This document shows, piece by piece, positions 1-64,000 of a stretch of 64,000 nucleotides of DNA. A program made the translations under genes and the position numbers. The notes below the pieces were generated by a model that worked only from the letters and a program-made list of their open reading frames with translations, made no database searches and was not told where the DNA came from. Within the stretch, counting starts at the first letter, position 1, and every line of letters starts with the position of its first letter. Source of the stretch: Tessaracoccus sp. OS52 (lineage in GTDB: Bacteria > Actinomycetota > Actinomycetes > Propionibacteriales > Propionibacteriaceae); NCBI RefSeq assembly GCF_020687685.1, contig NZ_JAJEWM010000001.1:62001-126000 (forward strand), in the 5' to 3' direction.

Positions 1-1
1 C

Positions 2-1420
2 GACGTCGGCATCCTCCGCACCGACCACTTCGTGGACAACATGTGCGGCTTCGCGTTCCTGGACGCCGACGGCAATCGAGTCCCCGACGAGGAGGCCTAC
101 GGCACGTGGTGGATGCGCAACCGGGAGAACCACTGGTGGCAGGACCTGGGCATGCAGGACGCCGGCTGGAGCTACGACTTCCTCGACGGCAGCCTCCTGC
201 AGCACGACGACGTCACCTTCGCCGACGGCCAGGTCCAGCCTGACGGGCCCGGGTACCAGGCGCTGATCGTCTACCAGGAGGCGCTCGACCCCGAAATCGC
301 GGCGCTCCTGCTCGAGTGGGCACGCGACGGGCTGAAGCTGCTGCTGGTCAACGGCGCACGCGAGCTGCAGCTGCTCGTGGCCGGCCGCCACACCACGCAC
401 GAGCAGGCCGCCATCCGGACCCCCGGCCTCGACGGCCGCGACGAGGAACTGGCCGCCACCATGGCGGAACTCCGATCCCTCCCGACGGTGCTGGAGGTCG
501 ATGACCCCTCCCAGACGGTGGCGGCGCTGCGGCGGCTCGGGGTGACCGGCCGCGCCGAGTTCGTCGCCGCCAACACCCAGGTGCTGACCTATCTCCGCGA
601 GGACGGAGACCTGCTGCACCTGTACGCCTACCACTTCCTCTACGAGACCGGCGCTCCCACGCAGGTGGAGATCTCGCTGTCCGGCGAGGGGGCGGTACTG
701 CGCATCGACCCGTGGAGCGGTGCCGTTCACAGGCACGACGGCGCCCGCTTCGTCGACGGCTGCACGGTGGTCACCGTGTCACTGGCACCGGGCGAGACGG
801 CACTGTTCACCGTCGACCGCTCGCAGCCGGCATCGCCGTCGGAACCGGCCGCGGTGCAGGTGCTGGCGCAGCTCGAGCGCTGGCGGATCGCCGTCGAGAG
901 CTGGGACGCCGGTGAACCGGAGCTCATCACCGAGGACCGCGGTCTCGGCTACGTCACCCGCGAGGTGCGGCCCACCACCGCCGTCACCCGGCTCGAGTCG
1001 GCCAGCACCGAGCTCGCTCCCTGGGCCGAACTCGACGGCGTGGGGCACGAGGTCTCGGGCGTGGGGGAGTACGCCTCCGCGTTCAGCCTCGACGATGTCG
1101 CCGCCGGTACCAGGTATCTCCTGGACCTCGGCTCCACCCTCGGGGGACTGGGGTCGGTGTCCGTGAACGGCGGTCCGGCTCGCGGCTTCGACACCTCCCG
1201 TCCTGTCGTGGACGTCACCGACGACCTCCGGGCCGGAGAGAACGAGGTGGTGGTACGCGTCGCCAGTTCGCTGAACAACAGGCTCATGGCCCGCGGCTAC
1301 TACGAGAACGTGGGCGACATGATGGCCGTGATAACGGGCGAGGAGGTCCTGCAGGTGGCGACGGTCCGCGCGCACGGCCTGGTGGGCCCGGTCCGTCTCC
1401 TCGCGGTGGCCGCCGACTGA
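2..1420 (+). CDS. Glycoside hydrolase, C-terminal part (GH106-like), 5' truncated by window
   Basis: The reading frame is open from the first bases of the window, so the N-terminus lies outside; an internal GTG at 32 should not be taken as the true start. About 470 residues are visible. The middle part has the pattern of large multidomain glycosidases (a flavodoxin-like or glutamine-amidotransferase-like segment followed by a beta-sandwich around LRIDPWSGAV). The C-terminus is a jelly-roll, galactose-binding-like module (VSVNGGPARGFDTSRP, GENEVVVRVASSLNNRL) that resembles the end of GH106 alpha-L-rhamnosidase-type enzymes. The catalytic residues are not visible here, so the substrate is unknown. 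It converges on the next gene across a strong hairpin and belongs to the carbohydrate island. GH106 is my best guess; a GH2-type or other carbohydrate-binding-module glycosidase is possible. Confidence 0.6.
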   Translation, partial: DVGILRTDHFVDNMCGFAFLDADGNRVPDEEAYGTWWMRNRENHWWQDLGMQDAGWSYDFLDGSLLQHDDVTFADGQVQPDGPGYQALIVYQEALDPEIAALLLEWARDGLKLLLVNGARELQLLVAGRHTTHEQAAIRTPGLDGRDEELAATMAELRSLPTVLEVDDPSQTVAALRRLGVTGRAEFVAANTQVLTYLREDGDLLHLYAYHFLYETGAPTQVEISLSGEGAVLRIDPWSGAVHRHDGARFVDGCTVVTVSLAPGETALFTVDRSQPASPSEPAAVQVLAQLERWRIAVESWDAGEPELITEDRGLGYVTREVRPTTAVTRLESASTELAPWAELDGVGHEVSGVGEYASAFSLDDVAAGTRYLLDLGSTLGGLGSVSVNGGPARGFDTSRPVVDVTDDLRAGENEVVVRVASSLNNRLMARGYYENVGDMMAVITGEEVLQVATVRAHGLVGPVRLLAVAAD

Positions 1421-1447
1421 CCCGGCGGCAGTGCGCCGAATGCAACA

Positions 1448-1484
1448 GCACCGCCCGCGACGGGTAACCCGTCGCGGGCGGTGC
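1448..1484. terminator. Bidirectional terminator hairpin between convergent genes
   Basis: A perfect 17-bp stem (gcaccgcccgcgacggg and its complement) closes on a 3-nt loop TAA. It lies between the stop of the glycosidase at 1420 and the stop of the minus-strand hydrolase at 1513. No strong U-tract is visible, as is usual in GC-rich actinobacteria. Confidence 0.85.
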
Positions 1485-1512
1485 CTCGTCCAGCTCGGCG
1501 GAACCTTCGGCG

Positions 1513-3684
1513 CTACGCAGAGACAGGTTCCTTCAGAGCGATGACCACCTCACGCTCCTCCGGACCCAGGACGACGACGCTGTCGCCCTCGACTGTGCCC
1601 GCCGACGCTGACGCTATGTTGGAAGCGAGCCCGGGCAGGTCGATCCGGACCAGCCCGAGGGGCTGGTCGCCCCTCAGCTCCACGCGGACCTCATCGCCTG
1701 TGGAGGTGATGGTGAAGTCCATGGTCCGGCCGTCGTTGATGTTCACGTTGGCCCACTCCGTGACCGCCCCGTCAGCCAGCCAGGAGACCGGGAGGCCGCG
1801 CCCGATGATGACGGTCCCGTCCACGTGGACCGAGGCGCACGCCTGCAGGATGGCCTGCTTGGAGAATGACGTGCCCCAGCTCTCGTAGTTACCGTAGGAC
1901 TCCTGCGGCAGGTACATGCCCACCCACTGGTCGCGGCCCTTGTACTCGAAGGCCTCGGACCACTGGAACGGGGCGCACTGGTTGTCGTAGAGGAACTCGA
2001 CGTTCTTCATGGACTCGGTGCGGAACCTCTCCGAAGCCAGGCACTGCAGGCCGGCGGAGGCGTTGTACGTGGACCCGTAGGTGACGTGGCTCCACCACGC
2101 ACCCCAGCTGCCGTCGGGGATCACCCGCCGGTCGCGCTCGTGCAGGGACCAGGCGATCGATTCGTCGAGCTTGTCCTTCCAGGTCCCGCCCAAGGCGTAG
2201 CCCTTCAGCTGCGCGCCCCACGGGAACGTGGACAGCGCGCCGGCGTAGGGCACCCAGGAGTAGAAGGACCCGCGGGTGTAGCGCAGGTAGGCCAGGTCGT
2301 CGAAGGCGCCGAGGTAGTGGTCGATTCCCCTGCGTTCGCGCGTCCGGTCCAAGGCAGCGTTGAGGGAGTCGTTCAGCGACTCGATCTCCGTGTCTGCCCA
2401 TTCCACCTCCTGTGTCACTCCCAGGCGTTCCATCAGGTAGCGGTACGCCTGGAGCCCGTGCAGCGCGGACCAGTTGTCGCACAGCAGGAAGTCGCCGTCG
2501 TCGGACCAGTTCTCGAAGTCCTCCCCCTTGCGCATCAGCCCCTCGTGTTCCGGGTCACCGAAGACGCGGCAGTCGTGGATGTTGCGCGCGGCACGCTTCA
2601 GGAACTCGCGCAGTTCGTCGTCGAAGAACGCCAGGTCACCGGTGTTCTGGAGGTACTGCGCGTAGGGGAGCATGAACTTGCCGATGGTGTCCATGTAGTT
2701 GAGGCCGTCCCAGTCCGCGATGTCGGAGGAGTTCAGCACCCGGTAGTACGACGACGCGAGGATCTGCTTGCCCAACTCGTAGTCGCCCTCGCGCATGAAC
2801 TGGTCGACGTAGTTGGGTACGTCGTGCGGGAAGGTGCGGTCGTAGCTCTCGAGGCGTCCGGGGTTGAGCACGCCGGCACGGATCTCGTAGTCGCCGCCCT
2901 TTTTGACCATGCAGCCCCACAACAGGATCTGGATCGCCTTGTACATGTCGGCGATCCCCTGGTGGGGCAGCCGCACCGGGTGCGCCAGCTTGCCGATGCG
3001 CTGGTCCCAGCCGTCGGCCATCCGACGGTAGTTGTCCTCGTAGAGGCCGTAGGCCTCCGGGTTGGCCGGGTCCAGGTCGGCGCCGGTCGCCCTCGAGACG
3101 AACTCGAACTCCGCGACGGCGTCAGCCGCCAGTTCGACGTCGAAGTCCATCGAGGAGGTGCTGTGCCGGGTGGGCAGCGTCGCGAGCGGGAGGTGGATCC
3201 TCGGGCTGGCGTTGATGTGCAGGGTGCCGGCAGCCTGCTCGTCACCGCGGTTGGTGACGGTCACCTTGGAGTAGACGACCGTCGCGTCGTCGGCCGGGGT
3301 GCGCACGGCGAAGTGCTGGATGGCAAGTTCGAACGGGCCTGCCTGCCAGGTGGAGATCGGGCACGGCTGGTAGCCGTCGCGCATCTCCCAGCCGATGGCG
3401 AGCTTCCGGTCCGGGGCGAACTCGTCGGGGAAGTAGTGGTTGCCGGCGCTGTCGATCGTGTACTGGATGACCGGGCCCAGGCCGGGAGCGACTCCGCCGC
3501 CCATGAAGGTCCACGACTTGGGGTGGTCGTGGATCGTCCCGATGTGTAGCCACTTCAGGGCATCGGGGAGGTAGGTGATCCGGTCGACGCCGTGGACCCC
3601 GTCAGGGCCGAGCACCGGCCCCCGGTGCATGTTGGACGGTTCCGAGAGGGCGAGCGCCTCCAGAGTGGGAACGAGTGCCTCCAC
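1513..3684 (-). CDS. Cytoplasmic six-hairpin-type glycoside hydrolase, family not identified
   Basis: A 723-residue protein without signal peptide or membrane segment, so it should act on imported oligosaccharides. The N-terminal third is beta-rich (IGWEMRDGYQPCPISTWQ, then VYSKVTVTNRGDEQAAGTL), as in the beta-sandwich that precedes (alpha/alpha)6 barrels. The centre is helical with many aromatic and acidic residues (NYVDQFMREGDYELGKQI, DWDGLNYMDTIGKF, FENWSDDGDFLLCDNWSALH). The last ~100 residues return to beta-strands. This layout fits the six-hairpin glycosidase superfamily, but I cannot assign a GH family or substrate. The GTG start at 3684 has AGGAG five bases upstream. It is divergent from the aldolase-kinase-mutarotase operon, and the shared intergenic region contains a LacI-type operator, so co-regulation is likely. 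Confidence 0.65.
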   Translation of the reverse strand: MEALVPTLEALALSEPSNMHRGPVLGPDGVHGVDRITYLPDALKWLHIGTIHDHPKSWTFMGGGVAPGLGPVIQYTIDSAGNHYFPDEFAPDRKLAIGWEMRDGYQPCPISTWQAGPFELAIQHFAVRTPADDATVVYSKVTVTNRGDEQAAGTLHINASPRIHLPLATLPTRHSTSSMDFDVELAADAVAEFEFVSRATGADLDPANPEAYGLYEDNYRRMADGWDQRIGKLAHPVRLPHQGIADMYKAIQILLWGCMVKKGGDYEIRAGVLNPGRLESYDRTFPHDVPNYVDQFMREGDYELGKQILASSYYRVLNSSDIADWDGLNYMDTIGKFMLPYAQYLQNTGDLAFFDDELREFLKRAARNIHDCRVFGDPEHEGLMRKGEDFENWSDDGDFLLCDNWSALHGLQAYRYLMERLGVTQEVEWADTEIESLNDSLNAALDRTRERRGIDHYLGAFDDLAYLRYTRGSFYSWVPYAGALSTFPWGAQLKGYALGGTWKDKLDESIAWSLHERDRRVIPDGSWGAWWSHVTYGSTYNASAGLQCLASERFRTESMKNVEFLYDNQCAPFQWSEAFEYKGRDQWVGMYLPQESYGNYESWGTSFSKQAILQACASVHVDGTVIIGRGLPVSWLADGAVTEWANVNINDGRTMDFTITSTGDEVRVELRGDQPLGLVRIDLPGLASNIASASAGTVEGDSVVVLGPEEREVVIALKEPVSA

Positions 3685-3726
3685 GGGAGCTCCTAGCTGC
3701 TTTGGTGGGAGTTTGGTTCGTGAACT

Positions 3727-3740
3727 GCGAAACGATTCGC
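3727..3740. promoter_or_regulatory. LacI-family operator gcgaaacgattcgc
   Basis: A near-perfect palindrome (13-14 of 14 positions symmetric) lies 42 bp upstream of the minus-strand hydrolase start. The identical 14-mer recurs at 13579-13592 before the alcohol dehydrogenase, and a related palindrome lies at 13666-13680. The LacI regulator at 14708 is the obvious candidate binder. The rest of 3685-3962 shows only the leader of the aldolase operon. Confidence 0.7.
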
Positions 3741-3962
3741 GTTCGGATGGACGCTATCCGCGCGTGGCGGGGATCGTCAACAGAATCGGGCCCGGGCGCC
3801 TAGATATTCGACTTGTGGATACGGTAAGCGAACCTGTGCGATGCTCCCAGCGGAAGTGGTCGATCCACAGTTCTGAGGTCGGTGTGGGACGGCGACGGGG
3901 CCAAGGTGCCCCCGTGCGCTTCCGTCCTGTCCCGAAACAACTCCCAGCAAGGAACTCTCCTC

Positions 3963-4664
3963 ATGATCGATTTTCAGGATCGCGCCCAGGTCGCCAAGGC
4001 CATCCAGTACACCAACGTCAACCCGGACCTCACCCGTGAGGGGCTCCTGGCCCACCTCGAGACCTGCGTCCAGTACAACTTCAACGCCGCGATGGTGGGA
4101 CCCTGCTGGGTCTCGCTGGCCAGCGAGGTCCTCGCCGGCACGGGCATCACCGTCGCCTCCACCCTCAACTTCCCCATGGCCAACGACACCCTCGGCATGA
4201 AGCTCGCCGCGCTGCGCGAACTCGCCAAGGCCGGCGCCCAGGAGTTCGACTTCCCGCCGAACCCCGGCTACCTGCTGGGTGGCATGGAGGAGGAGTACCG
4301 CGGCGAACTGAAGGAGATCGCCCGCGTCGCGCACGAGGAGGGCATGGTCCTGAAGGCCATGCTGGAGTTCGGCTTCCTGCCCACCGACGACCTCAAGGTC
4401 CGCGCCACGCGCGCTGCCTACGAGGCGGGGATCGACTGGGTCAAGCAGTCCTCCGGGTGGGGCAAGGGCGGATACGAGGCCACCGCCCACGACGTCTCAC
4501 TGCTCGCGGATAACATCGAGGCGCCGTGCCGTGTGAAGGTCTCCGGCAAGGTCAACACCCGCGAGAAGATGCAGACCATGTTCGAGGCTGGTGCGGAACT
4601 CGTCGGAACGTCCTCCGGCCCGGCCATCGTCGACGGAATCGAGGGAGATGCGAGTGCCTACTGA
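3963..4664 (+). CDS. DeoC-like class I aldolase (deoxyribose-phosphate aldolase fold)
   Basis: A 233-residue TIM-barrel protein of the DeoC/FbaB superfamily, predicted to cleave a phosphorylated sugar retro-aldolically through a Schiff base. The expected Schiff-base lysine is K161 in WVKQSSGWG, and a second conserved lysine is K192 in CRVKVSGKVNT. The C-terminal phosphate-binding region is GAELVGTSSGPAI. The ATG at 3963 follows AAGGAAC and gives the usual family length; an upstream in-frame start at 3882 would add 27 uncharacteristic residues. The stop overlaps the next gene by 17 bases, so the kinase and mutarotase genes are co-transcribed. Kinase, mutarotase and aldolase together imply sugar uptake, ring equilibration, phosphorylation and cleavage. 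The sugar could be deoxyribose or another pentose or deoxyhexose; the sequence does not decide. Confidence 0.85.
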   Translation: MIDFQDRAQVAKAIQYTNVNPDLTREGLLAHLETCVQYNFNAAMVGPCWVSLASEVLAGTGITVASTLNFPMANDTLGMKLAALRELAKAGAQEFDFPPNPGYLLGGMEEEYRGELKEIARVAHEEGMVLKAMLEFGFLPTDDLKVRATRAAYEAGIDWVKQSSGWGKGGYEATAHDVSLLADNIEAPCRVKVSGKVNTREKMQTMFEAGAELVGTSSGPAIVDGIEGDASAY

Positions 4665-5622
4665 ACCAGCCGCCAAGGTGGTGGTGCTCGGGTCCTACGC
4701 AAAGGCCCTGGTCATCACCGCCGACCGGATCCCGATCACCGGTGAGACGCTGATCGGACGCCAGTACCGGGAGACCTTCGGGGGGAAGGGCTCTGACATG
4801 GCCGTTCAGGCCGCTCGCCTCGGCGCCCCTGTGGTCTTCGTCGGCGTAATCGGCGACGACAACCACGGCCGTGAGTTCGTCCAACTGATGTCGGCCGAGG
4901 GCGTCGACACGTCCGCCCTCCGGGTGTCGGTCGACCGGCCAACCGGCGTCGGCCTGATCATCAAGGACGAGGCCGGCCACAACATCATCGTGGTGGACAT
5001 GGGCGCCAACGAGGAGTTCGGGGAATCCGAGCTGGAGTGCCTGGCCGCCGTCATCGAACCCGGCGACGTGGCGCTGGCGCAGTTGGAGATCCCGCTCGCG
5101 GCAGTGCTCCGGGGGCTCGCCAGCGCCCACGCCCAGGGGGCTGCCACTGTGCTCAACCCGGCCCCGGCCAGCGACCTGCGGGGACTCGACCTCTCCTTTG
5201 TGGACTACCTGACCCCGAACGAGACCGAGGCGCGGGTGGCGCTCGGGCGGGACCCCGGCGACGGCGTGACCAACCTGGAAGTCGCCCGGGAACTGCTCGG
5301 GCTCGGGTGTGGCCGGGTGGTCATGACCCTCGGAGAGCAGGGCGCGGCCGTCTACGAGTACGCCGACGGCGACGTCGTCGAGACGCACGTCCCGGCTTGG
5401 TCCGTGGCCACCGTGGACTCCAACGGTGCTGGCGACAGCTTCAACGCCGCGTTGTGCACCGCCCTGCTCGAGGGTCGGCCCGTAGACGACGCGGTGCGGT
5501 TCGCGGCCGCCACCGCGGCACTGTGCTGCACGCAGTGGGAGACCGTCCCCTCCTACCACTCGCGGGCGCAGGTGGAGGAGTTCATGATGACCGACGACAA
5601 GGAGCTCGAGGATGCGCGCTGA
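4648..5622 (+). CDS. PfkB-family (ribokinase-like) sugar kinase
   Basis: A 324-residue ribokinase-fold kinase that would phosphorylate the sugar later cleaved by the adjacent aldolase. The N-terminal PfkB signature region reads GGKGSDMAVQAARLGAPVVFVG; GGKGAN is more usual in ribokinases, so the substrate pocket differs slightly. The C-terminal ATP/anion-hole signature is VDSNGAGDSFNAAL, containing the catalytic Asp of GAGD. The ATG at 4648 lies directly behind GAGGGAG and overlaps the aldolase gene by 17 bases; the protein then begins MRVPTEPAAKVVVLGSYAKA, a normal ribokinase start. It overlaps the downstream rbsD-like gene by 11 bases. Substrate not determinable. Confidence 0.88.
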   Translation: MRVPTEPAAKVVVLGSYAKALVITADRIPITGETLIGRQYRETFGGKGSDMAVQAARLGAPVVFVGVIGDDNHGREFVQLMSAEGVDTSALRVSVDRPTGVGLIIKDEAGHNIIVVDMGANEEFGESELECLAAVIEPGDVALAQLEIPLAAVLRGLASAHAQGAATVLNPAPASDLRGLDLSFVDYLTPNETEARVALGRDPGDGVTNLEVARELLGLGCGRVVMTLGEQGAAVYEYADGDVVETHVPAWSVATVDSNGAGDSFNAALCTALLEGRPVDDAVRFAAATAALCCTQWETVPSYHSRAQVEEFMMTDDKELEDAR

Positions 5623-6109
5623 CCGAATCATCCACCCCGGCCTCGCCAAGGCCCTGGCCGAGTTGGGGCACACGGACACCGTCCTGGTGACCGACGCAGG
5701 CTTCCCCATTCCCGCCGGCGCCAACCGCATCGACCTGGGGTTCTACCCCGGGCTGCCGGACGTGTTGGACATCCTCCGGGTGCTGCGCAGGGAACTGTTC
5801 GTCGAACAGGTGCGGTTCGCGCCCGAGGTGAGGACGCACCACCCGCGGCTCTACGCCGGGGTGCGGGAAATCTTCACAGGCGCGGGAGCGCCGTTCATCG
5901 CGGCCCCGCACGAGGAGCTGATCGAGGTCTGGGCGCCGCGCGCGAAGGTGGTGGTGCGCTCCGGCTCGTTCGAGCCCTGGGCCAACTTCGCCCTCACGGC
6001 CTCGACCGACCCGTTCGCCTGGTTCATCGACGACGACGTCCAGGTGCTGCCCGCCTACGTCGAGCGCCGGCGCCTGATGCGGGAGAACGTGGTCCCGGAC
6101 CTGCCCTGA
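5612..6109 (+). CDS. RbsD/FucU-family sugar mutarotase (pyranase)
   Basis: A 165-residue protein of the RbsD/FucU family, which interconverts pyranose/furanose or anomeric forms before a kinase or isomerase acts. Family features are the N-terminal HPGLAKALAELGHTD segment with the conserved catalytic-region His, the VTDAGFPIPAGANRIDLG motif, and the C-terminal WANFALTASTDPFAWF region. It starts at an ATG that overlaps the end of the kinase gene and ends 13 bp before the convergent SorC-type regulator gene. Last gene of the aldolase operon. Confidence 0.87.
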   Translation: MRADRIIHPGLAKALAELGHTDTVLVTDAGFPIPAGANRIDLGFYPGLPDVLDILRVLRRELFVEQVRFAPEVRTHHPRLYAGVREIFTGAGAPFIAAPHEELIEVWAPRAKVVVRSGSFEPWANFALTASTDPFAWFIDDDVQVLPAYVERRRLMRENVVPDLP

Positions 6110-6122
6110 GGGTCTGCGGGGG

Positions 6123-7100
6123 TCACTTCGCAGTCAGCTTCAGCACCGTTTCGGCGGTGCTGAAGTCCGTCACGAGGTAGTTGATCCACTGGCCGCGCAG
6201 CGCCCCGACGATGGCCGGGGCCTTGCGCGGCCCGCCTGCGACGGCGACCCGTCGGGGGATCTGCATGAACTGCTCCAGCGGAATCCCGACCACCCTCCGG
6301 TTCAGCGGCGAGTCCACCACCTCGCCGTGGACGTCGAGGTAGCGCAGCAGGATGTCACCCACCACTGCCTTTCGGCGCAATTCGGCTTCGTCGGCCTTCG
6401 AGATGGCGTTGCCAGAGGCGCGGAAGAAGGGGCTCGGCTCCAGGCCGCCAATGCCGACAAGTGCGATTGTCAGGTGCTCCCAGGCCTGCACCACGGGGCG
6501 CAGTGACCCGTCGCTGAGCAGCGAACTGACAGCGGCGGGGGTGTCCAGCAGGCCGGGGGCCGTGAGGTAGTAGGGAGTGGCCCCGGTCATCATCGCGAGC
6601 CTTCCCAGCAACCGGTTGGCGCGCTCCTGCGTGGAGGTGACGCCCCGGCCCCCGACGAGCTGGACCACCTCCTTCGCGCGCTGCCCGCCGCCGGGGTTGA
6701 GTGCCTCGACGCTGGCGAGCAGGGTGGCTGACCACGACGAGAAGCCCAGGCTGTCCGAGGGGCCGAGTGCCTCCTGCAGGAAAGTGGCCGTGGCCGCGCC
6801 GAGGGCGGGGGCCAGCAGCTCACCGGAGGCCGGGTCGTCGACGACGATCGCCTCGTACAGGCCGAACCTGCGCTCAAGTTCCGACTCGACGTCGGTGTTC
6901 ACTCCCGGTGGGGCGGTGACGACCGTCCTGACAAGTCCCAGTTCCTCGGCACGCCGCAGGAGCCGTGAGACCCGGGTCTGGGAGATCCGCACCGTGCTGG
7001 CGACGTCCACCTGCTTCATCCCGAGTTCGTGGTAGAGCTTGGCCACCTTCGTCATCAGACGGAGCTGGTCCGCGCGCGGCATCAGTGGGTCACTGGTCAT
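6123..7100 (-). CDS. SorC/DeoR-family sugar-binding transcriptional regulator
   Basis: A 325-residue regulator. The N-terminal winged HTH (residues ~12-60: VAKLYHELGMKQVDVASTVRISQTRVSRLLRRAEELGLV) is typical of the SorC/CggR/DeoR(Bacillus) family. The remaining ~260 residues form the sugar-phosphate-binding domain (VQLVGGRG, YYLTAPG, VGIGGLEPSPFFR, AVVGDILLRYLDVHGEVV). Members sense a phosphorylated sugar made by the regulated pathway. The gene diverges from the ABC importer at 7244 and converges on the aldolase operon, so either could be its target. A 7-bp inverted repeat at 7146-7162 is a candidate operator. Confidence 0.88.
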   Translation of the reverse strand: MTSDPLMPRADQLRLMTKVAKLYHELGMKQVDVASTVRISQTRVSRLLRRAEELGLVRTVVTAPPGVNTDVESELERRFGLYEAIVVDDPASGELLAPALGAATATFLQEALGPSDSLGFSSWSATLLASVEALNPGGGQRAKEVVQLVGGRGVTSTQERANRLLGRLAMMTGATPYYLTAPGLLDTPAAVSSLLSDGSLRPVVQAWEHLTIALVGIGGLEPSPFFRASGNAISKADEAELRRKAVVGDILLRYLDVHGEVVDSPLNRRVVGIPLEQFMQIPRRVAVAGGPRKAPAIVGALRGQWINYLVTDFSTAETVLKLTAK

Positions 7101-7145
7101 TGGGACCTCCTCTTCCGCACACCCTAGCGCAGGATTATTGCTATG

Positions 7146-7162
7146 GCGACTACCGTAGTCGC
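7146..7162. promoter_or_regulatory. Inverted repeat gcgacta-N3-tagtcgc, candidate SorC operator
   Basis: A perfect 7-bp inverted repeat with a 3-bp spacer lies in the 143-bp divergent region between the SorC-family gene and the ABC transporter operon, 46 bp upstream of the regulator start. Inference only. Confidence 0.5.
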
Positions 7163-7211
7163 GCTGGTTGTCGGATATTGACGGCTCGCGTTACGTTCTG
7201 GGTCCGACCTC

Positions 7212-7226
7212 AATCGATACGTTTCA
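7212..7226. promoter_or_regulatory. Weak match to the island's LacI-type operator
   Basis: The sequence cgatacgtttca shares CGA and CGTTTC with the palindrome at 13666-13680. It lies just before the Shine-Dalgarno sequence of the solute-binding protein gene. Three central bases differ, so the assignment is tentative. Confidence 0.3.
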
Positions 7227-7243
7227 CCCTCGGAGGAATCGCA

Positions 7244-8539
7244 ATGAAGCGAACACTTATCACCGCCGCAGCCGGCGCCATGGCGCTCGGACTTGCTGCC
7301 TGCGGCGGAGCCGCACCCACCACGCCCGCAGACCCGACCATGAGCAGCACAGCCTCCGGTTCGGAGGTCGTGGCTGAGGAGAGCGGCACCCTCACCATCT
7401 GGAACTGGGGCAATGCCGACGAAGCGGCCGCGGCCTACCAGGAAGAGGTCATCGCCGTCTTCAACGAGGCGCACCCCAACGTGGAGGTCGAGGTGGTGGC
7501 GCAGCCCTTCGACCAGTACTACACGCTGCTGGGCAGTGCCATCGAAGCCGGCACAGCCCCCGACCTGGCCTTGTTCAACGGCGGCACCCAGCTCCGGTCC
7601 CGCGCGGACAAGCTTGTCCCGGTGACCGACGAACTGGCCGACATCAAGGACCAGTTGGCCGGCTGGCCCGCGTTCGAGGCCGACGGCGCGGTCTACTCCG
7701 CGCCGACCTTCCTGCAGGGCTTCCCCATCTACTACAACAAGCAGATCTTCCGCGACGCCGGACTGGACCCGGAGGCGGCCCCCACCACGTGGGAGGAGCT
7801 GTCGACCGTCTGCGAGACCATCGCGGCAAAGACGGAGGTGTCTTGCTTCGCACTCGGGAACAAGGAGGGACTCGGCATCGAGTTCTTCATGTCCGGGTTC
7901 GCCTCGGGCATCTTCACGCCCGAGGAGTACGACGCCTGGATCAATGGGGAGCGGGACTGGACCAGTGAGCACTCCAAGCAGGTGCTGCAGCTGTGGCAGG
8001 ACACCGCCGCCGACGGCTGGTACAACGAGGGGGCCAACTCCACCGCGATGTTCAACGATTCGTTCGACCTGTTCTCCGGCGGCAAGGCCGCGATGGTCAT
8101 CGGCCTCACCTCCGGCACGGCGCACTGGATGCAGTTCGCCGACTACCTGGGTGAGGATCTGGGCTTCATGATGCCGGTGACGATCAACGAGGGCACCACG
8201 CTCGCGCTGCCCATCGAGGGCGGCATCGCCTACGGCATCCTGAACCCCGAGAAGAAGGAACTCGGCGTCGACTGGATCAAGGCGACGGTGGACCGCGACG
8301 CCCTGGCCAACTACGCCATAGCCGGTGGCCAGATCGTCTCTGACACCACCATCGAGCTGGACACCGACATCCAGGCGGCCAACGACATCGTCACCAACCT
8401 CCCGGGCAGCAAGCCGCTCCTGCACACCGCACTCAGTGGCGAGACGCTCGACCTCCTGCACCGGCTCGGGCAGCAACTGCTCGGCGGCGACGTGACCGTC
8501 GACGACGCCGCAGCGCAACTCGCCGCCTCCGAGGGATGA
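7244..8539 (+). CDS. ABC sugar transporter, extracellular solute-binding lipoprotein
   Basis: A 431-residue family 1 (MalE-like) solute-binding protein. It begins with a lipoprotein signal peptide (MKRTLITAAAGAMALGLAACGG, lipobox LAAC, Cys near residue 20) and a Ser/Thr-rich tether. The mature domain starts TLTIWNWGNADEAAAAYQEE, continues through FNEAHPNVEVEVV and carries the PTTWEEL segment common in oligosaccharide binders. The ATG at 7244 has GGAGGA 6 bp upstream; the open frame further upstream does not resemble protein. It is the first gene of an importer operon with two permeases and no ATPase, which is normal for this class, where a shared MsmK-type ATPase is used. Confidence 0.92.
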   Translation: MKRTLITAAAGAMALGLAACGGAAPTTPADPTMSSTASGSEVVAEESGTLTIWNWGNADEAAAAYQEEVIAVFNEAHPNVEVEVVAQPFDQYYTLLGSAIEAGTAPDLALFNGGTQLRSRADKLVPVTDELADIKDQLAGWPAFEADGAVYSAPTFLQGFPIYYNKQIFRDAGLDPEAAPTTWEELSTVCETIAAKTEVSCFALGNKEGLGIEFFMSGFASGIFTPEEYDAWINGERDWTSEHSKQVLQLWQDTAADGWYNEGANSTAMFNDSFDLFSGGKAAMVIGLTSGTAHWMQFADYLGEDLGFMMPVTINEGTTLALPIEGGIAYGILNPEKKELGVDWIKATVDRDALANYAIAGGQIVSDTTIELDTDIQAANDIVTNLPGSKPLLHTALSGETLDLLHRLGQQLLGGDVTVDDAAAQLAASEG

Positions 8540-8540
8540 G

Positions 8541-9545
8541 TTGATCGTGTCCACGCATTCGCACCTGGGTCAGGGGGCAACCCTGACCCAGGTTGTGGAC
8601 GGGCCGACGACGTCGGCTCCGGCCACTACGCCTGCCACCGTCGCCGACGGCGCCCGGGCCAGGAGGGGCGGGGGGCGACGACATCGCCTCAGCTCTGAGC
8701 GGGTCTGGCCCTACCTGCTGGTCCTGCCGACGCTGGTCATCCTGCTCGTCTTCCGGATCGTTCCCCTGGGCATGGGCGTCAACTACTCGTTCACCGGCGA
8801 CGGCGCCCTCAACGGCGCCTTCGTGGGGCTGGACAACTACGTCACCCTGTTCCAGGACGAGCGCTTCCAGGCCTCGGCCCGCAACGTCATCGTGATCTTC
8901 ATCTTCGTCCCCATCCAGGTGTTCGTGGCCGGGATCCTCGCGACGGTGATCTACCTCAAGGTGCCGGGCGGCAGTTTCTACCGCGGCGTCTACTTCCTGC
9001 CGGTGGTGCTCTCGCCGATCATCATCGGAGCCATCTTCAACATCGTGCTGGCGGCCAACGGGCCGCTCAACCAGCTCGCGGCGTCGGTGGGTCTGCCTAC
9101 GGTCGACTACCTAGGGCTCCCCGAGACCGCCCTGCCGAGCGTCCTGACCGTCCATATCTGGGCCACCTTCGGCATGGCGCTGGTCATCTTCCTCGCCGGC
9201 TTCGCGACCCTTGACCAAGACCTGCTGGACGCCTCCAAGATCGACGGCGCCACGCTGCCGCAGACCATCTGGCACGTGATCATCCCCGGACTGGCCCAGA
9301 CCATCCAGTTCGTCTTCGTGACGACGACGATCGGCATGCTGACCGGGCTGTTCGGGTTGCTCTACACGATGACTGCGGGTGGCCCAGGGGCTGCCTCCTA
9401 CCTGCCGGAGTACCTGATCTGGAAGCTCAACGGCGAGGCCAGGCCCGCGATGGCCTCGGCCGCGTCGGTCTTCCTGCTGGCCATCGTGCTGTTGATCGGG
9501 CTCGTGCAGATCCGCGTACTGCGCAAGGCCACCAGGGAGTTGTGA
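8541..9545 (+). CDS. ABC sugar transporter permease, MalF/UgpA type
   Basis: A 334-residue inner-membrane permease with about six transmembrane segments after a ~55-residue polar, low-complexity N-terminus. The first membrane segment is YLLVLPTLVILLVFRIV. The ABC-binding EAA loop lies around LDASKIDGATLPQTIWHVIIPGL. Start choice is open between TTG 8541 and GTG 8547, which share the GAGGGATGAG Shine-Dalgarno region at the end of the upstream gene. Pairs with the permease at 9545 to import an oligosaccharide, probably a product of the neighbouring glycosidases. Confidence 0.9.
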   Translation: MIVSTHSHLGQGATLTQVVDGPTTSAPATTPATVADGARARRGGGRRHRLSSERVWPYLLVLPTLVILLVFRIVPLGMGVNYSFTGDGALNGAFVGLDNYVTLFQDERFQASARNVIVIFIFVPIQVFVAGILATVIYLKVPGGSFYRGVYFLPVVLSPIIIGAIFNIVLAANGPLNQLAASVGLPTVDYLGLPETALPSVLTVHIWATFGMALVIFLAGFATLDQDLLDASKIDGATLPQTIWHVIIPGLAQTIQFVFVTTTIGMLTGLFGLLYTMTAGGPGAASYLPEYLIWKLNGEARPAMASAASVFLLAIVLLIGLVQIRVLRKATREL

Positions 9546-10372
9546 TGAAGCGCGAACGAAGAATGATGTGGGTCCTGGCGATCCCGATGGCGCTCCTGGC
9601 GCTGGGCACGATCTACCCGATGCTGTACGCGTTCAACATCTCCTTCAAGAGCCGCAGGGAGTACGTCCTGGACAGGCTCGGCCTGGCGCAGGGGATCAAC
9701 ATCTCCAACTTCGTGGACGCCTGGAACCAGGCGGGCATGGCCCAGTACTTCACGAACACCATCATCGTGACGGTGGCCTCGGTGGCGCTGCTGCTGGTCT
9801 TCGGGTCGATGGCCGGGTACTCGCTCAGCCACCTGGCCTTCCGCGGAAACCGCGCGGTGTTCCTCACCATCCTGGCTTGCATGATGATCCCCTTCCAGGT
9901 GGTCATGGTGCCGGTCATCAAGCTGCTGAGCGAACTCTCCCTGATGAACACCCATCCGGGTCTGATCCTGGTCTACGTGGCCCAGTTCCTACCCTTCACC
10001 GTGTACTTCATGACGGCCTACTACTCGGGCATCCCGGCCTCCATCACCGAGGCCGCGCGCGTCGACGGCAACGGCATCTTCGGCGTGTGGCTGCGCATAA
10101 TGCTGCCCATCGGCAAGCCCGCGCTGCTCTCCCTGGGCATCCTGAATGCGCTGTTCTGCTGGAACGACATCCTCATCGCCCTTCTGATCATGCAGTCACC
10201 CGCCAACCGCACCGTCATGGTGGGCGTCAGCGCGCTCCGGGGCCAGTACCCGGACAACGTGCCCACCTACATTGCCGGCGTGCTCATCGCCGTCATCCCG
10301 CTGGTGGTCGTGTACCTGATCTTCCAGCGCCAGATCACCGCTGGAGTCACGGCCGGCTCGACGAAGGGCTGA
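9545..10372 (+). CDS. ABC sugar transporter permease, MalG/UgpE type
   Basis: A 275-residue permease with about six transmembrane helices (MMWVLAIPMALLALGTIYPML at the start, VVVYLIFQRQITAGVTAGS at the end). The EAA loop reads TEAARVDGNGIFGVWLRIMLP. The ATG at 9545 overlaps the stop of the first permease (TGATG), indicating translational coupling; GTG 9542 is the alternative. It forms the heterodimeric channel of the importer with the product of 8541. Confidence 0.9.
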   Translation: MKRERRMMWVLAIPMALLALGTIYPMLYAFNISFKSRREYVLDRLGLAQGINISNFVDAWNQAGMAQYFTNTIIVTVASVALLLVFGSMAGYSLSHLAFRGNRAVFLTILACMMIPFQVVMVPVIKLLSELSLMNTHPGLILVYVAQFLPFTVYFMTAYYSGIPASITEAARVDGNGIFGVWLRIMLPIGKPALLSLGILNALFCWNDILIALLIMQSPANRTVMVGVSALRGQYPDNVPTYIAGVLIAVIPLVVVYLIFQRQITAGVTAGSTKG

Positions 10373-10375
10373 CCC

Positions 10376-12514
10376 TTGCCAACTGAACGCGTGGAGATCC
10401 ACGTCGCACCCGACGGGTCTGCCTGGGCCGACGGTTCCCGTGGCTACCCGGTCGGTGACCTGCACGCGGCCATGCGGCTGGTGCGGGCCCGCCGGGAGCC
10501 CGGGCAGCGCGCCGTCGTCTGGCTGGACGGCGGCCTGTACCGGCAGTCGGAGACCCTGGTGCTCGACGGCGACGACTCGTTCACAACCTTCGCCGCTGTG
10601 GACCCGGACGCCAGGCCCGTGATCAGCGGTGCGGTGACAATAGGCGGCTGGCGCCCGGTGCGGGTCAACGGCGTCGACGCCTGGGCCGCCCCGGCTCCGC
10701 GGAAGCGTGGCCGGTGCCTGTTCGTCGACGGCGAGCGTGCGCCCCGGCCCCGGTTCCCGGTCGAGGGTTACCTGTGGATCGAGGAGCAGGCGGGCCTGGA
10801 CCCCGCGGGCAGCTTCGTCGGCACCCTGCTGCAGGGGGCTGACAATTTCACGTTCGCCGACGGCGACCTGCCCCCCATTGCCGACCCGGGCCAGGTGGAG
10901 GTGGTCGTGCCCCACTACTGGGTGCAGGAACGCATGCCCGTCACCGGGATCGACCGGGAGCGGCGGCTCGTCCAGAGCTCGCTGCGCAGCATCTTCGCCC
11001 TCCGCGACGACGCCGTGGAGCGCTACGCGCGCTACTGGCTGGACAACGTCGCCGAGACTTTCGGTGCCCGGGACGGCCAGTGGTACCTGGATCCCACCGG
11101 CTCCCTCGCCGACGCAGCGGGCGAGACCATCCTGCTGCACTGCGACGGGGACCCGGGTGAGCGCGACGTCGAGTTCCCCGTCCTGGACGTGTTCGTCGAA
11201 CTCGCGGGCGCGGCCACCCGCCCGGTGCGGGAGATCCGGTTCGAGGGCATCGCTTTCGCGGGCGCCGACTTCGCTGAGGTGCCTGCGGCCCGGGCTCCCT
11301 TCGGCGTGCGGGAGGACCCGATGCTGCCACGCGACGTCGGCTTCGCCGCCGACGTGCAGGCGGCCTCGTCGGTCCCCGGCGCCATCCGGGCCACCCACGC
11401 GCGTTCCTGCGCGCTGGTGGACTGCCGGGTCGAGCGTGTGGGCGGCTACGCCGTCGAGCTGGGTCCCGGTTGCCGGGGGAACCTGATCAGCGGCTGCACC
11501 TTCGAGGATCTTGGGGCGGGAGCCGTCCGGTCCGGCGGCTCCGACGATCCCCGGGCCCATGACTTCAACCGCGACAACTCCGTCTGCGACAACGAGATCG
11601 TCGGTGGCGGCCGGTCCTACCCGAACTGCGTCGCGATCCTGTTCCAGCACGGCTCCCACAACGTCATCGCGCACAACCACATCGCCGACTTCTACTATTC
11701 GGGGATCTCTGTGGGCTGGACCTGGGACTACGGCGAGAGCCCGTCCCAGGGCAACCGGGTCATCGGCAACCACATCCACCACCTGGGCCAGGGCAGGCTC
11801 AACGACATGGGCGGCATCTACCTGCTGGGGATCGCGCCCGGCACCGAGCTGCGCGGCAACCACATCCACGACGTCCGGTGCGCCAACTACGGCGGCTGGG
11901 GAATCTACCTCGACGAGGGCTCATCCCACGTGGTCGTCGAGGGCAACATCGTCCACGATGTCTCCAGCCATGCGTTCCACCAGCACTACGGGCGCGAGAA
12001 CATCCTTCGCAACAACGTCCTGGCGTTCGGCGGCGCGGGGCAGGTGTCCATCACCCGTCCGGAGGCCACGGTCTCGTTCACGTGCGAGCGCAACATCCTC
12101 GTGGGCGATGGCGGACCGGGCTTCGTCGGCACCGAGGGTGCCCTGGACGTCACCAACTACCGCGTCATCTCGGACCTGAACCTGTTCTGGGACCTGAACC
12201 CTCAGGAGTCGGCGGTGCGTGCCGGGGTCGGGCTGCGGGAGCACGACGACGCGGGCGAGGTTGCGTTCGTCATCACCCGCGGTCGCGACGCCGAGTGGCA
12301 TGCGGACGGCCACGACCACCACTCGCTCACAGCCGACCCTGGGTTCGTCGACGTAGACGCGAGGGACTTCCGGGTGGCGGGGGAGACGCCGGCCACGCGC
12401 CTGGGCATCGTCGTGCCCGACGTGTCCGACGCGGGTCCCCGGCCCGTCGTACGCCGTCGACATCCGCTGGCGGGGAGAACCCTTCGTGAGGAGTTCCCAC
12501 GCGCCATGGGGTAA
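10376..12514 (+). CDS. Right-handed parallel beta-helix protein (pectate-lyase-like fold)
   Basis: A 712-residue protein without an evident signal peptide. The N-terminus (VHVAPDG-type start, then GDLHAAMRLVRARR and VVWLDGGLYRQSETLVL) is typical of parallel beta-helix carbohydrate-active proteins. The centre has many short turns with Asn/His/Gly such as GNHIHHLG, GNHIHDVRC and EGNIVHDVS, the repeating coil signature of PbH1 repeats. The TTG start at 10376 follows the second permease by 3 bp, with AAGGG about ten bases upstream; the gene ends 16 bp before the convergent alcohol dehydrogenase. Such proteins act as polysaccharide lyases, epimerases or glycosidases; the exact activity and family are not recognisable. 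Genomic position suggests it processes the sugar imported by the adjacent ABC system. Confidence 0.8.
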   Translation: MPTERVEIHVAPDGSAWADGSRGYPVGDLHAAMRLVRARREPGQRAVVWLDGGLYRQSETLVLDGDDSFTTFAAVDPDARPVISGAVTIGGWRPVRVNGVDAWAAPAPRKRGRCLFVDGERAPRPRFPVEGYLWIEEQAGLDPAGSFVGTLLQGADNFTFADGDLPPIADPGQVEVVVPHYWVQERMPVTGIDRERRLVQSSLRSIFALRDDAVERYARYWLDNVAETFGARDGQWYLDPTGSLADAAGETILLHCDGDPGERDVEFPVLDVFVELAGAATRPVREIRFEGIAFAGADFAEVPAARAPFGVREDPMLPRDVGFAADVQAASSVPGAIRATHARSCALVDCRVERVGGYAVELGPGCRGNLISGCTFEDLGAGAVRSGGSDDPRAHDFNRDNSVCDNEIVGGGRSYPNCVAILFQHGSHNVIAHNHIADFYYSGISVGWTWDYGESPSQGNRVIGNHIHHLGQGRLNDMGGIYLLGIAPGTELRGNHIHDVRCANYGGWGIYLDEGSSHVVVEGNIVHDVSSHAFHQHYGRENILRNNVLAFGGAGQVSITRPEATVSFTCERNILVGDGGPGFVGTEGALDVTNYRVISDLNLFWDLNPQESAVRAGVGLREHDDAGEVAFVITRGRDAEWHADGHDHHSLTADPGFVDVDARDFRVAGETPATRLGIVVPDVSDAGPRPVVRRRHPLAGRTLREEFPRAMG

Positions 12515-12530
12515 CGACGGCGTGGTCGGG

Positions 12531-13559
12531 CTACTCCCAGACGATGGCCACCTTGCCGGTCTGGGCAGCGTCGGCTGCGGCGTAAGCGTCGGCTGCCTGC
12601 TCGAGGGGGAAGGTCTCGGTGACCACCTGGTCCGGGTGGAGGCCCCAGCGGTCGAGCTGGCGCAGGAGTTCGGCCATGTGGCCGGTGGAAGTCACCCAGG
12701 AGCCGTGGACGGTGAGCTGCTTGTGGATGATGGCGTGGCTCACGTCCAGGCCGTTGATCACGCCGCCCTCGCCGACCAGCGCGACGCGCCCCCAGGCGCG
12801 GGTCCCGTCGATGGTGGCCAGCTGACCGGCGCCGCTGCCTGAGCAGTCCATGCCTGCGTCCGCGCCACCGGGGAGGAGCCTCGCCAGCTCGTCGGAGCCG
12901 GGCTCCACCGCAGCGTCGACGGCGCCCAGTTGCAGGGCCAGTTCGCGGCGGGCGGCGCTGGGGTCGACGCCGACCACCAGCGGGGATCCCAACTTGCGGC
13001 CCATCAGGCCGGCGGCCAGGCCGACGGGGCCGAGTCCCGTGATGAGGAGGGAGTCGTGGCCGGACACGTCGATCCGACGCAGCGCCTCGTAGGCGGTACC
13101 GAAGCCGCAGGCCACGCACGCGCCGTCGACGAAGGTGAGGGAGTCGGGCAGGACGAGGCAGTCGCGCTCGTCGGCGATCAGGTACGTGGCGTGCCCGCCG
13201 TCGCGCTGCCAGCCGTAGGCCGCGCGCTTCGGGGAGAGGCAGGAGATCTGGTAGCCCTTGCGGCACTCGTCGCACTGGCCGCAGCCGCTGATGTGGTAGA
13301 CGACGACGCGGTCGCCGGGGGCGATGCGCTCGACGCCCTCGCCGACGGACTCGACGAGGCCGGCCGGCTCGTGGCCGCCGACCACGCCCTGGTAGGCCTC
13401 GGGCCCCTCACCGAGGTGCTCCCGGTAGATGGCGCGCAGGTCGCTGCCGCAGATGGTGGAGGCGCGCATCGCGATGCGCACCTGGCCATGCCCGGGTTCG
13501 GGATCCGGCACTTCCCTGAGATCGACGCGGCTTCCGCCGGGCAGGAACGCAGCTAGCAC
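12531..13559 (-). CDS. Zinc-binding medium-chain alcohol/polyol dehydrogenase
   Basis: An approximately 343-residue MDR-superfamily dehydrogenase. The catalytic-zinc region is STICGSDLRAIYRE with GGHEPAGLVESVGEGV; the structural zinc cysteines are in CGQCDECRKGYQISC; the Rossmann nucleotide site is ITGLGPVGLAAGLMGRKLG. It would oxidise or reduce a sugar or polyol with NAD(P). I chose GTG 13559 because AAGGAGG sits nine bases upstream; the in-frame ATG at 13568 abuts that Shine-Dalgarno sequence and would have no spacing. It is divergent from the aldo/keto reductase, and the 140-bp region between them carries two LacI-type operators, so the two oxidoreductases probably act in one sugar pathway. 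Confidence 0.87.
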   Translation of the reverse strand: MLAAFLPGGSRVDLREVPDPEPGHGQVRIAMRASTICGSDLRAIYREHLGEGPEAYQGVVGGHEPAGLVESVGEGVERIAPGDRVVVYHISGCGQCDECRKGYQISCLSPKRAAYGWQRDGGHATYLIADERDCLVLPDSLTFVDGACVACGFGTAYEALRRIDVSGHDSLLITGLGPVGLAAGLMGRKLGSPLVVGVDPSAARRELALQLGAVDAAVEPGSDELARLLPGGADAGMDCSGSGAGQLATIDGTRAWGRVALVGEGGVINGLDVSHAIIHKQLTVHGSWVTSTGHMAELLRQLDRWGLHPDQVVTETFPLEQAADAYAAADAAQTGKVAIVWE

Positions 13560-13578
13560 GACAACCATCCTCCTTGAT

Positions 13579-13592
13579 GCGAAACGATTCGC
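13579..13592. promoter_or_regulatory. LacI-family operator gcgaaacgattcgc
   Basis: Identical to the site at 3727-3740. It sits 20 bp upstream of the alcohol dehydrogenase start, a position that would block that promoter. Confidence 0.72.
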
Positions 13593-13665
13593 TTTCACCG
13601 TACACGGCTGCACTCAGCGAGTGCAAGGGGGGTTGCCATTGGATGCGGGCCGGGATATGGTGCCG

Positions 13666-13680
13666 GAAACGAATCGTTTC
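13666..13680. promoter_or_regulatory. LacI-family operator gaaacgaatcgtttc
   Basis: A perfect 15-bp palindrome (7-1-7) lies 11 bp before the Shine-Dalgarno sequence of the aldo/keto reductase gene. It shares the gaaacga half-site with 13579-13592 and 3727-3740. Since the LacI gene at 14708 follows the reductase, the site may also provide autoregulation. Confidence 0.72.
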
Positions 13681-13699
13681 TCGTCCGGTCGGAGGACCA

Positions 13700-14704
13700 A
13701 TGAAGCTCCAGGAGCGCACGCTGCGGGACGGCTCCCGCATCCCCGTGGTCGGTGTGGGTACGTTCGGGTCGGACCGCTACTCGGCCGCCGACGTCGCCCG
13801 CGGCGTCGAGACCGCGCTGGAGATCGGCTACCGACTGGTCGACTGCGCCGCCGTCTACGGCAACGAGGACCTCGTTGGGCGGACGCTCGCCTCCGCGTTC
13901 GACGGCGGGCTCGCGCGCGACGACGTGTTCGTCATGAGCAAGGTCTGGAACGACCACCACGCGCCGGACCGGGTGCGCGCCTCCGTCGAGAAGTCGCTCG
14001 AGGACCTGCGGCTGGACCACCTCGATGCCTGTTACATCCACTGGCCCTTCCCCAACACCCACGCCCAGCACGCCCACGTCGACGAACGGGACCCGGGCGC
14101 CCGCCCCTACCTGCACGCCGACTTCATGCGCACCTGGGCGGCCCTCGAGGACCTCGTCGACGAGGGCCTGGTGCGCCACGCGGGCCTGTCGAACGTGACC
14201 GTCCCCAAGCTGAAGCTGATCCTGCCGGAGTGCCGCATCCAGCCGTCGCTGGCCGAGATCGAGCACCACCCCACCCTGCAGCAGGGCGAACTCTTCCAGC
14301 ACCTGGTGGACCACGGGATCCAGGTGGTGGGCTACTCGCCGCTGGGTTCGCCGTCGCGCCCGGAACGGGACCGCACGGAGGAGGACCTGGTGGATCTTGA
14401 GTCCCCGGCTGTCCTCCGGATCGCGGAGCGGCGCGGGATCTCGCCGGCCCAGGTCTGCGTCGCGTGGGCAGTCAACCGCGGCGTCATCCCCATCCCGTTC
14501 TCCGTCAAGGAACACCAGCTGCGCGAGCTGTTCGACGCCAGCGCCGTCGAATTCACGCCCGAGGAGTTCAACGCCCTGCGCGGCACAGACCGCAACAACC
14601 GCCTCATCAAGGGACACGTCTTCCTGTGGGAGGGCGCGGGCTCCTGGCTGGACCTCTGGGATGTCGACGGGACGATCCCGGGTTGGCACGGCTACGCTTC
14701 CTGA
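13700..14704 (+). CDS. Aldo/keto reductase
   Basis: A 334-residue AKR-superfamily (TIM-barrel, NADPH) reductase. Catalytic tetrad elements visible: Asp in GYRLVDCAAVYGNE with the following Tyr, Lys in VFVMSKVWNDHH, His in YIHWPFP. The C-terminal cofactor-binding stretch is VIPIPFSVKEHQLRELFD, where IPK would be more usual. The ATG at 13700 follows GGAGGACCA. An in-frame start at 13574 would run through the operator palindrome and is rejected. It lies 3 bp upstream of the LacI gene, hence probably one transcript. Likely reduces or oxidises a sugar intermediate together with the divergent alcohol dehydrogenase. Confidence 0.88.
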   Translation: MKLQERTLRDGSRIPVVGVGTFGSDRYSAADVARGVETALEIGYRLVDCAAVYGNEDLVGRTLASAFDGGLARDDVFVMSKVWNDHHAPDRVRASVEKSLEDLRLDHLDACYIHWPFPNTHAQHAHVDERDPGARPYLHADFMRTWAALEDLVDEGLVRHAGLSNVTVPKLKLILPECRIQPSLAEIEHHPTLQQGELFQHLVDHGIQVVGYSPLGSPSRPERDRTEEDLVDLESPAVLRIAERRGISPAQVCVAWAVNRGVIPIPFSVKEHQLRELFDASAVEFTPEEFNALRGTDRNNRLIKGHVFLWEGAGSWLDLWDVDGTIPGWHGYAS

Positions 14705-14707
14705 CAA

Positions 14708-15703
14708 ATGGCCACCTACAAGGACATCCAGCGTCTGACCGGCCTGTCGCTGTCCACCATCTCCAAGTACTTCAACGACCTGCCGGTGCGGGAGGCCAAC
14801 CGCCGCGCCATCGAGGAGGCGGCGGAGTCCCTGGGATTCCGGCGCAACGCGTTCGCCCGCGGCCTGCGGACCAAGCGCTCCAGCGTCGTCGGCGTCCTCC
14901 TTCCCGAGCTGGACAATGCCTTCCACATGTCGATCATCGCCGGCGTCGAGTCGGCCCTGCGCGCTGACGGCGTCGGCATCCTGGTACGCGCCGCGCACGA
15001 CGACCTGGTGTCCGGCATCCGCGACCTGCGCGAGCAGATGGTCGACGGCGTCATCGCCGTGCCCGCGGAGTCGCCGTCGCCCGACGCTCTGGCCGCTGCT
15101 GTCGGCGACGTGCCGCTGGTGCTGGTGGACCGGCGCCTCGACGGCGTCGTCGCCGACACCGTCACCATCGACAACGCGGCCGCGGGGGCCCGCGCCGCCG
15201 AGTGCCTCATGGCCTTCGGGCACCGCCGAGCCGCAGTGCTCGTCGGACCGGCCACGATCTGGACCATGGTGGGCCGGGCAAAGGGGTTCATCGACGCCTT
15301 CGACGCAGCCGGAGATGTGACAGTCATGACCGCGCCCGCCCTCACCGTCGCGGCCGGGCACTCCGCCATGGCCCAGGCGCTGGCCACCCGGCAGCGGCCG
15401 ACGGCGGTGTTCTGCGCGAACTACGAACTCACCCTCGGCGCACTCACCGCCATCACCAACGCCGGCCTGAGCATCCCCCGGGACATCTCCTTCGTCGGCT
15501 TCGACGGCGGCGACCTGGCAGAGGTGACCAAGCCCCGCCTCTGGACGATGGTCCAGCCCGTCGAGCAACTCGCCGCGGCCACCAGTGAGCTGATGCTCTC
15601 CCGGCTGTCGGCTGGAGCCGGGGAGGCGCGCGACGTCGTGCTGCAGGCCTCAATGCTCCCCGGCGACTCGGTCTCGCCTCCGGCGGTAAGTGCCGTCGGG
15701 TAG
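14708..15703 (+). CDS. LacI-family transcriptional regulator
   Basis: A 331-residue regulator. The N-terminal HTH (MATYKDIQRLTGLSLSTISKYFND) and hinge helix are followed by a periplasmic-binding-protein-like effector domain (VVGVLLPELDN, FVGFDGGDLAEVTKPRLWTM). The HTH differs from the commonest form (STISK instead of STVSR), matching its own operator class. It follows the aldo/keto reductase by 3 bp. It is the best candidate for the gaaacgattcg-type palindromes at 3727, 13579 and 13666, which would make it the local regulator of the carbohydrate island. Confidence 0.9.
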   Translation: MATYKDIQRLTGLSLSTISKYFNDLPVREANRRAIEEAAESLGFRRNAFARGLRTKRSSVVGVLLPELDNAFHMSIIAGVESALRADGVGILVRAAHDDLVSGIRDLREQMVDGVIAVPAESPSPDALAAAVGDVPLVLVDRRLDGVVADTVTIDNAAAGARAAECLMAFGHRRAAVLVGPATIWTMVGRAKGFIDAFDAAGDVTVMTAPALTVAAGHSAMAQALATRQRPTAVFCANYELTLGALTAITNAGLSIPRDISFVGFDGGDLAEVTKPRLWTMVQPVEQLAAATSELMLSRLSAGAGEARDVVLQASMLPGDSVSPPAVSAVG

Positions 15704-15761
15704 AGGGAGACGTTCGGGCCGCTGCCAAGGCCGCGGTGATCGCAGTTGCTATCATGGCTTC

Positions 15762-16235
15762 GTGGACGCACAGGAGCTGGAGCGGGAGACACGGGCCGCG
15801 GATGATGCCGCCCGCGACGCGCGGGCACGATTGGTGTCCGCCGTCAGGCGCGCGCACGCGGCAGGCATGTCACAGCGCGAGATCGGCGCTCACAGCGGCC
15901 GCAGTCAGGCCGAGATCAGCAGACTCCTCCACTTTCATGGGGCAGGCCCCCGCGCGAGGCAGCTCAGAGCTCGGCGCCGCGAACTCGTGAAGCTGCTGTC
16001 CGACGCCGGGTTGGACAACGTGCGGGTGTTCGGGTCCGTGGCCACCGGCACCGACAGGGACGGGTCGGATGTGGACCTGCTGGCGACGCCGCGGCGCCCC
16101 GTTGGCCTCCTTGCCTTGGCGCGCCTCGAACGTGACGCTTCGAGGACCGTCGGTATGCCAGTCGACCTGGTCCTGGACGACGCAATCCGCCCCGATCTAC
16201 GGGAACGGATCCTCGATGAGGCCGTGCCCCTGTGA
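15762..16235 (+). CDS. mntA: MntA-type antitoxin: HTH domain fused to minimal nucleotidyltransferase
   Basis: A 157-residue protein. Residues ~25-60 form a helix-turn-helix (AHAAGMSQREIGAHSGRSQAEISRLL). Residues ~75-157 form a minimal nucleotidyltransferase domain with the complete motif GS-X10-D-X-D (G91, S92, D103, D105) and a further Asp in VDLVLDDAI. In type VII toxin-antitoxin systems MntA AMPylates a Tyr of the HEPN RNase HepT and so neutralises it. The GTG at 15762 starts the HTH domain cleanly; longer in-frame extensions run into the upstream spacer. Its stop overlaps the hepT start by 4 bases (GTGA). Standalone MntA usually lacks the HTH, so this version may also be an autorepressor. 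Confidence 0.85.
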   Translation: MDAQELERETRAADDAARDARARLVSAVRRAHAAGMSQREIGAHSGRSQAEISRLLHFHGAGPRARQLRARRRELVKLLSDAGLDNVRVFGSVATGTDRDGSDVDLLATPRRPVGLLALARLERDASRTVGMPVDLVLDDAIRPDLRERILDEAVPL

Positions 16236-16558
16236 GCAGGACAGAACCTGAACTGTTGAAGGACGCCCTCCTGCATCTGGACTTCATCGACCGCTACGCG
16301 ACCATGGATCTTGGTCAGGATGTGGTGGTTGACGCGATAGCTCTGCGACTTGCATCCATGATCGATGCGCTGAATGGGTTGCCAAGCGTCCTGCTGGAGG
16401 ATCTATTCGGCGAGGATTGGCCGGCGATGCGGGGGCTGAGGAACAGGATCGCCCATGGCTATCACCTCGTGGCTGCTGACGTGCTCAGGGTTACGGTCAC
16501 CCAGGAACTGCCCGCAGTACGGGAGAGTCTCGGGCGTCGGCTGAGCGACATCGGCTGA
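16232..16558 (+). CDS. hepT: HepT-like HEPN-domain toxin (putative RNase)
   Basis: A 108-residue all-helical HEPN/DUF86-type protein. The catalytic RX4HXY motif is intact: R70, H75 and Y77 in RNRIAHGY. R and H are the RNase residues, and Y is the known target of AMPylation by the partner nucleotidyltransferase. The GTG start overlaps the antitoxin stop by 4 bases, so the pair is translationally coupled with the antitoxin first. Family knowledge: HepT cleaves RNA (tRNA ends in studied cases) and may serve in phage defence or plasmid maintenance. Downstream begins a long hairpin-repeat array. Confidence 0.87.
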   Translation: MSRTEPELLKDALLHLDFIDRYATMDLGQDVVVDAIALRLASMIDALNGLPSVLLEDLFGEDWPAMRGLRNRIAHGYHLVAADVLRVTVTQELPAVRESLGRRLSDIG

Positions 16559-16669
16559 TTGCCCATCAGCGGGGCGGCCGGCGCGGGCGTGTTCCTGACG
16601 CCTTTCGAGACTGTCGCTGGCGCTCCTGTTCAACGCAGTGCTCCTTCTCCTCGCGGTCGCCATCTCGAC

Positions 16670-17573
16670 CGACGGCTCAGCTGTGCGTTTGGTGCTCGGT
16701 GGGTGGTGCGCGGATCGCGCAACTAAGCGAAGCGGGGGGGGCGCCCCCGTCGGCCTGGCTGTGCGTTTGGTGCTCGGTGGCGGAGCGCGGATCGCACACC
16801 TAAGCGACCAGGGCGCCGTCGTCGGCTTACCTGTGCGTTCTGTGCTCGGTGGCGGAGCGCGGATCGCACACCTAAGCGACCAGGGCGCCGTCGGCCTGGC
16901 TGTGCGTTGCTGGTCGGTGGCGGAGCACGGATCGCACACCCAGCGACGCCCCGGCGCGGCGGGGCGCGGGGAGGGGCGCCGTCGGCGTGGCTGTGCGTTT
17001 GCTGGTCGGTGGCGGAGCACGGATCGCACACCCAGCGACGCCCCGGCGCGGCGGGGCGCGGGGAGGGGCGCCGTCGGCCTGGCTGTGCGTTTGCTGGTCG
17101 GTGACGGAGCGCGGATCGCACACCTGAGCGAAGCTGGGCGTCGTCGTAGGACTAGGTGTGCGTTTTGTGCTCGGTGCTGGAGCACGGATCGCACACCCAG
17201 CGACGGCGCGGCGCGGCGTCGCGGCCGGGGAGGGGCGCCGTCGGTCTGGCTGTGCGTTTGCTGGTCGGTGGCGGAGCGCGGATCGTGCACCTAAGCGAAG
17301 CAGGGCGCCGTCGTCGGTTTAACTGTGCGTTTTGTGCTCGGTGCTGGAGCACGGATCGCACACCCAGCGACGGCGCGGCGCGGCGTCGCGGCCGGGGAGG
17401 GGCGCCGTCGGTCTGGCTGTGCGTTTGCTGGTCGGTGACGGAGCACGGATCGCGCATCTAAGCGAAGAGGGGCGTCGTCGTCGGACTAGGTGTGCGTTTT
17501 GTGCTCGGTGCTGGAGCACGGATCGCACACCCAGCGACGGCGCGGCGCGACGGCGCGGCGGGGAGTGGGGCCC
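16670..17573. repeat. Family A nested-hairpin repeat array, ~11 units
   Basis: This 1-kb gap between the convergent hepT and LacI genes is filled by about eleven imperfect units, with the core gtgcgtt at roughly 16682, 16760, 16832, 16902, 16992, 17084, 17156, 17252, 17324, 17420 and 17491. Each core folds into an outer stem (gtgtgcg with cgcacac) and an inner stem (tgctc with gagca, or gctc/gagc) around a ggtg-type loop, followed by CTAAGCGA or CCAGCGACG. Spacing is short (~70-78 bp) or long (~90-96 bp); long spacers carry an extra hairpin, for example cgccccg-gcgcgg-cggggcg at 16947-16966. No coding signal is convincing. Related units occur at 33295-33690. Confidence 0.9.
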
Positions 17574-17580
17574 CTGCGGG

Positions 17581-18597
17581 TCAGCAGGACTCGCGCTCCA
17601 CCAGGCTCATGTGCAGCACCTCGGTGCGGGGGTCGGCGCCGTCGATCATGCCCAGTGCCATCTCCGCGGCCACCCGGCCCTCGTCGTGGAGGGGCTGCTC
17701 GATGGTGGTCAGGGGAGGGGTGCTGGTGGCGGCGAAAGGGTGGTTGTCGAAGCCGATGACCGACACGTCCTCGGGCACCCGGCGCCCAGCCAGGCGCAGG
17801 GCGGTCAGGGCACCGACGGCGATGCGGTCGGAGCCGGCGAGGATGCCGTCGATCTCGGGGACGGTCTCCAGCAATTCGCGTGCGGCCTCGAACCCGGAGT
17901 TGGAGTCCCAGCCGGTGTAGACGACGGCGTCGTCCTGCAGCCGCTCGCCCAGGACGGAGTGGTAGCCGCGGTGACGGTCGACGGAGGCGGGGTTGTCGAA
18001 GGGACCCAGAATTGCCCCGACCCGGGTCCGGCCCTGCGCCAGCATCCGTTCGGCGGCGATCCGGGAGCCCTCGACGTCGTCGGCGTAGACGGTGGAGAAC
18101 ACGCCCTCGTAGGGCATTCCCTCCAGTTGGCCGCACAGGACAACGGGGAGGTCGCCCCGCGAGAGGGCCTCCAGGACGTCGCCGCCGACGTAGGGGGACA
18201 GGCTGATCACGGCGTCGAAGGATCGCCTGTCGAAGTGCTGTAGCGCACGGGCGCGTTCGTCGTCGGAGTGGGCCTGCAGCAGCATCGGCAGGAAGGGGGT
18301 GCTGGCCAGGCCGTCGGTGATGCCCTTCAGTATGGTGCTGTAGGTGGGGTCGACGAACAGCTCGTCGAGGGGCTCGGTCACGAGCACCGCGATGGCGTTG
18401 GCGAGGCCCGTGGCCAGTGCCCGGCCCTGCGCGTTCGGCACGAATCCGGTGGCCAGCATCGCCTCCCGGACTCGCTTCTTGGTGGCCTCCGTCACGGCGG
18501 GGGAGTCGTTCAGGGCGCGCGACGCCGTCGCCCGGGACACCCCGGCCACCCGGGCCACGTCCCCGATCGTCGACTTCGTCCGCTTGGCTCTCGCCAC
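17581..18597 (-). CDS. LacI-family transcriptional regulator of the ebg/ABC regulon
   Basis: A 338-residue LacI-family repressor. HTH: STIGDVARVAGVSRATASRALND, with the hinge around NAQGRALATG. The effector domain carries FDRRSFDAVISLSPYVGG, ILGPFDNPASVDRHRGY and VIGFDNHPFAATSTPPLTT. It is divergent from ebgA with 102 bp between the starts, and the intergenic region contains a perfect 18-bp palindrome that recurs at 24475. It therefore very probably represses ebgA-ebgC-permease and the second transport operon, and responds to a beta-galactoside-type sugar (inference). Its 3' end abuts the family A repeat array. Confidence 0.92.
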   Translation of the reverse strand: MARAKRTKSTIGDVARVAGVSRATASRALNDSPAVTEATKKRVREAMLATGFVPNAQGRALATGLANAIAVLVTEPLDELFVDPTYSTILKGITDGLASTPFLPMLLQAHSDDERARALQHFDRRSFDAVISLSPYVGGDVLEALSRGDLPVVLCGQLEGMPYEGVFSTVYADDVEGSRIAAERMLAQGRTRVGAILGPFDNPASVDRHRGYHSVLGERLQDDAVVYTGWDSNSGFEAARELLETVPEIDGILAGSDRIAVGALTALRLAGRRVPEDVSVIGFDNHPFAATSTPPLTTIEQPLHDEGRVAAEMALGMIDGADPRTEVLHMSLVERESC

Positions 18598-18667
18598 TGG
18601 CTCCTCCTGTTGCGGTGGACACTAGTCCACCCCGTTTCCTGATGCCCGGTGACTTCATGTTAGGGTA

Positions 18668-23628
<4,961 letters not shown>

Positions 23629-23654
23629 TCGCGGCTCTCGTTCAACGCTCCCAG

Positions 23655-23693
23655 CCGACGCCCTCCCGCCCCCCGCGGGAGGGCGTCGGTTTT
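23655..23693 (+). terminator. Intrinsic terminator of the ebg operon
   Basis: A perfect 15-bp stem (ccgacgccctcccgc / gcgggagggcgtcgg) with a C5 loop is followed by TTTT. It lies 26 bp after the permease stop. Confidence 0.92.
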
Positions 23694-23710
23694 CCACTCC
23701 GCCTCCGCCT

Positions 23711-23816
<106 letters not shown>

Positions 23817-23826
23817 TCCGCACCGT

Positions 23827-24288
23827 CGGTTTACCAGCGCTTCCGCGGGTTTACCAGCCCTCTTGTTGGTTCACCAGCGTTGTTGGTGTTTACCAGCGCT
23901 GTACGGCTGGTGGTGAGAAACAACGCTGGTCAATCGCCGGCGACGGTGGGTCTCACCTCACGCCGCCGCTCGCCGCCGCGCTGATGGCCTCGGTTTACCA
24001 GCGCTTCCGCGGGTTTACCAGCGCTTGAGTTGGTTCACCAGCGTTGTTGGTGTTTACCAGCGCTGTACGGCTGGTGGTGAGAAACAACGCTGGTCAATCG
24101 CCGGCGACGGTGGGTCTCACCTCACGCCGCCGCTCGCCGCCGCGCCGCTCTACGCCGCTCGCCGCCGCGACGACGGCGTCGGTTTACCAGCGCTCGCTGC
24201 GGTTGACCAGCGCTTACGCGCGTTCACCAGCGTTATTCGTCGTCACCAGCGCTGTACGGCTGGTGACGAGCAACAACGCTGGTCAATC
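23827..24288. repeat. Family B hairpin repeats, three units
   Basis: Three units (about 23827-23936, 23991-24100 and 24180-24288) occupy the gap between the ebg terminator and the DMT gene. Each has two 20-bp leader repeats of the type ggtttaccagcgcttccgcg and a terminal nested hairpin. Its outer stem ACCAGCGTTGTT/AACAACGCTGGT pairs at 23873-23884 with 23919-23930 and 24037-24048 with 24083-24094; unit 3 (24226-24237 with 24272-24283) has one mismatch. The inner stem is ACCAGC/GCTGGT; in unit 3 it lengthens to a perfect 10 bp (24241-24250 with 24259-24268). Units 1 and 2 also share ~55 bp of downstream sequence. The remaining ~190 bp up to the operator at 24475 show nothing recognisable. Confidence 0.9.
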
Positions 24289-24474
24289 GGAAGTAGGGCC
24301 GGGGAATCGCGACGGCGCAAGGCCTGGCTCGGGGCGGGCGCCAAGGGGGCTCACCCACCACGCGAAGGTCGGCGCGGGCGTGGGACCTCGCGCACCCACG
24401 GAGGCCAACTCACTGCAACCGAGGGGTCGGCATTTGCATCGGGAGGGACGAGAAAGTTACACTCTTTCCCTACC

Positions 24475-24492
24475 AATGAAACCGGTTTCATT
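24475..24492. promoter_or_regulatory. LacI-family operator, identical to the ebgA operator
   Basis: The same 18-bp palindrome aatgaaaccggtttcatt as at 18668-18685, lying 22 bp upstream of the DMT transporter start. It places the DMT-ABC-hydrolase operon in the regulon of the LacI protein at 17581. Confidence 0.9.
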
Positions 24493-24514
24493 CCGGAGGT
24501 CCCAGGGGGTGACA

Positions 24515-25414
24515 ATGCAACGCATGGCGACGGCTGCTCTGCTCGCAGTCACCGTAATCTGGGGATCGACGTTCTTCGTCATCAAGGACGCGGTCGACGC
24601 CATGGATCCCGCCGACTTCCTCGCGGTCCGGTTCACCCTCGCCGCGGTCGTGATCTGCGCCGTCCTCTGGCGCCGGATCGCCAGGCTGTCGCCCAAGCAC
24701 TGGGCCTTCGCGCTAGGTGTGGGCGCGGTCTACGGTCTGGGTCAGCTCGCCCAGACCTATGGACTCCGGCTCACCTCGGCTTCCATGTCCGGCTTTATCA
24801 CCGGCACCTACGTCGTAATCACCCCGCTGGTCGTGTGGGCCGTATTCCGACGGCGTCCCAGCGTCCGCACCTGGGTCGCGGTGCTCGTCGCCGTCGTCGG
24901 ACTCGGTGTGCTCAGCATCACCGGAACCAGCATCGGCGGGCCGGGGGAGGCGCTGACTCTCCTCGGGGCCGCGCTGTACGCGGTGCACATCGTCGCCCTC
25001 GACAGGGCCGCGCGGCGCGTCGATGTCCTGGCGCTCACCGCGGTCCAGATGGTCGGTATCGCCCTCGTCGTCGGCATCGCTGGCCTGCCCGGCGGCTACA
25101 CCGTCCCAGCCGCGCCGTCGGTCTTGGGCGCAATCGCCTACACCGCCTTGGTGGCAGGCGTGCTGACCATGGGGCTGCAGACCTGGTCTCAGCAGTACCT
25201 CGCCCCCACCAGGGTCGCGCTGCTCATGACCCTTGAGCCTGTTTTCGCCACCTTGTTCGCCGTCGTTTTCGGAGGGGAGTCGGTCACCCTCCGGCTCCTG
25301 ATCGGCGGCCTCATGATCCTCGCGGGAACCGTCATCGGTGTCCGCGCGGATCCCGCACCAGACGCACCCCTCACAACAGCCGGGCCGAACCCGGAACCAA
25401 TCCACGTCCAGTAA
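24515..25414 (+). CDS. EamA/DMT-family transporter
   Basis: A 299-residue drug/metabolite transporter with ten predicted helices in two EamA repeats (ALLAVTVIWGSTFFVIKDAVD at the start; SVLGAIAYTALVAGVLTMGLQ and LAPTRVALLMTLEPVFATLFAVVFGGE in the second half). The ATG at 24515 lies 23 bp behind the operator; the frame is open much further upstream, but that region is repeat DNA. The gene is followed after 34 bp by the solute-binding protein and appears to lead the second LacI-controlled operon. Substrate unknown; it may export an end product of sugar metabolism or import an amino compound. Confidence 0.87.
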   Translation: MQRMATAALLAVTVIWGSTFFVIKDAVDAMDPADFLAVRFTLAAVVICAVLWRRIARLSPKHWAFALGVGAVYGLGQLAQTYGLRLTSASMSGFITGTYVVITPLVVWAVFRRRPSVRTWVAVLVAVVGLGVLSITGTSIGGPGEALTLLGAALYAVHIVALDRAARRVDVLALTAVQMVGIALVVGIAGLPGGYTVPAAPSVLGAIAYTALVAGVLTMGLQTWSQQYLAPTRVALLMTLEPVFATLFAVVFGGESVTLRLLIGGLMILAGTVIGVRADPAPDAPLTTAGPNPEPIHVQ

Positions 25415-25448
25415 TTCATCACAGTCGATGGACGCAAGAAGGAGAAAC

Positions 25449-26744
25449 ATGTCAGTCAACATCAGCCGCAGGAAGCTGCTCTTCGCCACCGGCGGGGTCG
25501 CCGCCAGCGCCGTACTCGTGGCCTGCAGCGGCAACAGCGGCAGCTCGGGGGAGAAGGGTGCTGTCACCTGGTCCACCTGGGGCTCGCCCGACGAACTCAA
25601 GGGCTTCGACCGCTTCCAGGAGGCGTTCAAGACCAACAACCCCGACATCGAGCTGAAGTTCCAGCCCGTCCCCTCCTACGGCGACTACCACTCCAAGCTG
25701 CAGACCCAGCTCACGAGCAACACCGCCCCCGACGTGTTCTACGTCGGCGACGACCGGATCGCCTCCATCATCCGCAACGACGTCCTGCTGCCGATCGGCG
25801 AGGGTCTGGCTGACACCGACCTCAGCCAGGACGACTTCGCCGAGAACATCCTCGACATCGCCCGCTGGGAGGGCGAGGTCTACGCCCTGCCCAACGACGT
25901 CAACCCCGACACCCTCTGGTACGACAAGGAGGCGCTCGCCGCCGCCGGCATCACCGACGACCCGGCCGAGCTCGCCGAGAACGACGAGTGGACCACCGAG
26001 GCCTTCCTCGACATGTCCACCAAGCTCGCAGCCGCCGGACTCACCGGTGCGGTCTTCTGGAACTACTGGGCCACCCACGCCAGCTGGATGACCTCCCAGG
26101 ACGGGCAGGTCTACGACGCCGACGGCAAGTACGTCGCGCACACCGACTCCAACAGCGTCGCCGCCATGGAGGAGTTCGCAGCCCGCTTCCAGGCCGGTGA
26201 GTTCAAGCTCGCCGACCTCCTGCCCACCGGCGCCGGGTCCGAGTCCATGCTCGTCACCCACAAGCTCGGCTTCCTCGCGGCCGGTCGCTACACCATCGGC
26301 GCCATCCGCGGCGCCGGCGTCGACGAGACCCTCTACGACGTCGTGCGCTGGCCCAGCCCCGACGGCAAGGCCCGGCCCACCGGCGTCGCCGCCTCCTACC
26401 TGGCCATCAACAAGAACGCTGCCGACCCGGAGGCCGCGCTCAAGTTCTTCTCGTCGTTCCTCGACGCCGAGGGCCAGCGGCTTCGCCTGGAGGACGCCGG
26501 CAACGCCGTCCCGTCCGTCAAGGGCGCCGACGACATCGTGCTGGACGCCGGTTACCCGGCCCACGCCCAGACCATGCTCGACATGCGCGACCTCGGCTAC
26601 TCCAACTTCCCAACCGAGGCGGCCGTGCCGGACCTGTCCAACACCATCTCCGTGGAGTACATGCAGCCGCTGTACGAGGGCAAGTCCACCGCCCAGGAGA
26701 CGCTCGACGCCGTGGCCGCCCTCGTCGAGGAACAGACGGCCTGA
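25449..26744 (+). CDS. ABC sugar transporter solute-binding lipoprotein with Tat-type signal
   Basis: A 431-residue family 1 solute-binding protein. The signal SRRKLLFATGG contains a twin-arginine pattern, and the lipobox is LVAC, so it is probably a Tat-exported lipoprotein. The mature part (VTWSTWGSPDELKGFDRFQEA, FYVGDDRIASIIRN, NDVNPDTLWYDKEALAAAG) fits oligosaccharide-binding proteins. The ATG at 25449 follows AAGGAGAA. It is coupled to the two permeases by a TGATG overlap. Expected ligand: the galactoside or glycan hydrolysed by ebgA or by the hydrolase at 28557. Confidence 0.92.
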   Translation: MSVNISRRKLLFATGGVAASAVLVACSGNSGSSGEKGAVTWSTWGSPDELKGFDRFQEAFKTNNPDIELKFQPVPSYGDYHSKLQTQLTSNTAPDVFYVGDDRIASIIRNDVLLPIGEGLADTDLSQDDFAENILDIARWEGEVYALPNDVNPDTLWYDKEALAAAGITDDPAELAENDEWTTEAFLDMSTKLAAAGLTGAVFWNYWATHASWMTSQDGQVYDADGKYVAHTDSNSVAAMEEFAARFQAGEFKLADLLPTGAGSESMLVTHKLGFLAAGRYTIGAIRGAGVDETLYDVVRWPSPDGKARPTGVAASYLAINKNAADPEAALKFFSSFLDAEGQRLRLEDAGNAVPSVKGADDIVLDAGYPAHAQTMLDMRDLGYSNFPTEAAVPDLSNTISVEYMQPLYEGKSTAQETLDAVAALVEEQTA

Positions 26745-27685
26745 TGTCTGCCACGACCACATCCGCCGTCGACGGCGCCGGGGCCTCGGCTCCCGGCCGC
26801 CGTCGGCGGGGATGGCGGGAGCGCGACAAGCTCTGGGGCGTGTTCTTCGTCGCCCCCCAGACGCTGGGCCTGCTCCTGTTCACCCTCATCCCGTTCGGGT
26901 TCGCGTTCGTCCTCGCCTTCACCGAGTGGAGCGGTTTCGGGATGCCGGAGTTCGTCGGCTTCGACAACTTCGCCAACCAACTGAGCAGCCCCCTGCTCGG
27001 CCGGGCGATCGGCAACACCTTGGTGATCGCTGCGGTGACGGTGCCCGTCGGCCTGTTCCTGGCCATCCTGGTGGCGTCGGTGCTCAACAAGATCAAGGGC
27101 CGCGCCATCTACATGGTGATGTTCTTCGCGCCTGTGGTGACCAGTTCCGTGGCGGTGGCCCTGATCTGGCAGCAGCTGCTGCGCGCCGACGGCGTCCTCT
27201 CGGGTGGGCTGACCACCCTGTTCGGCATCCCGCCGATCGACTGGCTGGGAGATCCCGTCCTGGCCCTGCTCGCGGTCTGTGCGGTGACCATCTGGTCCTC
27301 GCTGGGCCTCAACGTCGTCATCTTCATGGCCGGGCTGCAGAACATCTCGCCGTCGGTCATGGAGGCCGCCGCCATCGACGGCGCGGGCCCGATCGCCCGC
27401 TTCTTCAAGCTGACGCTGCCCCTGCTGAGCCCGATCATCTTCTTCCAGTCGGTGATCGCGTTCATCTCTTCGCTGCAGACCTTCGACCTCGTGTTCGTCC
27501 TGGTGGCCAACGCCGGCCCGGACAACGGCACGCGCACGATCGTCTACCACATCTACGACCTCGGCATCGCCAAGCTGCAACTGGGCCTGTCCAGCGCCGC
27601 CTCCATCATTCTTCTCGTGCTCACGCTGGCGATCACCGCCGTCCAGTTCGGCCTGCAGAAGAAGTTCGTCCACTACGAAGGGTGA
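26744..27685 (+). CDS. ABC sugar transporter permease (MalF/UgpA type)
   Basis: A 313-residue permease with about six transmembrane segments (GVFFVAPQTLGLLLFTLIPFG first). The EAA loop is MEAAAIDGAGPIARFFKLTLPLLSP. Start overlaps the stop of the solute-binding protein gene (TGATG) and its own stop overlaps the next permease in the same way. A polar N-terminal ~30 residues precede helix 1. Confidence 0.92.
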   Translation: MSATTTSAVDGAGASAPGRRRRGWRERDKLWGVFFVAPQTLGLLLFTLIPFGFAFVLAFTEWSGFGMPEFVGFDNFANQLSSPLLGRAIGNTLVIAAVTVPVGLFLAILVASVLNKIKGRAIYMVMFFAPVVTSSVAVALIWQQLLRADGVLSGGLTTLFGIPPIDWLGDPVLALLAVCAVTIWSSLGLNVVIFMAGLQNISPSVMEAAAIDGAGPIARFFKLTLPLLSPIIFFQSVIAFISSLQTFDLVFVLVANAGPDNGTRTIVYHIYDLGIAKLQLGLSSAASIILLVLTLAITAVQFGLQKKFVHYEG

Positions 27686-28557
27686 TGACGATGACCGCCA
27701 TTCCCGTGGAGACCAAGAAGCCTCCCGCGCGCCGGATCCTCGGCGCCAGCCTCAAGCACGTCGTCGTCTTCGCCGCCGCCTTCCTGATGGTCGCGCCGTT
27801 CCTCTGGATGCTGCTCACCAGCTTCAAGGGCCTGCCGCAGCTGCTGCAGGATCCGCTGAGCATCTTCCCCGACCCCTGGGTGTTCTCGAACTTCGCCGAG
27901 GCCTGGAACGCGCTGCCCTTCGGCCGCGCGTACGCGAACTCCATCTACATCACAGTGCTCAGCGTGTTCGGCACGCTCATCACCAGCACCATGGCGGCCT
28001 ACGCGTTCGCGCGGATCCCGTTCCGGGGGTCCAAGGCGCTGTTCGGGGTGTTCCTCGCGATGCAGATGGTGCCCAAGCAAGTCACGCTCGTGCCGTTCTA
28101 CTTCATCATGGCCCAGATCGGCTGGGTGGATTCCCACCTGGCGCTGATCGTGCCCGCCATCATGGTGAACCCGTTCGGCGTCTTCCTGGCGCGACAGTTC
28201 ATCCTGAGCGTCCCCGTCGAACTCGAGGAGGCCGCGCTGATGGACGGTGCCTCCCGCTGGGGCATCTACTGGCGCATCATCCTGCCGACCATCCGGCCGG
28301 GGCTCGGCGCGCTGGCCATCATCGCCGCGCTCGACGCCTGGAACGCGTTCCTGATGCCGCTGATCCTGCTCAACAGCACCGAACTGTTCACGGTCCCGCT
28401 GCTGCTGAGCCAGTTCCAGGGCCAGCACGGTGGCTTCAACTACGCCTTGATCATGGCCGCGACGGCGGTCTCCACCGTCCCCATGCTGATCGCGTTCATC
28501 ATCGGGCAGCGCCAGATCATCAACTCGCTGGCCACCTCCGGGCTCGGCGGGCGCTGA
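27685..28557 (+). CDS. ABC sugar transporter permease (MalG/UgpE type)
   Basis: A 290-residue permease. Starts at ATG 27685 overlapping the previous stop (TGATG), with a second ATG at 27691; the longer open frame upstream is a shadow of the other genes. Helix 1 is VVVFAAAFLMVAPFLWMLLTS; the EAA loop is EEAALMDGASRWGIYWRIILP. Stop overlaps the following hydrolase start (TGATG). As with the first importer, no ATPase is encoded locally. Confidence 0.92.
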   Translation: MTMTAIPVETKKPPARRILGASLKHVVVFAAAFLMVAPFLWMLLTSFKGLPQLLQDPLSIFPDPWVFSNFAEAWNALPFGRAYANSIYITVLSVFGTLITSTMAAYAFARIPFRGSKALFGVFLAMQMVPKQVTLVPFYFIMAQIGWVDSHLALIVPAIMVNPFGVFLARQFILSVPVELEEAALMDGASRWGIYWRIILPTIRPGLGALAIIAALDAWNAFLMPLILLNSTELFTVPLLLSQFQGQHGGFNYALIMAATAVSTVPMLIAFIIGQRQIINSLATSGLGGR

Positions 28558-30032
28558 TGGCCGGGTTCGCCATCGACCTGGTCACCATCCCCTACACGGT
28601 CCCCGGCTCCCGCCTGTTCGTCCTGCGCGACGGCGACACGCTGACACTGTACGAGGCCGCCTACGAGCGGGCGCTCCGCGACAGCGTCGTGATTCGCGGA
28701 ATCGCGGGGGAGGTGGAGCGCGTGACGCCTGATGGCATCGAGTTCGCCGACGGCACCACGCTCGTCATCTCCGGTGACCAGGCGTGTCGCGGCGACGTCG
28801 TGCTCGCGGGTGGGCAGGGCGACCCTCGGCAGCACATCCCGACGCCTGCGGAGTGGCTCGCCCGCACGCCGCAGGTGGCTCCACGGTGGCAGTCACTGGT
28901 GGACCTTTGCTGGTGGGTGCTCGGCTGCAACACTCTGAGCCTGGGCGGCGCCGCCCAGGGACGCGCAGTGGTGCCGTCGAAGATCGGCTACGTCGGCCAC
29001 TGGCAGTGGGACAGCTACTTCATCGCCATCGGGTTGCGCCACGGCGACCGCGAACTCGCCGTCGAGCAGTTGCGGATCGCCGTCTCGCGGCAGCAGCCCG
29101 ACGGGCAGTTGCCCGACGTCGTGCACGAGGCCGGCGTGCTGGCCTCCAGCGACGACCTCCCGCCCGGTGACCTGGAGAACCTGCGCGCGATGGCGTCGCC
29201 GACGCTGGCGCACTCCCGGATTCCCCTGACCAAGCCCCCGCTGACGGCGCTCGCGGTCTCGCTCGTGGCGCCGGATCTGGTCGACGAGTTCCTCGACCCG
29301 ATCCTCGCCTCCCAGGAGTGGTGGTACGCGGCGTCGGACCCCGGCAACACCGGGCTTCCGGCCTACCTGCACCCCTATTCATCCGGCCTCGATGACTCCC
29401 CGATCTTCGACCACGACGCCATCGTCCGCTCGCCGGACCTGGCCGCCTACCTGATCAGCCAGGACCAGCTCCTGGCCGACTGGCTGCGGGAGCGTGGCCG
29501 CGACGCCGACGCCGAACGCTGCACCGCACGCGCCGAGCGCACGCTGGGTCTGCTGCTGGAGCACTGGCACCCGGAGCGGGGACAGTTCGCCAGCGTCGGT
29601 GAGGCCGGGCAGGAACTGGCCACCGACGCCGTGGTCGGCCTGATGCCGTTGCTGGTCGGCGGGCTGCCGGGCGACGTCGTCGAGGCGCTGCTGGCCGCGA
29701 CGCAGGACCCGACGCGCTTCGGCACCCCCCATCCGCTGCCGACGGTGGCCACCTCCGACCCCGACTTCTCCCCGACCAGGATGTGGCGCGGCCCCGTCTG
29801 GGTGAACACGATTTGGCTGGTCGCTCATGGGCTGCGCAGGCAGGGAAAAGTGGCTGAGGCCGACGCGCTGGAGCGTGCGACGCTGGAACTGGTCCTCGCC
29901 GCCGGCGGACCCCACGAGTACTTCAACCCCTTCGACGCCACCAAGCCACCACGCGCGACGACGGCGTTCGGCTGGTCTGCGGCGCTGGTCGTCGACATGG
30001 CGGTCCGCGCCCGGGGTGCGCTGGTCGAGTAG
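28557..30032 (+). CDS. MGH1/GH63-like (alpha/alpha)6-barrel glycoside hydrolase
   Basis: A 491-residue cytoplasmic hydrolase. The N-terminal ~110 residues are a small beta-domain; the rest is an (alpha/alpha)6 barrel with hallmarks of the MGH1-like/GH63 group: SKIGYVGHWQWDSYFIAIGLRHGD, QQPDGQLPDVVHEAG, and the C-terminal FSPTRMWRGPVWVNTIWLVAHGL followed by GPHEYFNPF. WDSYF and RGPVW are the typical active-site surroundings with the acid Asp. Known relatives hydrolyse alpha-linked glucosides, mannosides or mannosylglycerate. It is the last gene of the LacI-controlled ABC operon, coupled by TGATG, and should act on the imported sugar. Confidence 0.82.
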   Translation: MAGFAIDLVTIPYTVPGSRLFVLRDGDTLTLYEAAYERALRDSVVIRGIAGEVERVTPDGIEFADGTTLVISGDQACRGDVVLAGGQGDPRQHIPTPAEWLARTPQVAPRWQSLVDLCWWVLGCNTLSLGGAAQGRAVVPSKIGYVGHWQWDSYFIAIGLRHGDRELAVEQLRIAVSRQQPDGQLPDVVHEAGVLASSDDLPPGDLENLRAMASPTLAHSRIPLTKPPLTALAVSLVAPDLVDEFLDPILASQEWWYAASDPGNTGLPAYLHPYSSGLDDSPIFDHDAIVRSPDLAAYLISQDQLLADWLRERGRDADAERCTARAERTLGLLLEHWHPERGQFASVGEAGQELATDAVVGLMPLLVGGLPGDVVEALLAATQDPTRFGTPHPLPTVATSDPDFSPTRMWRGPVWVNTIWLVAHGLRRQGKVAEADALERATLELVLAAGGPHEYFNPFDATKPPRATTAFGWSAALVVDMAVRARGALVE

Positions 30033-30123
30033 CCGGCGAGGGACGAGTCAGCGTGTCGAGACCCCGGCCGATGCGGGACCGGAGAGGTAGATTGGTCCCT
30101 TCGCCAAGCAACGGAGGTTGGCC

Positions 30124-30957
30124 ATGAACCGCGTCGACGCCAGGACTGCTGAGTTCCATCGACTGCACGCCTCCGGGTGCTTCGTGATGCCGAATCCGTG
30201 GGACGTGGGCAGCGCGCGGGTGCTCGAATCCATGGGGTTCCCGGCGTTGGCGACGACAAGTGCCGGATTCGCGTGGACGCTGGGACGGACAGACAACGAG
30301 GTGCAGGTGGAGCAGGCGCTGGAGCACCTCCGCGTCGTAGCCGCGGCGGTTGAAGTGCCCGTCAACGCCGACTTCCAGGGCGGCTACGCCGTCGACCCGG
30401 AGGGCGTCGCGGCGAATGTGACGCTTGCAGTGGCGACGGGGATAGCGGGCCTGTCCATCGAGGACGCATCCGGCGACGCGGCGGACCCGCTGTTCGAGTT
30501 CGAACTGGCTGTCGAGCGCGTGCGGGCCGCGCGGCAGGCGATCGACGACAGCGGCACCGGCGTCCTGCTCACGGCCAGGTCTGAGGGCTTCGTGTGCGGG
30601 CGCCCGGACATCGGTGAGACCACGCGCAGGCTTTCGGCGTATGCCGAGGCCGGCGCCGACTGCCTCTACGCGCCCAGGATCTCGTCCATTGAGCATGTCG
30701 CCGCGGTCGTCTCGGCCGTCGCGCCCCGACCGGTGAACCTGCTGATCAACGGGCCCTGGATCACCGTCGCCGAGGCGGCCGAGCTGGGCGTACGACGCAT
30801 CAGCGTGGGAGGGACGCTGGCGCGCACAGCCTGGGGCGGCTTCCTGGCGGCTGCCAGGGAGATCGCGGAGGAAGGGACGTTCTCCAAGTTCGGCGAGTTG
30901 CCCGACGTGGAGGCCCTGCTGGGGACCTTATCCGACGGACATAGCGGCCGGCGCTGA
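30124..30957 (+). CDS. Isocitrate lyase/PEP mutase-family protein
   Basis: A 277-residue TIM-barrel protein of the ICL/PEPM superfamily (carboxyvinyl-carboxyphosphonate phosphorylmutase-like). Motifs: FVMPNPWDVGSARVLESMGF, NADFQGGYA (Mg-binding Asp region), GLSIEDASGD, LLTARSEGF, GADCLYAPRI. The KKCGH motif of true isocitrate lyases is absent, so this belongs to the broad C-C/P-C lyase group (oxaloacetate decarboxylase, methylisocitrate lyase-like or unknown). The ATG at 30124 has GGAGG six bases upstream; the TTG at 30118 is less likely. It stands alone between the hydrolase operon and carD. Confidence 0.82.
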   Translation: MNRVDARTAEFHRLHASGCFVMPNPWDVGSARVLESMGFPALATTSAGFAWTLGRTDNEVQVEQALEHLRVVAAAVEVPVNADFQGGYAVDPEGVAANVTLAVATGIAGLSIEDASGDAADPLFEFELAVERVRAARQAIDDSGTGVLLTARSEGFVCGRPDIGETTRRLSAYAEAGADCLYAPRISSIEHVAAVVSAVAPRPVNLLINGPWITVAEAAELGVRRISVGGTLARTAWGGFLAAAREIAEEGTFSKFGELPDVEALLGTLSDGHSGRR

Positions 30958-31094
30958 TAAAATAGGGGTACTGACTCGCGGGTTGTCGGCCGGTCCTTTC
31001 CATAGAGGGCCTGGAAGCACCCGTGTTCCCGGCGGGACTCCCCGGGCGACGCTCCGCCGTCGAGCCGGTGCCGCATTCATCACAGGTGGTTCCC

Positions 31095-31613
31095 ATGCAG
31101 CTTGTTCCCGGTCAGACCGTCATCCATCCGCACCACGGTCCTGCGACCGTCACCCGGCGCCTCACACGCAGCCTCCGCGGCGAGTCCGTCGAGTACGCGG
31201 AGCTGCTGGTGGCCGCGCCGCCTCTGACGATCACGGTCCCGGTGAGCAAGGCCGACTACATCGGCCTGCGTGAGGTCGCCTCCGAATCCCAGTTGGACCG
31301 GCTGGCGGCCGTGCTGTGCGCTGACACCGACGCCGAGGAGGAAACCTGGTCCCGTCGCGTGAAGGCACACGGCGCCAAGCTCCTCACCGGCGAACTGCGC
31401 CTGGTGGCCGAGGTGGCGCGCGACATCCTGCGCAGGCAGGACGCCCGCGGGGTGTCCATGGCGGAGAAGGAGATCCTGCGCGACGCCCTGCGCCCCGTGG
31501 TCGCCGAGGTCGCGGTCGCCGTCGGCGTCTCCGAGGACGACGCGGAGCAGGTCATCAAGGAGCTCGCGCTGACCCGCGACCGCTCCGTGCTGGACCACGC
31601 CCCGGCAGCTTGA
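31095..31613 (+). CDS. carD: CarD-family RNA polymerase-binding transcription regulator
   Basis: A 172-residue CarD/CdnL/TRCF-family protein. The N-terminal Tudor-like RNA polymerase interaction domain reads MQLVPGQTVIHPHHGPATV; the C-terminal helical DNA-binding domain contains TWSRRVKAHGAKLLTGE, with the conserved Trp that wedges the upstream edge of the transcription bubble in mycobacterial CarD, then VAEVARDILRRQDARGVSMAEKE. It stabilises open promoter complexes. ATG 31095 gives the usual N-terminus. A TAAAAT -10-like element lies at 30958-30963. It converges on the DinB gene with no spacer. If the genome has a second CarD, this one could be a paralog; the C-terminal ~15 residues exceed the mycobacterial protein. 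Confidence 0.9.
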   Translation: MQLVPGQTVIHPHHGPATVTRRLTRSLRGESVEYAELLVAAPPLTITVPVSKADYIGLREVASESQLDRLAAVLCADTDAEEETWSRRVKAHGAKLLTGELRLVAEVARDILRRQDARGVSMAEKEILRDALRPVVAEVAVAVGVSEDDAEQVIKELALTRDRSVLDHAPAA

Positions 31614-32264
31614 TCATTCCGGTGCCGCCTCGGCGATCCGCTGGAGCCGCTGCCTGTGCTCCTGCCACCACGTGGCGTCGACGCCCTGTGCTTCCGCCGG
31701 GAGGTTCGGTGCGGACGGACTGAGCCCCGCCTGCCCGTCGAGGAGTTCGCGCACGATGTCCACCTGGCCCAGGTGTCTCCCGTACTCGGCCACCATGTGC
31801 ACCAGCAGCCGTCCCAGCGTGACGCGCCGCTGGCCCCACCAGGGCACAGTGGCGACGTCGTCCAGGGACAGGTCCGCGATGGCGGCGTCCGAGGCGGCGG
31901 CGCATTTGTCGGCAAGGTCCAGGATGTCGTCGACGGACTCCTCAGCGGTGGCGTACATGTCCGCGTTCGGTTCGGCGTCGTCGTCGAACCAGGGCATGGC
32001 GATGCCGGATGGACGGGCGAAACAGTCGGTGAAGTACCCGACCTCCACCGAGGAGACGTGCTTGAGCACCCCCAGCAGGTTGGTGCCGGTGGGCGTCATC
32101 GGCATCCGTAACTGGCGCTCTGACAAGCCCTCGAGCTTCCACCGCAGGTCCTGTCGGGAGCCCCGGAGGTAGTGCCAGAGGACTGCCTTCAGTCCGCCGT
32201 CGGACTCGCTGCCGCTCGGTGAACCTGGAGGCGAGGTGGGCGTCTCTGCAGTCATGTCAGACAT
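31614..32264 (-). CDS. DinB-family (DUF664) protein
   Basis: A protein of about 216 residues with a DinB/YfiT-like four-helix bundle. Recognisable parts: LWHYLRGSRQDLRWKLEGLSERQLR, GVLKHVSSVEVGYF with a metal-ligand His, and LLVHMVAEYGRHLGQVDIVRELLDG with the further His residues. Such proteins bind Zn/Ni; many are thiol-dependent (mycothiol/bacillithiol) S-transferases. I chose the start at 32264 (MSDMTAE); the frame remains open to 32321. It is divergent from the DUF302 operon, and the operator at 32331 lies between them. Confidence 0.83.
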   Translation of the reverse strand: MSDMTAETPTSPPGSPSGSESDGGLKAVLWHYLRGSRQDLRWKLEGLSERQLRMPMTPTGTNLLGVLKHVSSVEVGYFTDCFARPSGIAMPWFDDDAEPNADMYATAEESVDDILDLADKCAAASDAAIADLSLDDVATVPWWGQRRVTLGRLLVHMVAEYGRHLGQVDIVRELLDGQAGLSPSAPNLPAEAQGVDATWWQEHRQRLQRIAEAAPE

Positions 32265-32330
32265 GCTGCCACCGACGACTGACATCAGCGGCTCAGTCGT
32301 CTGAAGATGTCCAGGCATCACGGAGGCACG

Positions 32331-32346
32331 ATACCCTAGGGGGTAT
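32331..32346. promoter_or_regulatory. CsoR/CstR-like operator ATACCC-TAGG-GGGTAT
   Basis: Inverted half-sites ATACCC/GGGTAT with a 4-bp spacer. The right half runs into a TATAGT -10-like hexamer (32344-32349), so a bound repressor would cover the promoter of the downstream operon. The same half-sites and spacing occur at 37758-37773. Confidence 0.7.
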
Positions 32347-32384
32347 AGTGGTCCTCGCAGGATCGGCCACCTGGAAAGGTTCCC

Positions 32385-32789
32385 ATGTCACAGCAGTTAC
32401 TCGGTCACGTCGACGTCCCGGCCAGCGGGCCAGCGTACTGGCGCGCCGTCTGGTCGCGTCGCCACACTGTCACTGCTGTTGCCGCAGCGGTCGCACTGTT
32501 CGCCGTGCTCATGTCGGCGCGCGGCGCCGTCGCTGCGCTGGACGTCGCGCTGCTGGGGCTCGCGGCCGTCGTCGGGGCGATCACCCTGGCGACCTACGTC
32601 CCGCCTGCTGGAGTGCCCCTGCGTGAGCACGCGACCGGAGGGTCCTGCGGCATCATCCCCGTGCTGGCCGTCGTCGGCGCACCTGTCCTGCTGTCCCAGG
32701 CCGCGCCGACGTTGCTGCCCCTGATCGTCCTGCTCGCGTGCTACGGCCTCGCCATGGGCAAGCGCATCACCGACCACGCGTCCTGCTGA
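32385..32789 (+). CDS. Small integral membrane protein, unknown function
   Basis: A 134-residue protein with about four hydrophobic segments (VTAVAAAVALFAVLMSA, VALLGLAAVVGAITLATYV, GIIPVLAVVGAPVLLSQ, LLPLIVLLACYGLAMGK). It has two Cys residues, one in GGSCGII and one as the C-terminal residue. Shine-Dalgarno GAAAGG precedes the ATG. It lies 39 bp downstream of a CsoR/CstR-like operator and 60 bp upstream of the DUF302 gene, so a role in sulfur, thiol or metal handling is suggested by context only. Confidence 0.7.
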   Translation: MSQQLLGHVDVPASGPAYWRAVWSRRHTVTAVAAAVALFAVLMSARGAVAALDVALLGLAAVVGAITLATYVPPAGVPLREHATGGSCGIIPVLAVVGAPVLLSQAAPTLLPLIVLLACYGLAMGKRITDHASC

Positions 32790-32848
32790 GAACACAGAAC
32801 CCGGCCACAGCGGTCGCCATTGAAGGCATGATCGAACGAGGAGGAAAC

Positions 32849-33247
32849 ATGAACTACGCAATCCGCATCGACCTGGAGCGCCCCTTCGACGAGGCGCTCG
32901 CCATGACCAAGGAGTCCCTGGCCGAGAGTGGCTTCGGGATCCTCACCGAGATCGACCTGAAGCAGACGCTGAAGAACAAGCTCGACGTCGACATCGACGA
33001 GCAGGTCATCCTCGGTGCCTGCAACCCCGGCTTCGCCTACAAGGGCCTGCAGATTGAGCCTTCGCTGGGTCTCCTGCTGCCGTGCAACGTGGTGGTGCGA
33101 CACAGCGCGGGCGTCACCGTCGTCGAGGCCATCGACCCGGAGACGATGGTCGCGCTCAGCGAGAACGCTGAGATGGAGCCCGTCGCCTTCGAGGTCCGCG
33201 CCGCCCTCAAGGCCGCACTCGACCGACTGGCGGCCGCCGCCTCCTGA
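32849..33247 (+). CDS. DUF302-domain protein
   Basis: A 132-residue protein spanning almost exactly one DUF302 domain. Family features: an N-terminal strand (NYAIRIDLERPFDEALAMTKESLAESGFGILTEID, interrupted here only for reading), KQTLKNKL, then ILGACNPGFAYKGLQ and GLLLPCNVVV, with the two Cys residues usual in the family. ATG 32849 is preceded by ACGAGGAGGA; longer upstream starts lack a ribosome binding site. DUF302 proteins commonly accompany rhodanese and CsoR-type genes. It is probably transcribed with the membrane protein from the operator at 32331, and the family A repeats follow its 3' end. Confidence 0.87.
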   Translation: MNYAIRIDLERPFDEALAMTKESLAESGFGILTEIDLKQTLKNKLDVDIDEQVILGACNPGFAYKGLQIEPSLGLLLPCNVVVRHSAGVTVVEAIDPETMVALSENAEMEPVAFEVRAALKAALDRLAAAAS

Positions 33248-33289
33248 CGCCGCCTCCTGACGCAGGCTCCGTGTCGCCCGCGTGGTCGT

Positions 33290-33690
33290 CGGCCAGGTGT
33301 GCGTTCGCTGCTCGGTGATGGAGCACTGAACGCACAGCTAAGCCGGGGCGACGGCGCGGGCTCGGCTCACGTCGGAGCCTAGGTGTGCGTTCGCTGCTCG
33401 GTGATGGAGCACTCAGCGCACACTAAGCGGGACGACGGCGACGGCTCGGCTCACGTCGGAGCCTAGGTGTGCGTTCGCTGCTCGGTGATGGAGCACTCAA
33501 CGCACTCTAAGCGGGGCCGACGGCGCGGGCTCGGCTCACGTCGGAGCCTAGGTGTGGGTTCGCGGCTCGGTGATGGAGCACTCAACGCACTCTAAGCGGG
33601 GCGACGGCGCGGGCTCGGCTCACGTCGGACCCTGGGTGTGGGTTCGCTGCTCGGTGATGGAGCACTCAACGCACAGCTAAGCGGGCCGAC
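33290..33690. repeat. Family A nested-hairpin repeats, second array, five units
   Basis: Five units of ~84 bp fill most of the 470-bp gap between the convergent DUF302 and NmrA genes; cores begin near 33295, 33381, 33465, 33550 and 33634. Core: outer stem GTGCGTT/AACGCAC, inner stem TGCTC/GAGCA, loop ggtgatg, then CTAAGCGG. The loop-proximal part and the CTAAGCG tail match the array at 16670-17573, while outer stem bases differ on both strands. Units 4 and 5 have GTGGGTT, which breaks one pair. No credible reading frame. Confidence 0.9.
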
Positions 33691-33715
33691 GGTGCGAGGG
33701 CCGTCCTCGCGACCG

Positions 33716-34573
33716 TCACCTCGGACGTCGTCGCATCAGTTCCTCAAGCGACGTCGCGGGGTGCCCGGTGAGCCGGGCGACGTCGTCGGTCACCGTCTCG
33801 AGATCCCCGGCGGCGATTGCGGTGTAGGTGGACACCCAGGCTTCCACCTGCCAGTCCGGCGCCCCGTAGACCGCTCGTGAGGCGTGGGCCTCTTCGATGG
33901 TCTCGTCATGGTAGGTGTACCGACGACCGGTGGCGCGGGTGAGGACCGCCGCGACCTCCTCCAGGCCCAGCGCCTCGGGGCCGGTCAGGGAGTAGGCGAC
34001 GTTGGTGTGTCGCTCGGGATGCAGCAGGACCTCGACGGCGACGTCGGCGATGTCGTCCTGGGCCACCGCCGCGATCCTGCCGTTGCCCGCCGGGCCGCGG
34101 ATGACGCCGTCGTCGCCCGCGAGCATGGGGAGGAAGTCGGCGTACATGTTGTCACGCAGGAAGGTGAACCGCATCCCGCTGCCGCGGATGTGCCCCTCGG
34201 TGGCGTGGTGGTCCCGCACGAGGGTGAAGGTGCTGGCGGCCGCCCCCGCGCCGACGAACGAGATGTAAACCAGGTGCTCCACACCGGCACGGGCGGCGGC
34301 GTCGATGAAGGTGGAGTGCTGGGTCACCCTGTCGGCGCTCTCCGAGCCGGACACCATCAAGGCGACCCGCACCCCGTCGAGGGCGTCGGCGACGGATTCG
34401 CCGTCTGAGTAGGTCGCTCGGTGCACCGTCGTGCCGGGGAGTTCGGGGGCTCGCGCCGGATCCCGGACGAGCAGGCGCTGCGGTGCCCCGACGTCGGCGA
34501 GCCGGCGCGCGATCCGCCCGCCCAGGTTGCCGGTGGATCCGGTGATGCCAAGGGGTGCGTTGTGTTCGGCCAT
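33716..34573 (-). CDS. NmrA/HSCARG-like NAD(P)-binding protein
   Basis: A 285-residue atypical short-chain dehydrogenase of the NmrA group. Nucleotide-binding motif GITGSTGNLGGRIARRLADVG lies at the N-terminus, followed by LLVRDPARAPELPG and YSDGESVADALDGVRVALMVSG. The middle shows HLVYISFVGAGAAA; the canonical catalytic Tyr-Lys pair of SDRs is not evident, as in redox-sensing NmrA proteins or quinone reductases of the QorB type. The ATG at 34573 starts cleanly at the Rossmann fold; the open frame continues upstream to 34858 without likeness to the family. It diverges from the gene at 34691. Confidence 0.87.
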   Translation of the reverse strand: MAEHNAPLGITGSTGNLGGRIARRLADVGAPQRLLVRDPARAPELPGTTVHRATYSDGESVADALDGVRVALMVSGSESADRVTQHSTFIDAAARAGVEHLVYISFVGAGAAASTFTLVRDHHATEGHIRGSGMRFTFLRDNMYADFLPMLAGDDGVIRGPAGNGRIAAVAQDDIADVAVEVLLHPERHTNVAYSLTGPEALGLEEVAAVLTRATGRRYTYHDETIEEAHASRAVYGAPDWQVEAWVSTYTAIAAGDLETVTDDVARLTGHPATSLEELMRRRPR

Positions 34574-34690
34574 GGAACCATCATGCGCCTGCCGCCGACG
34601 CATTGCCGGGGTCTGGGGGAACGCGAGGATTCCGCCCAAGTCGACGCCAGGGCGGATTAGGTTGGTATTTCCGAAACCCAGGAGGACCGC

Positions 34691-35200
34691 ATGAACAGCG
34701 TTGCACTGGACCACGACAAGTACTCCGCCTACCTGAACCAGCACCTGGTGGCCGCCGACGCCGGCGTCCAGGCCTTCAAGGCCGCAGCCGACACCTGGTC
34801 CGGCACGCCTTGGGAGGGCACGTTCAACCAGCTCCACGGGGAACTGGAGGACTCGCACACCAAGGTGAAGGAGCTGATCGAACGGCTCGGTTATGAGGTC
34901 AGCACCGTCCGCAACGTCGTCTCCGGTCTGGCCGCCGCCGCCGGCCGACTCAATCCGCTCAACCCCACCCGCAGCAACGACGGCCTGATGACCCAGGCCG
35001 AGATGGACGCGCTGGTCGCGGCCGTGCGCGGGCAGCAGATGATGTGGGAGACGCTGCTCGTGCTCACCGCCGTCGACGACCGCTTCAGCGAGGCCGAGTG
35101 CCAGGCCATGATCGACCGGTGCGAGGACCAGCGACGGCGCGTGGTGGAGGTCAGCGCCGCGACGGCGCCCGCGCGGTTCACGCTGTCGCCGCCGGAATGA
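34691..35200 (+). CDS. Hypothetical all-helical protein (ferritin-like bundle possible)
   Basis: A 169-residue, predicted all-helical cytoplasmic protein starting after AGGAGG. The first half has amphipathic helices with His and Glu residues (LDHDKYSAYLNQHLVAADAGV, FNQLHGELEDSHTKVKELIERLGY) reminiscent of ferritin-like or DUF892/YciE-like bundles. The second half (MTQAEMDALVAAVRGQQMMWE, SEAECQAMIDRCEDQRRR) is also helical. I do not recognise a family; a metal site is possible but not demonstrable. It converges on the FAD oxidoreductase gene. Confidence 0.7.
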   Translation: MNSVALDHDKYSAYLNQHLVAADAGVQAFKAAADTWSGTPWEGTFNQLHGELEDSHTKVKELIERLGYEVSTVRNVVSGLAAAAGRLNPLNPTRSNDGLMTQAEMDALVAAVRGQQMMWETLLVLTAVDDRFSEAECQAMIDRCEDQRRRVVEVSAATAPARFTLSPPE

Positions 35201-35239
35201 CCCCCTCCGCGCGCGGCGGACACGGCAGGTGACGTGACC

Positions 35240-35260
35240 GGCGCGGGCAGTCCCCGCGCC
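35240..35260. terminator. Terminator-like hairpin between convergent genes
   Basis: An 8-bp GC stem (ggcgcggg/cccgcgcc) with a 5-nt loop sits in the 66-bp gap between the stops at 35200 and 35267. No U-tract. Confidence 0.6.
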
Positions 35261-35266
35261 GTGGCG

Positions 35267-36877
35267 CTAGAAGTCCGGTTCGCGGCGCTGCAGCAGTTCC
35301 TGCGCCTTCGAGGCCGCCACGCCGAACGGTCGTGACCACCAGCGGGAATCGCGCAGCGCGGCCCTCGCCGCACTGAACCCGGCGCCCCCATGGACCCCGC
35401 CGCCCGGGTGCGTGGCGGCCGACGCGAGGTAGAGGCCCTGGACGTGCGTGATCGGCCCGCCGAGACCGGAGACCGGGCGCCACGGCCCCTGCTGGAACAG
35501 CTGTGACGTGCCCGCGCCAAGGGCCCCGTCGACCAGGCTCGGGTTGGCCCCGGCGAGGTCCTGCGGCGTCTGCACCCACCTGCCCTGCTCCAGGTCCCGC
35601 CAGCCGGGGGCGAGGTCGTCGAACATGGCCTCGATGCTCGCCAGCGAGGCTCCTGAGGCTTCGACGGCCACCTCGTCGGCAACCTTCGGCAGGTGCGTGT
35701 AGGCCCACAGTGACTCCGTGCCCGCCGGTGAACGCGTCGGATCCGCCGTCGTCATCTGCCCGACGAGCGCGAACGCCCGCTCCGGCACGCGGCCAGTGGC
35801 GATGTCGGCGTGCCATCCCACCAAACCCCGTGCGGACAGTCCCGCATGGACGACGGCGGCCTCCCGCGCCCGCGCGGCCCGCCAGGGCATGGGGCCGGCC
35901 AGCTGCAGATTGAGCTTGAGCGTGGGCGGGTCCCAGAGGAACCGGTCCATTCGTGCCCGCAAGCCGGCGGGCACGGCGTAGGAGGGCAGCAACTCCTCGT
36001 AGAGCGCGGGCGCGGAGACGTCTGCGATCACCGCCCGTCGGGCCCGCACCTCGGTTCCGTCGGCCAGAGCAACCCCGCCTGCCCGCCCGTCGGAGACGAT
36101 GATGCTGGCGACGGGGGAGTCGAACTCGAGGATCGCGCCGGCAGTCCGCGCGCGGGAGGCGAGTGCTTCGGCGAGCGAAGCCGCCCCGCCGCGGGGGACG
36201 GGGAACCCGACCTCTTGGGCCATCATCGACATCAGGAACCCCAACAGGCCACTCACCGGAGCGAGCGGGGAGACGTCGGCATGGGCAGCGTTACCGGCGA
36301 GGATGTCGGGACCCCGGCTCCCGCCGAACCACTCCTGCCCCATCCGGTCGGACGGCAGCAGCGCGAACCGCGCGAAGTCCAGCAACCCCGCGGCGCCCAA
36401 AACCCGGGCAAGTCTGGCGCCGGCGCCAACCGGTGGCCAGCCCTGAAGCAGCGCGTCGAGGAGGGGTTCCTTCACCCTGTGCCACCCCGAGGTCAGCTTC
36501 AGCCAAGCCTCTCCATCGCCCTCGTGGTCAGCCTCCAGCGCGGTCGCCGTGGCCTCCGGCGTCGCTTCCACCACGGTTCCGACGCCGTCAGCGGCGTCAG
36601 CGACGTGGACGACGGCGGGGCGGCGGTCGGCCCACACGAGCCCGTGCTCGTCGAGTTCGAGCGACTGCAGCACGGGCGAGGCCTTCCCCAGCGGGTAGCA
36701 GGACGAGAAGTCGTCGACGACGAATCCGTCGATGGTCCTGGATGCGACGGCGCCGCCCGGCTTGGCCCGTCCCTCCAGCACCAGCACGTCCCAGCCGGCA
36801 TCTGCCAGCAGGGCCGCGGCCACCAGGCCGTGGTGGCCTGCGCCGATGACGACGGCGTCGACGGTGCGCGGGCTCAT
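35267..36877 (-). CDS. NAD(P)/FAD-dependent oxidoreductase, phytoene-desaturase/PYROXD2-like
   Basis: A 536-residue flavoprotein. The dinucleotide-binding motif is VVIGAGHHGLVAAALLADAGWDV at the N-terminus, followed by GGAVASRT, and the C-terminal FAD motif is GLYLASAATHPGGGVHGGAGF. This pattern is typical of the CrtI/PYROXD2 group of amine-oxidase-like flavoproteins; no carotenoid genes are nearby, so a carotenoid role is unsupported. The ATG at 36877 overlaps the stop of the upstream small gene (ATGA). With that gene and the rhodanese it forms a minus-strand operon behind the operator at 37758. Confidence 0.85.
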   Translation of the reverse strand: MSPRTVDAVVIGAGHHGLVAAALLADAGWDVLVLEGRAKPGGAVASRTIDGFVVDDFSSCYPLGKASPVLQSLELDEHGLVWADRRPAVVHVADAADGVGTVVEATPEATATALEADHEGDGEAWLKLTSGWHRVKEPLLDALLQGWPPVGAGARLARVLGAAGLLDFARFALLPSDRMGQEWFGGSRGPDILAGNAAHADVSPLAPVSGLLGFLMSMMAQEVGFPVPRGGAASLAEALASRARTAGAILEFDSPVASIIVSDGRAGGVALADGTEVRARRAVIADVSAPALYEELLPSYAVPAGLRARMDRFLWDPPTLKLNLQLAGPMPWRAARAREAAVVHAGLSARGLVGWHADIATGRVPERAFALVGQMTTADPTRSPAGTESLWAYTHLPKVADEVAVEASGASLASIEAMFDDLAPGWRDLEQGRWVQTPQDLAGANPSLVDGALGAGTSQLFQQGPWRPVSGLGGPITHVQGLYLASAATHPGGGVHGGAGFSAARAALRDSRWWSRPFGVAASKAQELLQRREPDF

Positions 36878-37332
36878 GCCTTCTCGGCGGCCTCGATGGC
36901 GGCCCGGGCGAGCGCGTCGGCGTCGTCGGAGTCCACCTGCAGGTCCCGGAAGTCGCCGCGCAGCGCCTTGAGGGCGGTGCGTTCGACGTCGATCTCCTTG
37001 CGGGTCCGCACCCCCAGGCGGCGGATCACCTCGATGGGCGGGCACCAGCCCTGGATCGCGTGCTGCAGCAGGAACGCCGGTACGGCGGCGCCGAGCCACA
37101 ACCACTTGTGCGAGTGCAGCTTCGAGAGCGCCAGGCTGATGAGGATGAGCGTGGAGGCGTTGGCCTCGAGCACCCGCTCGACGTCCCAGGTGCGGTCCAG
37201 TTCCAAGATGTGCCGGGTGATGACGTCGGATGGGGCCCCGGCAAGGTCGGTGACCCGCTGCAGGCGTTCCTCGTCGAGCCGGCGGTTCACGTCGGACTGG
37301 GTGGAGTGGCGGACGCGGTCGGTTGGATTCAT
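36874..37332 (-). CDS. DUF2892/YgaP-type transmembrane-domain protein
   Basis: A 152-residue protein. A soluble N-terminal ~65 residues (DRTWDVERVLEANA) precedes a membrane hairpin (STLILISLALSKLHSH, WLWLGAAVPAFLLQHAIQGW) and the signature GWCPPIEVIRRLGVRTRKEID. In YgaP and relatives this transmembrane domain is fused to a rhodanese domain; here the rhodanese is the separate gene just upstream. The ATG at 37332 has AAGGAGG eight bases upstream. The stop overlaps the flavoprotein start by 4 bases. Confidence 0.82.
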   Translation of the reverse strand: MNPTDRVRHSTQSDVNRRLDEERLQRVTDLAGAPSDVITRHILELDRTWDVERVLEANASTLILISLALSKLHSHKWLWLGAAVPAFLLQHAIQGWCPPIEVIRRLGVRTRKEIDVERTALKALRGDFRDLQVDSDDADALARAAIEAAEKA

Positions 37333-37400
37333 GACTGTTCCTCCTTCCCGGCCAGTCAACCACCGGGCCGAGTCGCCTGCAGGGTTTCGGCCGACCCGCC

Positions 37401-37745
37401 TCAGCTCAGCGAGGAGTACGCCCCACCGTCGATGACATCGGTGAAACCGAGTTCCTCCATCTGCTCTACGGCGGCGGCGGAGCGATTGCCCGATCGGCAG
37501 TAGACGACGTAGACCGCGTCCTTCGGGAGTTCGCTGATTCGGGAGGAGAAGTGGGGTGCGCTGACGTCGACGTTGAGCGCGCCGTCCAGATGTCCACTGT
37601 CAAACTCCGCGGGAGTGCGGACGTCGACGACGGTCGCGCCGTCCGCGATCGCCGCAAGTGCGTCACTGCTATCCGCGCAGGCGACGAGGCCGAGCGCTGC
37701 GGTCAGGGCAGCCACCAGCGCGATCACGATTCTTCTCAAGTTCAT
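37401..37745 (-). CDS. Rhodanese-domain lipoprotein
   Basis: A 114-residue protein with a lipoprotein signal (lipobox LVAC, C23) and a single rhodanese domain. ATVVDVRTPAEFDSGHLDGAL and the active-site loop VVYCRSGNRS with catalytic C83 are intact. It should transfer sulfane sulfur on the outer face of the membrane. The first in-frame ATG (37757) abuts the operator and lies inside a TATGAT -10-like sequence (37754-37760), so I prefer the ATG at 37745, which would coincide with the transcription start of a leaderless mRNA. First gene of the rhodanese-DUF2892-flavoprotein operon. Confidence 0.88.
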   Translation of the reverse strand: MNLRRIVIALVAALTAALGLVACADSSDALAAIADGATVVDVRTPAEFDSGHLDGALNVDVSAPHFSSRISELPKDAVYVVYCRSGNRSAAAVEQMEELGFTDVIDGGAYSSLS

Positions 37746-37757
37746 GCGGCGAATCAT

Positions 37758-37773
37758 ATACCCCGGCGGGTAT
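37758..37773. promoter_or_regulatory. CsoR/CstR-like operator ATACCC-CGGC-GGGTAT
   Basis: Same half-sites and 4-bp spacing as at 32331-32346. On the minus strand it is immediately followed by a TATGAT-type -10 element, so binding would occlude the rhodanese promoter. G/C-tract inverted repeats of this type are typical for CsoR-family repressors including the persulfide sensor CstR; no such regulator gene is in the window. Confidence 0.72.
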
Positions 37774-37793
37774 GTGTTGTGACGAGGTAGATA

Positions 37794-38621
37794 TCAGTGC
37801 CCGAAGCTGTCGGAGTCGGCCAACCGGTAACCGGGGTTCGTGAGCGCGCTCAGGGTGCGGATCTCGTCGGGGGCGAGCTGGACATCAAGTGCCGCGAAGT
37901 TCTCGGCCAGCCGCCCCCGGTTGGAGGACTTCGGGATGGGCACAAGACCCTGCCGCAGGTGCCAGGCGAGCACCGCCTGTCCGGGGGTGATGTCGTGCGC
38001 GGCCGCCACCTGCCCGACGACTGGGTGCTCGATCAGACCGTTGCCGGCTGCCAGGGGTGCCCAAGACTCGGTGACGATCCCATGTTGTGCGTGGAAATCG
38101 CGCTCGTCCGGACGATCGGTGAACGGATTGCACTGGATCTGGTTGACCTCGGGTGCGACGCCGGTGGCGTCGATCAGGCGCTGGAGATGGGCGGGCTTGA
38201 AGTTCGACGTGCCGATGGCCCGCACCAGACCGCGCTCGCGGGCCCTGATCAGCCCCTCCCAGGCGCGGACGTAGAGGTCCTGGTCCGGGTTGGGCCAGTG
38301 GATCAGGACGAGGTCCGCGTAGTCGAGTCCCAGTCGGGAAAGGTTCGCCTCCACGCCCGCTTCGGCTTCGGCGTGCCACCGGCGGTTGAACTTGGTGGTG
38401 ACGAACAGGTCCTCGCGGTCCAGGCCCGACTCGCGCACCGCCTTGCCGACGCCCGCCTCGTTGCCGTAGTTCTCCGCCGTGTCCACCAAGCGATACCCGA
38501 TCTCGAACGCGGTGAGGCACATTCGCTCGACCTCCCCGTCGTCGAGCGGCCACGTGCCGACGCCGATCGCCGGGATGGGTGTTCCGTCTGCGAGAGGGAT
38601 GGTGCGTGCGTGCGAAGTCAT
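37794..38621 (-). CDS. Aldo/keto reductase
   Basis: A 275-residue AKR of the 2,5-diketo-gluconate-reductase-like group. Tetrad elements: Asp in YRLVDTAENYGNE with Tyr, Lys in LFVTTKFNRRWH, His in LVLIHWPNPD. Cofactor site: VPIPKSSNRGRLAENF. Shorter than the sugar-island reductase at 13700 and not closely similar. The ATG at 38621 follows GGATGGGACC. Monocistronic, divergent from clpB. Physiological substrate unknown. Confidence 0.9.
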   Translation of the reverse strand: MTSHARTIPLADGTPIPAIGVGTWPLDDGEVERMCLTAFEIGYRLVDTAENYGNEAGVGKAVRESGLDREDLFVTTKFNRRWHAEAEAGVEANLSRLGLDYADLVLIHWPNPDQDLYVRAWEGLIRARERGLVRAIGTSNFKPAHLQRLIDATGVAPEVNQIQCNPFTDRPDERDFHAQHGIVTESWAPLAAGNGLIEHPVVGQVAAAHDITPGQAVLAWHLRQGLVPIPKSSNRGRLAENFAALDVQLAPDEIRTLSALTNPGYRLADSDSFGH

Positions 38622-38691
38622 GGTCCCATCCTTGCTGAACGCCGGGCCAGGACGGAGGCTGCTGGACCGGAATACGCGCTGCGTAGCAGAG

Positions 38692-38712
38692 GTTGAGTGT
38701 AGTAGACTCAAC
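38692..38712. promoter_or_regulatory. HAIR element (HspR-binding inverted repeat) upstream of clpB
   Basis: GTTGAGT-N7-ACTCAAC matches the actinobacterial HspR-associated inverted repeat CTTGAGT-N7-ACTCAAG in spacing and in all inner positions. It lies 27 bp upstream of the clpB start, so clpB should be repressed by HspR and induced by heat. The hspR gene is not in the window. Confidence 0.9.
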
Positions 38713-38738
38713 TTCAACACCAACCCGGAGGAACCGCC

Positions 38739-41312
<2,574 letters not shown>

Positions 41313-41328
41313 GGGCCAAGAGACAAGG

Positions 41329-41363
41329 GGCGCCCCGCCGAGCAGACAGCTCGACGGGGCGCC
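41329..41363. terminator. Terminator hairpin after clpB
   Basis: A 15-bp stem with one mismatch (ggcgccccgccgagc against gctcgacggggcgcc) and an AGACA loop lies between the clpB stop and the convergent gene at 41376. Confidence 0.85.
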
Positions 41364-41375
41364 TCGGATTTTCAG

Positions 41376-42371
41376 TCAGCAGCCGTCCCAGCCGAGCCAG
41401 TCTGTGGCTTCGCGGGCGATGATCATGCTGATCCTGTCGGTGCCGACCATCGGCCGGCTCAGTTCGAACGAGCTGACGAAGACCAGTTCGTAGCGGCCCT
41501 GGTCGACGACGGCGACGTAGACCGGCTCGTATCCGTCCTTGGTCTCCAGCTTCACCGCACTGGCGCCGTAGATGGCCCGTACCTCGTCCAGGGTCATGCC
41601 CACCTGCGCCCCAGCCGCGGTCTGCTCACCGGCGCGCGTGAGGATGACTTCCATGACGTAGGCGTTGTTGTTGTAGGTCAGTGCGATTCCGCGGTCGGCC
41701 AGATCGCTCGAGACGTCCCAGTACTCGCACACGGAAGTCGACTTCCAGTCGATGTAGCCGAGCTTCTGCAGGTCACTCGTGCGGGCGTTGAGCCCCAGGG
41801 GTCCGAACCCGGTGTGCGTCAGCACGGACTGGTCCAGGATGTGGGCCGGCGCGCTCGTGACGGGCGGGATGGTTGGACTGGAGAACAGTACGAGGTTGTT
41901 GAACACCCACTTGCGCTGCGTGGAGTAGACCCACCGGCCGCCCACCACGGTCGCGGTGGCGACGTCGGCCAGGATGTAGCTGCGGCAGGCGCCACGCCCC
42001 GTGTTCGGGGTGTCGCACTCGGTGCGCCAGCTGCGGCCACTCGAGGTCCACACGACGTTCGGGCCATCGCTGTGGCCCAGGTTGTTGTCCGCCCACGCCG
42101 CGCGCGGCGAGGGCAGGTAGGTCAGGTTGTTGAACGTCCAGCCCGTGACGCGCTGGTAGGTGCCCTGGTGGTAGACCACCTGGGTGGCCCAGATCTCGGT
42201 CCTGCACCTCACGACGTTGCTGGAGTACATCTCGCACTCGGTGTTCCACAGCCGGCCGTTCTGGATCTGGCCGCCCGGGGTGTCATACACCGAGGCGTTG
42301 GCGACGACCGCTCCGGTCCCGATCACCACGACGGCCGCGATGAGCGTGAGGAGCCTTCTGAAGAGCAACAT
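41376..42371 (-). CDS. Secreted protein: two-repeat Cys domain plus BLIP/OmlA-like C-terminus
   Basis: A 331-residue exported protein with a signal peptide (RRLLTLIAAVVVIGTGAVVA). Residues ~28-165 carry the duplicated domain shared with the proteins at 42532 and 52268: GRLWNTECEMYSSNVVRC, GWTFNNLTYLPS, GRSWRTECDTPNTGRGAC, KWVFNNLVLF, with a Cys pair in each half. Residues ~190-331 resemble BLIP/SmpA-OmlA-type modules (GAQVGMTLDEVRAIYGAS, YELVFVSSFEL) and contain two further Cys. The function is unknown; a cell-envelope role is implied by export. It is divergent from the second protein bearing the same domain. Confidence 0.75.
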   Translation of the reverse strand: MLLFRRLLTLIAAVVVIGTGAVVANASVYDTPGGQIQNGRLWNTECEMYSSNVVRCRTEIWATQVVYHQGTYQRVTGWTFNNLTYLPSPRAAWADNNLGHSDGPNVVWTSSGRSWRTECDTPNTGRGACRSYILADVATATVVGGRWVYSTQRKWVFNNLVLFSSPTIPPVTSAPAHILDQSVLTHTGFGPLGLNARTSDLQKLGYIDWKSTSVCEYWDVSSDLADRGIALTYNNNAYVMEVILTRAGEQTAAGAQVGMTLDEVRAIYGASAVKLETKDGYEPVYVAVVDQGRYELVFVSSFELSRPMVGTDRISMIIAREATDWLGWDGC

Positions 42372-42531
42372 TCCAATCCCCCCTTTGGGATTTGATCCGA
42401 AAGGCCTACGGTACGTCCCGGTGGTGCCATTTCAGAGGGCTTTTCGCAATCACTGCACCAGCTGTCGACGCTTCTTCTGGACTGCTCGTTGACTAGGCTG
42501 TCCGGTGTCGCCGTGGGAGAGGAACTACATC

Positions 42532-44220
42532 ATGAGGAAGCTCCTGGTGCCGCTGCTGGCGGCCCTGGTGTCCATCGCGGGACTCGTCGCTGCGCCGCCC
42601 CCGGCGTCGGCCGCCACGGCGCAGTGGCGCTCGTTCTGGGTGGACACCTGGAACCCGGGGATCTTCGACGCGAGCCAGGTGCGACAAGTGGTGGCCGACG
42701 CCAAGGCCGCCAACGCCAACGTCCTGCTCGTGCAGGTGGTGCGGCGCTTCGAGTGCTACTGCAACAAGTCGGACTACCCCCGCACCACAGTCTCCGGCAT
42801 GAGCCCTGACTTCGACCCCCTCGCCGAGATCATCCGGCAGGGCCACGCGGCCGGGCTGGAGGTGCACGCCTGGGTCAACGTCAACACCTTCTGGTCATCC
42901 TCGACCCCGCCGCGGGACCCGGCCCACCCCTTCAACACCTTCGGCCCCACGGCCACAGGGGCCAACCGCTGGCTGAACAAGCGCTCCGACGGTGTGGAAC
43001 AGGTCGGAAGCAGCTCCTACCTCGACCTCGCCAACCCCGCGGCACGGGCCGACGTCGCACGTAGAGTCGCCTCCATCGTCGAGAACTACGCCGTCGACGG
43101 CATCAACCTGGACTACATCCGGTACCCGGATCACAACACGGGTGGCGCCGGCAACCAGTGGGGCTACTCGGAGACCTCGCTGCAGCGGTTCCGTACCGAG
43201 ACCGGGCGGACCGACAGGCCGACCGGCTCCGACTGGCAGTTCTCCGACTTCCGTCGGGCCCAGGTGACGGCGACGGTCTCAGGCATCCGGGACGCCATCA
43301 ATCGCGTCGCGCCGTCGGTGGAGCTCTCGGTGAACGGCATCTCCTACGGCTACGGCCCCTCCACCAACAAATCCTGGGAGTCCACCGACCCCTACGCCGC
43401 CGTCCTGCAGGACTGGGCGGGCTGGGCACGTCGGGGCCTGGTCGACGCCGTGGTGCTGATGAACTACAAGAGCGAGGCGAGTTCCACCCAGGCGGCGATG
43501 TTCGCTTCCTGGAACAAGTTCCTGGCCAGCCTGCAGCAGGAGACGGGCCGTGTAATGGTCTCTGGCCAGGGGCTGTACATGAACAGCATCGAGAACTCAC
43601 TCAAGCAGGCCCGCGACGTCACCTCACTCGGGCTCGGCTGGTCGGGTTACAGCTACGCCAACGCCAGCGCCGTCGCGGTCGACACCACCTCCCAGTCCAC
43701 CAAGACCGCCGAACGTCAGGCGCTCATCCGTGGCCTGGCGGCGGGGCCGTTCAAGGAGTGGGCCGCGCCGCCGCTGATGTCGTGGAAGCCCACCGCTTCA
43801 CGCGACCTCTACGTCATCCCCGGCTACCACGAGATCAACGGCCGCCAGTGGCGAACCGACTGCGAGGCCTACTCGCAGACCCGCCGGTGCCGCACCGACA
43901 TCCTGGCCACCCAGGTCACCTGGAACGGTTCCCGCTACGTCACCGAGACCGACTGGGTCTTCAACAACCTCACCTACCTGCCGCTGATGACCCGCGCGCA
44001 GTGGGCGGGCAACCCCCTGGGCTTCAGTGGGGAGTTCGTCTCCGACGGCCGCCCCTGGCGCACCGAGTGCGACACCCCGGCTACTGGCCGGGGCGGCTGC
44101 CGCAGCTCCGTCATGGTCTACGGCATCGTGCAGGCCACCCGCCACGCGAACGGCACCTACTCCTATGAGCGGGTGGACAAGTGGGTGTTCAACAACATGG
44201 TGCGCTTCCTGGAACGCTGA
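42532..44220 (+). CDS. Secreted GHL10 (DUF187)-family hydrolase with C-terminal two-repeat Cys domain
   Basis: A 562-residue exported protein (signal peptide KLLVPLLAALVSIAGLVAA, cleavage near ASA-AT). Residues ~35-410 form a GHL10 TIM barrel: VLLVQVVRRFECYC, DPLAEIIRQGHAAGLEVHAWVN, the strand VDGINLDYIRYPD with acidic residues in the expected active site, and VELSVNGISYGYG. Related enzymes act on cell-wall polysaccharides. Residues ~428-562 carry the shared domain (GRQWRTDCEAYSQTRRC, WVFNNLTYLP, GRPWRTECDTPATGRGGC, KWVFNNMVRF). The ATG at 42532 gives the normal signal peptide. Confidence 0.85.
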   Translation: MRKLLVPLLAALVSIAGLVAAPPPASAATAQWRSFWVDTWNPGIFDASQVRQVVADAKAANANVLLVQVVRRFECYCNKSDYPRTTVSGMSPDFDPLAEIIRQGHAAGLEVHAWVNVNTFWSSSTPPRDPAHPFNTFGPTATGANRWLNKRSDGVEQVGSSSYLDLANPAARADVARRVASIVENYAVDGINLDYIRYPDHNTGGAGNQWGYSETSLQRFRTETGRTDRPTGSDWQFSDFRRAQVTATVSGIRDAINRVAPSVELSVNGISYGYGPSTNKSWESTDPYAAVLQDWAGWARRGLVDAVVLMNYKSEASSTQAAMFASWNKFLASLQQETGRVMVSGQGLYMNSIENSLKQARDVTSLGLGWSGYSYANASAVAVDTTSQSTKTAERQALIRGLAAGPFKEWAAPPLMSWKPTASRDLYVIPGYHEINGRQWRTDCEAYSQTRRCRTDILATQVTWNGSRYVTETDWVFNNLTYLPLMTRAQWAGNPLGFSGEFVSDGRPWRTECDTPATGRGGCRSSVMVYGIVQATRHANGTYSYERVDKWVFNNMVRFLER

Positions 44221-44231
44221 GGCGGGAACCC

Positions 44232-45551
44232 TCAGGCACCCGTCACGAGCCAACCGTCGCCCCGCTGCCGCCACCACAAGGTCCATGACCTGGCCCCCAT
44301 GAACCCGACGCCGTACGCCAGCCAGAGCCATGCCAGCCCGTCGCCGCCCCCGGGCGCGAACCAGGCGACGGCGAGCGCCAACGGTGCGTAGACCCCCAGG
44401 GTGAAAACCCCTGCCCTGGCGAGGTAGCGGCCGTCCCCGGCTCCGATCAGCACACCGTCCATCAGACAGACGTAGGCGGTCAGGGTCAGGGTCGCGCCGA
44501 CGACGACCAGACCGGCGGATACCGCGTCGCGGACGGCGTCGTCGGGGCTGAACAGCCAGGCGATCTGGTGCCGGGCGGCAATTGTGAGGGCGCCGAGGAC
44601 CAGGCCCGCACCCACGGACCACCGGACCATCCGCCGGGTGATCGCACGGGCCTGTTCGACGCTCCCGGCGCCCAGTGCCATCCCGATCAGGGTCTGCCCG
44701 GCTATTCCCAGCGCGTCCAGTGCGTAGGAGAGGAATCCCCAGACGTTGTAGGTCACCTGGTGACCCGCGAGTGCCACGGCGCCCTTGTTGGCGGCGACCC
44801 AGGTCGTGAGGACCAGCGCCGCACGTAGGGTGACCGTCCGCATCAGCAGTGGGGTTCCGACGACCAGGCTGGACCGCATGCCTGTGACCGTCGGGCGCAG
44901 CGATGCTCCCTCGCGGCGGGCGCCGCGGCCCACGACCCAGGCTGCGGTGAACCCCATCAGGGTCTCGGCCACAGCCGTGGCCAGCCCTGAGCCGGCCACG
45001 CCCATGCCCAGCCCGAACACGAACACGAGGTCCAGCACCACGTTCGTGGCGGCGGCGCCGAAGGCCAGCACCAAGGGGGTGCTCGCGTCAGCCAGACCGC
45101 GCAGCGTGCCGGTGGCAGCCAGCATCAGCAACATTCCCGGCAGGCCCGGCAGGGACCAGCGCGCGTAGGCGACGGCGTGGCCGTGCACCTCGCCCGTCGC
45201 GCCCAGCCAGGAAGCCAGGTGCGGGGCCGCCAGCCAGACGAGCCAAGCGACGGCGACGGCGAGGGCCAGCGCGAGCCACATCGCCTGCACCCCGAGCTCG
45301 AGGGCCCGTCCGCGGTTGCCCGCGCCCAACTGGCGGGAGACCACCGCCGTCGACCCGTATGCGAGGAACACCGCCAGGCCGACGATGGTGGAGGTGATCG
45401 TCACGCCGGCGCCGAGCCCCGCCAGCGGGAGGGTGCCGAGCTGTCCGACGATGGCGGTGTCCGCGAGCAGGAACAGCGGCTGCGCGACGAGGGCGGCGAA
45501 AGCGGGGACGGCGAGCGCGAGGATGCGCCGGTCAAGCCCCTTGTCGCCCAT
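44232..45551 (-). CDS. MATE-family efflux protein (DinF-like)
   Basis: A 439-residue membrane protein with about 12 helices in two homologous halves. N-terminal signature: LALAVPAFAALVAQPLFLLADTAIVGQLGTLPLAGLG, typical of the DinF branch of Na+/H+-driven multidrug and toxin extrusion proteins; an internal match is YNVWGFLSYALDALGIAGQTLIG. Starts at ATG 45551 and is divergent from the asparaginase gene; ends 11 bp from the convergent GHL10 gene. Confidence 0.92.
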   Translation of the reverse strand: MGDKGLDRRILALAVPAFAALVAQPLFLLADTAIVGQLGTLPLAGLGAGVTITSTIVGLAVFLAYGSTAVVSRQLGAGNRGRALELGVQAMWLALALAVAVAWLVWLAAPHLASWLGATGEVHGHAVAYARWSLPGLPGMLLMLAATGTLRGLADASTPLVLAFGAAATNVVLDLVFVFGLGMGVAGSGLATAVAETLMGFTAAWVVGRGARREGASLRPTVTGMRSSLVVGTPLLMRTVTLRAALVLTTWVAANKGAVALAGHQVTYNVWGFLSYALDALGIAGQTLIGMALGAGSVEQARAITRRMVRWSVGAGLVLGALTIAARHQIAWLFSPDDAVRDAVSAGLVVVGATLTLTAYVCLMDGVLIGAGDGRYLARAGVFTLGVYAPLALAVAWFAPGGGDGLAWLWLAYGVGFMGARSWTLWWRQRGDGWLVTGA

Positions 45552-45635
45552 CTTCCTCCGCTCGCTGGAACGGCTCCGAGTCTAGGCCGGTGGTGGCGTG
45601 CGGTTGGCGGCACAACCCCTACGATCGGCTGGGTG

Positions 45636-46589
45636 ATGGGTCTTGAGGAGGCGCCGGTGGTGGCGCATGCGGTTCGCAGCGGTTTCGTGGAGTCGGTGCA
45701 TCGGGGGATCGGGGTGATCACCTCACCCGCAGGCGACGTCGAGTTCGCCGTGGGGGAGCCCGACACCGTGATCCTCCCGCGCTCCTCCAACAAGCCGATC
45801 CATGCCGTCGCGGCTCTCCGCGCGGGCGCGGTGCTCTCCTCGGAAGCCTTGGCCGTCGGGTGCGCCAGCCATTCCGGGGAGGCCGCACACCTCGGGGCGG
45901 TCCTGGACTCGCTCGCCGCCAGCGGTCTGGGGGTGCACGCGCTGCGCAACAGCCCCGACTTCCCGCTGGGCGAGGAGGCGAGGCTGGCCTGGATCCGCTC
46001 GGGGAGGGGAAAGGAATCGCTGGCGCAGAACTGCTCGGGGAACCACGCCGCGATGCTCGCAGCGTGCGTGGCCTCGGGCTGGGACCTCGGTTCCTACCAG
46101 GAGCCGACCCATCCGTTCCAGCGGCTGGCGGCGGAGACCACGGAGGACCTCGGCGGTGAGCGGGTGGTCGCCACCGCCGTCGACGGCTGCGGGGCGGCCT
46201 TGTTCGCGATCCCCCTGCTGGCGTTGGCCCGGGCCTTCGGCAGGCTCGCCGGAGCGGTTGGTGGCCCTGAGCGCGCCGTCGCCGACGCGATGCGCGCCCA
46301 CCCGCACCTCGTGGCCGGGCCCGGAAGGGACGTGACGGCGCTCATGCAGGGCGCTCCGGGACTGATCGCGAAGGACGGCGCCGAGGCGGTCTACGCCGTC
46401 GGACTCCCCGACGGTCGCGGGGTCGCCCTCAAGATCTCCGACGGCGGGGACCGCGCCCGCGCGATCCTGCTCGCCCACCTGCTGCGCCGAGCCGGCACCG
46501 TCGACGAAGCGGTCCTCCAACGACTGGAGACGGTCCCCGTCCTGGGTCACGGTCGGCCGGTGGGCGCGGTGGTCTGCGCGCTGGACTGA
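45636..46589 (+). CDS. Asparaginase (PF06089-type, L-asparaginase II family)
   Basis: A 317-residue protein of the asparaginase family typified by Rhizobium AnsA. Motifs: VAHAVRSGFVESVHRG, ILPRSSNKPIHAVAALRAGA, SHSGEAAHLGAVLDSLAASGL, NCSGNHAAMLAACVASGWDL and the C-terminal KISDGGDRARA. It is unrelated to the classical EcA-type asparaginases and would release ammonia from asparagine in the cytoplasm. The ATG at 45636 (overlapped by GTG 45633) follows a 90-bp divergent promoter region shared with the MATE gene. Confidence 0.9.
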   Translation: MGLEEAPVVAHAVRSGFVESVHRGIGVITSPAGDVEFAVGEPDTVILPRSSNKPIHAVAALRAGAVLSSEALAVGCASHSGEAAHLGAVLDSLAASGLGVHALRNSPDFPLGEEARLAWIRSGRGKESLAQNCSGNHAAMLAACVASGWDLGSYQEPTHPFQRLAAETTEDLGGERVVATAVDGCGAALFAIPLLALARAFGRLAGAVGGPERAVADAMRAHPHLVAGPGRDVTALMQGAPGLIAKDGAEAVYAVGLPDGRGVALKISDGGDRARAILLAHLLRRAGTVDEAVLQRLETVPVLGHGRPVGAVVCALD

Positions 46590-46630
46590 CTCCGGGGCCA
46601 GAAGAGGCCGGCCGGAGTATCCTTCCCGGC

Positions 46631-47446
46631 ATGCCCGATCGCCTGGTCCCCGACGACACCGTCCCGGGAGCCTTCGCCGTCAGGTTCGGCGACACCTCGC
46701 AGTCCTGGGTGGACCCCGCTCGGCCCGACTTCCTCGCCTTCGAGTACGTGCAGCACACGGCGATGCTGCTGGACCACACCATCCTGGATGCCCCTGCCGA
46801 GCAGCGGCTGCGGGTGGTGCACGTCGGCGGGGCCGCCATGTCCCTGCCGCGCTGGGTGGCGTGGCGCCGGCCCGGCACCGCCCAGATCGTGTGCGAGCCC
46901 GACGTCGAGCTCACCGAGGAGGTGCGGCGGAAGGTGCCCCTGCCGCCACGCTCGGGGATCAAGGTGCGCGACGTCGACGGCCGCACCGGCGTCGCCGCGA
47001 TGCCCGACGAGTACGCGGACGCGGTCATCGTCGATGCCTTCGACGGGTCGCACGTGCCGGGTGAGCTGGTCACCGCCGAGGCTTTCGACGACGTCCGCCG
47101 GATCGGCCGCGGCGCGGAGCTGATCATCTGCAACGTCACAGACCGTGCGCCGTTCCACTGGACCAAGCGCGTGGCCGCGGGCATCCGGCAGCGGTGGCGC
47201 CACGTCATCGTCGGTGCGGAATCCCCGGTCCACAAGGGAAAACGCTTCGGGAACCTGCTGCTCGCGGGATCGACGGCGCGCGCGGACCTGGCAGGCATTC
47301 GCCGTGAGTCCGGCAAGCTGCCGTTCGGCTACAGGTGGCTCGACGGGCGCGAGTTGACCAGTTGGATCGGTGATGCGGAGGAGTTCACCGACGCCGACAC
47401 CCAGCCCTCACCCGAGCCGTCGGGCAGCAAGCTCTGGTTCTCCTGA
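46631..47446 (+). CDS. Spermidine-synthase-like (polyamine aminopropyltransferase fold) protein
   Basis: A 271-residue class I SAM-binding-fold protein of the spermine/spermidine synthase-like group common in actinobacteria. The nucleotide region is RVVHVGGAAMSLPRW, followed by CEPDVELTEEVRRKVP, and ADAVIVDAFDGSHVPGEL matches the D-x-F-D active-site strand. The N-terminal beta-strand domain of true spermidine synthases is reduced, so a methyltransferase or other activity is possible. Terminates just before the family B repeat tract. Confidence 0.8.
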   Translation: MPDRLVPDDTVPGAFAVRFGDTSQSWVDPARPDFLAFEYVQHTAMLLDHTILDAPAEQRLRVVHVGGAAMSLPRWVAWRRPGTAQIVCEPDVELTEEVRRKVPLPPRSGIKVRDVDGRTGVAAMPDEYADAVIVDAFDGSHVPGELVTAEAFDDVRRIGRGAELIICNVTDRAPFHWTKRVAAGIRQRWRHVIVGAESPVHKGKRFGNLLLAGSTARADLAGIRRESGKLPFGYRWLDGRELTSWIGDAEEFTDADTQPSPEPSGSKLWFS

Positions 47447-47454
47447 CAGGGGCT

Positions 47455-47675
47455 GACCAGCGCTGCCGCGGGTTCACCAGCGCTTCCGTGGGTTCACCAG
47501 CGCTTCCGTGGGTTCACCAGCGCTTCCGTGGGTTCACCAGCGCTTCCGTGGGTTCACCAGCGCTTCCGTGGGTTCACCAGCGCTTCCGCGGGTTCACCAG
47601 CGCTTCCTCGGGTTCACCAGCGTTGTTGTCCGACACCAGCGCTACAAGGCTGGTGCCGGCGAACAACGCTGGTCA
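47455..47675. repeat. Family B repeat: eight 20-bp tandem units plus terminal hairpin
   Basis: Eight copies of a 20-bp unit (consensus ggttcaccagcgcttccgtg) run at an exact 20-bp period from about 47455 to 47614. They lead into a nested hairpin: outer stem ACCAGCGTTGTT/AACAACGCTGGT (47617-47628 with 47663-47674) and inner stem CACCAGC/GCTGGTG (47635-47641 with 47650-47656). It has the same unit, stems and order as the elements at 23827-24288. The 300-bp gap between genes holds nothing else. Confidence 0.92.
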
Positions 47676-47747
47676 ACGCGTCGCGGCCCCGGCCCAGGTC
47701 TCAGGGCACGCTGCGGGGGAGGGACGTCGGCTCGATAGGCTGGGCAC

Positions 47748-48443
47748 ATGTCCCGACCCCGCCGCAGCACTGCAGCCGGCACGTCGCCGTTGCGGGTCCT
47801 GGTGATGGTGCTGTTGTTCGCCGCGGTCGCGGGTGCGGGTTGGGCTGTCTGGCTCTACTGGGGGAGCGGCATGGTTGCCCGGGGGGCTGCCGACGACGCC
47901 GTCGCCCAGCTGCGTGACCGGTGGCAGGCAGCGAGCGACGACGCGGACCCCGGTTCCGCTGACGACGAGGAGTCGCCCCTGGTGGCGAGTCCCGTGGACG
48001 GAGTCGCGGAGTGGATCATCCGGATCCCCGCGCTGGGTGAGACCTGGGAGTGGCCGGTGGCCGTCGGGATCGGGGACGAGAGCCTCGCCGAGGCCGTCGG
48101 CTGGTACCCGGGGACGTCGCAGCCGGGGCAACTCGGCAACTTCGCCGTCGCCGGCCAGTGCATCACCGGTGCCCAGCCCTTCCGCGACCTGCGCACCATC
48201 GCCGTGGGCGACGTCGTCGTGGTGGAGGCCGCCGACGCCATCCACACCTACACGATCACCTCGGCGCCCACTCAGCTCACCGTCAGCGATGACGACCCCT
48301 GGGTGCTCGAGCCGGTGCCCGGCCAGGCCGACGCCGAGCCGACCCAGGCGTTCATCACCCTCACCACCTGCGAAGACCTGTACCCGACGCCGGACCGTTC
48401 CGTGGCCTTCGGCGTCCTGACCACGACGGAGCCCAAACCATGA
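47748..48443 (+). CDS. Class E-type sortase homolog lacking the catalytic His
   Basis: A 231-residue membrane-anchored protein: N-terminal transmembrane helix (LRVLVMVLLFAAVAGAGWAVW), a short acidic linker, then a sortase beta-barrel (~85-225). The catalytic cysteine is present, C208 in ITLTTCEDLYP, with R217 nearby. However, the segment that should read AGHR reads AGQC, so the catalytic His position is Q137 and the next residue C138. Fold motifs such as GNFAVAG, QPFRDLRTI and VEAADAIHTYTI are otherwise intact. It is either a non-transpeptidase sortase-fold protein or an inactivated enzyme. The stop overlaps pyrE by 4 bases. No LPXTG-type substrate is evident nearby. Confidence 0.85.
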   Translation: MSRPRRSTAAGTSPLRVLVMVLLFAAVAGAGWAVWLYWGSGMVARGAADDAVAQLRDRWQAASDDADPGSADDEESPLVASPVDGVAEWIIRIPALGETWEWPVAVGIGDESLAEAVGWYPGTSQPGQLGNFAVAGQCITGAQPFRDLRTIAVGDVVVVEAADAIHTYTITSAPTQLTVSDDDPWVLEPVPGQADAEPTQAFITLTTCEDLYPTPDRSVAFGVLTTTEPKP

Positions 48444-48979
48444 CCGACAAGCAGACCCTCATCGACGCCGTGCTGGACCTCGCCGTCGTACGCGGCCGAG
48501 TCACCCTCGCCTCCGGGAAGGAGGCCGACTACTACGTCGACATGCGCCGCGTCACCCTCGACGGCGCCGCCGCACCGGTCGTCGGACGGGTGATGAACGA
48601 CCTCGTCGCGGACCTGGAGTTCGACGCGGTGGGCGGACTCACGCTGGGGGCTGATCCCGTTGCCACCGCCATGCTGCACGCCCGCGCCGCCGCCGGCGGC
48701 CGCCTCGACGCGTTCGTCGTCCGAAAGGAGGCCAAGGCGCACGGCCTCCAGCGCCGCATCGAGGGCACCGACGTCGCCGGGCGGCGCGTCCTCGTGGTGG
48801 AGGACACCTCCACGACCGGAGGGTCGGCGCTGACAGCGGTCGAGGCCGTCCGGGAGGCGGGAGGCCAGGTCGTGGCGGTGGCCGTCGTGGTGGACCGCGG
48901 TACCGGGGCGGCCGAGAAGGTCGCGGAGGCGGGGCTGGAGTACCGGTTCGCGCTTGGTCTGGATGATCTGGGGCTGTGA
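48440..48979 (+). CDS. pyrE: Orotate phosphoribosyltransferase
   Basis: A 179-residue PyrE that makes orotidine 5'-phosphate from orotate and PRPP in de novo pyrimidine synthesis. Substrate region TLASGKEADYYVDMRRVTL, the flexible-loop KEAKAHGLQRRIEG, and the PRPP motif VLVVEDTSTTGGSALTAVEA are all present, and the length is normal. ATG 48440 overlaps the stop of the sortase-like gene (ATGA). A promoter for pyrE inside the upstream gene cannot be excluded. Confidence 0.95.
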   Translation: MTDKQTLIDAVLDLAVVRGRVTLASGKEADYYVDMRRVTLDGAAAPVVGRVMNDLVADLEFDAVGGLTLGADPVATAMLHARAAAGGRLDAFVVRKEAKAHGLQRRIEGTDVAGRRVLVVEDTSTTGGSALTAVEAVREAGGQVVAVAVVVDRGTGAAEKVAEAGLEYRFALGLDDLGL

Positions 48980-49028
48980 GGCCCCCGTGCCGATACGCTT
49001 GTCAACGACCGTGCCCTAAGGAGCTGCA

Positions 49029-49838
49029 ATGGAATTTCTACTTGGCCTGATCGGCGTGATCATCGTCGTCGGACTGATCGCCGTCATCTGGGGAATCAGC
49101 GTCTACAACGGCTTCATCAAGGGCCGGAACCTGATTCAGGAGTCCTGGCGCCAGATCGACGTGGAACTCAACCGTCGCTACGAGTTGATCCCCAACCTGG
49201 TGGAGACGGTTCGCGGTTACGCCGCCCACGAACGCAACACCCTCGAGCAGGTCACTTCGCTGCGCAACAGCGCCGCGGCCATGGCCAACCAGGCGCACGG
49301 AGCACCGAGCGAGCAGCGAGCCGCGATCGAGTCGGAGCTGTCGTCGGCGGTCCGCAACCTCATCGTGTCGGTGGAGGCGTACCCGGAGCTGAAGTCCAAC
49401 GTCAACTTCCTCGAGCTGCAGCGCGAGCTGACTGACACCGAGGACCGGATCGCCGCCGGGAGGCGGTTCTACAACGCCAACGTGCGCGACTACAACACCC
49501 GGATCGAAACCGTCCCGAGCAACATCATCGCGGGCTTCGCCAACTTCGAGAAGGCCACCTACTTCGAGGTCAACGACCCCCAGGTCCGGCAGGCCCCCGA
49601 CGTGAACTTCGGCGAGATCTCCCAGCGTCCCTCGGGCCAGTACCAGCAGCAGCCGCAGCAACTGCCCAACCCCGGTCAGTACCAGCAACAGCCCTACTCC
49701 GCGCCATCGGCCGATCCCGCCGCCCAGCCGCAGTACCAGCAGCAGCCGTACCAGCAGCAGCCGTACCAGCAGCAGCCGTACCAGGAGCAGAACCCCCAGC
49801 AGCCGGGCGGCTACCAGCCTCCCTACCGCAACCAGTGA
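49029..49838 (+). CDS. lemA: LemA-family membrane protein with Gln/Pro/Tyr-rich tail
   Basis: A 269-residue LemA protein. An N-terminal transmembrane helix (LIGVIIVVGLIAVIWGISVYNG) is followed by the conserved helical-bundle start NLIQESWRQIDVELNRRYELIPNLVETV and YPELKSNVNFLELQRELT, DTEDRIAAGRRFYN and FANFEKATYFEV. The last ~70 residues are a low-complexity tail of PYQQQ-type repeats, coded by 15-bp tandem repeats near 49735-49790. Function of LemA is poorly defined (envelope-associated). Its end overlaps the SPOUT methyltransferase gene by 4 bases. Confidence 0.93.
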   Translation: MEFLLGLIGVIIVVGLIAVIWGISVYNGFIKGRNLIQESWRQIDVELNRRYELIPNLVETVRGYAAHERNTLEQVTSLRNSAAAMANQAHGAPSEQRAAIESELSSAVRNLIVSVEAYPELKSNVNFLELQRELTDTEDRIAAGRRFYNANVRDYNTRIETVPSNIIAGFANFEKATYFEVNDPQVRQAPDVNFGEISQRPSGQYQQQPQQLPNPGQYQQQPYSAPSADPAAQPQYQQQPYQQQPYQQQPYQEQNPQQPGGYQPPYRNQ

Positions 49839-50503
49839 CCGACCCACGACGGCCCGCTCCGGATGAGCGGGCCGTCGACCACGTCGCGGACCCGACGCTG
49901 CCCACCGTCGGCGTCGGGCCCCACACCGAGCCCTGGCCCGAGGATCCCAGGCTGGACCCGGACCTCCTGCGTGAGGGCGACCGCCGAAACGTCGGCGACG
50001 AGTACCGCTACTGGAGACTGGAGGCCATCGTTGCTGACCTGGACGAGCGGCGCGCGCCCCTGCACGTCGCCATCCAGAACTGGGAGCACGACTTCAACAT
50101 CGGTTCAATGGTCCGCACCGCCAACGCCTTCAACGTCGCCGGCGTCCACATCGTCGGCCGCCGACGGTGGAACCGCCGCGGCGCGATGGTCACGGACCGC
50201 TACCTGCACGTCCACCACCACGACGACGAGGCCGACCTGTTCGCATGGTTGGCGGAGCGGGGGATCTCGCCCGTCGGCGTCGACAACCTGCCGTCCTCCG
50301 TACCGCTGGAGGCTGCCGAGCTGCCGCGCGACTGCTGCCTGGTCTTCGGGTCCGAGGGGCCCGGGTTGACCGACGAGATGGTGGCGGGGTGCGCCCAGCT
50401 GGTGGCCATCACGCAGTACGGCTCGACGCGCTCCATGAACGCCGGAGCGGCGGCCGCGATAGCCATGTACCACTGGAGCCTGCAGCACCGCGGGCGACCT
50501 TGA
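49835..50503 (+). CDS. SPOUT/TrmH-family RNA 2'-O-methyltransferase
   Basis: A 222-residue SpoU-family enzyme predicted to methylate a ribose in tRNA or rRNA. Motif 1: NWEHDFNIGSMVRTANAFNVAGV; motif 2: CCLVFGSEGPGLTDEM; motif 3: QYGSTRSMNAGAAAAIAMY, forming the trefoil-knot SAM site. The GTG at 49835 overlaps the lemA stop; the first ~50 residues are a polar extension. Target nucleotide not predictable. Confidence 0.92.
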   Translation: MTDPRRPAPDERAVDHVADPTLPTVGVGPHTEPWPEDPRLDPDLLREGDRRNVGDEYRYWRLEAIVADLDERRAPLHVAIQNWEHDFNIGSMVRTANAFNVAGVHIVGRRRWNRRGAMVTDRYLHVHHHDDEADLFAWLAERGISPVGVDNLPSSVPLEAAELPRDCCLVFGSEGPGLTDEMVAGCAQLVAITQYGSTRSMNAGAAAAIAMYHWSLQHRGRP

Positions 50504-50513
50504 CGGCGCTAGC

Positions 50514-51062
50514 ATGACAGCCATGCTGCCTGAGCGATTCACCGTCGGCCTCACGCCGCTGCCGACGGCGCAGCGCGTGGTGCGGCAACGCGGCGCACTT
50601 CGGCTCCGGATCATCTCGGCGGTCGTCTCGCTCGCCATCCTCGCGGCGCTGGTGTTCTTCTTCAACCCGGGCTGGAGCCTGGGATGGGTCATCGCACTGT
50701 TCGTGATCTGGGGGGTCTCGACGGCGGTGTGGATGACCATCTCGGCCGTCGGACTGCACCGCGCCAAGCGGGACCTCGCCGCGATCGGACACGGAGACGC
50801 GCTCTACATCGACGCGCAGGGCATCGAGTTCGTGCACCCGCGCCCCGTCCGGGCGCGGTGGTCGGAGATCACCGGCCTGAAGATCACCGGGCCGAGCTTC
50901 GGGGCCGGTCCCAACCTGGTGATGGAGACCGACGGCAAGCCAGTCGCGAAGATCCCGATGAGCTTCCTCGACGCCATGCCGGCGGCCATCGACTCCGCAG
51001 CGAGCGCGCGCTCCTTGGGACGGGTGCACGTCGACGTCAGTGAGATGGACCGCATGCTCTGA
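50514..51062 (+). CDS. YcxB-like membrane protein, unknown function
   Basis: A 182-residue protein with two adjacent transmembrane helices (IISAVVSLAILAALVFFF, WVIALFVIWGVSTAVWMTI) followed by a ~110-residue cytoplasmic domain (ALYIDAQGIEFVHPRPVRARWSEI), the PH-like pattern of YcxB-type proteins. Either ATG 50514 or ATG 50523 is possible. Follows the methyltransferase gene by 10 bp. Confidence 0.75.
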   Translation: MTAMLPERFTVGLTPLPTAQRVVRQRGALRLRIISAVVSLAILAALVFFFNPGWSLGWVIALFVIWGVSTAVWMTISAVGLHRAKRDLAAIGHGDALYIDAQGIEFVHPRPVRARWSEITGLKITGPSFGAGPNLVMETDGKPVAKIPMSFLDAMPAAIDSAASARSLGRVHVDVSEMDRML

Positions 51063-51144
51063 TGGTGGGCCTCCCCGATTCGCCACGAACCGGAGGAGAT
51101 AGGGTTGGGGCAACCCATGTCTCAAGATATGAAAAGAGGGCATC

Positions 51145-52167
<1,023 letters not shown>

Positions 52168-52217
52168 CGGTTGGCGTGGGGGCTTTCCCGCCCCGGCTCA
52201 CGCGACAAGCTGAACAG

Positions 52218-52257
52218 ACGACTGCGGCCCATCCCCTCGGGGATGGGCCGCAGTCGT
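52218..52257. terminator. Bidirectional terminator between fba and the subtilase gene
   Basis: A perfect stem of about 18-19 bp (acgactgcggcccatccc and its complement) with a CTCG tetraloop serves both convergent genes. Confidence 0.92.
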
Positions 52258-52267
52258 CATGTCCGGG

Positions 52268-55200
52268 TCAGCTGAAGCGGACGATGTTGTTGAACACCCA
52301 CTTCTGCGTCCAGCGGTAACCGCCCTGCGGCGCCACCTCGATCACCTTCGCCACCGAATAGCTTCGGCAGCCGTTGCGGCCAGTGCTCGGGGTCCCGCAC
52401 TCGGTTCGCCACTGACGCCCGTCCGAAGCCGTCCACTGACCACCGGCCGCCAGTGGATTGCCGACCCACAACGCCTTCGACGACGGCAGATAGGTCAGGT
52501 TGTTGAACACCCACCTGGTCTGTGCGATGAACCGGCCGCCCTGCTCGATCACGGTGGTCGCCATTATGGAGGTCCGACAGCGGACGGTCTGTGAGTAGGG
52601 CTCGCAGGCCGTGAACCAGTCCCTCCCGTTGACGCGGTGGTAGCCGGGGGTCGAGTACAGGTCGACCTGCGGGTTGGGCGCCGTCGGGGAGGCCGACGGT
52701 GTGGCCGAGGGGGAGGGCGTACGGGCGTTCTTCACCCCGAACGCCGGCGACGTCCAGACCTGCGTGCCACCGTCGCCGTCGGCCTCGTGGGCGGTGAGCC
52801 GGAGGGCGTAGTTGCCGGGGGCGACCTCGCGGGTCAGGCCGTCGGCCTGCTGGACTCGTCCATCCCACGACCACAGGCTCAGACCGGAGTCGCGGCCGAT
52901 CCTGTCCACGCCCAGCGCGGGTCTCGCGCTGCCCTCGATGACCTTCCCTGCCGCATCGACCTGCAGTGCGTGCAGTTCCAACCTGAGCACCGGGACGGCC
53001 AGGTGGAGCGCGATGGTGGGCAGATCCCGGCCCAGGGCGAAATTGCGGCCCGCAGGGGCGTAGTCGAAGTCGGCGGCGGGATCGACGCACTGCTGCTCCT
53101 CCCAGTAGCCGCACTTGTCGACGGTGACCAGAGCCGGCAGTCCCAAGTCCAGGTCCGGGAAGACCTTGAGGTTGCCGTAGTCGCCGGCCATGCCGGCGAA
53201 CGGGATGGTCAGCGGGTCGGAACCCTCGTCGTCCCGCAGGACGAGGTAGCCGCTGTACTGGGACCCCTCCATGGCGTCGGGGTCCGCCGCGATCGTGACG
53301 TCGACCTGGGCGGTGCCGCCGGCGGGCGCCGTGACGGTGGGCGCGGAGAACCGCACGGAGGACTCCAGCACGGTGAAGGCGACACTGTTCTGCGTTGGGA
53401 CCTCGGCGCCGCTGTCGACATAGGTGGAAACGGCGTCCTCGTGGCTGAGGGTGTAGGTGACCGGAGTCGCCGAGGTGTTGCTGATGGTGAGCGTCTCGGT
53501 GTGGGGTCCGTCGGCGGACTCGCCGGCCGAGATCTTGCCGGGTTTCACGACGGTGCCACCAAGGATCGCCTTGTCAACCTGGATCAGGCCGGCGCCCTGG
53601 TGGTGCGCGGCGTCCAGTACCCCGGACTGGGGGGCGTAGGAGAACATCGTCGGAGTCGCGGTGTTCTGCAGCCTGCTGAGGATCTCATCAGGAGCCAGGC
53701 CGGGGTCCGCGTCGAGCATCAAGGCGACCGCGCCTGCGACGTGCGGCGCCGACATCGACGTCCCGGAGTTGGTGAGGTAGCCACCCTTTTCGAGCGGGAA
53801 GGTGGAGCGGATGGAGCCGCCGGGTGCGCTGAGGTCGGGCTTCAGCGTCAGGTCGGCTGCCAGTCCCCAGGACGAGAACCCGGAGACGAGGCCTCCGGTG
53901 GGGTTGGGCTGCGACGTGGACTCGCCGGTCAACTTGACCGTGGGAGTCACGCGGTCGGCGTCGGTCAGCATCTTGTTGATGGACTGACCCTGCGCCTGGG
54001 TGACCGTCATGACCGGGATGGTGATCGCGGTCGAACCTTCGACGGTGGCGTTGAGGACGCCTGCCTCGTGGTTGGCGAGCAGCAACGCCTCGGCGCCCGC
54101 CTGCTGCGCGAACAGCGCCTTCTCGTGGAAGGAGCAGGTGCCGCGGCTGGTGACGGCGATCAGGCCCGTCAGGTTCCTCGTCTCGGCCACGCAGCCCTGC
54201 GGGTCCGTAGTCCAGGCGAGCTTCAGCCCATTGAGGGAGGCATCAGGATCCGGGGAACCGGCGGCGGGCAGGATGCCGACGGACGCCGTCTCCTGCGGGT
54301 CGTCGATGACCAGGAGCTCATCGAGCAGCAGTGCGGTGTTGTCGTGCGAGGCGACGGAGATGACGTTCTTTCCGACACCCGGAGCGCCGGTGGCCTGGGT
54401 GAAGGACTCACCGTCGTTGCCTGCTGAGGCGACGACGACGACACCCGCCTCCACCAGCCTGTCCGCGGCCTGCTCCGACGGGTAGTCGGGCCAGGTCTGG
54501 AACCCGGAGCCCAGGGACAGGTTGACGACGTCCATGCCGTCGGTGAGTGCCTGCTCCATCGCTGAGAGGATGATCTCGGTGTCGGTTGAACCGCCGCAGC
54601 CGAAGACGCGGTAGGCGCCGAACGTGACGCCGGGTGCCACCCCGTCCACCTCACCCGAGGCTCCGACGATCCCGGCCACGTGGGTGCCATGGCCCTGGCA
54701 GTCATCTGGGATGGAGTCCGGCTTGGGTACGGGCTGGTAGCCCGGAGAGAGCGGGTCGGCGTTGTAGTCGTCGCCGACGAAATCCCGGCCGTGCGTGACC
54801 CGCGCGGTCGGGAAATTGCCACCGTCGACGCCGGTGCCGCCCAGGTCAGGGTGGTCGAAGTCGACGCCGCTGTCGATGATCCCGACCCGGACGCCTTCCC
54901 CGTCGTGGCCGAGTTCGGAGCGCACCACGTCCGCGCCCGTCATGGCCACAGCCGACGAGAGCTGGGGGTTGACCGCTTGGGGCTCGGGGAGTTCCACGGG
55001 CACGACCGGGTAGACCGCCGTGACGCCCGGCAGATCCGCGAGCGCAGCGGCGCCCTCGGCGTCGGACGAGACCGACATCCCGTTGAACAGCCTCTGGTAG
55101 CGCTTGGAAACGGTGACGGGGATTGACCTGCGCTTGGCGTCGCTGACGAACTTGTCCTGTTGGGCCCGGACTGTGGACGAGGAGCCGCCGCTGACTGTGG

Positions 55201-55384
55201 GCTCGCTGGCGAACTCGATGAACCACTTTCCGGTGGTGGCGAACCTGGCGGTCAGTTCCGAGGGTGTCACGTGGTCGGAGGAATCACCCAGGTCCCCAGC
55301 CGTGTCCGCGGCCGCCGGAACCGTCGGAGCGAGCAGAGCGAAGACGGCAGTCACGGCCGCGACTCGAAGCCAGGTTGCACGCAT
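52268..55384 (-). CDS. Secreted S8 subtilisin-like protease with C-terminal two-repeat Cys domain
   Basis: A 1038-residue exported protease. Signal peptide (VAAVTAVFALLAPTVPAAA), I9-type propeptide (~45-130), S8 catalytic domain with D171 (GIIDSGVDFDHPDL), H232 (GHGTHVAGIVG) and S543 (GTSMSAPHVAGA). A PA domain is inserted at ~355-485 (FAQQAGAEALLLANHEAG), then Fn3-like/Ig-like regions follow. Residues ~690-890 are beta-rich and unassigned. A Thr/Pro/Ser linker (SPSATPSASPTAP) leads to the ~130-residue domain shared with 41376 and 42532 (GRDWFTACEPYSQTVRC, WVFNNLTYLPSS, GRQWRTECGTPSTGRNGC, KWVFNNIVRF). No LPXTG anchor is seen. Confidence 0.93.
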   Translation of the reverse strand: MRATWLRVAAVTAVFALLAPTVPAAADTAGDLGDSSDHVTPSELTARFATTGKWFIEFASEPTVSGGSSSTVRAQQDKFVSDAKRRSIPVTVSKRYQRLFNGMSVSSDAEGAAALADLPGVTAVYPVVPVELPEPQAVNPQLSSAVAMTGADVVRSELGHDGEGVRVGIIDSGVDFDHPDLGGTGVDGGNFPTARVTHGRDFVGDDYNADPLSPGYQPVPKPDSIPDDCQGHGTHVAGIVGASGEVDGVAPGVTFGAYRVFGCGGSTDTEIILSAMEQALTDGMDVVNLSLGSGFQTWPDYPSEQAADRLVEAGVVVVASAGNDGESFTQATGAPGVGKNVISVASHDNTALLLDELLVIDDPQETASVGILPAAGSPDPDASLNGLKLAWTTDPQGCVAETRNLTGLIAVTSRGTCSFHEKALFAQQAGAEALLLANHEAGVLNATVEGSTAITIPVMTVTQAQGQSINKMLTDADRVTPTVKLTGESTSQPNPTGGLVSGFSSWGLAADLTLKPDLSAPGGSIRSTFPLEKGGYLTNSGTSMSAPHVAGAVALMLDADPGLAPDEILSRLQNTATPTMFSYAPQSGVLDAAHHQGAGLIQVDKAILGGTVVKPGKISAGESADGPHTETLTISNTSATPVTYTLSHEDAVSTYVDSGAEVPTQNSVAFTVLESSVRFSAPTVTAPAGGTAQVDVTIAADPDAMEGSQYSGYLVLRDDEGSDPLTIPFAGMAGDYGNLKVFPDLDLGLPALVTVDKCGYWEEQQCVDPAADFDYAPAGRNFALGRDLPTIALHLAVPVLRLELHALQVDAAGKVIEGSARPALGVDRIGRDSGLSLWSWDGRVQQADGLTREVAPGNYALRLTAHEADGDGGTQVWTSPAFGVKNARTPSPSATPSASPTAPNPQVDLYSTPGYHRVNGRDWFTACEPYSQTVRCRTSIMATTVIEQGGRFIAQTRWVFNNLTYLPSSKALWVGNPLAAGGQWTASDGRQWRTECGTPSTGRNGCRSYSVAKVIEVAPQGGYRWTQKWVFNNIVRFS

Positions 55385-55521
55385 TTGCGCTCCTCAACTA
55401 TTAGGCGATGACTGAGTGTATGCGGCCGGGACGCAGACAGCTGCACCGGGTGTGGCGCCTGGCGGCACCGAACGATCCTCGTGTCGCTGGCTGGGAAACA
55501 AGGGTGACGTGAGCGCGCGGC

Positions 55522-56451
55522 TCAGGCGATGCCTTCCTTGCGGAGCCAGCCCAGGTCCTCCGGGTTGTCCTCGAACAGCTCTTCACCCTCGAGCATGTAG
55601 GCGCTGGTGTAGGCCTCGAGGGCCTGTGGGGTGCGGCCGTCGGCCTTGTGGGCATCGCCGAGGCGCAGCCAGACGTAGCCGTTCTCGCGCCCACCCGGGC
55701 TCTGCAGCGCGAGTTGCAGGGCGTCGAAGGCCTCGCCCCACCGGTTCAGCGCGCCGAGCGCGTCGGCGAGTGCGGTGTAGACGAGGGTGGCCGCCTCCCA
55801 CTGGGTGCGCGGTGCCGGCAGCAGCTCCAGAGCCTTGATGTGGCACTCGACGGCGGCGTCCGGCGCGTTCAGGTCCTCGTAGTTGGAGCCCTCCTCGAAC
55901 AGGCGGGTGACCTCGGCATGGACGTCGTCGGGCAGGTCGGCGCCGGTGGGCGTGCCCTCCCCGGCGGGCGGGACGACGCTCGCCGCGGCTGCGCCGTCGA
56001 TCCCGCCGGACTTGCGGGCGCCGTCGTAGAACTCCCAGTACACCGGCGGCTCGTCCTGGAACGGGCGCTTGCCCTGTGCCTGGTGGATGGCGTCGAAGTA
56101 GGCGTAGGCGAGGGCCTCGTTGCCGGAGCGCAGGAACAGCTTGGCCTTGAGGAAGTCGACGATCAGCTCGCTGGTTGGGTTCAAGGGGGTGTACGCCTGC
56201 GTCGTCCGCTCCAGCCACTCGGCCGCCCGGTCCAGGCGGCCGGCCTCGATCGCAGCGGCGCACATGTCCTGCGACACGATCTCCGGGTAGTAGTCCCAGC
56301 CCATCTTGGGCTCGGGGAGCGCCTCCCAGATCGCGTCCCCCTCGGCGAGAGCGGCTTCGTAGTTGCCCTCGTCGATCGAGTCCCGTGCGCTGTCCAACCG
56401 GGCGTAGAGCGCCTCATCGAGTTCCTTGGGGAGCTGTGGCCTTCGGTTCAT
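55522..56451 (-). CDS. TPR-like repeat protein downstream of the toxin gene
   Basis: A 309-residue soluble helical protein with tetratricopeptide-like repeats (ALYARLDSARDSIDEGNYEAALAEGDAIWEAL; VDFLKAKLFLRSGNEALAYAYFDAIHQAQG; WEAATLVYTALADALGALNRWGEAFDALQLAL; YVWLRLGDAHKADGRTPQALEAYTSAYML). It starts 19 bp after the stop of the putative toxin gene on the same strand, the position where an immunity gene is expected. It could be that immunity protein or an unrelated scaffold; the sequence alone does not decide. Confidence 0.8.
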   Translation of the reverse strand: MNRRPQLPKELDEALYARLDSARDSIDEGNYEAALAEGDAIWEALPEPKMGWDYYPEIVSQDMCAAAIEAGRLDRAAEWLERTTQAYTPLNPTSELIVDFLKAKLFLRSGNEALAYAYFDAIHQAQGKRPFQDEPPVYWEFYDGARKSGGIDGAAAASVVPPAGEGTPTGADLPDDVHAEVTRLFEEGSNYEDLNAPDAAVECHIKALELLPAPRTQWEAATLVYTALADALGALNRWGEAFDALQLALQSPGGRENGYVWLRLGDAHKADGRTPQALEAYTSAYMLEGEELFEDNPEDLGWLRKEGIA

Positions 56452-56470
56452 TCGTCAGATCCTAACTGGG

Positions 56471-57082
56471 TCACGGGATCGGCTTTCCCTTGAAGTTCTT
56501 GAGCTGATCCAGGACGTCGGCCTCTATCGCAACGATGTCGACGCCGGGCGGGAGTTGCACCGGCGGCTGGTAGGCGAATCCGGAAGCACCCATGATCCTG
56601 CCGTCGGCCTGGTTGACGCTGCCCGGCTGCAACTCGTAGTTGTTCGGATCATTCATCCAGGCCCGCACCTCGGGGCTCTTGGGCCCGTGATAGCGGCCGA
56701 CGTTGTTCCAGTAGGTGACGGCATCGATCGGGACGTGGCCCATGTCCGTGGTGTCGACCTTGTGCCACCGCCCGTCGGGACCCAGGACCTCGACCCGCTT
56801 GAGGCGGTCAGGCAGGGCCGGATTCCAACCGCGGATCCTGCCCTCGGAGTGCATCCTCGCGATGACGTCCTGCCCGACCCTGCTGCTCTTCGAAGGGGTG
56901 CTGCCGACGTACTTCTGGCGCTTGCCGGTCACCGGGTTCTTGCGCGCGAGGTCGTCGGCCCGCCTGTGTACCTGGTCAATGGCCTCTCTGGTGGCCTTGG
57001 TGAAGTGGAAGTTCTTCGCGATCACGCGCTGGAAGATCCCGCCGTTGGCGAGTTCCACGATCTTCTTCGGGTACTTGGCCAT
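56471..57082 (-). CDS. Putative polymorphic-toxin nuclease domain (HNH/Endo VII, GH-E-like)
   Basis: A 203-residue protein. The N-terminal half is helical and basic (KKIVELANGGIFQRVIAKNFHFTK, VHRRADDLARKNPVTGKRQ). The C-terminal half resembles the GH-E class of HNH/Endo VII-superfamily toxins: GRWHKVDTTDMGHVPIDAV, then WMNDPNNYELQPGSVNQADG. The conserved Gly-His is present; where relatives have Glu before the Asn-rich turn this protein reads ELQ, so the third signature residue is uncertain. The ATG at 57082 starts one base after the stop of the WXG100/CpnT-like gene (TGAGATG). It probably works as the toxic C-terminal part of that module. Confidence 0.65.
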   Translation of the reverse strand: MAKYPKKIVELANGGIFQRVIAKNFHFTKATREAIDQVHRRADDLARKNPVTGKRQKYVGSTPSKSSRVGQDVIARMHSEGRIRGWNPALPDRLKRVEVLGPDGRWHKVDTTDMGHVPIDAVTYWNNVGRYHGPKSPEVRAWMNDPNNYELQPGSVNQADGRIMGASGFAYQPPVQLPPGVDIVAIEADVLDQLKNFKGKPIP

Positions 57083-57083
57083 C

Positions 57084-57560
57084 TCAAGCCGCCAGGATCT
57101 GCTCGACGGCAACGTTGAGGGCGGCCTCGATGGCCCACTTGGCCGCCTGCCTGGCGGCAAGCGCCGCGCCGGTCGCGAGCCCCGCCGTCGCGATCGCGGA
57201 GGCGATGGCGGCGGCCAGCACCACCAGTTGCGCGATCACGGCCAGTTTCATCGTCAGCACGATGCCCGCCGCGACGGCGTGGGCACCGGCAACGTTGGTG
57301 GCTCCCTGCCGGAAGTCGACCAGCGCCTTGAGGTTGCCGTCGTCTCCCACCGCGTAGTGGGCGAAAGCGGTGGCAGCCGGTCCGTGGTTCTCGGCGGTGA
57401 CGGTCTGGACGCCGCGTTGCACTGTGCCGATGACGTCGGTGCACTGCTGGGCCAGGGCGTTCCACTCCTGCGCCCAGTCCCACAGCACCTGCTCGTCGGT
57501 GGCCGGCCAGTCGTATCCGACGTACTCGAGGGCCTGGCGCAGCCAGCCCGGAAGTTGCAT
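57084..57560 (-). CDS. CpnT-N/WXG100_2-like secretion domain protein
   Basis: A 158-residue protein that matches the N-terminal domain of CpnT-type type VII-secreted toxins: LPGWLRQALEYVGYDWPATDEQVLWDWAQEWNALA, then a helical hairpin with hydrophobic segment MKLAVIAQLVVLAAAIASAIA. In most relatives this domain is fused to a long linker and a C-terminal toxin; here it stops at AVEQILAA and the next ORF begins one base later. ATG 57560 has GAGGT upstream; GTG 57566 is the alternative. Flanked upstream by WXG100-like and YbaB-like partners. Confidence 0.82.
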   Translation of the reverse strand: MQLPGWLRQALEYVGYDWPATDEQVLWDWAQEWNALAQQCTDVIGTVQRGVQTVTAENHGPAATAFAHYAVGDDGNLKALVDFRQGATNVAGAHAVAAGIVLTMKLAVIAQLVVLAAAIASAIATAGLATGAALAARQAAKWAIEAALNVAVEQILAA

Positions 57561-57567
57561 GCCCACC

Positions 57568-57897
57568 TCAGGCTCCCTCGGTGATGGCCGCGGCGAGGGC
57601 GGCGTTGGTCTCCTCGATGCTGCGATAGCCCGCGCCCGTCTCCCGCATGTTCGCGGCTTCGCCCGAGAGGCCGTCGGCGAGGCCGGCGACCGTCTCCTGG
57701 ACCGCCTGGCAGAGGGCGGGAAAGATCATGCCGAGGGCGGCGTCGGCGATCGTCCCGCCGTTGTTGCAGCCGAGCCGCCCGAGATTCGTGACGCGCCCGA
57801 GCATGGCGTTTGCCGCGTCGGCGAAGTCCTGGGCAGCGCCGGAGACCCGGCGGGCGCCGTCGTCCCAGGACTCCGGTGAGAATCGGACCTCACTCAC
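57568..57897 (-). CDS. WXG100-like/ESX-associated small helical protein
   Basis: A 109-residue helical protein (VRFSPESWDDGARRVSGAAQDFADAANAML; ALCQAVQETVAGLADGLSGEAANM; YRSIEETNAALAAAI), with the size and helix-turn-helix hairpin of WXG100/ESX-type partners. The turn contains Gly and Cys rather than an exact WXG. The start overlaps the end of the upstream YbaB-like gene by 8 bases, and the CpnT-N-like gene follows within 8 bp. Probably a secretion partner or chaperone of the toxin module. Confidence 0.75.
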   Translation of the reverse strand: MSEVRFSPESWDDGARRVSGAAQDFADAANAMLGRVTNLGRLGCNNGGTIADAALGMIFPALCQAVQETVAGLADGLSGEAANMRETGAGYRSIEETNAALAAAITEGA

Positions 57898-58279
57898 GGG
57901 CCAACCCCTTCGTGAACTCCTCGAGCTTGGCCATCTCGGCGCGGTAGGAGTCGAGGATCTCGCCCTGCAAGGACTTCAGGCCTTCGGTCACCTCGGCCAT
58001 GTCGGGCATGCCCGCGAGTTGCGCCATGGCCTGGTCGCGTGCGCCCGCGAGTGCTTCATTCGCAGCCTCCCGGATCAGGGCTGCGAGCTGGGACGGTGGG
58101 ACGCGGACCGGCTCGGTGATCTCGATGGCGACGATCTCGTTGTCGGTGGCGCGCACGACGATGGAGCGGTCGTCGCGGCTGGCTTCGACCTCGATGGGTG
58201 CGAGTTCCTGGCCCTGTCTGGGAACGGGGTTCCCGGAACTGGCAGCGAATTCGATCACCCTCGCAACCGTGTCGGCCAT
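57890..58279 (-). CDS. YbaB/EbfC-family nucleoid-associated-like protein of the type VII locus
   Basis: A 129-residue protein with the YbaB/EbfC fold: an N-terminal helix, strands around ASRDDRSIVVRATDNEIVAIEI, and a C-terminal helix (ALIREAANEALAGARDQAMAQL). YbaB-like proteins of this type commonly precede WXG100-like genes in actinobacterial ESX loci. The ATG at 58279 has AGGAG seven bases upstream; the in-frame start at 58315 is less good. First gene of the four-gene secretion/toxin operon. Confidence 0.8.
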   Translation of the reverse strand: MADTVARVIEFAASSGNPVPRQGQELAPIEVEASRDDRSIVVRATDNEIVAIEITEPVRVPPSQLAALIREAANEALAGARDQAMAQLAGMPDMAEVTEGLKSLQGEILDSYRAEMAKLEEFTKGLARE

Positions 58280-58433
58280 GGTGGCTCCTGCGGGACGGTC
58301 AGATGACTGGGACATTCGGCCTCCTCACCCCCGAAACGCTAGTGGCCGCGGGGTCACGGGCCGCTGGGTCCGGGTACTCAAAAAACTCGTTCCATCACAG
58401 TTTGGTAACCCCGCTTCACCTTCGAGAGACGCA

Positions 58434-58469
58434 GTGCTAGCGTTAACACCGTCGTTGGCAGCGCTAACA
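58434..58469. promoter_or_regulatory. Direct-repeat operator pair upstream of the RbsABC-like operon
   Basis: AGCGTTAACA (58439-58448) and AGCGCTAACA (58460-58469) are direct repeats exactly 21 bp apart, two helical turns. Each lies within a partial palindrome (gtgctagcgttaacac; ttggcagcgctaaca). A reverse-oriented AACGCTAG occurs at 58335-58342. They look like sites for a LacI- or ROK-type sugar regulator not encoded in the window. The rest of 58280-58526 shows nothing else. Confidence 0.6.
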
Positions 58470-58526
58470 TCGCGTCGCCTCGTGGCGGCGAACCTGGTTT
58501 GGAAGAAGACGTACGAAGGAGTACGA

Positions 58527-60047
58527 GTGACGAAGACACTGCTCGAACTGCGCAACATCAGCAAGACGTTCCCGGGCGTGAAGGCCCTGCAGAACGTCAG
58601 CCTCGATCTTCGGGCCGGAGAGGTGCTCGGACTGTGCGGAGAGAACGGGGCCGGCAAGTCCACGCTCATGAAGGTGCTGACCGGCATCTACACCCATGAC
58701 CCGGGGGGCGAGATCTGGATCGACGGGGAGCACGTCGAGGTCTCCGGCGTGAACCATGCGCGTGACCTGGGCCTGTCGATCATCCACCAGGAACTGAACA
58801 TGGTCAGCGACCTCACGGTTGCGCAGAACCTCTACATCGGTCGAAAGGGTAGCCACAACGGTGGCTGGATCAACGACGCCAAGATGAACCGCAAGGCCGA
58901 GGAACTGTTCCAGCGCCTTGGGATGGACATCAACCCGAAGGCGCGCGTCGGTGACCTCTCCGTTGCGCGTCAGCAGATGGTCGAGATCGCGCGCGCCCTC
59001 TCCTACGACTCTCGGATCCTGGTCATGGACGAGCCGACGGCGGCCCTCACCATCTCGGAGACCGAGGCGCTGTTCGGGATGATCCGAGACTTCATCACTC
59101 CTGAGACCGGTCTGATCTACATCTCCCACCGCATGCCGGAGATCGAGGAGATCACCGACCGTGTCAGCGTCCTGCGCGACGGCCAGTACGTGGGCACCGT
59201 CAACACCCACGAGGTGGAGATGCGAGAGATCATCTCCATGATGGTCGGCCGCGAGGTGTCCGCAGAGGCCCGCCCGCGCAACAAGCGACTCTCCGACGAA
59301 GTGGTACTGAAGGTCTCCAACCTGAGCAGCCGCCACCTGCTGCGCGACATCAACTTCGAGGTCCGCAAGGGCGAGATCCTCGGGTTCGCCGGGCTCATGG
59401 GTGCCGGACGCACCGAGGTGGCCCGTGCGGTGTTCGGGGCTGACCCGCGAACCAGCGGCGACATCGAACTCCATGGCCGCAAGATCAACATCCGTGCCGC
59501 CGCCGACGCCGTGCGCAACGGGATCGGGTACCTGTCAGAGGACCGCAAGGCCTTCGGGCTCCTGCTGGACCAGGACGTCAAGACCAACGCCGTGATGGCC
59601 GCCATGAACGACTACAACGTCGGCGGGTTCATCGACGACGGCAAGATCCGCACGGTCGCGCTCGACATGGTCAGCCGCCTGCGGGTCAAGACGCCGTCGG
59701 TGAACCAGCTGATGCGCAACCTCTCCGGCGGAAACCAGCAGAAGGTGGTCATCGCAAAGTGGTTGCTCCGCAACTGTGAGGTCCTGATCTTCGACGAGCC
59801 GACCCGCGGCATCGACGTCGGCGCCAAGGAGGAGATCTACGCACTCCTGGAGACCCTCAGCAAGGAGGGCAAGGCGATCATCATGATCAGCTCGGAACTC
59901 CCCGAGGTCCTGCGGATGTCACACAGGATCGCGGTCATGGCACACGGTCACATCACCGGAATCCTCGACAACGAGGACGCCACACAGGAAAACATCATGG
60001 AACTCGCCACCGTCGGCAAGGCCCAACTGAATGGAGAAGCAGCGTGA
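58527..60047 (+). CDS. Sugar ABC transporter ATP-binding protein (RbsA/MglA/XylG type)
   Basis: A 506-residue protein with two fused ATPase domains. First: Walker A GENGAGKSTLMKVL, signature LSVARQQMVEIARAL, Walker B ILVMDEPTAALT. Second: a degenerate Walker A (GLMGAGRTEVARAV, typical of this class), signature LSGGNQQKVVIAKWL and Walker B VLIFDEPTRGID. It energises import by the permease at 60044. The GTG at 58527 follows GAAGGAG; the large upstream extension of the frame crosses the operator region and is rejected. The stop overlaps the permease start (GTGA). Confidence 0.94.
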   Translation: MTKTLLELRNISKTFPGVKALQNVSLDLRAGEVLGLCGENGAGKSTLMKVLTGIYTHDPGGEIWIDGEHVEVSGVNHARDLGLSIIHQELNMVSDLTVAQNLYIGRKGSHNGGWINDAKMNRKAEELFQRLGMDINPKARVGDLSVARQQMVEIARALSYDSRILVMDEPTAALTISETEALFGMIRDFITPETGLIYISHRMPEIEEITDRVSVLRDGQYVGTVNTHEVEMREIISMMVGREVSAEARPRNKRLSDEVVLKVSNLSSRHLLRDINFEVRKGEILGFAGLMGAGRTEVARAVFGADPRTSGDIELHGRKINIRAAADAVRNGIGYLSEDRKAFGLLLDQDVKTNAVMAAMNDYNVGGFIDDGKIRTVALDMVSRLRVKTPSVNQLMRNLSGGNQQKVVIAKWLLRNCEVLIFDEPTRGIDVGAKEEIYALLETLSKEGKAIIMISSELPEVLRMSHRIAVMAHGHITGILDNEDATQENIMELATVGKAQLNGEAA

Positions 60048-61102
60048 ACAAGTCCGACAACACCGCCGGGTCCCGCCGGGTGATGGGCACCGTCGAGGAG
60101 GAAGGCGTCGAGGGTTCCGCAGTAGCGGCGAAATCCTCAAGAGCCTCAAACGTCCTGAAGTCGTCCATCCAGCAGATTTTCGTCTTCGCCGCCCTCGTGG
60201 CCATCTACATCTTCTTCGCTTTCGCCGCTCCGAACTTCGCGCAGCTCTCGATCGCCTTGGACATCGTGCAGCAGTCGGCCTACATCGGCGTGATGGCACT
60301 GGGTGCGACGTTCGTGATCGCGACCGGCGGTATCGACCTGTCCGCCGGCACCGGCATGACTCTCGTCGCCGTCATGGCGGGCGTGTTCCTGTCCGCCGAA
60401 TGGATGAACATGCCACTTGGCGGCGGTCTCATCCTGGTGATCCTCGTGGGAGCCCTGATCGGCCTCGTCAACGGCTTCAATATCTCCTTCCTCGGGCTCC
60501 CGCCGTTCATCGCCACCCTGGCGATGATGATGGTGGCCAGGGGACTGGCGCTGATCATCTCGAACGCCTCCACGATCTCGATCAAGAACCCCGGCTACAT
60601 CTGGATCGCCTCCGGCCAGTTGATCCCGGGCGTCTCCAACGCGGTGCTGGTGTTCATCGTCCTCGCCATCGTGGCGGGCGTCCTGCTCAACAAGACACTG
60701 CTCGGGCGCTACGCCCTGGCCATCGGCTCCAACGAGGAGGCCACCCGGCTGTCCGGTGTGAACACCAAGATCTGGAAGACCCTCGTCTACGTGATCGCCG
60801 GCGTGTTCGTCGCGTTCGGCGCCATCCTGTACTCCGCGCGCTTCGGCTTCGTGCAGCCCGCTGAGGGCGTCGGCTTCGAGCTGAATGTGATCGCCGCCGT
60901 CGTGATCGGCGGCACGTCGCTGGCCGGTGGCCGCGCCAACATCATCGGCACCGTCGTCGGCGCACTGATCATGGAGACCCTCAAGAAGGGCCTCCAGATG
61001 ATGGGCATCGCCCAGCAGTGGCAGCTCGTGGTCACGGGCATCGTCGTGCTGATCGCCGTGTTCGTCGACATCGTCCGCCGCCGCCGCGCGTCGGCCGTCT
61101 AA
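60044..61102 (+). CDS. Sugar ABC transporter permease (RbsC/MglC type)
   Basis: A 352-residue permease with about ten transmembrane segments after a polar ~40-residue N-terminus. Hallmarks: GATFVIATGGIDLSAGTGMTLVAV and the conserved NEEATRLSGVNTKIWKTLVYVIAG, VIGGTSLAGGRANIIGTVVGALI. GTG start overlaps the ATPase gene by 4 bases. Works as homodimer with the fused ATPase. Confidence 0.94.
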   Translation: MNKSDNTAGSRRVMGTVEEEGVEGSAVAAKSSRASNVLKSSIQQIFVFAALVAIYIFFAFAAPNFAQLSIALDIVQQSAYIGVMALGATFVIATGGIDLSAGTGMTLVAVMAGVFLSAEWMNMPLGGGLILVILVGALIGLVNGFNISFLGLPPFIATLAMMMVARGLALIISNASTISIKNPGYIWIASGQLIPGVSNAVLVFIVLAIVAGVLLNKTLLGRYALAIGSNEEATRLSGVNTKIWKTLVYVIAGVFVAFGAILYSARFGFVQPAEGVGFELNVIAAVVIGGTSLAGGRANIIGTVVGALIMETLKKGLQMMGIAQQWQLVVTGIVVLIAVFVDIVRRRRASAV

Positions 61103-61139
61103 CCCCAAGAGTCCCCCGAAACAACCCAACCACCGCCAC

Positions 61140-61180
61140 GGAGCAACCGCTCCAGGCATCTGCAAAGAGCACTGCTGCTC
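61140..61180 (+). other. Two small hairpins in the intercistronic leader of the binding-protein gene
   Basis: GGAGC-aacc-GCTCC (61140-61153) and GAGCA-ctgc-TGCTC (61167-61180) lie in the 97-bp gap between permease and binding-protein genes, just before the GAAAGGAAAAG ribosome binding site. Such structures often protect the more abundant binding-protein message after processing (inference). Confidence 0.55.
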
Positions 61181-61199
61181 AAACTGAAAGGAAAAGACA

Positions 61200-62285
61200 A
61201 TGCGTCTTTTGCGTTCCGCCATCGCCGCGACGTCGCTGCTGGCACTCGGCCTCACCGCCTGCTCGACGTCCACCCCCACCGACACCGCCGAGCCCGAGGA
61301 CACCGCCGTCGAGACCACGGCGGAGGAAAGCCCAGCCGAGAGCCCCGCCGAGAGCGAGAGCCCCGCCGAGGGTGAGAGCCCCGCCGAGGGTGAGAGCCCC
61401 GCAGGCGACGTCCCCATGGGCAACGGCGAGACCATCTACCTCGTCTCGAAGGGCTTCCAGCACCGCTTCTGGCAGGCCGTCAACGAGGGCGCCCAGCAGG
61501 CCGGCGAGGAGTTCAACTACAAGGTCGAGTTCGTCGGCCCCGACGACGAGACCAAGGTCACCCAGCAGATCGACCAGCTGAAGACCGCGCTCGACAGCAA
61601 CCCCATGGCCATCGGCTTCGCCGCCCTCGACACGGGTGCCGCCGAGCCTGTCCTGCAGGAGATCGAGGCCAAGGACATCCCGATCGTCGCCTTCGACTCA
61701 GGCGTCGACTCCGACCTCCCCGTAACCACCGTCCAGACCGACAACGCGGCTGCGGCAGCTGAGGCCGCCAAGCACATGGTCGAGCTGACGGGCGGCACCG
61801 GCACCGTCGGACTGGTCTGCCACGACCAGACGTCGCAGACCGGCAAGCAGCGCTGCGAGGGCTTCTCCGACTACATCAAGGAGAACGCACCCGACATCAA
61901 CCTGCTCGAGCCCCAGTACGCGGGCGAGGTCGGTCTTGCGGCCAACACCGCCAAGGCGATCATCCAGGCCAACCCTGACATCGTCGGCATCTACGGCACC
62001 AACGAGGCCGCGGCCACCGGCACCATCCAGGGCGTCAACGAGGTCGGCGCCGACGTCATCGTCATCGGCTTCGACTCCGGCAAGACCCAGATCGACGCCA
62101 TCAAGAACGGCCAGCAGGCCGGTGCGGTGACCCAGTCCCCGGTCAAGATGGGCTACGAGACCGTCGTCGCCGCCATCAAGGCCGCCAACGGCCAGGAACT
62201 GCCCAAGATCATCGACTCCGGCTTCGCCTGGTACGACGCCGAGAACATCGAGGATCCCGAGATCGCGGCAAACCTCTACGAGTGA
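61200..62285 (+). CDS. Sugar ABC transporter substrate-binding lipoprotein (RbsB-like)
   Basis: A 361-residue type I periplasmic-binding-fold lipoprotein (signal LRSAIAATSLLALGLTACS, lipobox LTAC). A ~55-residue acidic tether of ESPAE/EGESPAEG repeats links the lipid anchor to the binding domain, which starts ETIYLVSKGFQHRFWQAVNE and contains IDQLKTALDSNPMAIGFAALD, VAFDSGVDSDLPVTTVQTDN and GIYGTNEAAATGTIQGVNE. Given fucI downstream, L-fucose or a related hexose/pentose is the likely ligand. Confidence 0.93.
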   Translation: MRLLRSAIAATSLLALGLTACSTSTPTDTAEPEDTAVETTAEESPAESPAESESPAEGESPAEGESPAGDVPMGNGETIYLVSKGFQHRFWQAVNEGAQQAGEEFNYKVEFVGPDDETKVTQQIDQLKTALDSNPMAIGFAALDTGAAEPVLQEIEAKDIPIVAFDSGVDSDLPVTTVQTDNAAAAAEAAKHMVELTGGTGTVGLVCHDQTSQTGKQRCEGFSDYIKENAPDINLLEPQYAGEVGLAANTAKAIIQANPDIVGIYGTNEAAATGTIQGVNEVGADVIVIGFDSGKTQIDAIKNGQQAGAVTQSPVKMGYETVVAAIKAANGQELPKIIDSGFAWYDAENIEDPEIAANLYE

Positions 62286-62323
62286 GGCATCGCGGCCCCG
62301 GCCGCACACTCGCCCAACAACAA

Positions 62324-62359
62324 CCAGCGGCACCGTCCCCAACCGGGCGGTGCCGCTGG
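62324..62359 (+). terminator. Stem-loop between binding-protein gene and fucI
   Basis: A perfect 12-bp stem (ccagcggcaccg/cggtgccgctgg) with a 12-nt loop lies 38 bp after the binding-protein stop and 49 bp before fucI. There is no U-tract, so it is probably a partial terminator or 3'-end protector that lowers fucI relative to the transporter. Confidence 0.75.
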
Positions 62360-62408
62360 CACAACCTGCAGAACCGAAGATTCCCCAGAAGCGAGAGGTG
62401 TTACCTGT

Positions 62409-64000
62409 ATGACCAACTATCCGAAGATCGGCATCCGACCAATCATCGACGGGCGTCGCCGCGGGGTTCGTGAGAGCCTCGAAGACCAGACGATGAACAT
62501 GGCTCTGCGGGTGAAGGAGCTCTACGAGTCCGAACTCCGCTACCCCGACGGCACCCCGGTGCAGGTGGTGGTCGCCGACACCACGATCGGACGCGTCTCG
62601 GAGGCGCAGGCCTGCGGTGAGAAGTTCCAGCGCGAGGGCGTCGGCCTCACCCTGTCGGTCACCCCTTGCTGGTGCTACGGGTCGGAGACCATCGACATGG
62701 ACCGCCGGATGCCGCACGCGATCTGGGGCTTCAACGGCTCCGAACGGCCGGGCGCCGTGTACCTGGCAGCCGCGCTCGCCGGACACACCCAGCTGGGGAT
62801 CCCCGCTTTCGGCATCTACGGCGAAGAGGTCCAGGACGCCGACGACGACTCCATCCCCGACGCCGTGCGCGAGCGCCTGCTCGACTACGCCCGCGCCGGT
62901 CTCGCCGTCGCGCTCATGAAGGGCAAGTCCTACCTGTCCATCGGTGGCGTCTCCATGGGCATCGCTGGCTGCGTGGTGAAGGAGGAGTTCTGGAACCACT
63001 ACCTGGGCATGCGCAACGAGTACATCGACATGGTGGAGATCGAGCGGCGCATCAAGCTCGAGATCTACGACAAGGACGAGTACGAAGTCGCCTACAAGTG
63101 GGTCCGCGACAACCTCAAGCAGGGTGAGGACTTCAACCCGCCGGAGTTCCAGCGTTCCGCCGAGGAGCACGAGGAGTGGTGGCCCTACGTCACGAAGATG
63201 GTCCTCATCGGCCGTGACCTGATGGAGGGCAACCCGAAGCTGGCCGAAATGGGCTTCGAGGAGGAGGCGGGCGGCCACGGCGCGCTCATCTCCGGATTCC
63301 AGGGCCAGCGCCAGTGGACCGACTACCTGCCCAACGGCGACCTGATGGAAACCCTCCTCAACACGTCCTTCGACTGGAACGGCAAGCGCAAGCCCAGCCT
63401 GATGGCCACGGAGAACGACAACCTCAACGGCGCCTCCATGGTGTTCAACTACCTGCTGACCAACCGGGCGCAGATCTTCTCCGACGTCCGCACCTACTGG
63501 AGCGCCGACGCCATCGAGCGCGTCACCGGCCACCGCCCCGAAGGGCGTGCGGCAGCGGGCGTCATCGACCTGCGCAACTCTGGCGCCACCACCCTCGACG
63601 GCACGTTCGCCGCCAAGGATGACGACGGCAACCCCGTGGTGAAGCCCTGGTGGGAGGTCACCGACTCCGACATCGAGGCCATGATCCAGGAGACCACCTT
63701 CCACCCGGCCAACACCGGCTACTTCCGTGGCGGCGGCTTCTCGACGCACTTCCGCTCAGCGGGAGAGGTGCCGGTCACCATGACCCGGATCAACTGGGTC
63801 GACGGGTTGGGTCCGGTCCTCCAGCTGGCTGAGGGCTACACCGTCGAACTCCCCGACGAGGTGGCCAAGACCATCGAGCTGCGCACGGATCCGGGCTGGC
63901 CGACGACCTGGTTCGTCCCCAACATCACCGGAGAGGGGGCCTTCACGTCCGTCTACGACGTGATGAACTCCTGGGGCTCCAACCACGGTGCCATCAGCTA
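62409..64000 (+). CDS. fucI: L-fucose isomerase, 3' end outside the window
   Basis: The visible ~530 residues cover most of an L-fucose isomerase (usual length ~590), which interconverts L-fucose and L-fuculose (also D-arabinose and D-ribulose). Family motifs: [22 protein letters not shown] at the N-terminus, [60 protein letters not shown] and [14 protein letters not shown]; the Mn-binding Glu and Asp of the [10 protein letters not shown] and TENDNLNG regions are in place. The ATG at 62409 gives the canonical start. Downstream kinase and aldolase genes would be expected beyond the window. Confidence 0.94.

Follow-up and report, generated by a model that had tools for sequence, protein, structure and literature searches.

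Three proteins encoded close together in Tessaracoccus sp. OS52 had been predicted to share a cysteine-containing domain of about 135 amino acids that could not be named, which raises the question of what this domain is, how widely it is used and what it does for the proteins that carry it.

Module copies in the window

Within the window, the whole stretch of 64,000 nucleotides that was analysed, translation, HMM searches and alignment located the common domain, hereafter the module, in all three proteins and where it had been predicted. The first is a putatively exported 331 amino acid protein (41376..42371, minus strand) which, from its translation and a hydrophobic signal-peptide heuristic, consists of a signal peptide, the module, a linker and a C-terminal domain without a family; it has no Pfam match above cut-off. 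Its module (copy A; residues ~27–165; 41877..42293, minus strand), recognised by HMM match and alignment as are the other two, is of the N-terminal type and follows directly upon the signal peptide. The second, a 562 amino acid GHL10 glycosyl-hydrolase-like protein (42532..44220, plus strand; PF02638, 80.5 bits against a cut-off of 27.9), also predicted to be exported, carries a C-terminal module (copy B; residues ~425–561; 43804..44214, plus strand) that stops one residue short of the last. The third is a 1038 amino acid subtilase of the exported type (52268..55384, minus strand) with PF00082 (S8), PF02225 (PA) and PF06280 (fn3_5) domains, the C-terminal module of which (copy C; residues ~908–1038; 52271..52663, minus strand) runs to the last residue. 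The module is N-terminal in one protein and C-terminal in two, just as the original prediction had it. Copies B and C show 51% and 55% identity to copy A. With the GHL10 copy as query against the whole 3.3-Mb host genome, the other two window copies were found with E-values of 1.2e-43 and 3.7e-34, and their likeness is therefore not due to chance.

The internal duplication, with one cysteine pair per half, is real. Comparison of half 1 with half 2 by hhalign gave a probability of 99.0 and an E-value of 2.6e-18; an HMM of half 1 matched 95 of 96 second halves (1 of 1920 shuffled sequences), and an HMM of half 2 all 96 first halves (0 of 1920). Exactly four cysteines are present in 95 of the 96 aligned module copies; in the GHL10 copy the pair of half 1 has the spacing C-x8-C and that of half 2 the spacing C-x9-C. 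In half 1 both cysteines, a tryptophan and an arginine are kept in 96/96 copies, their counterparts in half 2 are kept in 93–95, and the asparagine pair which closes each half in 89–96. For copy B, AlphaFold returned a confident all-beta unit (pLDDT 94.8, pTM 0.82), in agreement with the beta-fold that structure prediction had been expected to reveal, and the module probably contains two disulfides.

The module found nothing above cut-off in Pfam or NCBIfam; the PDB offered no match by sequence and none by structure that was convincing. None of the searches made thus linked it significantly to a characterised family, in keeping with the earlier impression that this was not a named domain. Nor was a description of it found in the literature searched, the available portions of PMC5527093, PMC7913060, PMC3848858 and PMC5817068 included. 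The module is a real, undescribed and genus-restricted domain family.

Distribution

Occurrence at this locus only is contradicted by 34 further matches in the host and by the pattern across the genus. Across 36 reading frames, the host genome (3.3 Mb, 14 contigs) contains 37 module matches, of which three are partial. A species-wide scan of genome_contigs, which contains one genome for each of 84,980 species, used two strict conserved peptide patterns and yielded 95 relatives; the 80 that were kept make up 78 loci, all of them in Tessaracoccus, Arachnia or Propionibacteriaceae metagenome-assembled genomes. The search of actinobacterial genomes with a profile, as had been proposed, likewise found the module confined to one genus, Tessaracoccus/Arachnia. 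Among 147 genomes sampled from the family it was present in five, belonging to one of 29 genera (the best 28 candidates per genome were scored, and weak homologues may escape). It was absent from 24 further genomes of the same order, and in 396 genomes of the phylum only the host matched (best 10 candidates per genome, with the same reservation); a lone non-host match of 16 bits contained a stop and was judged spurious.

Inside the genus the distribution is nearly all-or-none. The profile detected the module in 15 of 39 genomes, fourteen of which have 11–66 copies and one a single copy, while 24 have none. The counts are 37 (host), at least 64 (among the best 106 of 117 candidates), 48, 53, 43, 38, 11, 59, 66, 42, 17, 48, 16, 29 and 1. 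The single module, in G019 (99% complete), lies on an 834 amino acid frame without a Pfam match (L160:9994-12495), and is either a last remnant or a recent arrival.

A ClpB tree was constructed for 35 of the 39 genomes (G014, G035, G008 and G194, with no or a partial ClpB match, were left out), on which the nearest relative of the host is G026 (88% ClpB identity). The classes "many" and "none or one" require at least seven changes on this tree, and well-supported branches make five of these unavoidable. With shuffled labels about 10.7 are needed, and 5–6 of 500 shuffles were as low; presence of the module is patchy yet more clustered than in the shuffles, so that the all-or-none pattern is partly one of shared descent. 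Module-free G028 pairs with G020 (38 modules), and module-free G007 groups with the host (37) and G026 (66).

No module was found in viral contigs and phages, so the argument for wall binding that an endolysin carrier would offer is missing. Spread by plasmids was considered and rejected: the only matches, ten Roseomonas plasmid records (33% identity over half the length, E about 0.5), overlap genes annotated for other functions and were judged to be chance.

Carriers and placement of the module

A signal-peptide-like start was seen in 34 of the 36 host frames by a hydrophobicity script (not SignalP). Neither L113, on the plus strand, nor L123 has such a start; for L101 and L109 the script picked a wrong start and a better one is visible. 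When 35 host frames were scored for placement (L123, a partial match of 59 bits, was left out), the module was C-terminal in 18, directly after the signal peptide in 16, and internal in one, an M23 peptidase. In the 18 C-terminal cases it closes the protein, with NNIVRFS or similar ending 0–1 residue before the stop. The 98 frames in public loci comprise 58 C-terminal and 36 N-terminal modules, three that are neither and one that is cut.

A Pfam scan of all 36 host frames identified peptidoglycan-active partners over cut-off, namely YkuD (2), NlpC/P60, M23, M15 and a DPBB lytic transglycosylase. Further partners are M14, CAP, subtilase, GHL10 (2), GH53, pullulanase, DUF4185, C5-epimerase, LRR and Lipoprotein_Ltp domains, as well as metallophosphoesterases (4, one being a 5'-nucleotidase) and glucose/sorbosone dehydrogenases (2). 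Ten of the 36 frames gave no Pfam family over cut-off. What the carriers have in common is their apparent export, not a substrate. One module per protein is the rule; at L119:4562-7111 the only host protein with two in tandem, of the YkuD (L,D-transpeptidase-type) kind, adjoins a DPBB lytic-transglycosylase-type protein with one.

The module had been called mobile, and its fusion to many enzyme families bears this out. Free hopping between protein ends does not follow from it: in the module tree N- and C-terminal forms mostly branch apart (10 position changes against about 41 with shuffled labels), and the well-supported branches force only one change of position, few forks being resolved.

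Exchange with LPxTG-like ends

Orthologues of the host 5'-nucleotidase (L114) occur in 34 of the 39 genomes, and the ends of 30 were read (G015, G031, G008 and G035 were left out). In ten of them, each from a module-bearing genome, the protein finishes with the module, at most 8 residues from the stop. Another sixteen end in LPxTG or PPxTG, 1–4 residues from the stop; 15 of these belong to module-free genomes and the sixteenth to G022, which has 11 modules. The typical end is PGLPSTGN, usually behind a proline-rich or acidic linker, with a single residue between the glycine of the motif and the TGA in 15 of the 16 and four in G024; in G018 and G028, PP replaces LP. The remaining four, in G021, G033, G012 and, with a broken frame, G016, end otherwise. 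Among those left out, coordinates suggest a module end in G031, and coordinates together with the frame suggest that G015 (17 modules) has kept the LPxTG end, a second exception beside G022. Inspection by eye of the 150 bases past the stop revealed no continuing membrane span with a charged tail; a GC-rich inverted repeat is often present there.

On the ClpB tree (27 genomes) the type of nucleotidase end changed at least five times. Fisher's test of LPxTG end against module-bearing status gave p = 0.0004, uncorrected for kinship; a test of the swap on phylogenetically independent pairs was underpowered, only four pairs being available, about three of them as expected (p = 0.25). A second enzyme presents the same alternation: the host phosphoesterase L103, with a module, is 68% identical over 456 amino acids to L236 of module-free G035 (85% complete), which ends RPGLPPTGV-stop. 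In module-free G017 and G027 the GHL10 orthologue carries, at the place of the module, an unrelated C-terminal stretch and not LPxTG. The close relatives G021 and G033 (L193, L194) possess neither modules nor matches to the LPxTG-x-stop pattern, and their nucleotidase has a KPHKPG-rich tail with a terminal cysteine; they are in a third state, both kinds of end having been lost.

Putatively exported proteins that end in PGLPxTG plus one residue, lacking a membrane span or charged tail, occur throughout the genus (L185-L214, L215-L239, L245-L284). The DNA pattern LPxTG-x-TGA had 198 matches in the 39 genomes, compared to 16 for a reversed control. From these, 62 distinct sites were picked and examined, which is not a random sample. 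Of these, 47 end PGLPxTGx and 53 lie in a frame 90 or more amino acids long. Within the 53 frames, 30 have a signal-peptide-like start (16 run past the sequence stretch examined), and a strongly hydrophobic stretch within the final 60 residues occurs in just one. Such tails might act as anchors, a role that the lack of the usual membrane span makes less certain. They are not new in kind: the part of PMC5527093 available describes DsA1 of C. acnes as an LPXTG protein that lacks both a membrane-spanning domain and a charged tail, although its motif lies at position 411 of 432 and the genus tails are mostly one residue from the end. Three propionibacteria are credited with 12–18 LPXTG proteins, nucleotidase and phosphoesterase proteins included, in the accessible part of PMC3848858. 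The same portions of these two sources hold no mention of an LPxTG tail alternating with a folded module at orthologous ends.

Module-bearing genomes retain some LPxTG-x-stop proteins, which counts against a surface-retention reading of the module; the host keeps three convincing ones (L259-L261). A numerical trade-off between LPxTG tails and modules was rejected, the difference between the genome classes not being significant (medians 2 and 4; Mann-Whitney p = 0.28).

Search for partner machinery

Thirteen neighbour families recur near modules in at least four genomes. Eight are named by Pfam (PEPCK, PFK, ABC transporters, CNNM, a ribosome-binding-type GTPase, CoA-transferase and permease among them), three we take to be ClpB, aldolase and LemA, and two are without annotation. 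They look like housekeeping genes, and none of the thirteen resembles anchoring machinery. A pyruvylated glycopolymer such as serves SLH domains was also considered, and dismissed: PF04230 occurs in 7 of 15 module-bearing genomes (single-copy G019 included) and 7 of 24 module-free ones, and does not track the module. Relatives of an ABC transporter ATPase and BPD_transp_2 permease pair encoded in the window (57948-61099, plus strand) lie close to a module at another place in the host genome and also in two further genomes, probably by coincidence.

The window also encodes a class E sortase homologue (47748-48443, plus strand; NF033747, 161 bits against a cut-off of 160; PF04203). At the presumed catalytic positions, the cysteine is kept and the histidine is replaced (AGQ). 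The orthologue in G026 reads AGR at the histidine site, those of G028 and G020 have lost both residues, and G025 and three others are intact; judging by these residues, the enzyme is perhaps decaying into a non-enzyme in several species. Its decay as the cause of module use was rejected, since module-bearing G025, G032 and G013 keep both histidine and cysteine while module-free G028 has lost both.

Function of the module

We consider it fairly probable, from the sequence evidence assembled here, that the module is a lineage-specific cell-surface retention domain, most likely non-covalent in its attachment, which can replace an LPxTG-type tail. Attachment to the envelope had been proposed at the outset, and is favoured by the exported carriers, by the peptidoglycan-active partners and, above all, by the LPxTG exchange; the case is coherent but indirect. 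Where one and the same enzyme ends in the module in some genomes and in LPxTG in others, the simplest supposition is that the module does a similar job, namely surface retention. Its use at either end of a protein favours binding by a folded domain over cleavage, and its absence in sister species suggests dependence on a factor that can be lost, for example a wall glycopolymer.

The carriers would leave the cell through their signal peptide. Outside, each half would form four beta strands held together by one disulfide, the two halves joining in one compact all-beta unit. This unit may then bind a wall component, most likely non-covalently, and so hold the enzyme at the envelope, a secondary wall glycopolymer being the likeliest ligand. 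In the module lineages it would have replaced a C-terminal tailless LPxTG motif on some proteins, which is the presumed direction of the exchange.

A more ambitious reading, which we hold to be possible though somewhat doubtful, is that Tessaracoccus has a surface-display system of its own, made of a fold with no known relative and a lineage-specific wall glycopolymer or receptor, and that it displaced an ancestral tailless LPxTG pathway. Were this so, a large share of the surface proteome would change over in one step whenever the partner is gained or lost, and this would account for species with dozens of copies standing beside sister species with none.

It is unlikely that the module belongs instead to a dedicated sorting system, in which it would be read by a specific receptor or enzyme and the anchoring would be covalent or need processing. 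The C-terminal domains of the T9SS and LPXTG are signals recognised in this way by specific machinery. Genomes with dozens of tagged proteins or none, one module per protein (the host tandem excepted) at its extreme end, and the exchange with an LPxTG-like tail all resemble a tag and its machinery. Signals for cleavage and transfer are, however, not usually found at either end of a protein, as the module is, and its C-terminal copies stop at NNIVRFS or the like, neither a membrane span nor a charged tail being present. Moreover, no linked machinery gene was found among the recurring neighbours, and the confidently predicted fold and conserved cysteines look like a binding unit.

Rather improbable is a carbohydrate-binding module that sends exoenzymes to an environmental polysaccharide and not to the cell's own wall. 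Several partners do act on carbohydrates (pullulanase, GH53, GHL10), but others are peptidoglycan hydrolases, L,D-transpeptidase-type domains, a nucleotidase, phosphatases, a protease, LRR and glucose dehydrogenase, which have no common outside substrate; the near all-or-none distribution inside one genus also speaks against it. A cap for stability, folding or protection of exported proteins, with no anchoring role, would suit the terminal position, the compact predicted fold and the broad range of partners, but is very improbable, as it leaves the exchange with LPxTG-like tails unexplained and relatives have orthologues without a cap, the GHL10 protein of G017 and G027 bearing its unrelated stretch instead.

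If retention at the surface is the true role, a domain with no match in Pfam, NCBIfam or the PDB serves to display a large part of the surface proteome in many species of a single genus, and its carriers would presumably be annotated from their enzyme half or left without a name. The pattern between sister species amounts to a natural experiment: a comparison of closely related pairs with complete genomes should reveal the partner gene. The exchange bears on whether, and how, the tailless LPXTG proteins of the Propionibacteriaceae stay at the cell surface, and should binding be confirmed, its use at both protein termini would make the 135 amino acid domain convenient as a display tag.

Comparison with known systems

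The closest known systems include single beta-propeller blades (LGI1 EPTP, GH43, NirN), for which the structural match was not convincing. The Pfam scan of the 96 module copies matched ten families at E ≤ 0.1. One was dermatopontin (DERM, PF14704), which also has repeats with W-and-C motifs; its matches were weak, in two of the 96 copies, the best E-value of 0.018 being at chance level over 96 queries, and DERM was not found in the 396 actinobacterial genomes or in any of the 14 controls. LysM, SH3b and PG_binding_1 matched neither the 96 copies nor the 36 whole host carriers.

LPXTG/sortase anchoring resembles the module in occupying the same C-terminal place on the orthologous nucleotidase and phosphoesterase. 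The module differs in being a 135 amino acid folded domain without a sorting motif, used N-terminally as well, and the combination of LPXTG-like motif, hydrophobic span and charged tail that marks a sortase substrate was not seen at the ends of the 18 host proteins with a C-terminal copy.

SLH (PF00395) is, like the module, a short repeated unit on many exported proteins, and its carriers include pullulanases. Its fold is helical, whereas the module is predicted to be all-beta, and it has three repeats where the module has two halves; there is no sequence match, PF00395 being found in none of the 96 copies and in 0 of the 39 Tessaracoccus/Arachnia genomes, against 4 of 14 controls. In the portion of PMC5817068 available, SLH is described as binding a wall polymer non-covalently. 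The same portion describes 29 proteins of one species, Clostridioides difficile, with CWB2 wall-binding domains on varied effector parts, a number close to the 37 module matches in the host. There CWB2 mostly takes the form of three adjacent domains of ~90 amino acids, against two ~55 amino acid halves that make one unit in the module, and PF04122 (CWB2) is not among the ten families matched at this threshold. The module is a new domain family with a known kind of job, that of SLH, CWB2 and LPXTG, and as far as the literature and database searches made can show, novelty appears to lie in the domain itself, in its spread and in its alternation with an LPxTG-like tail.
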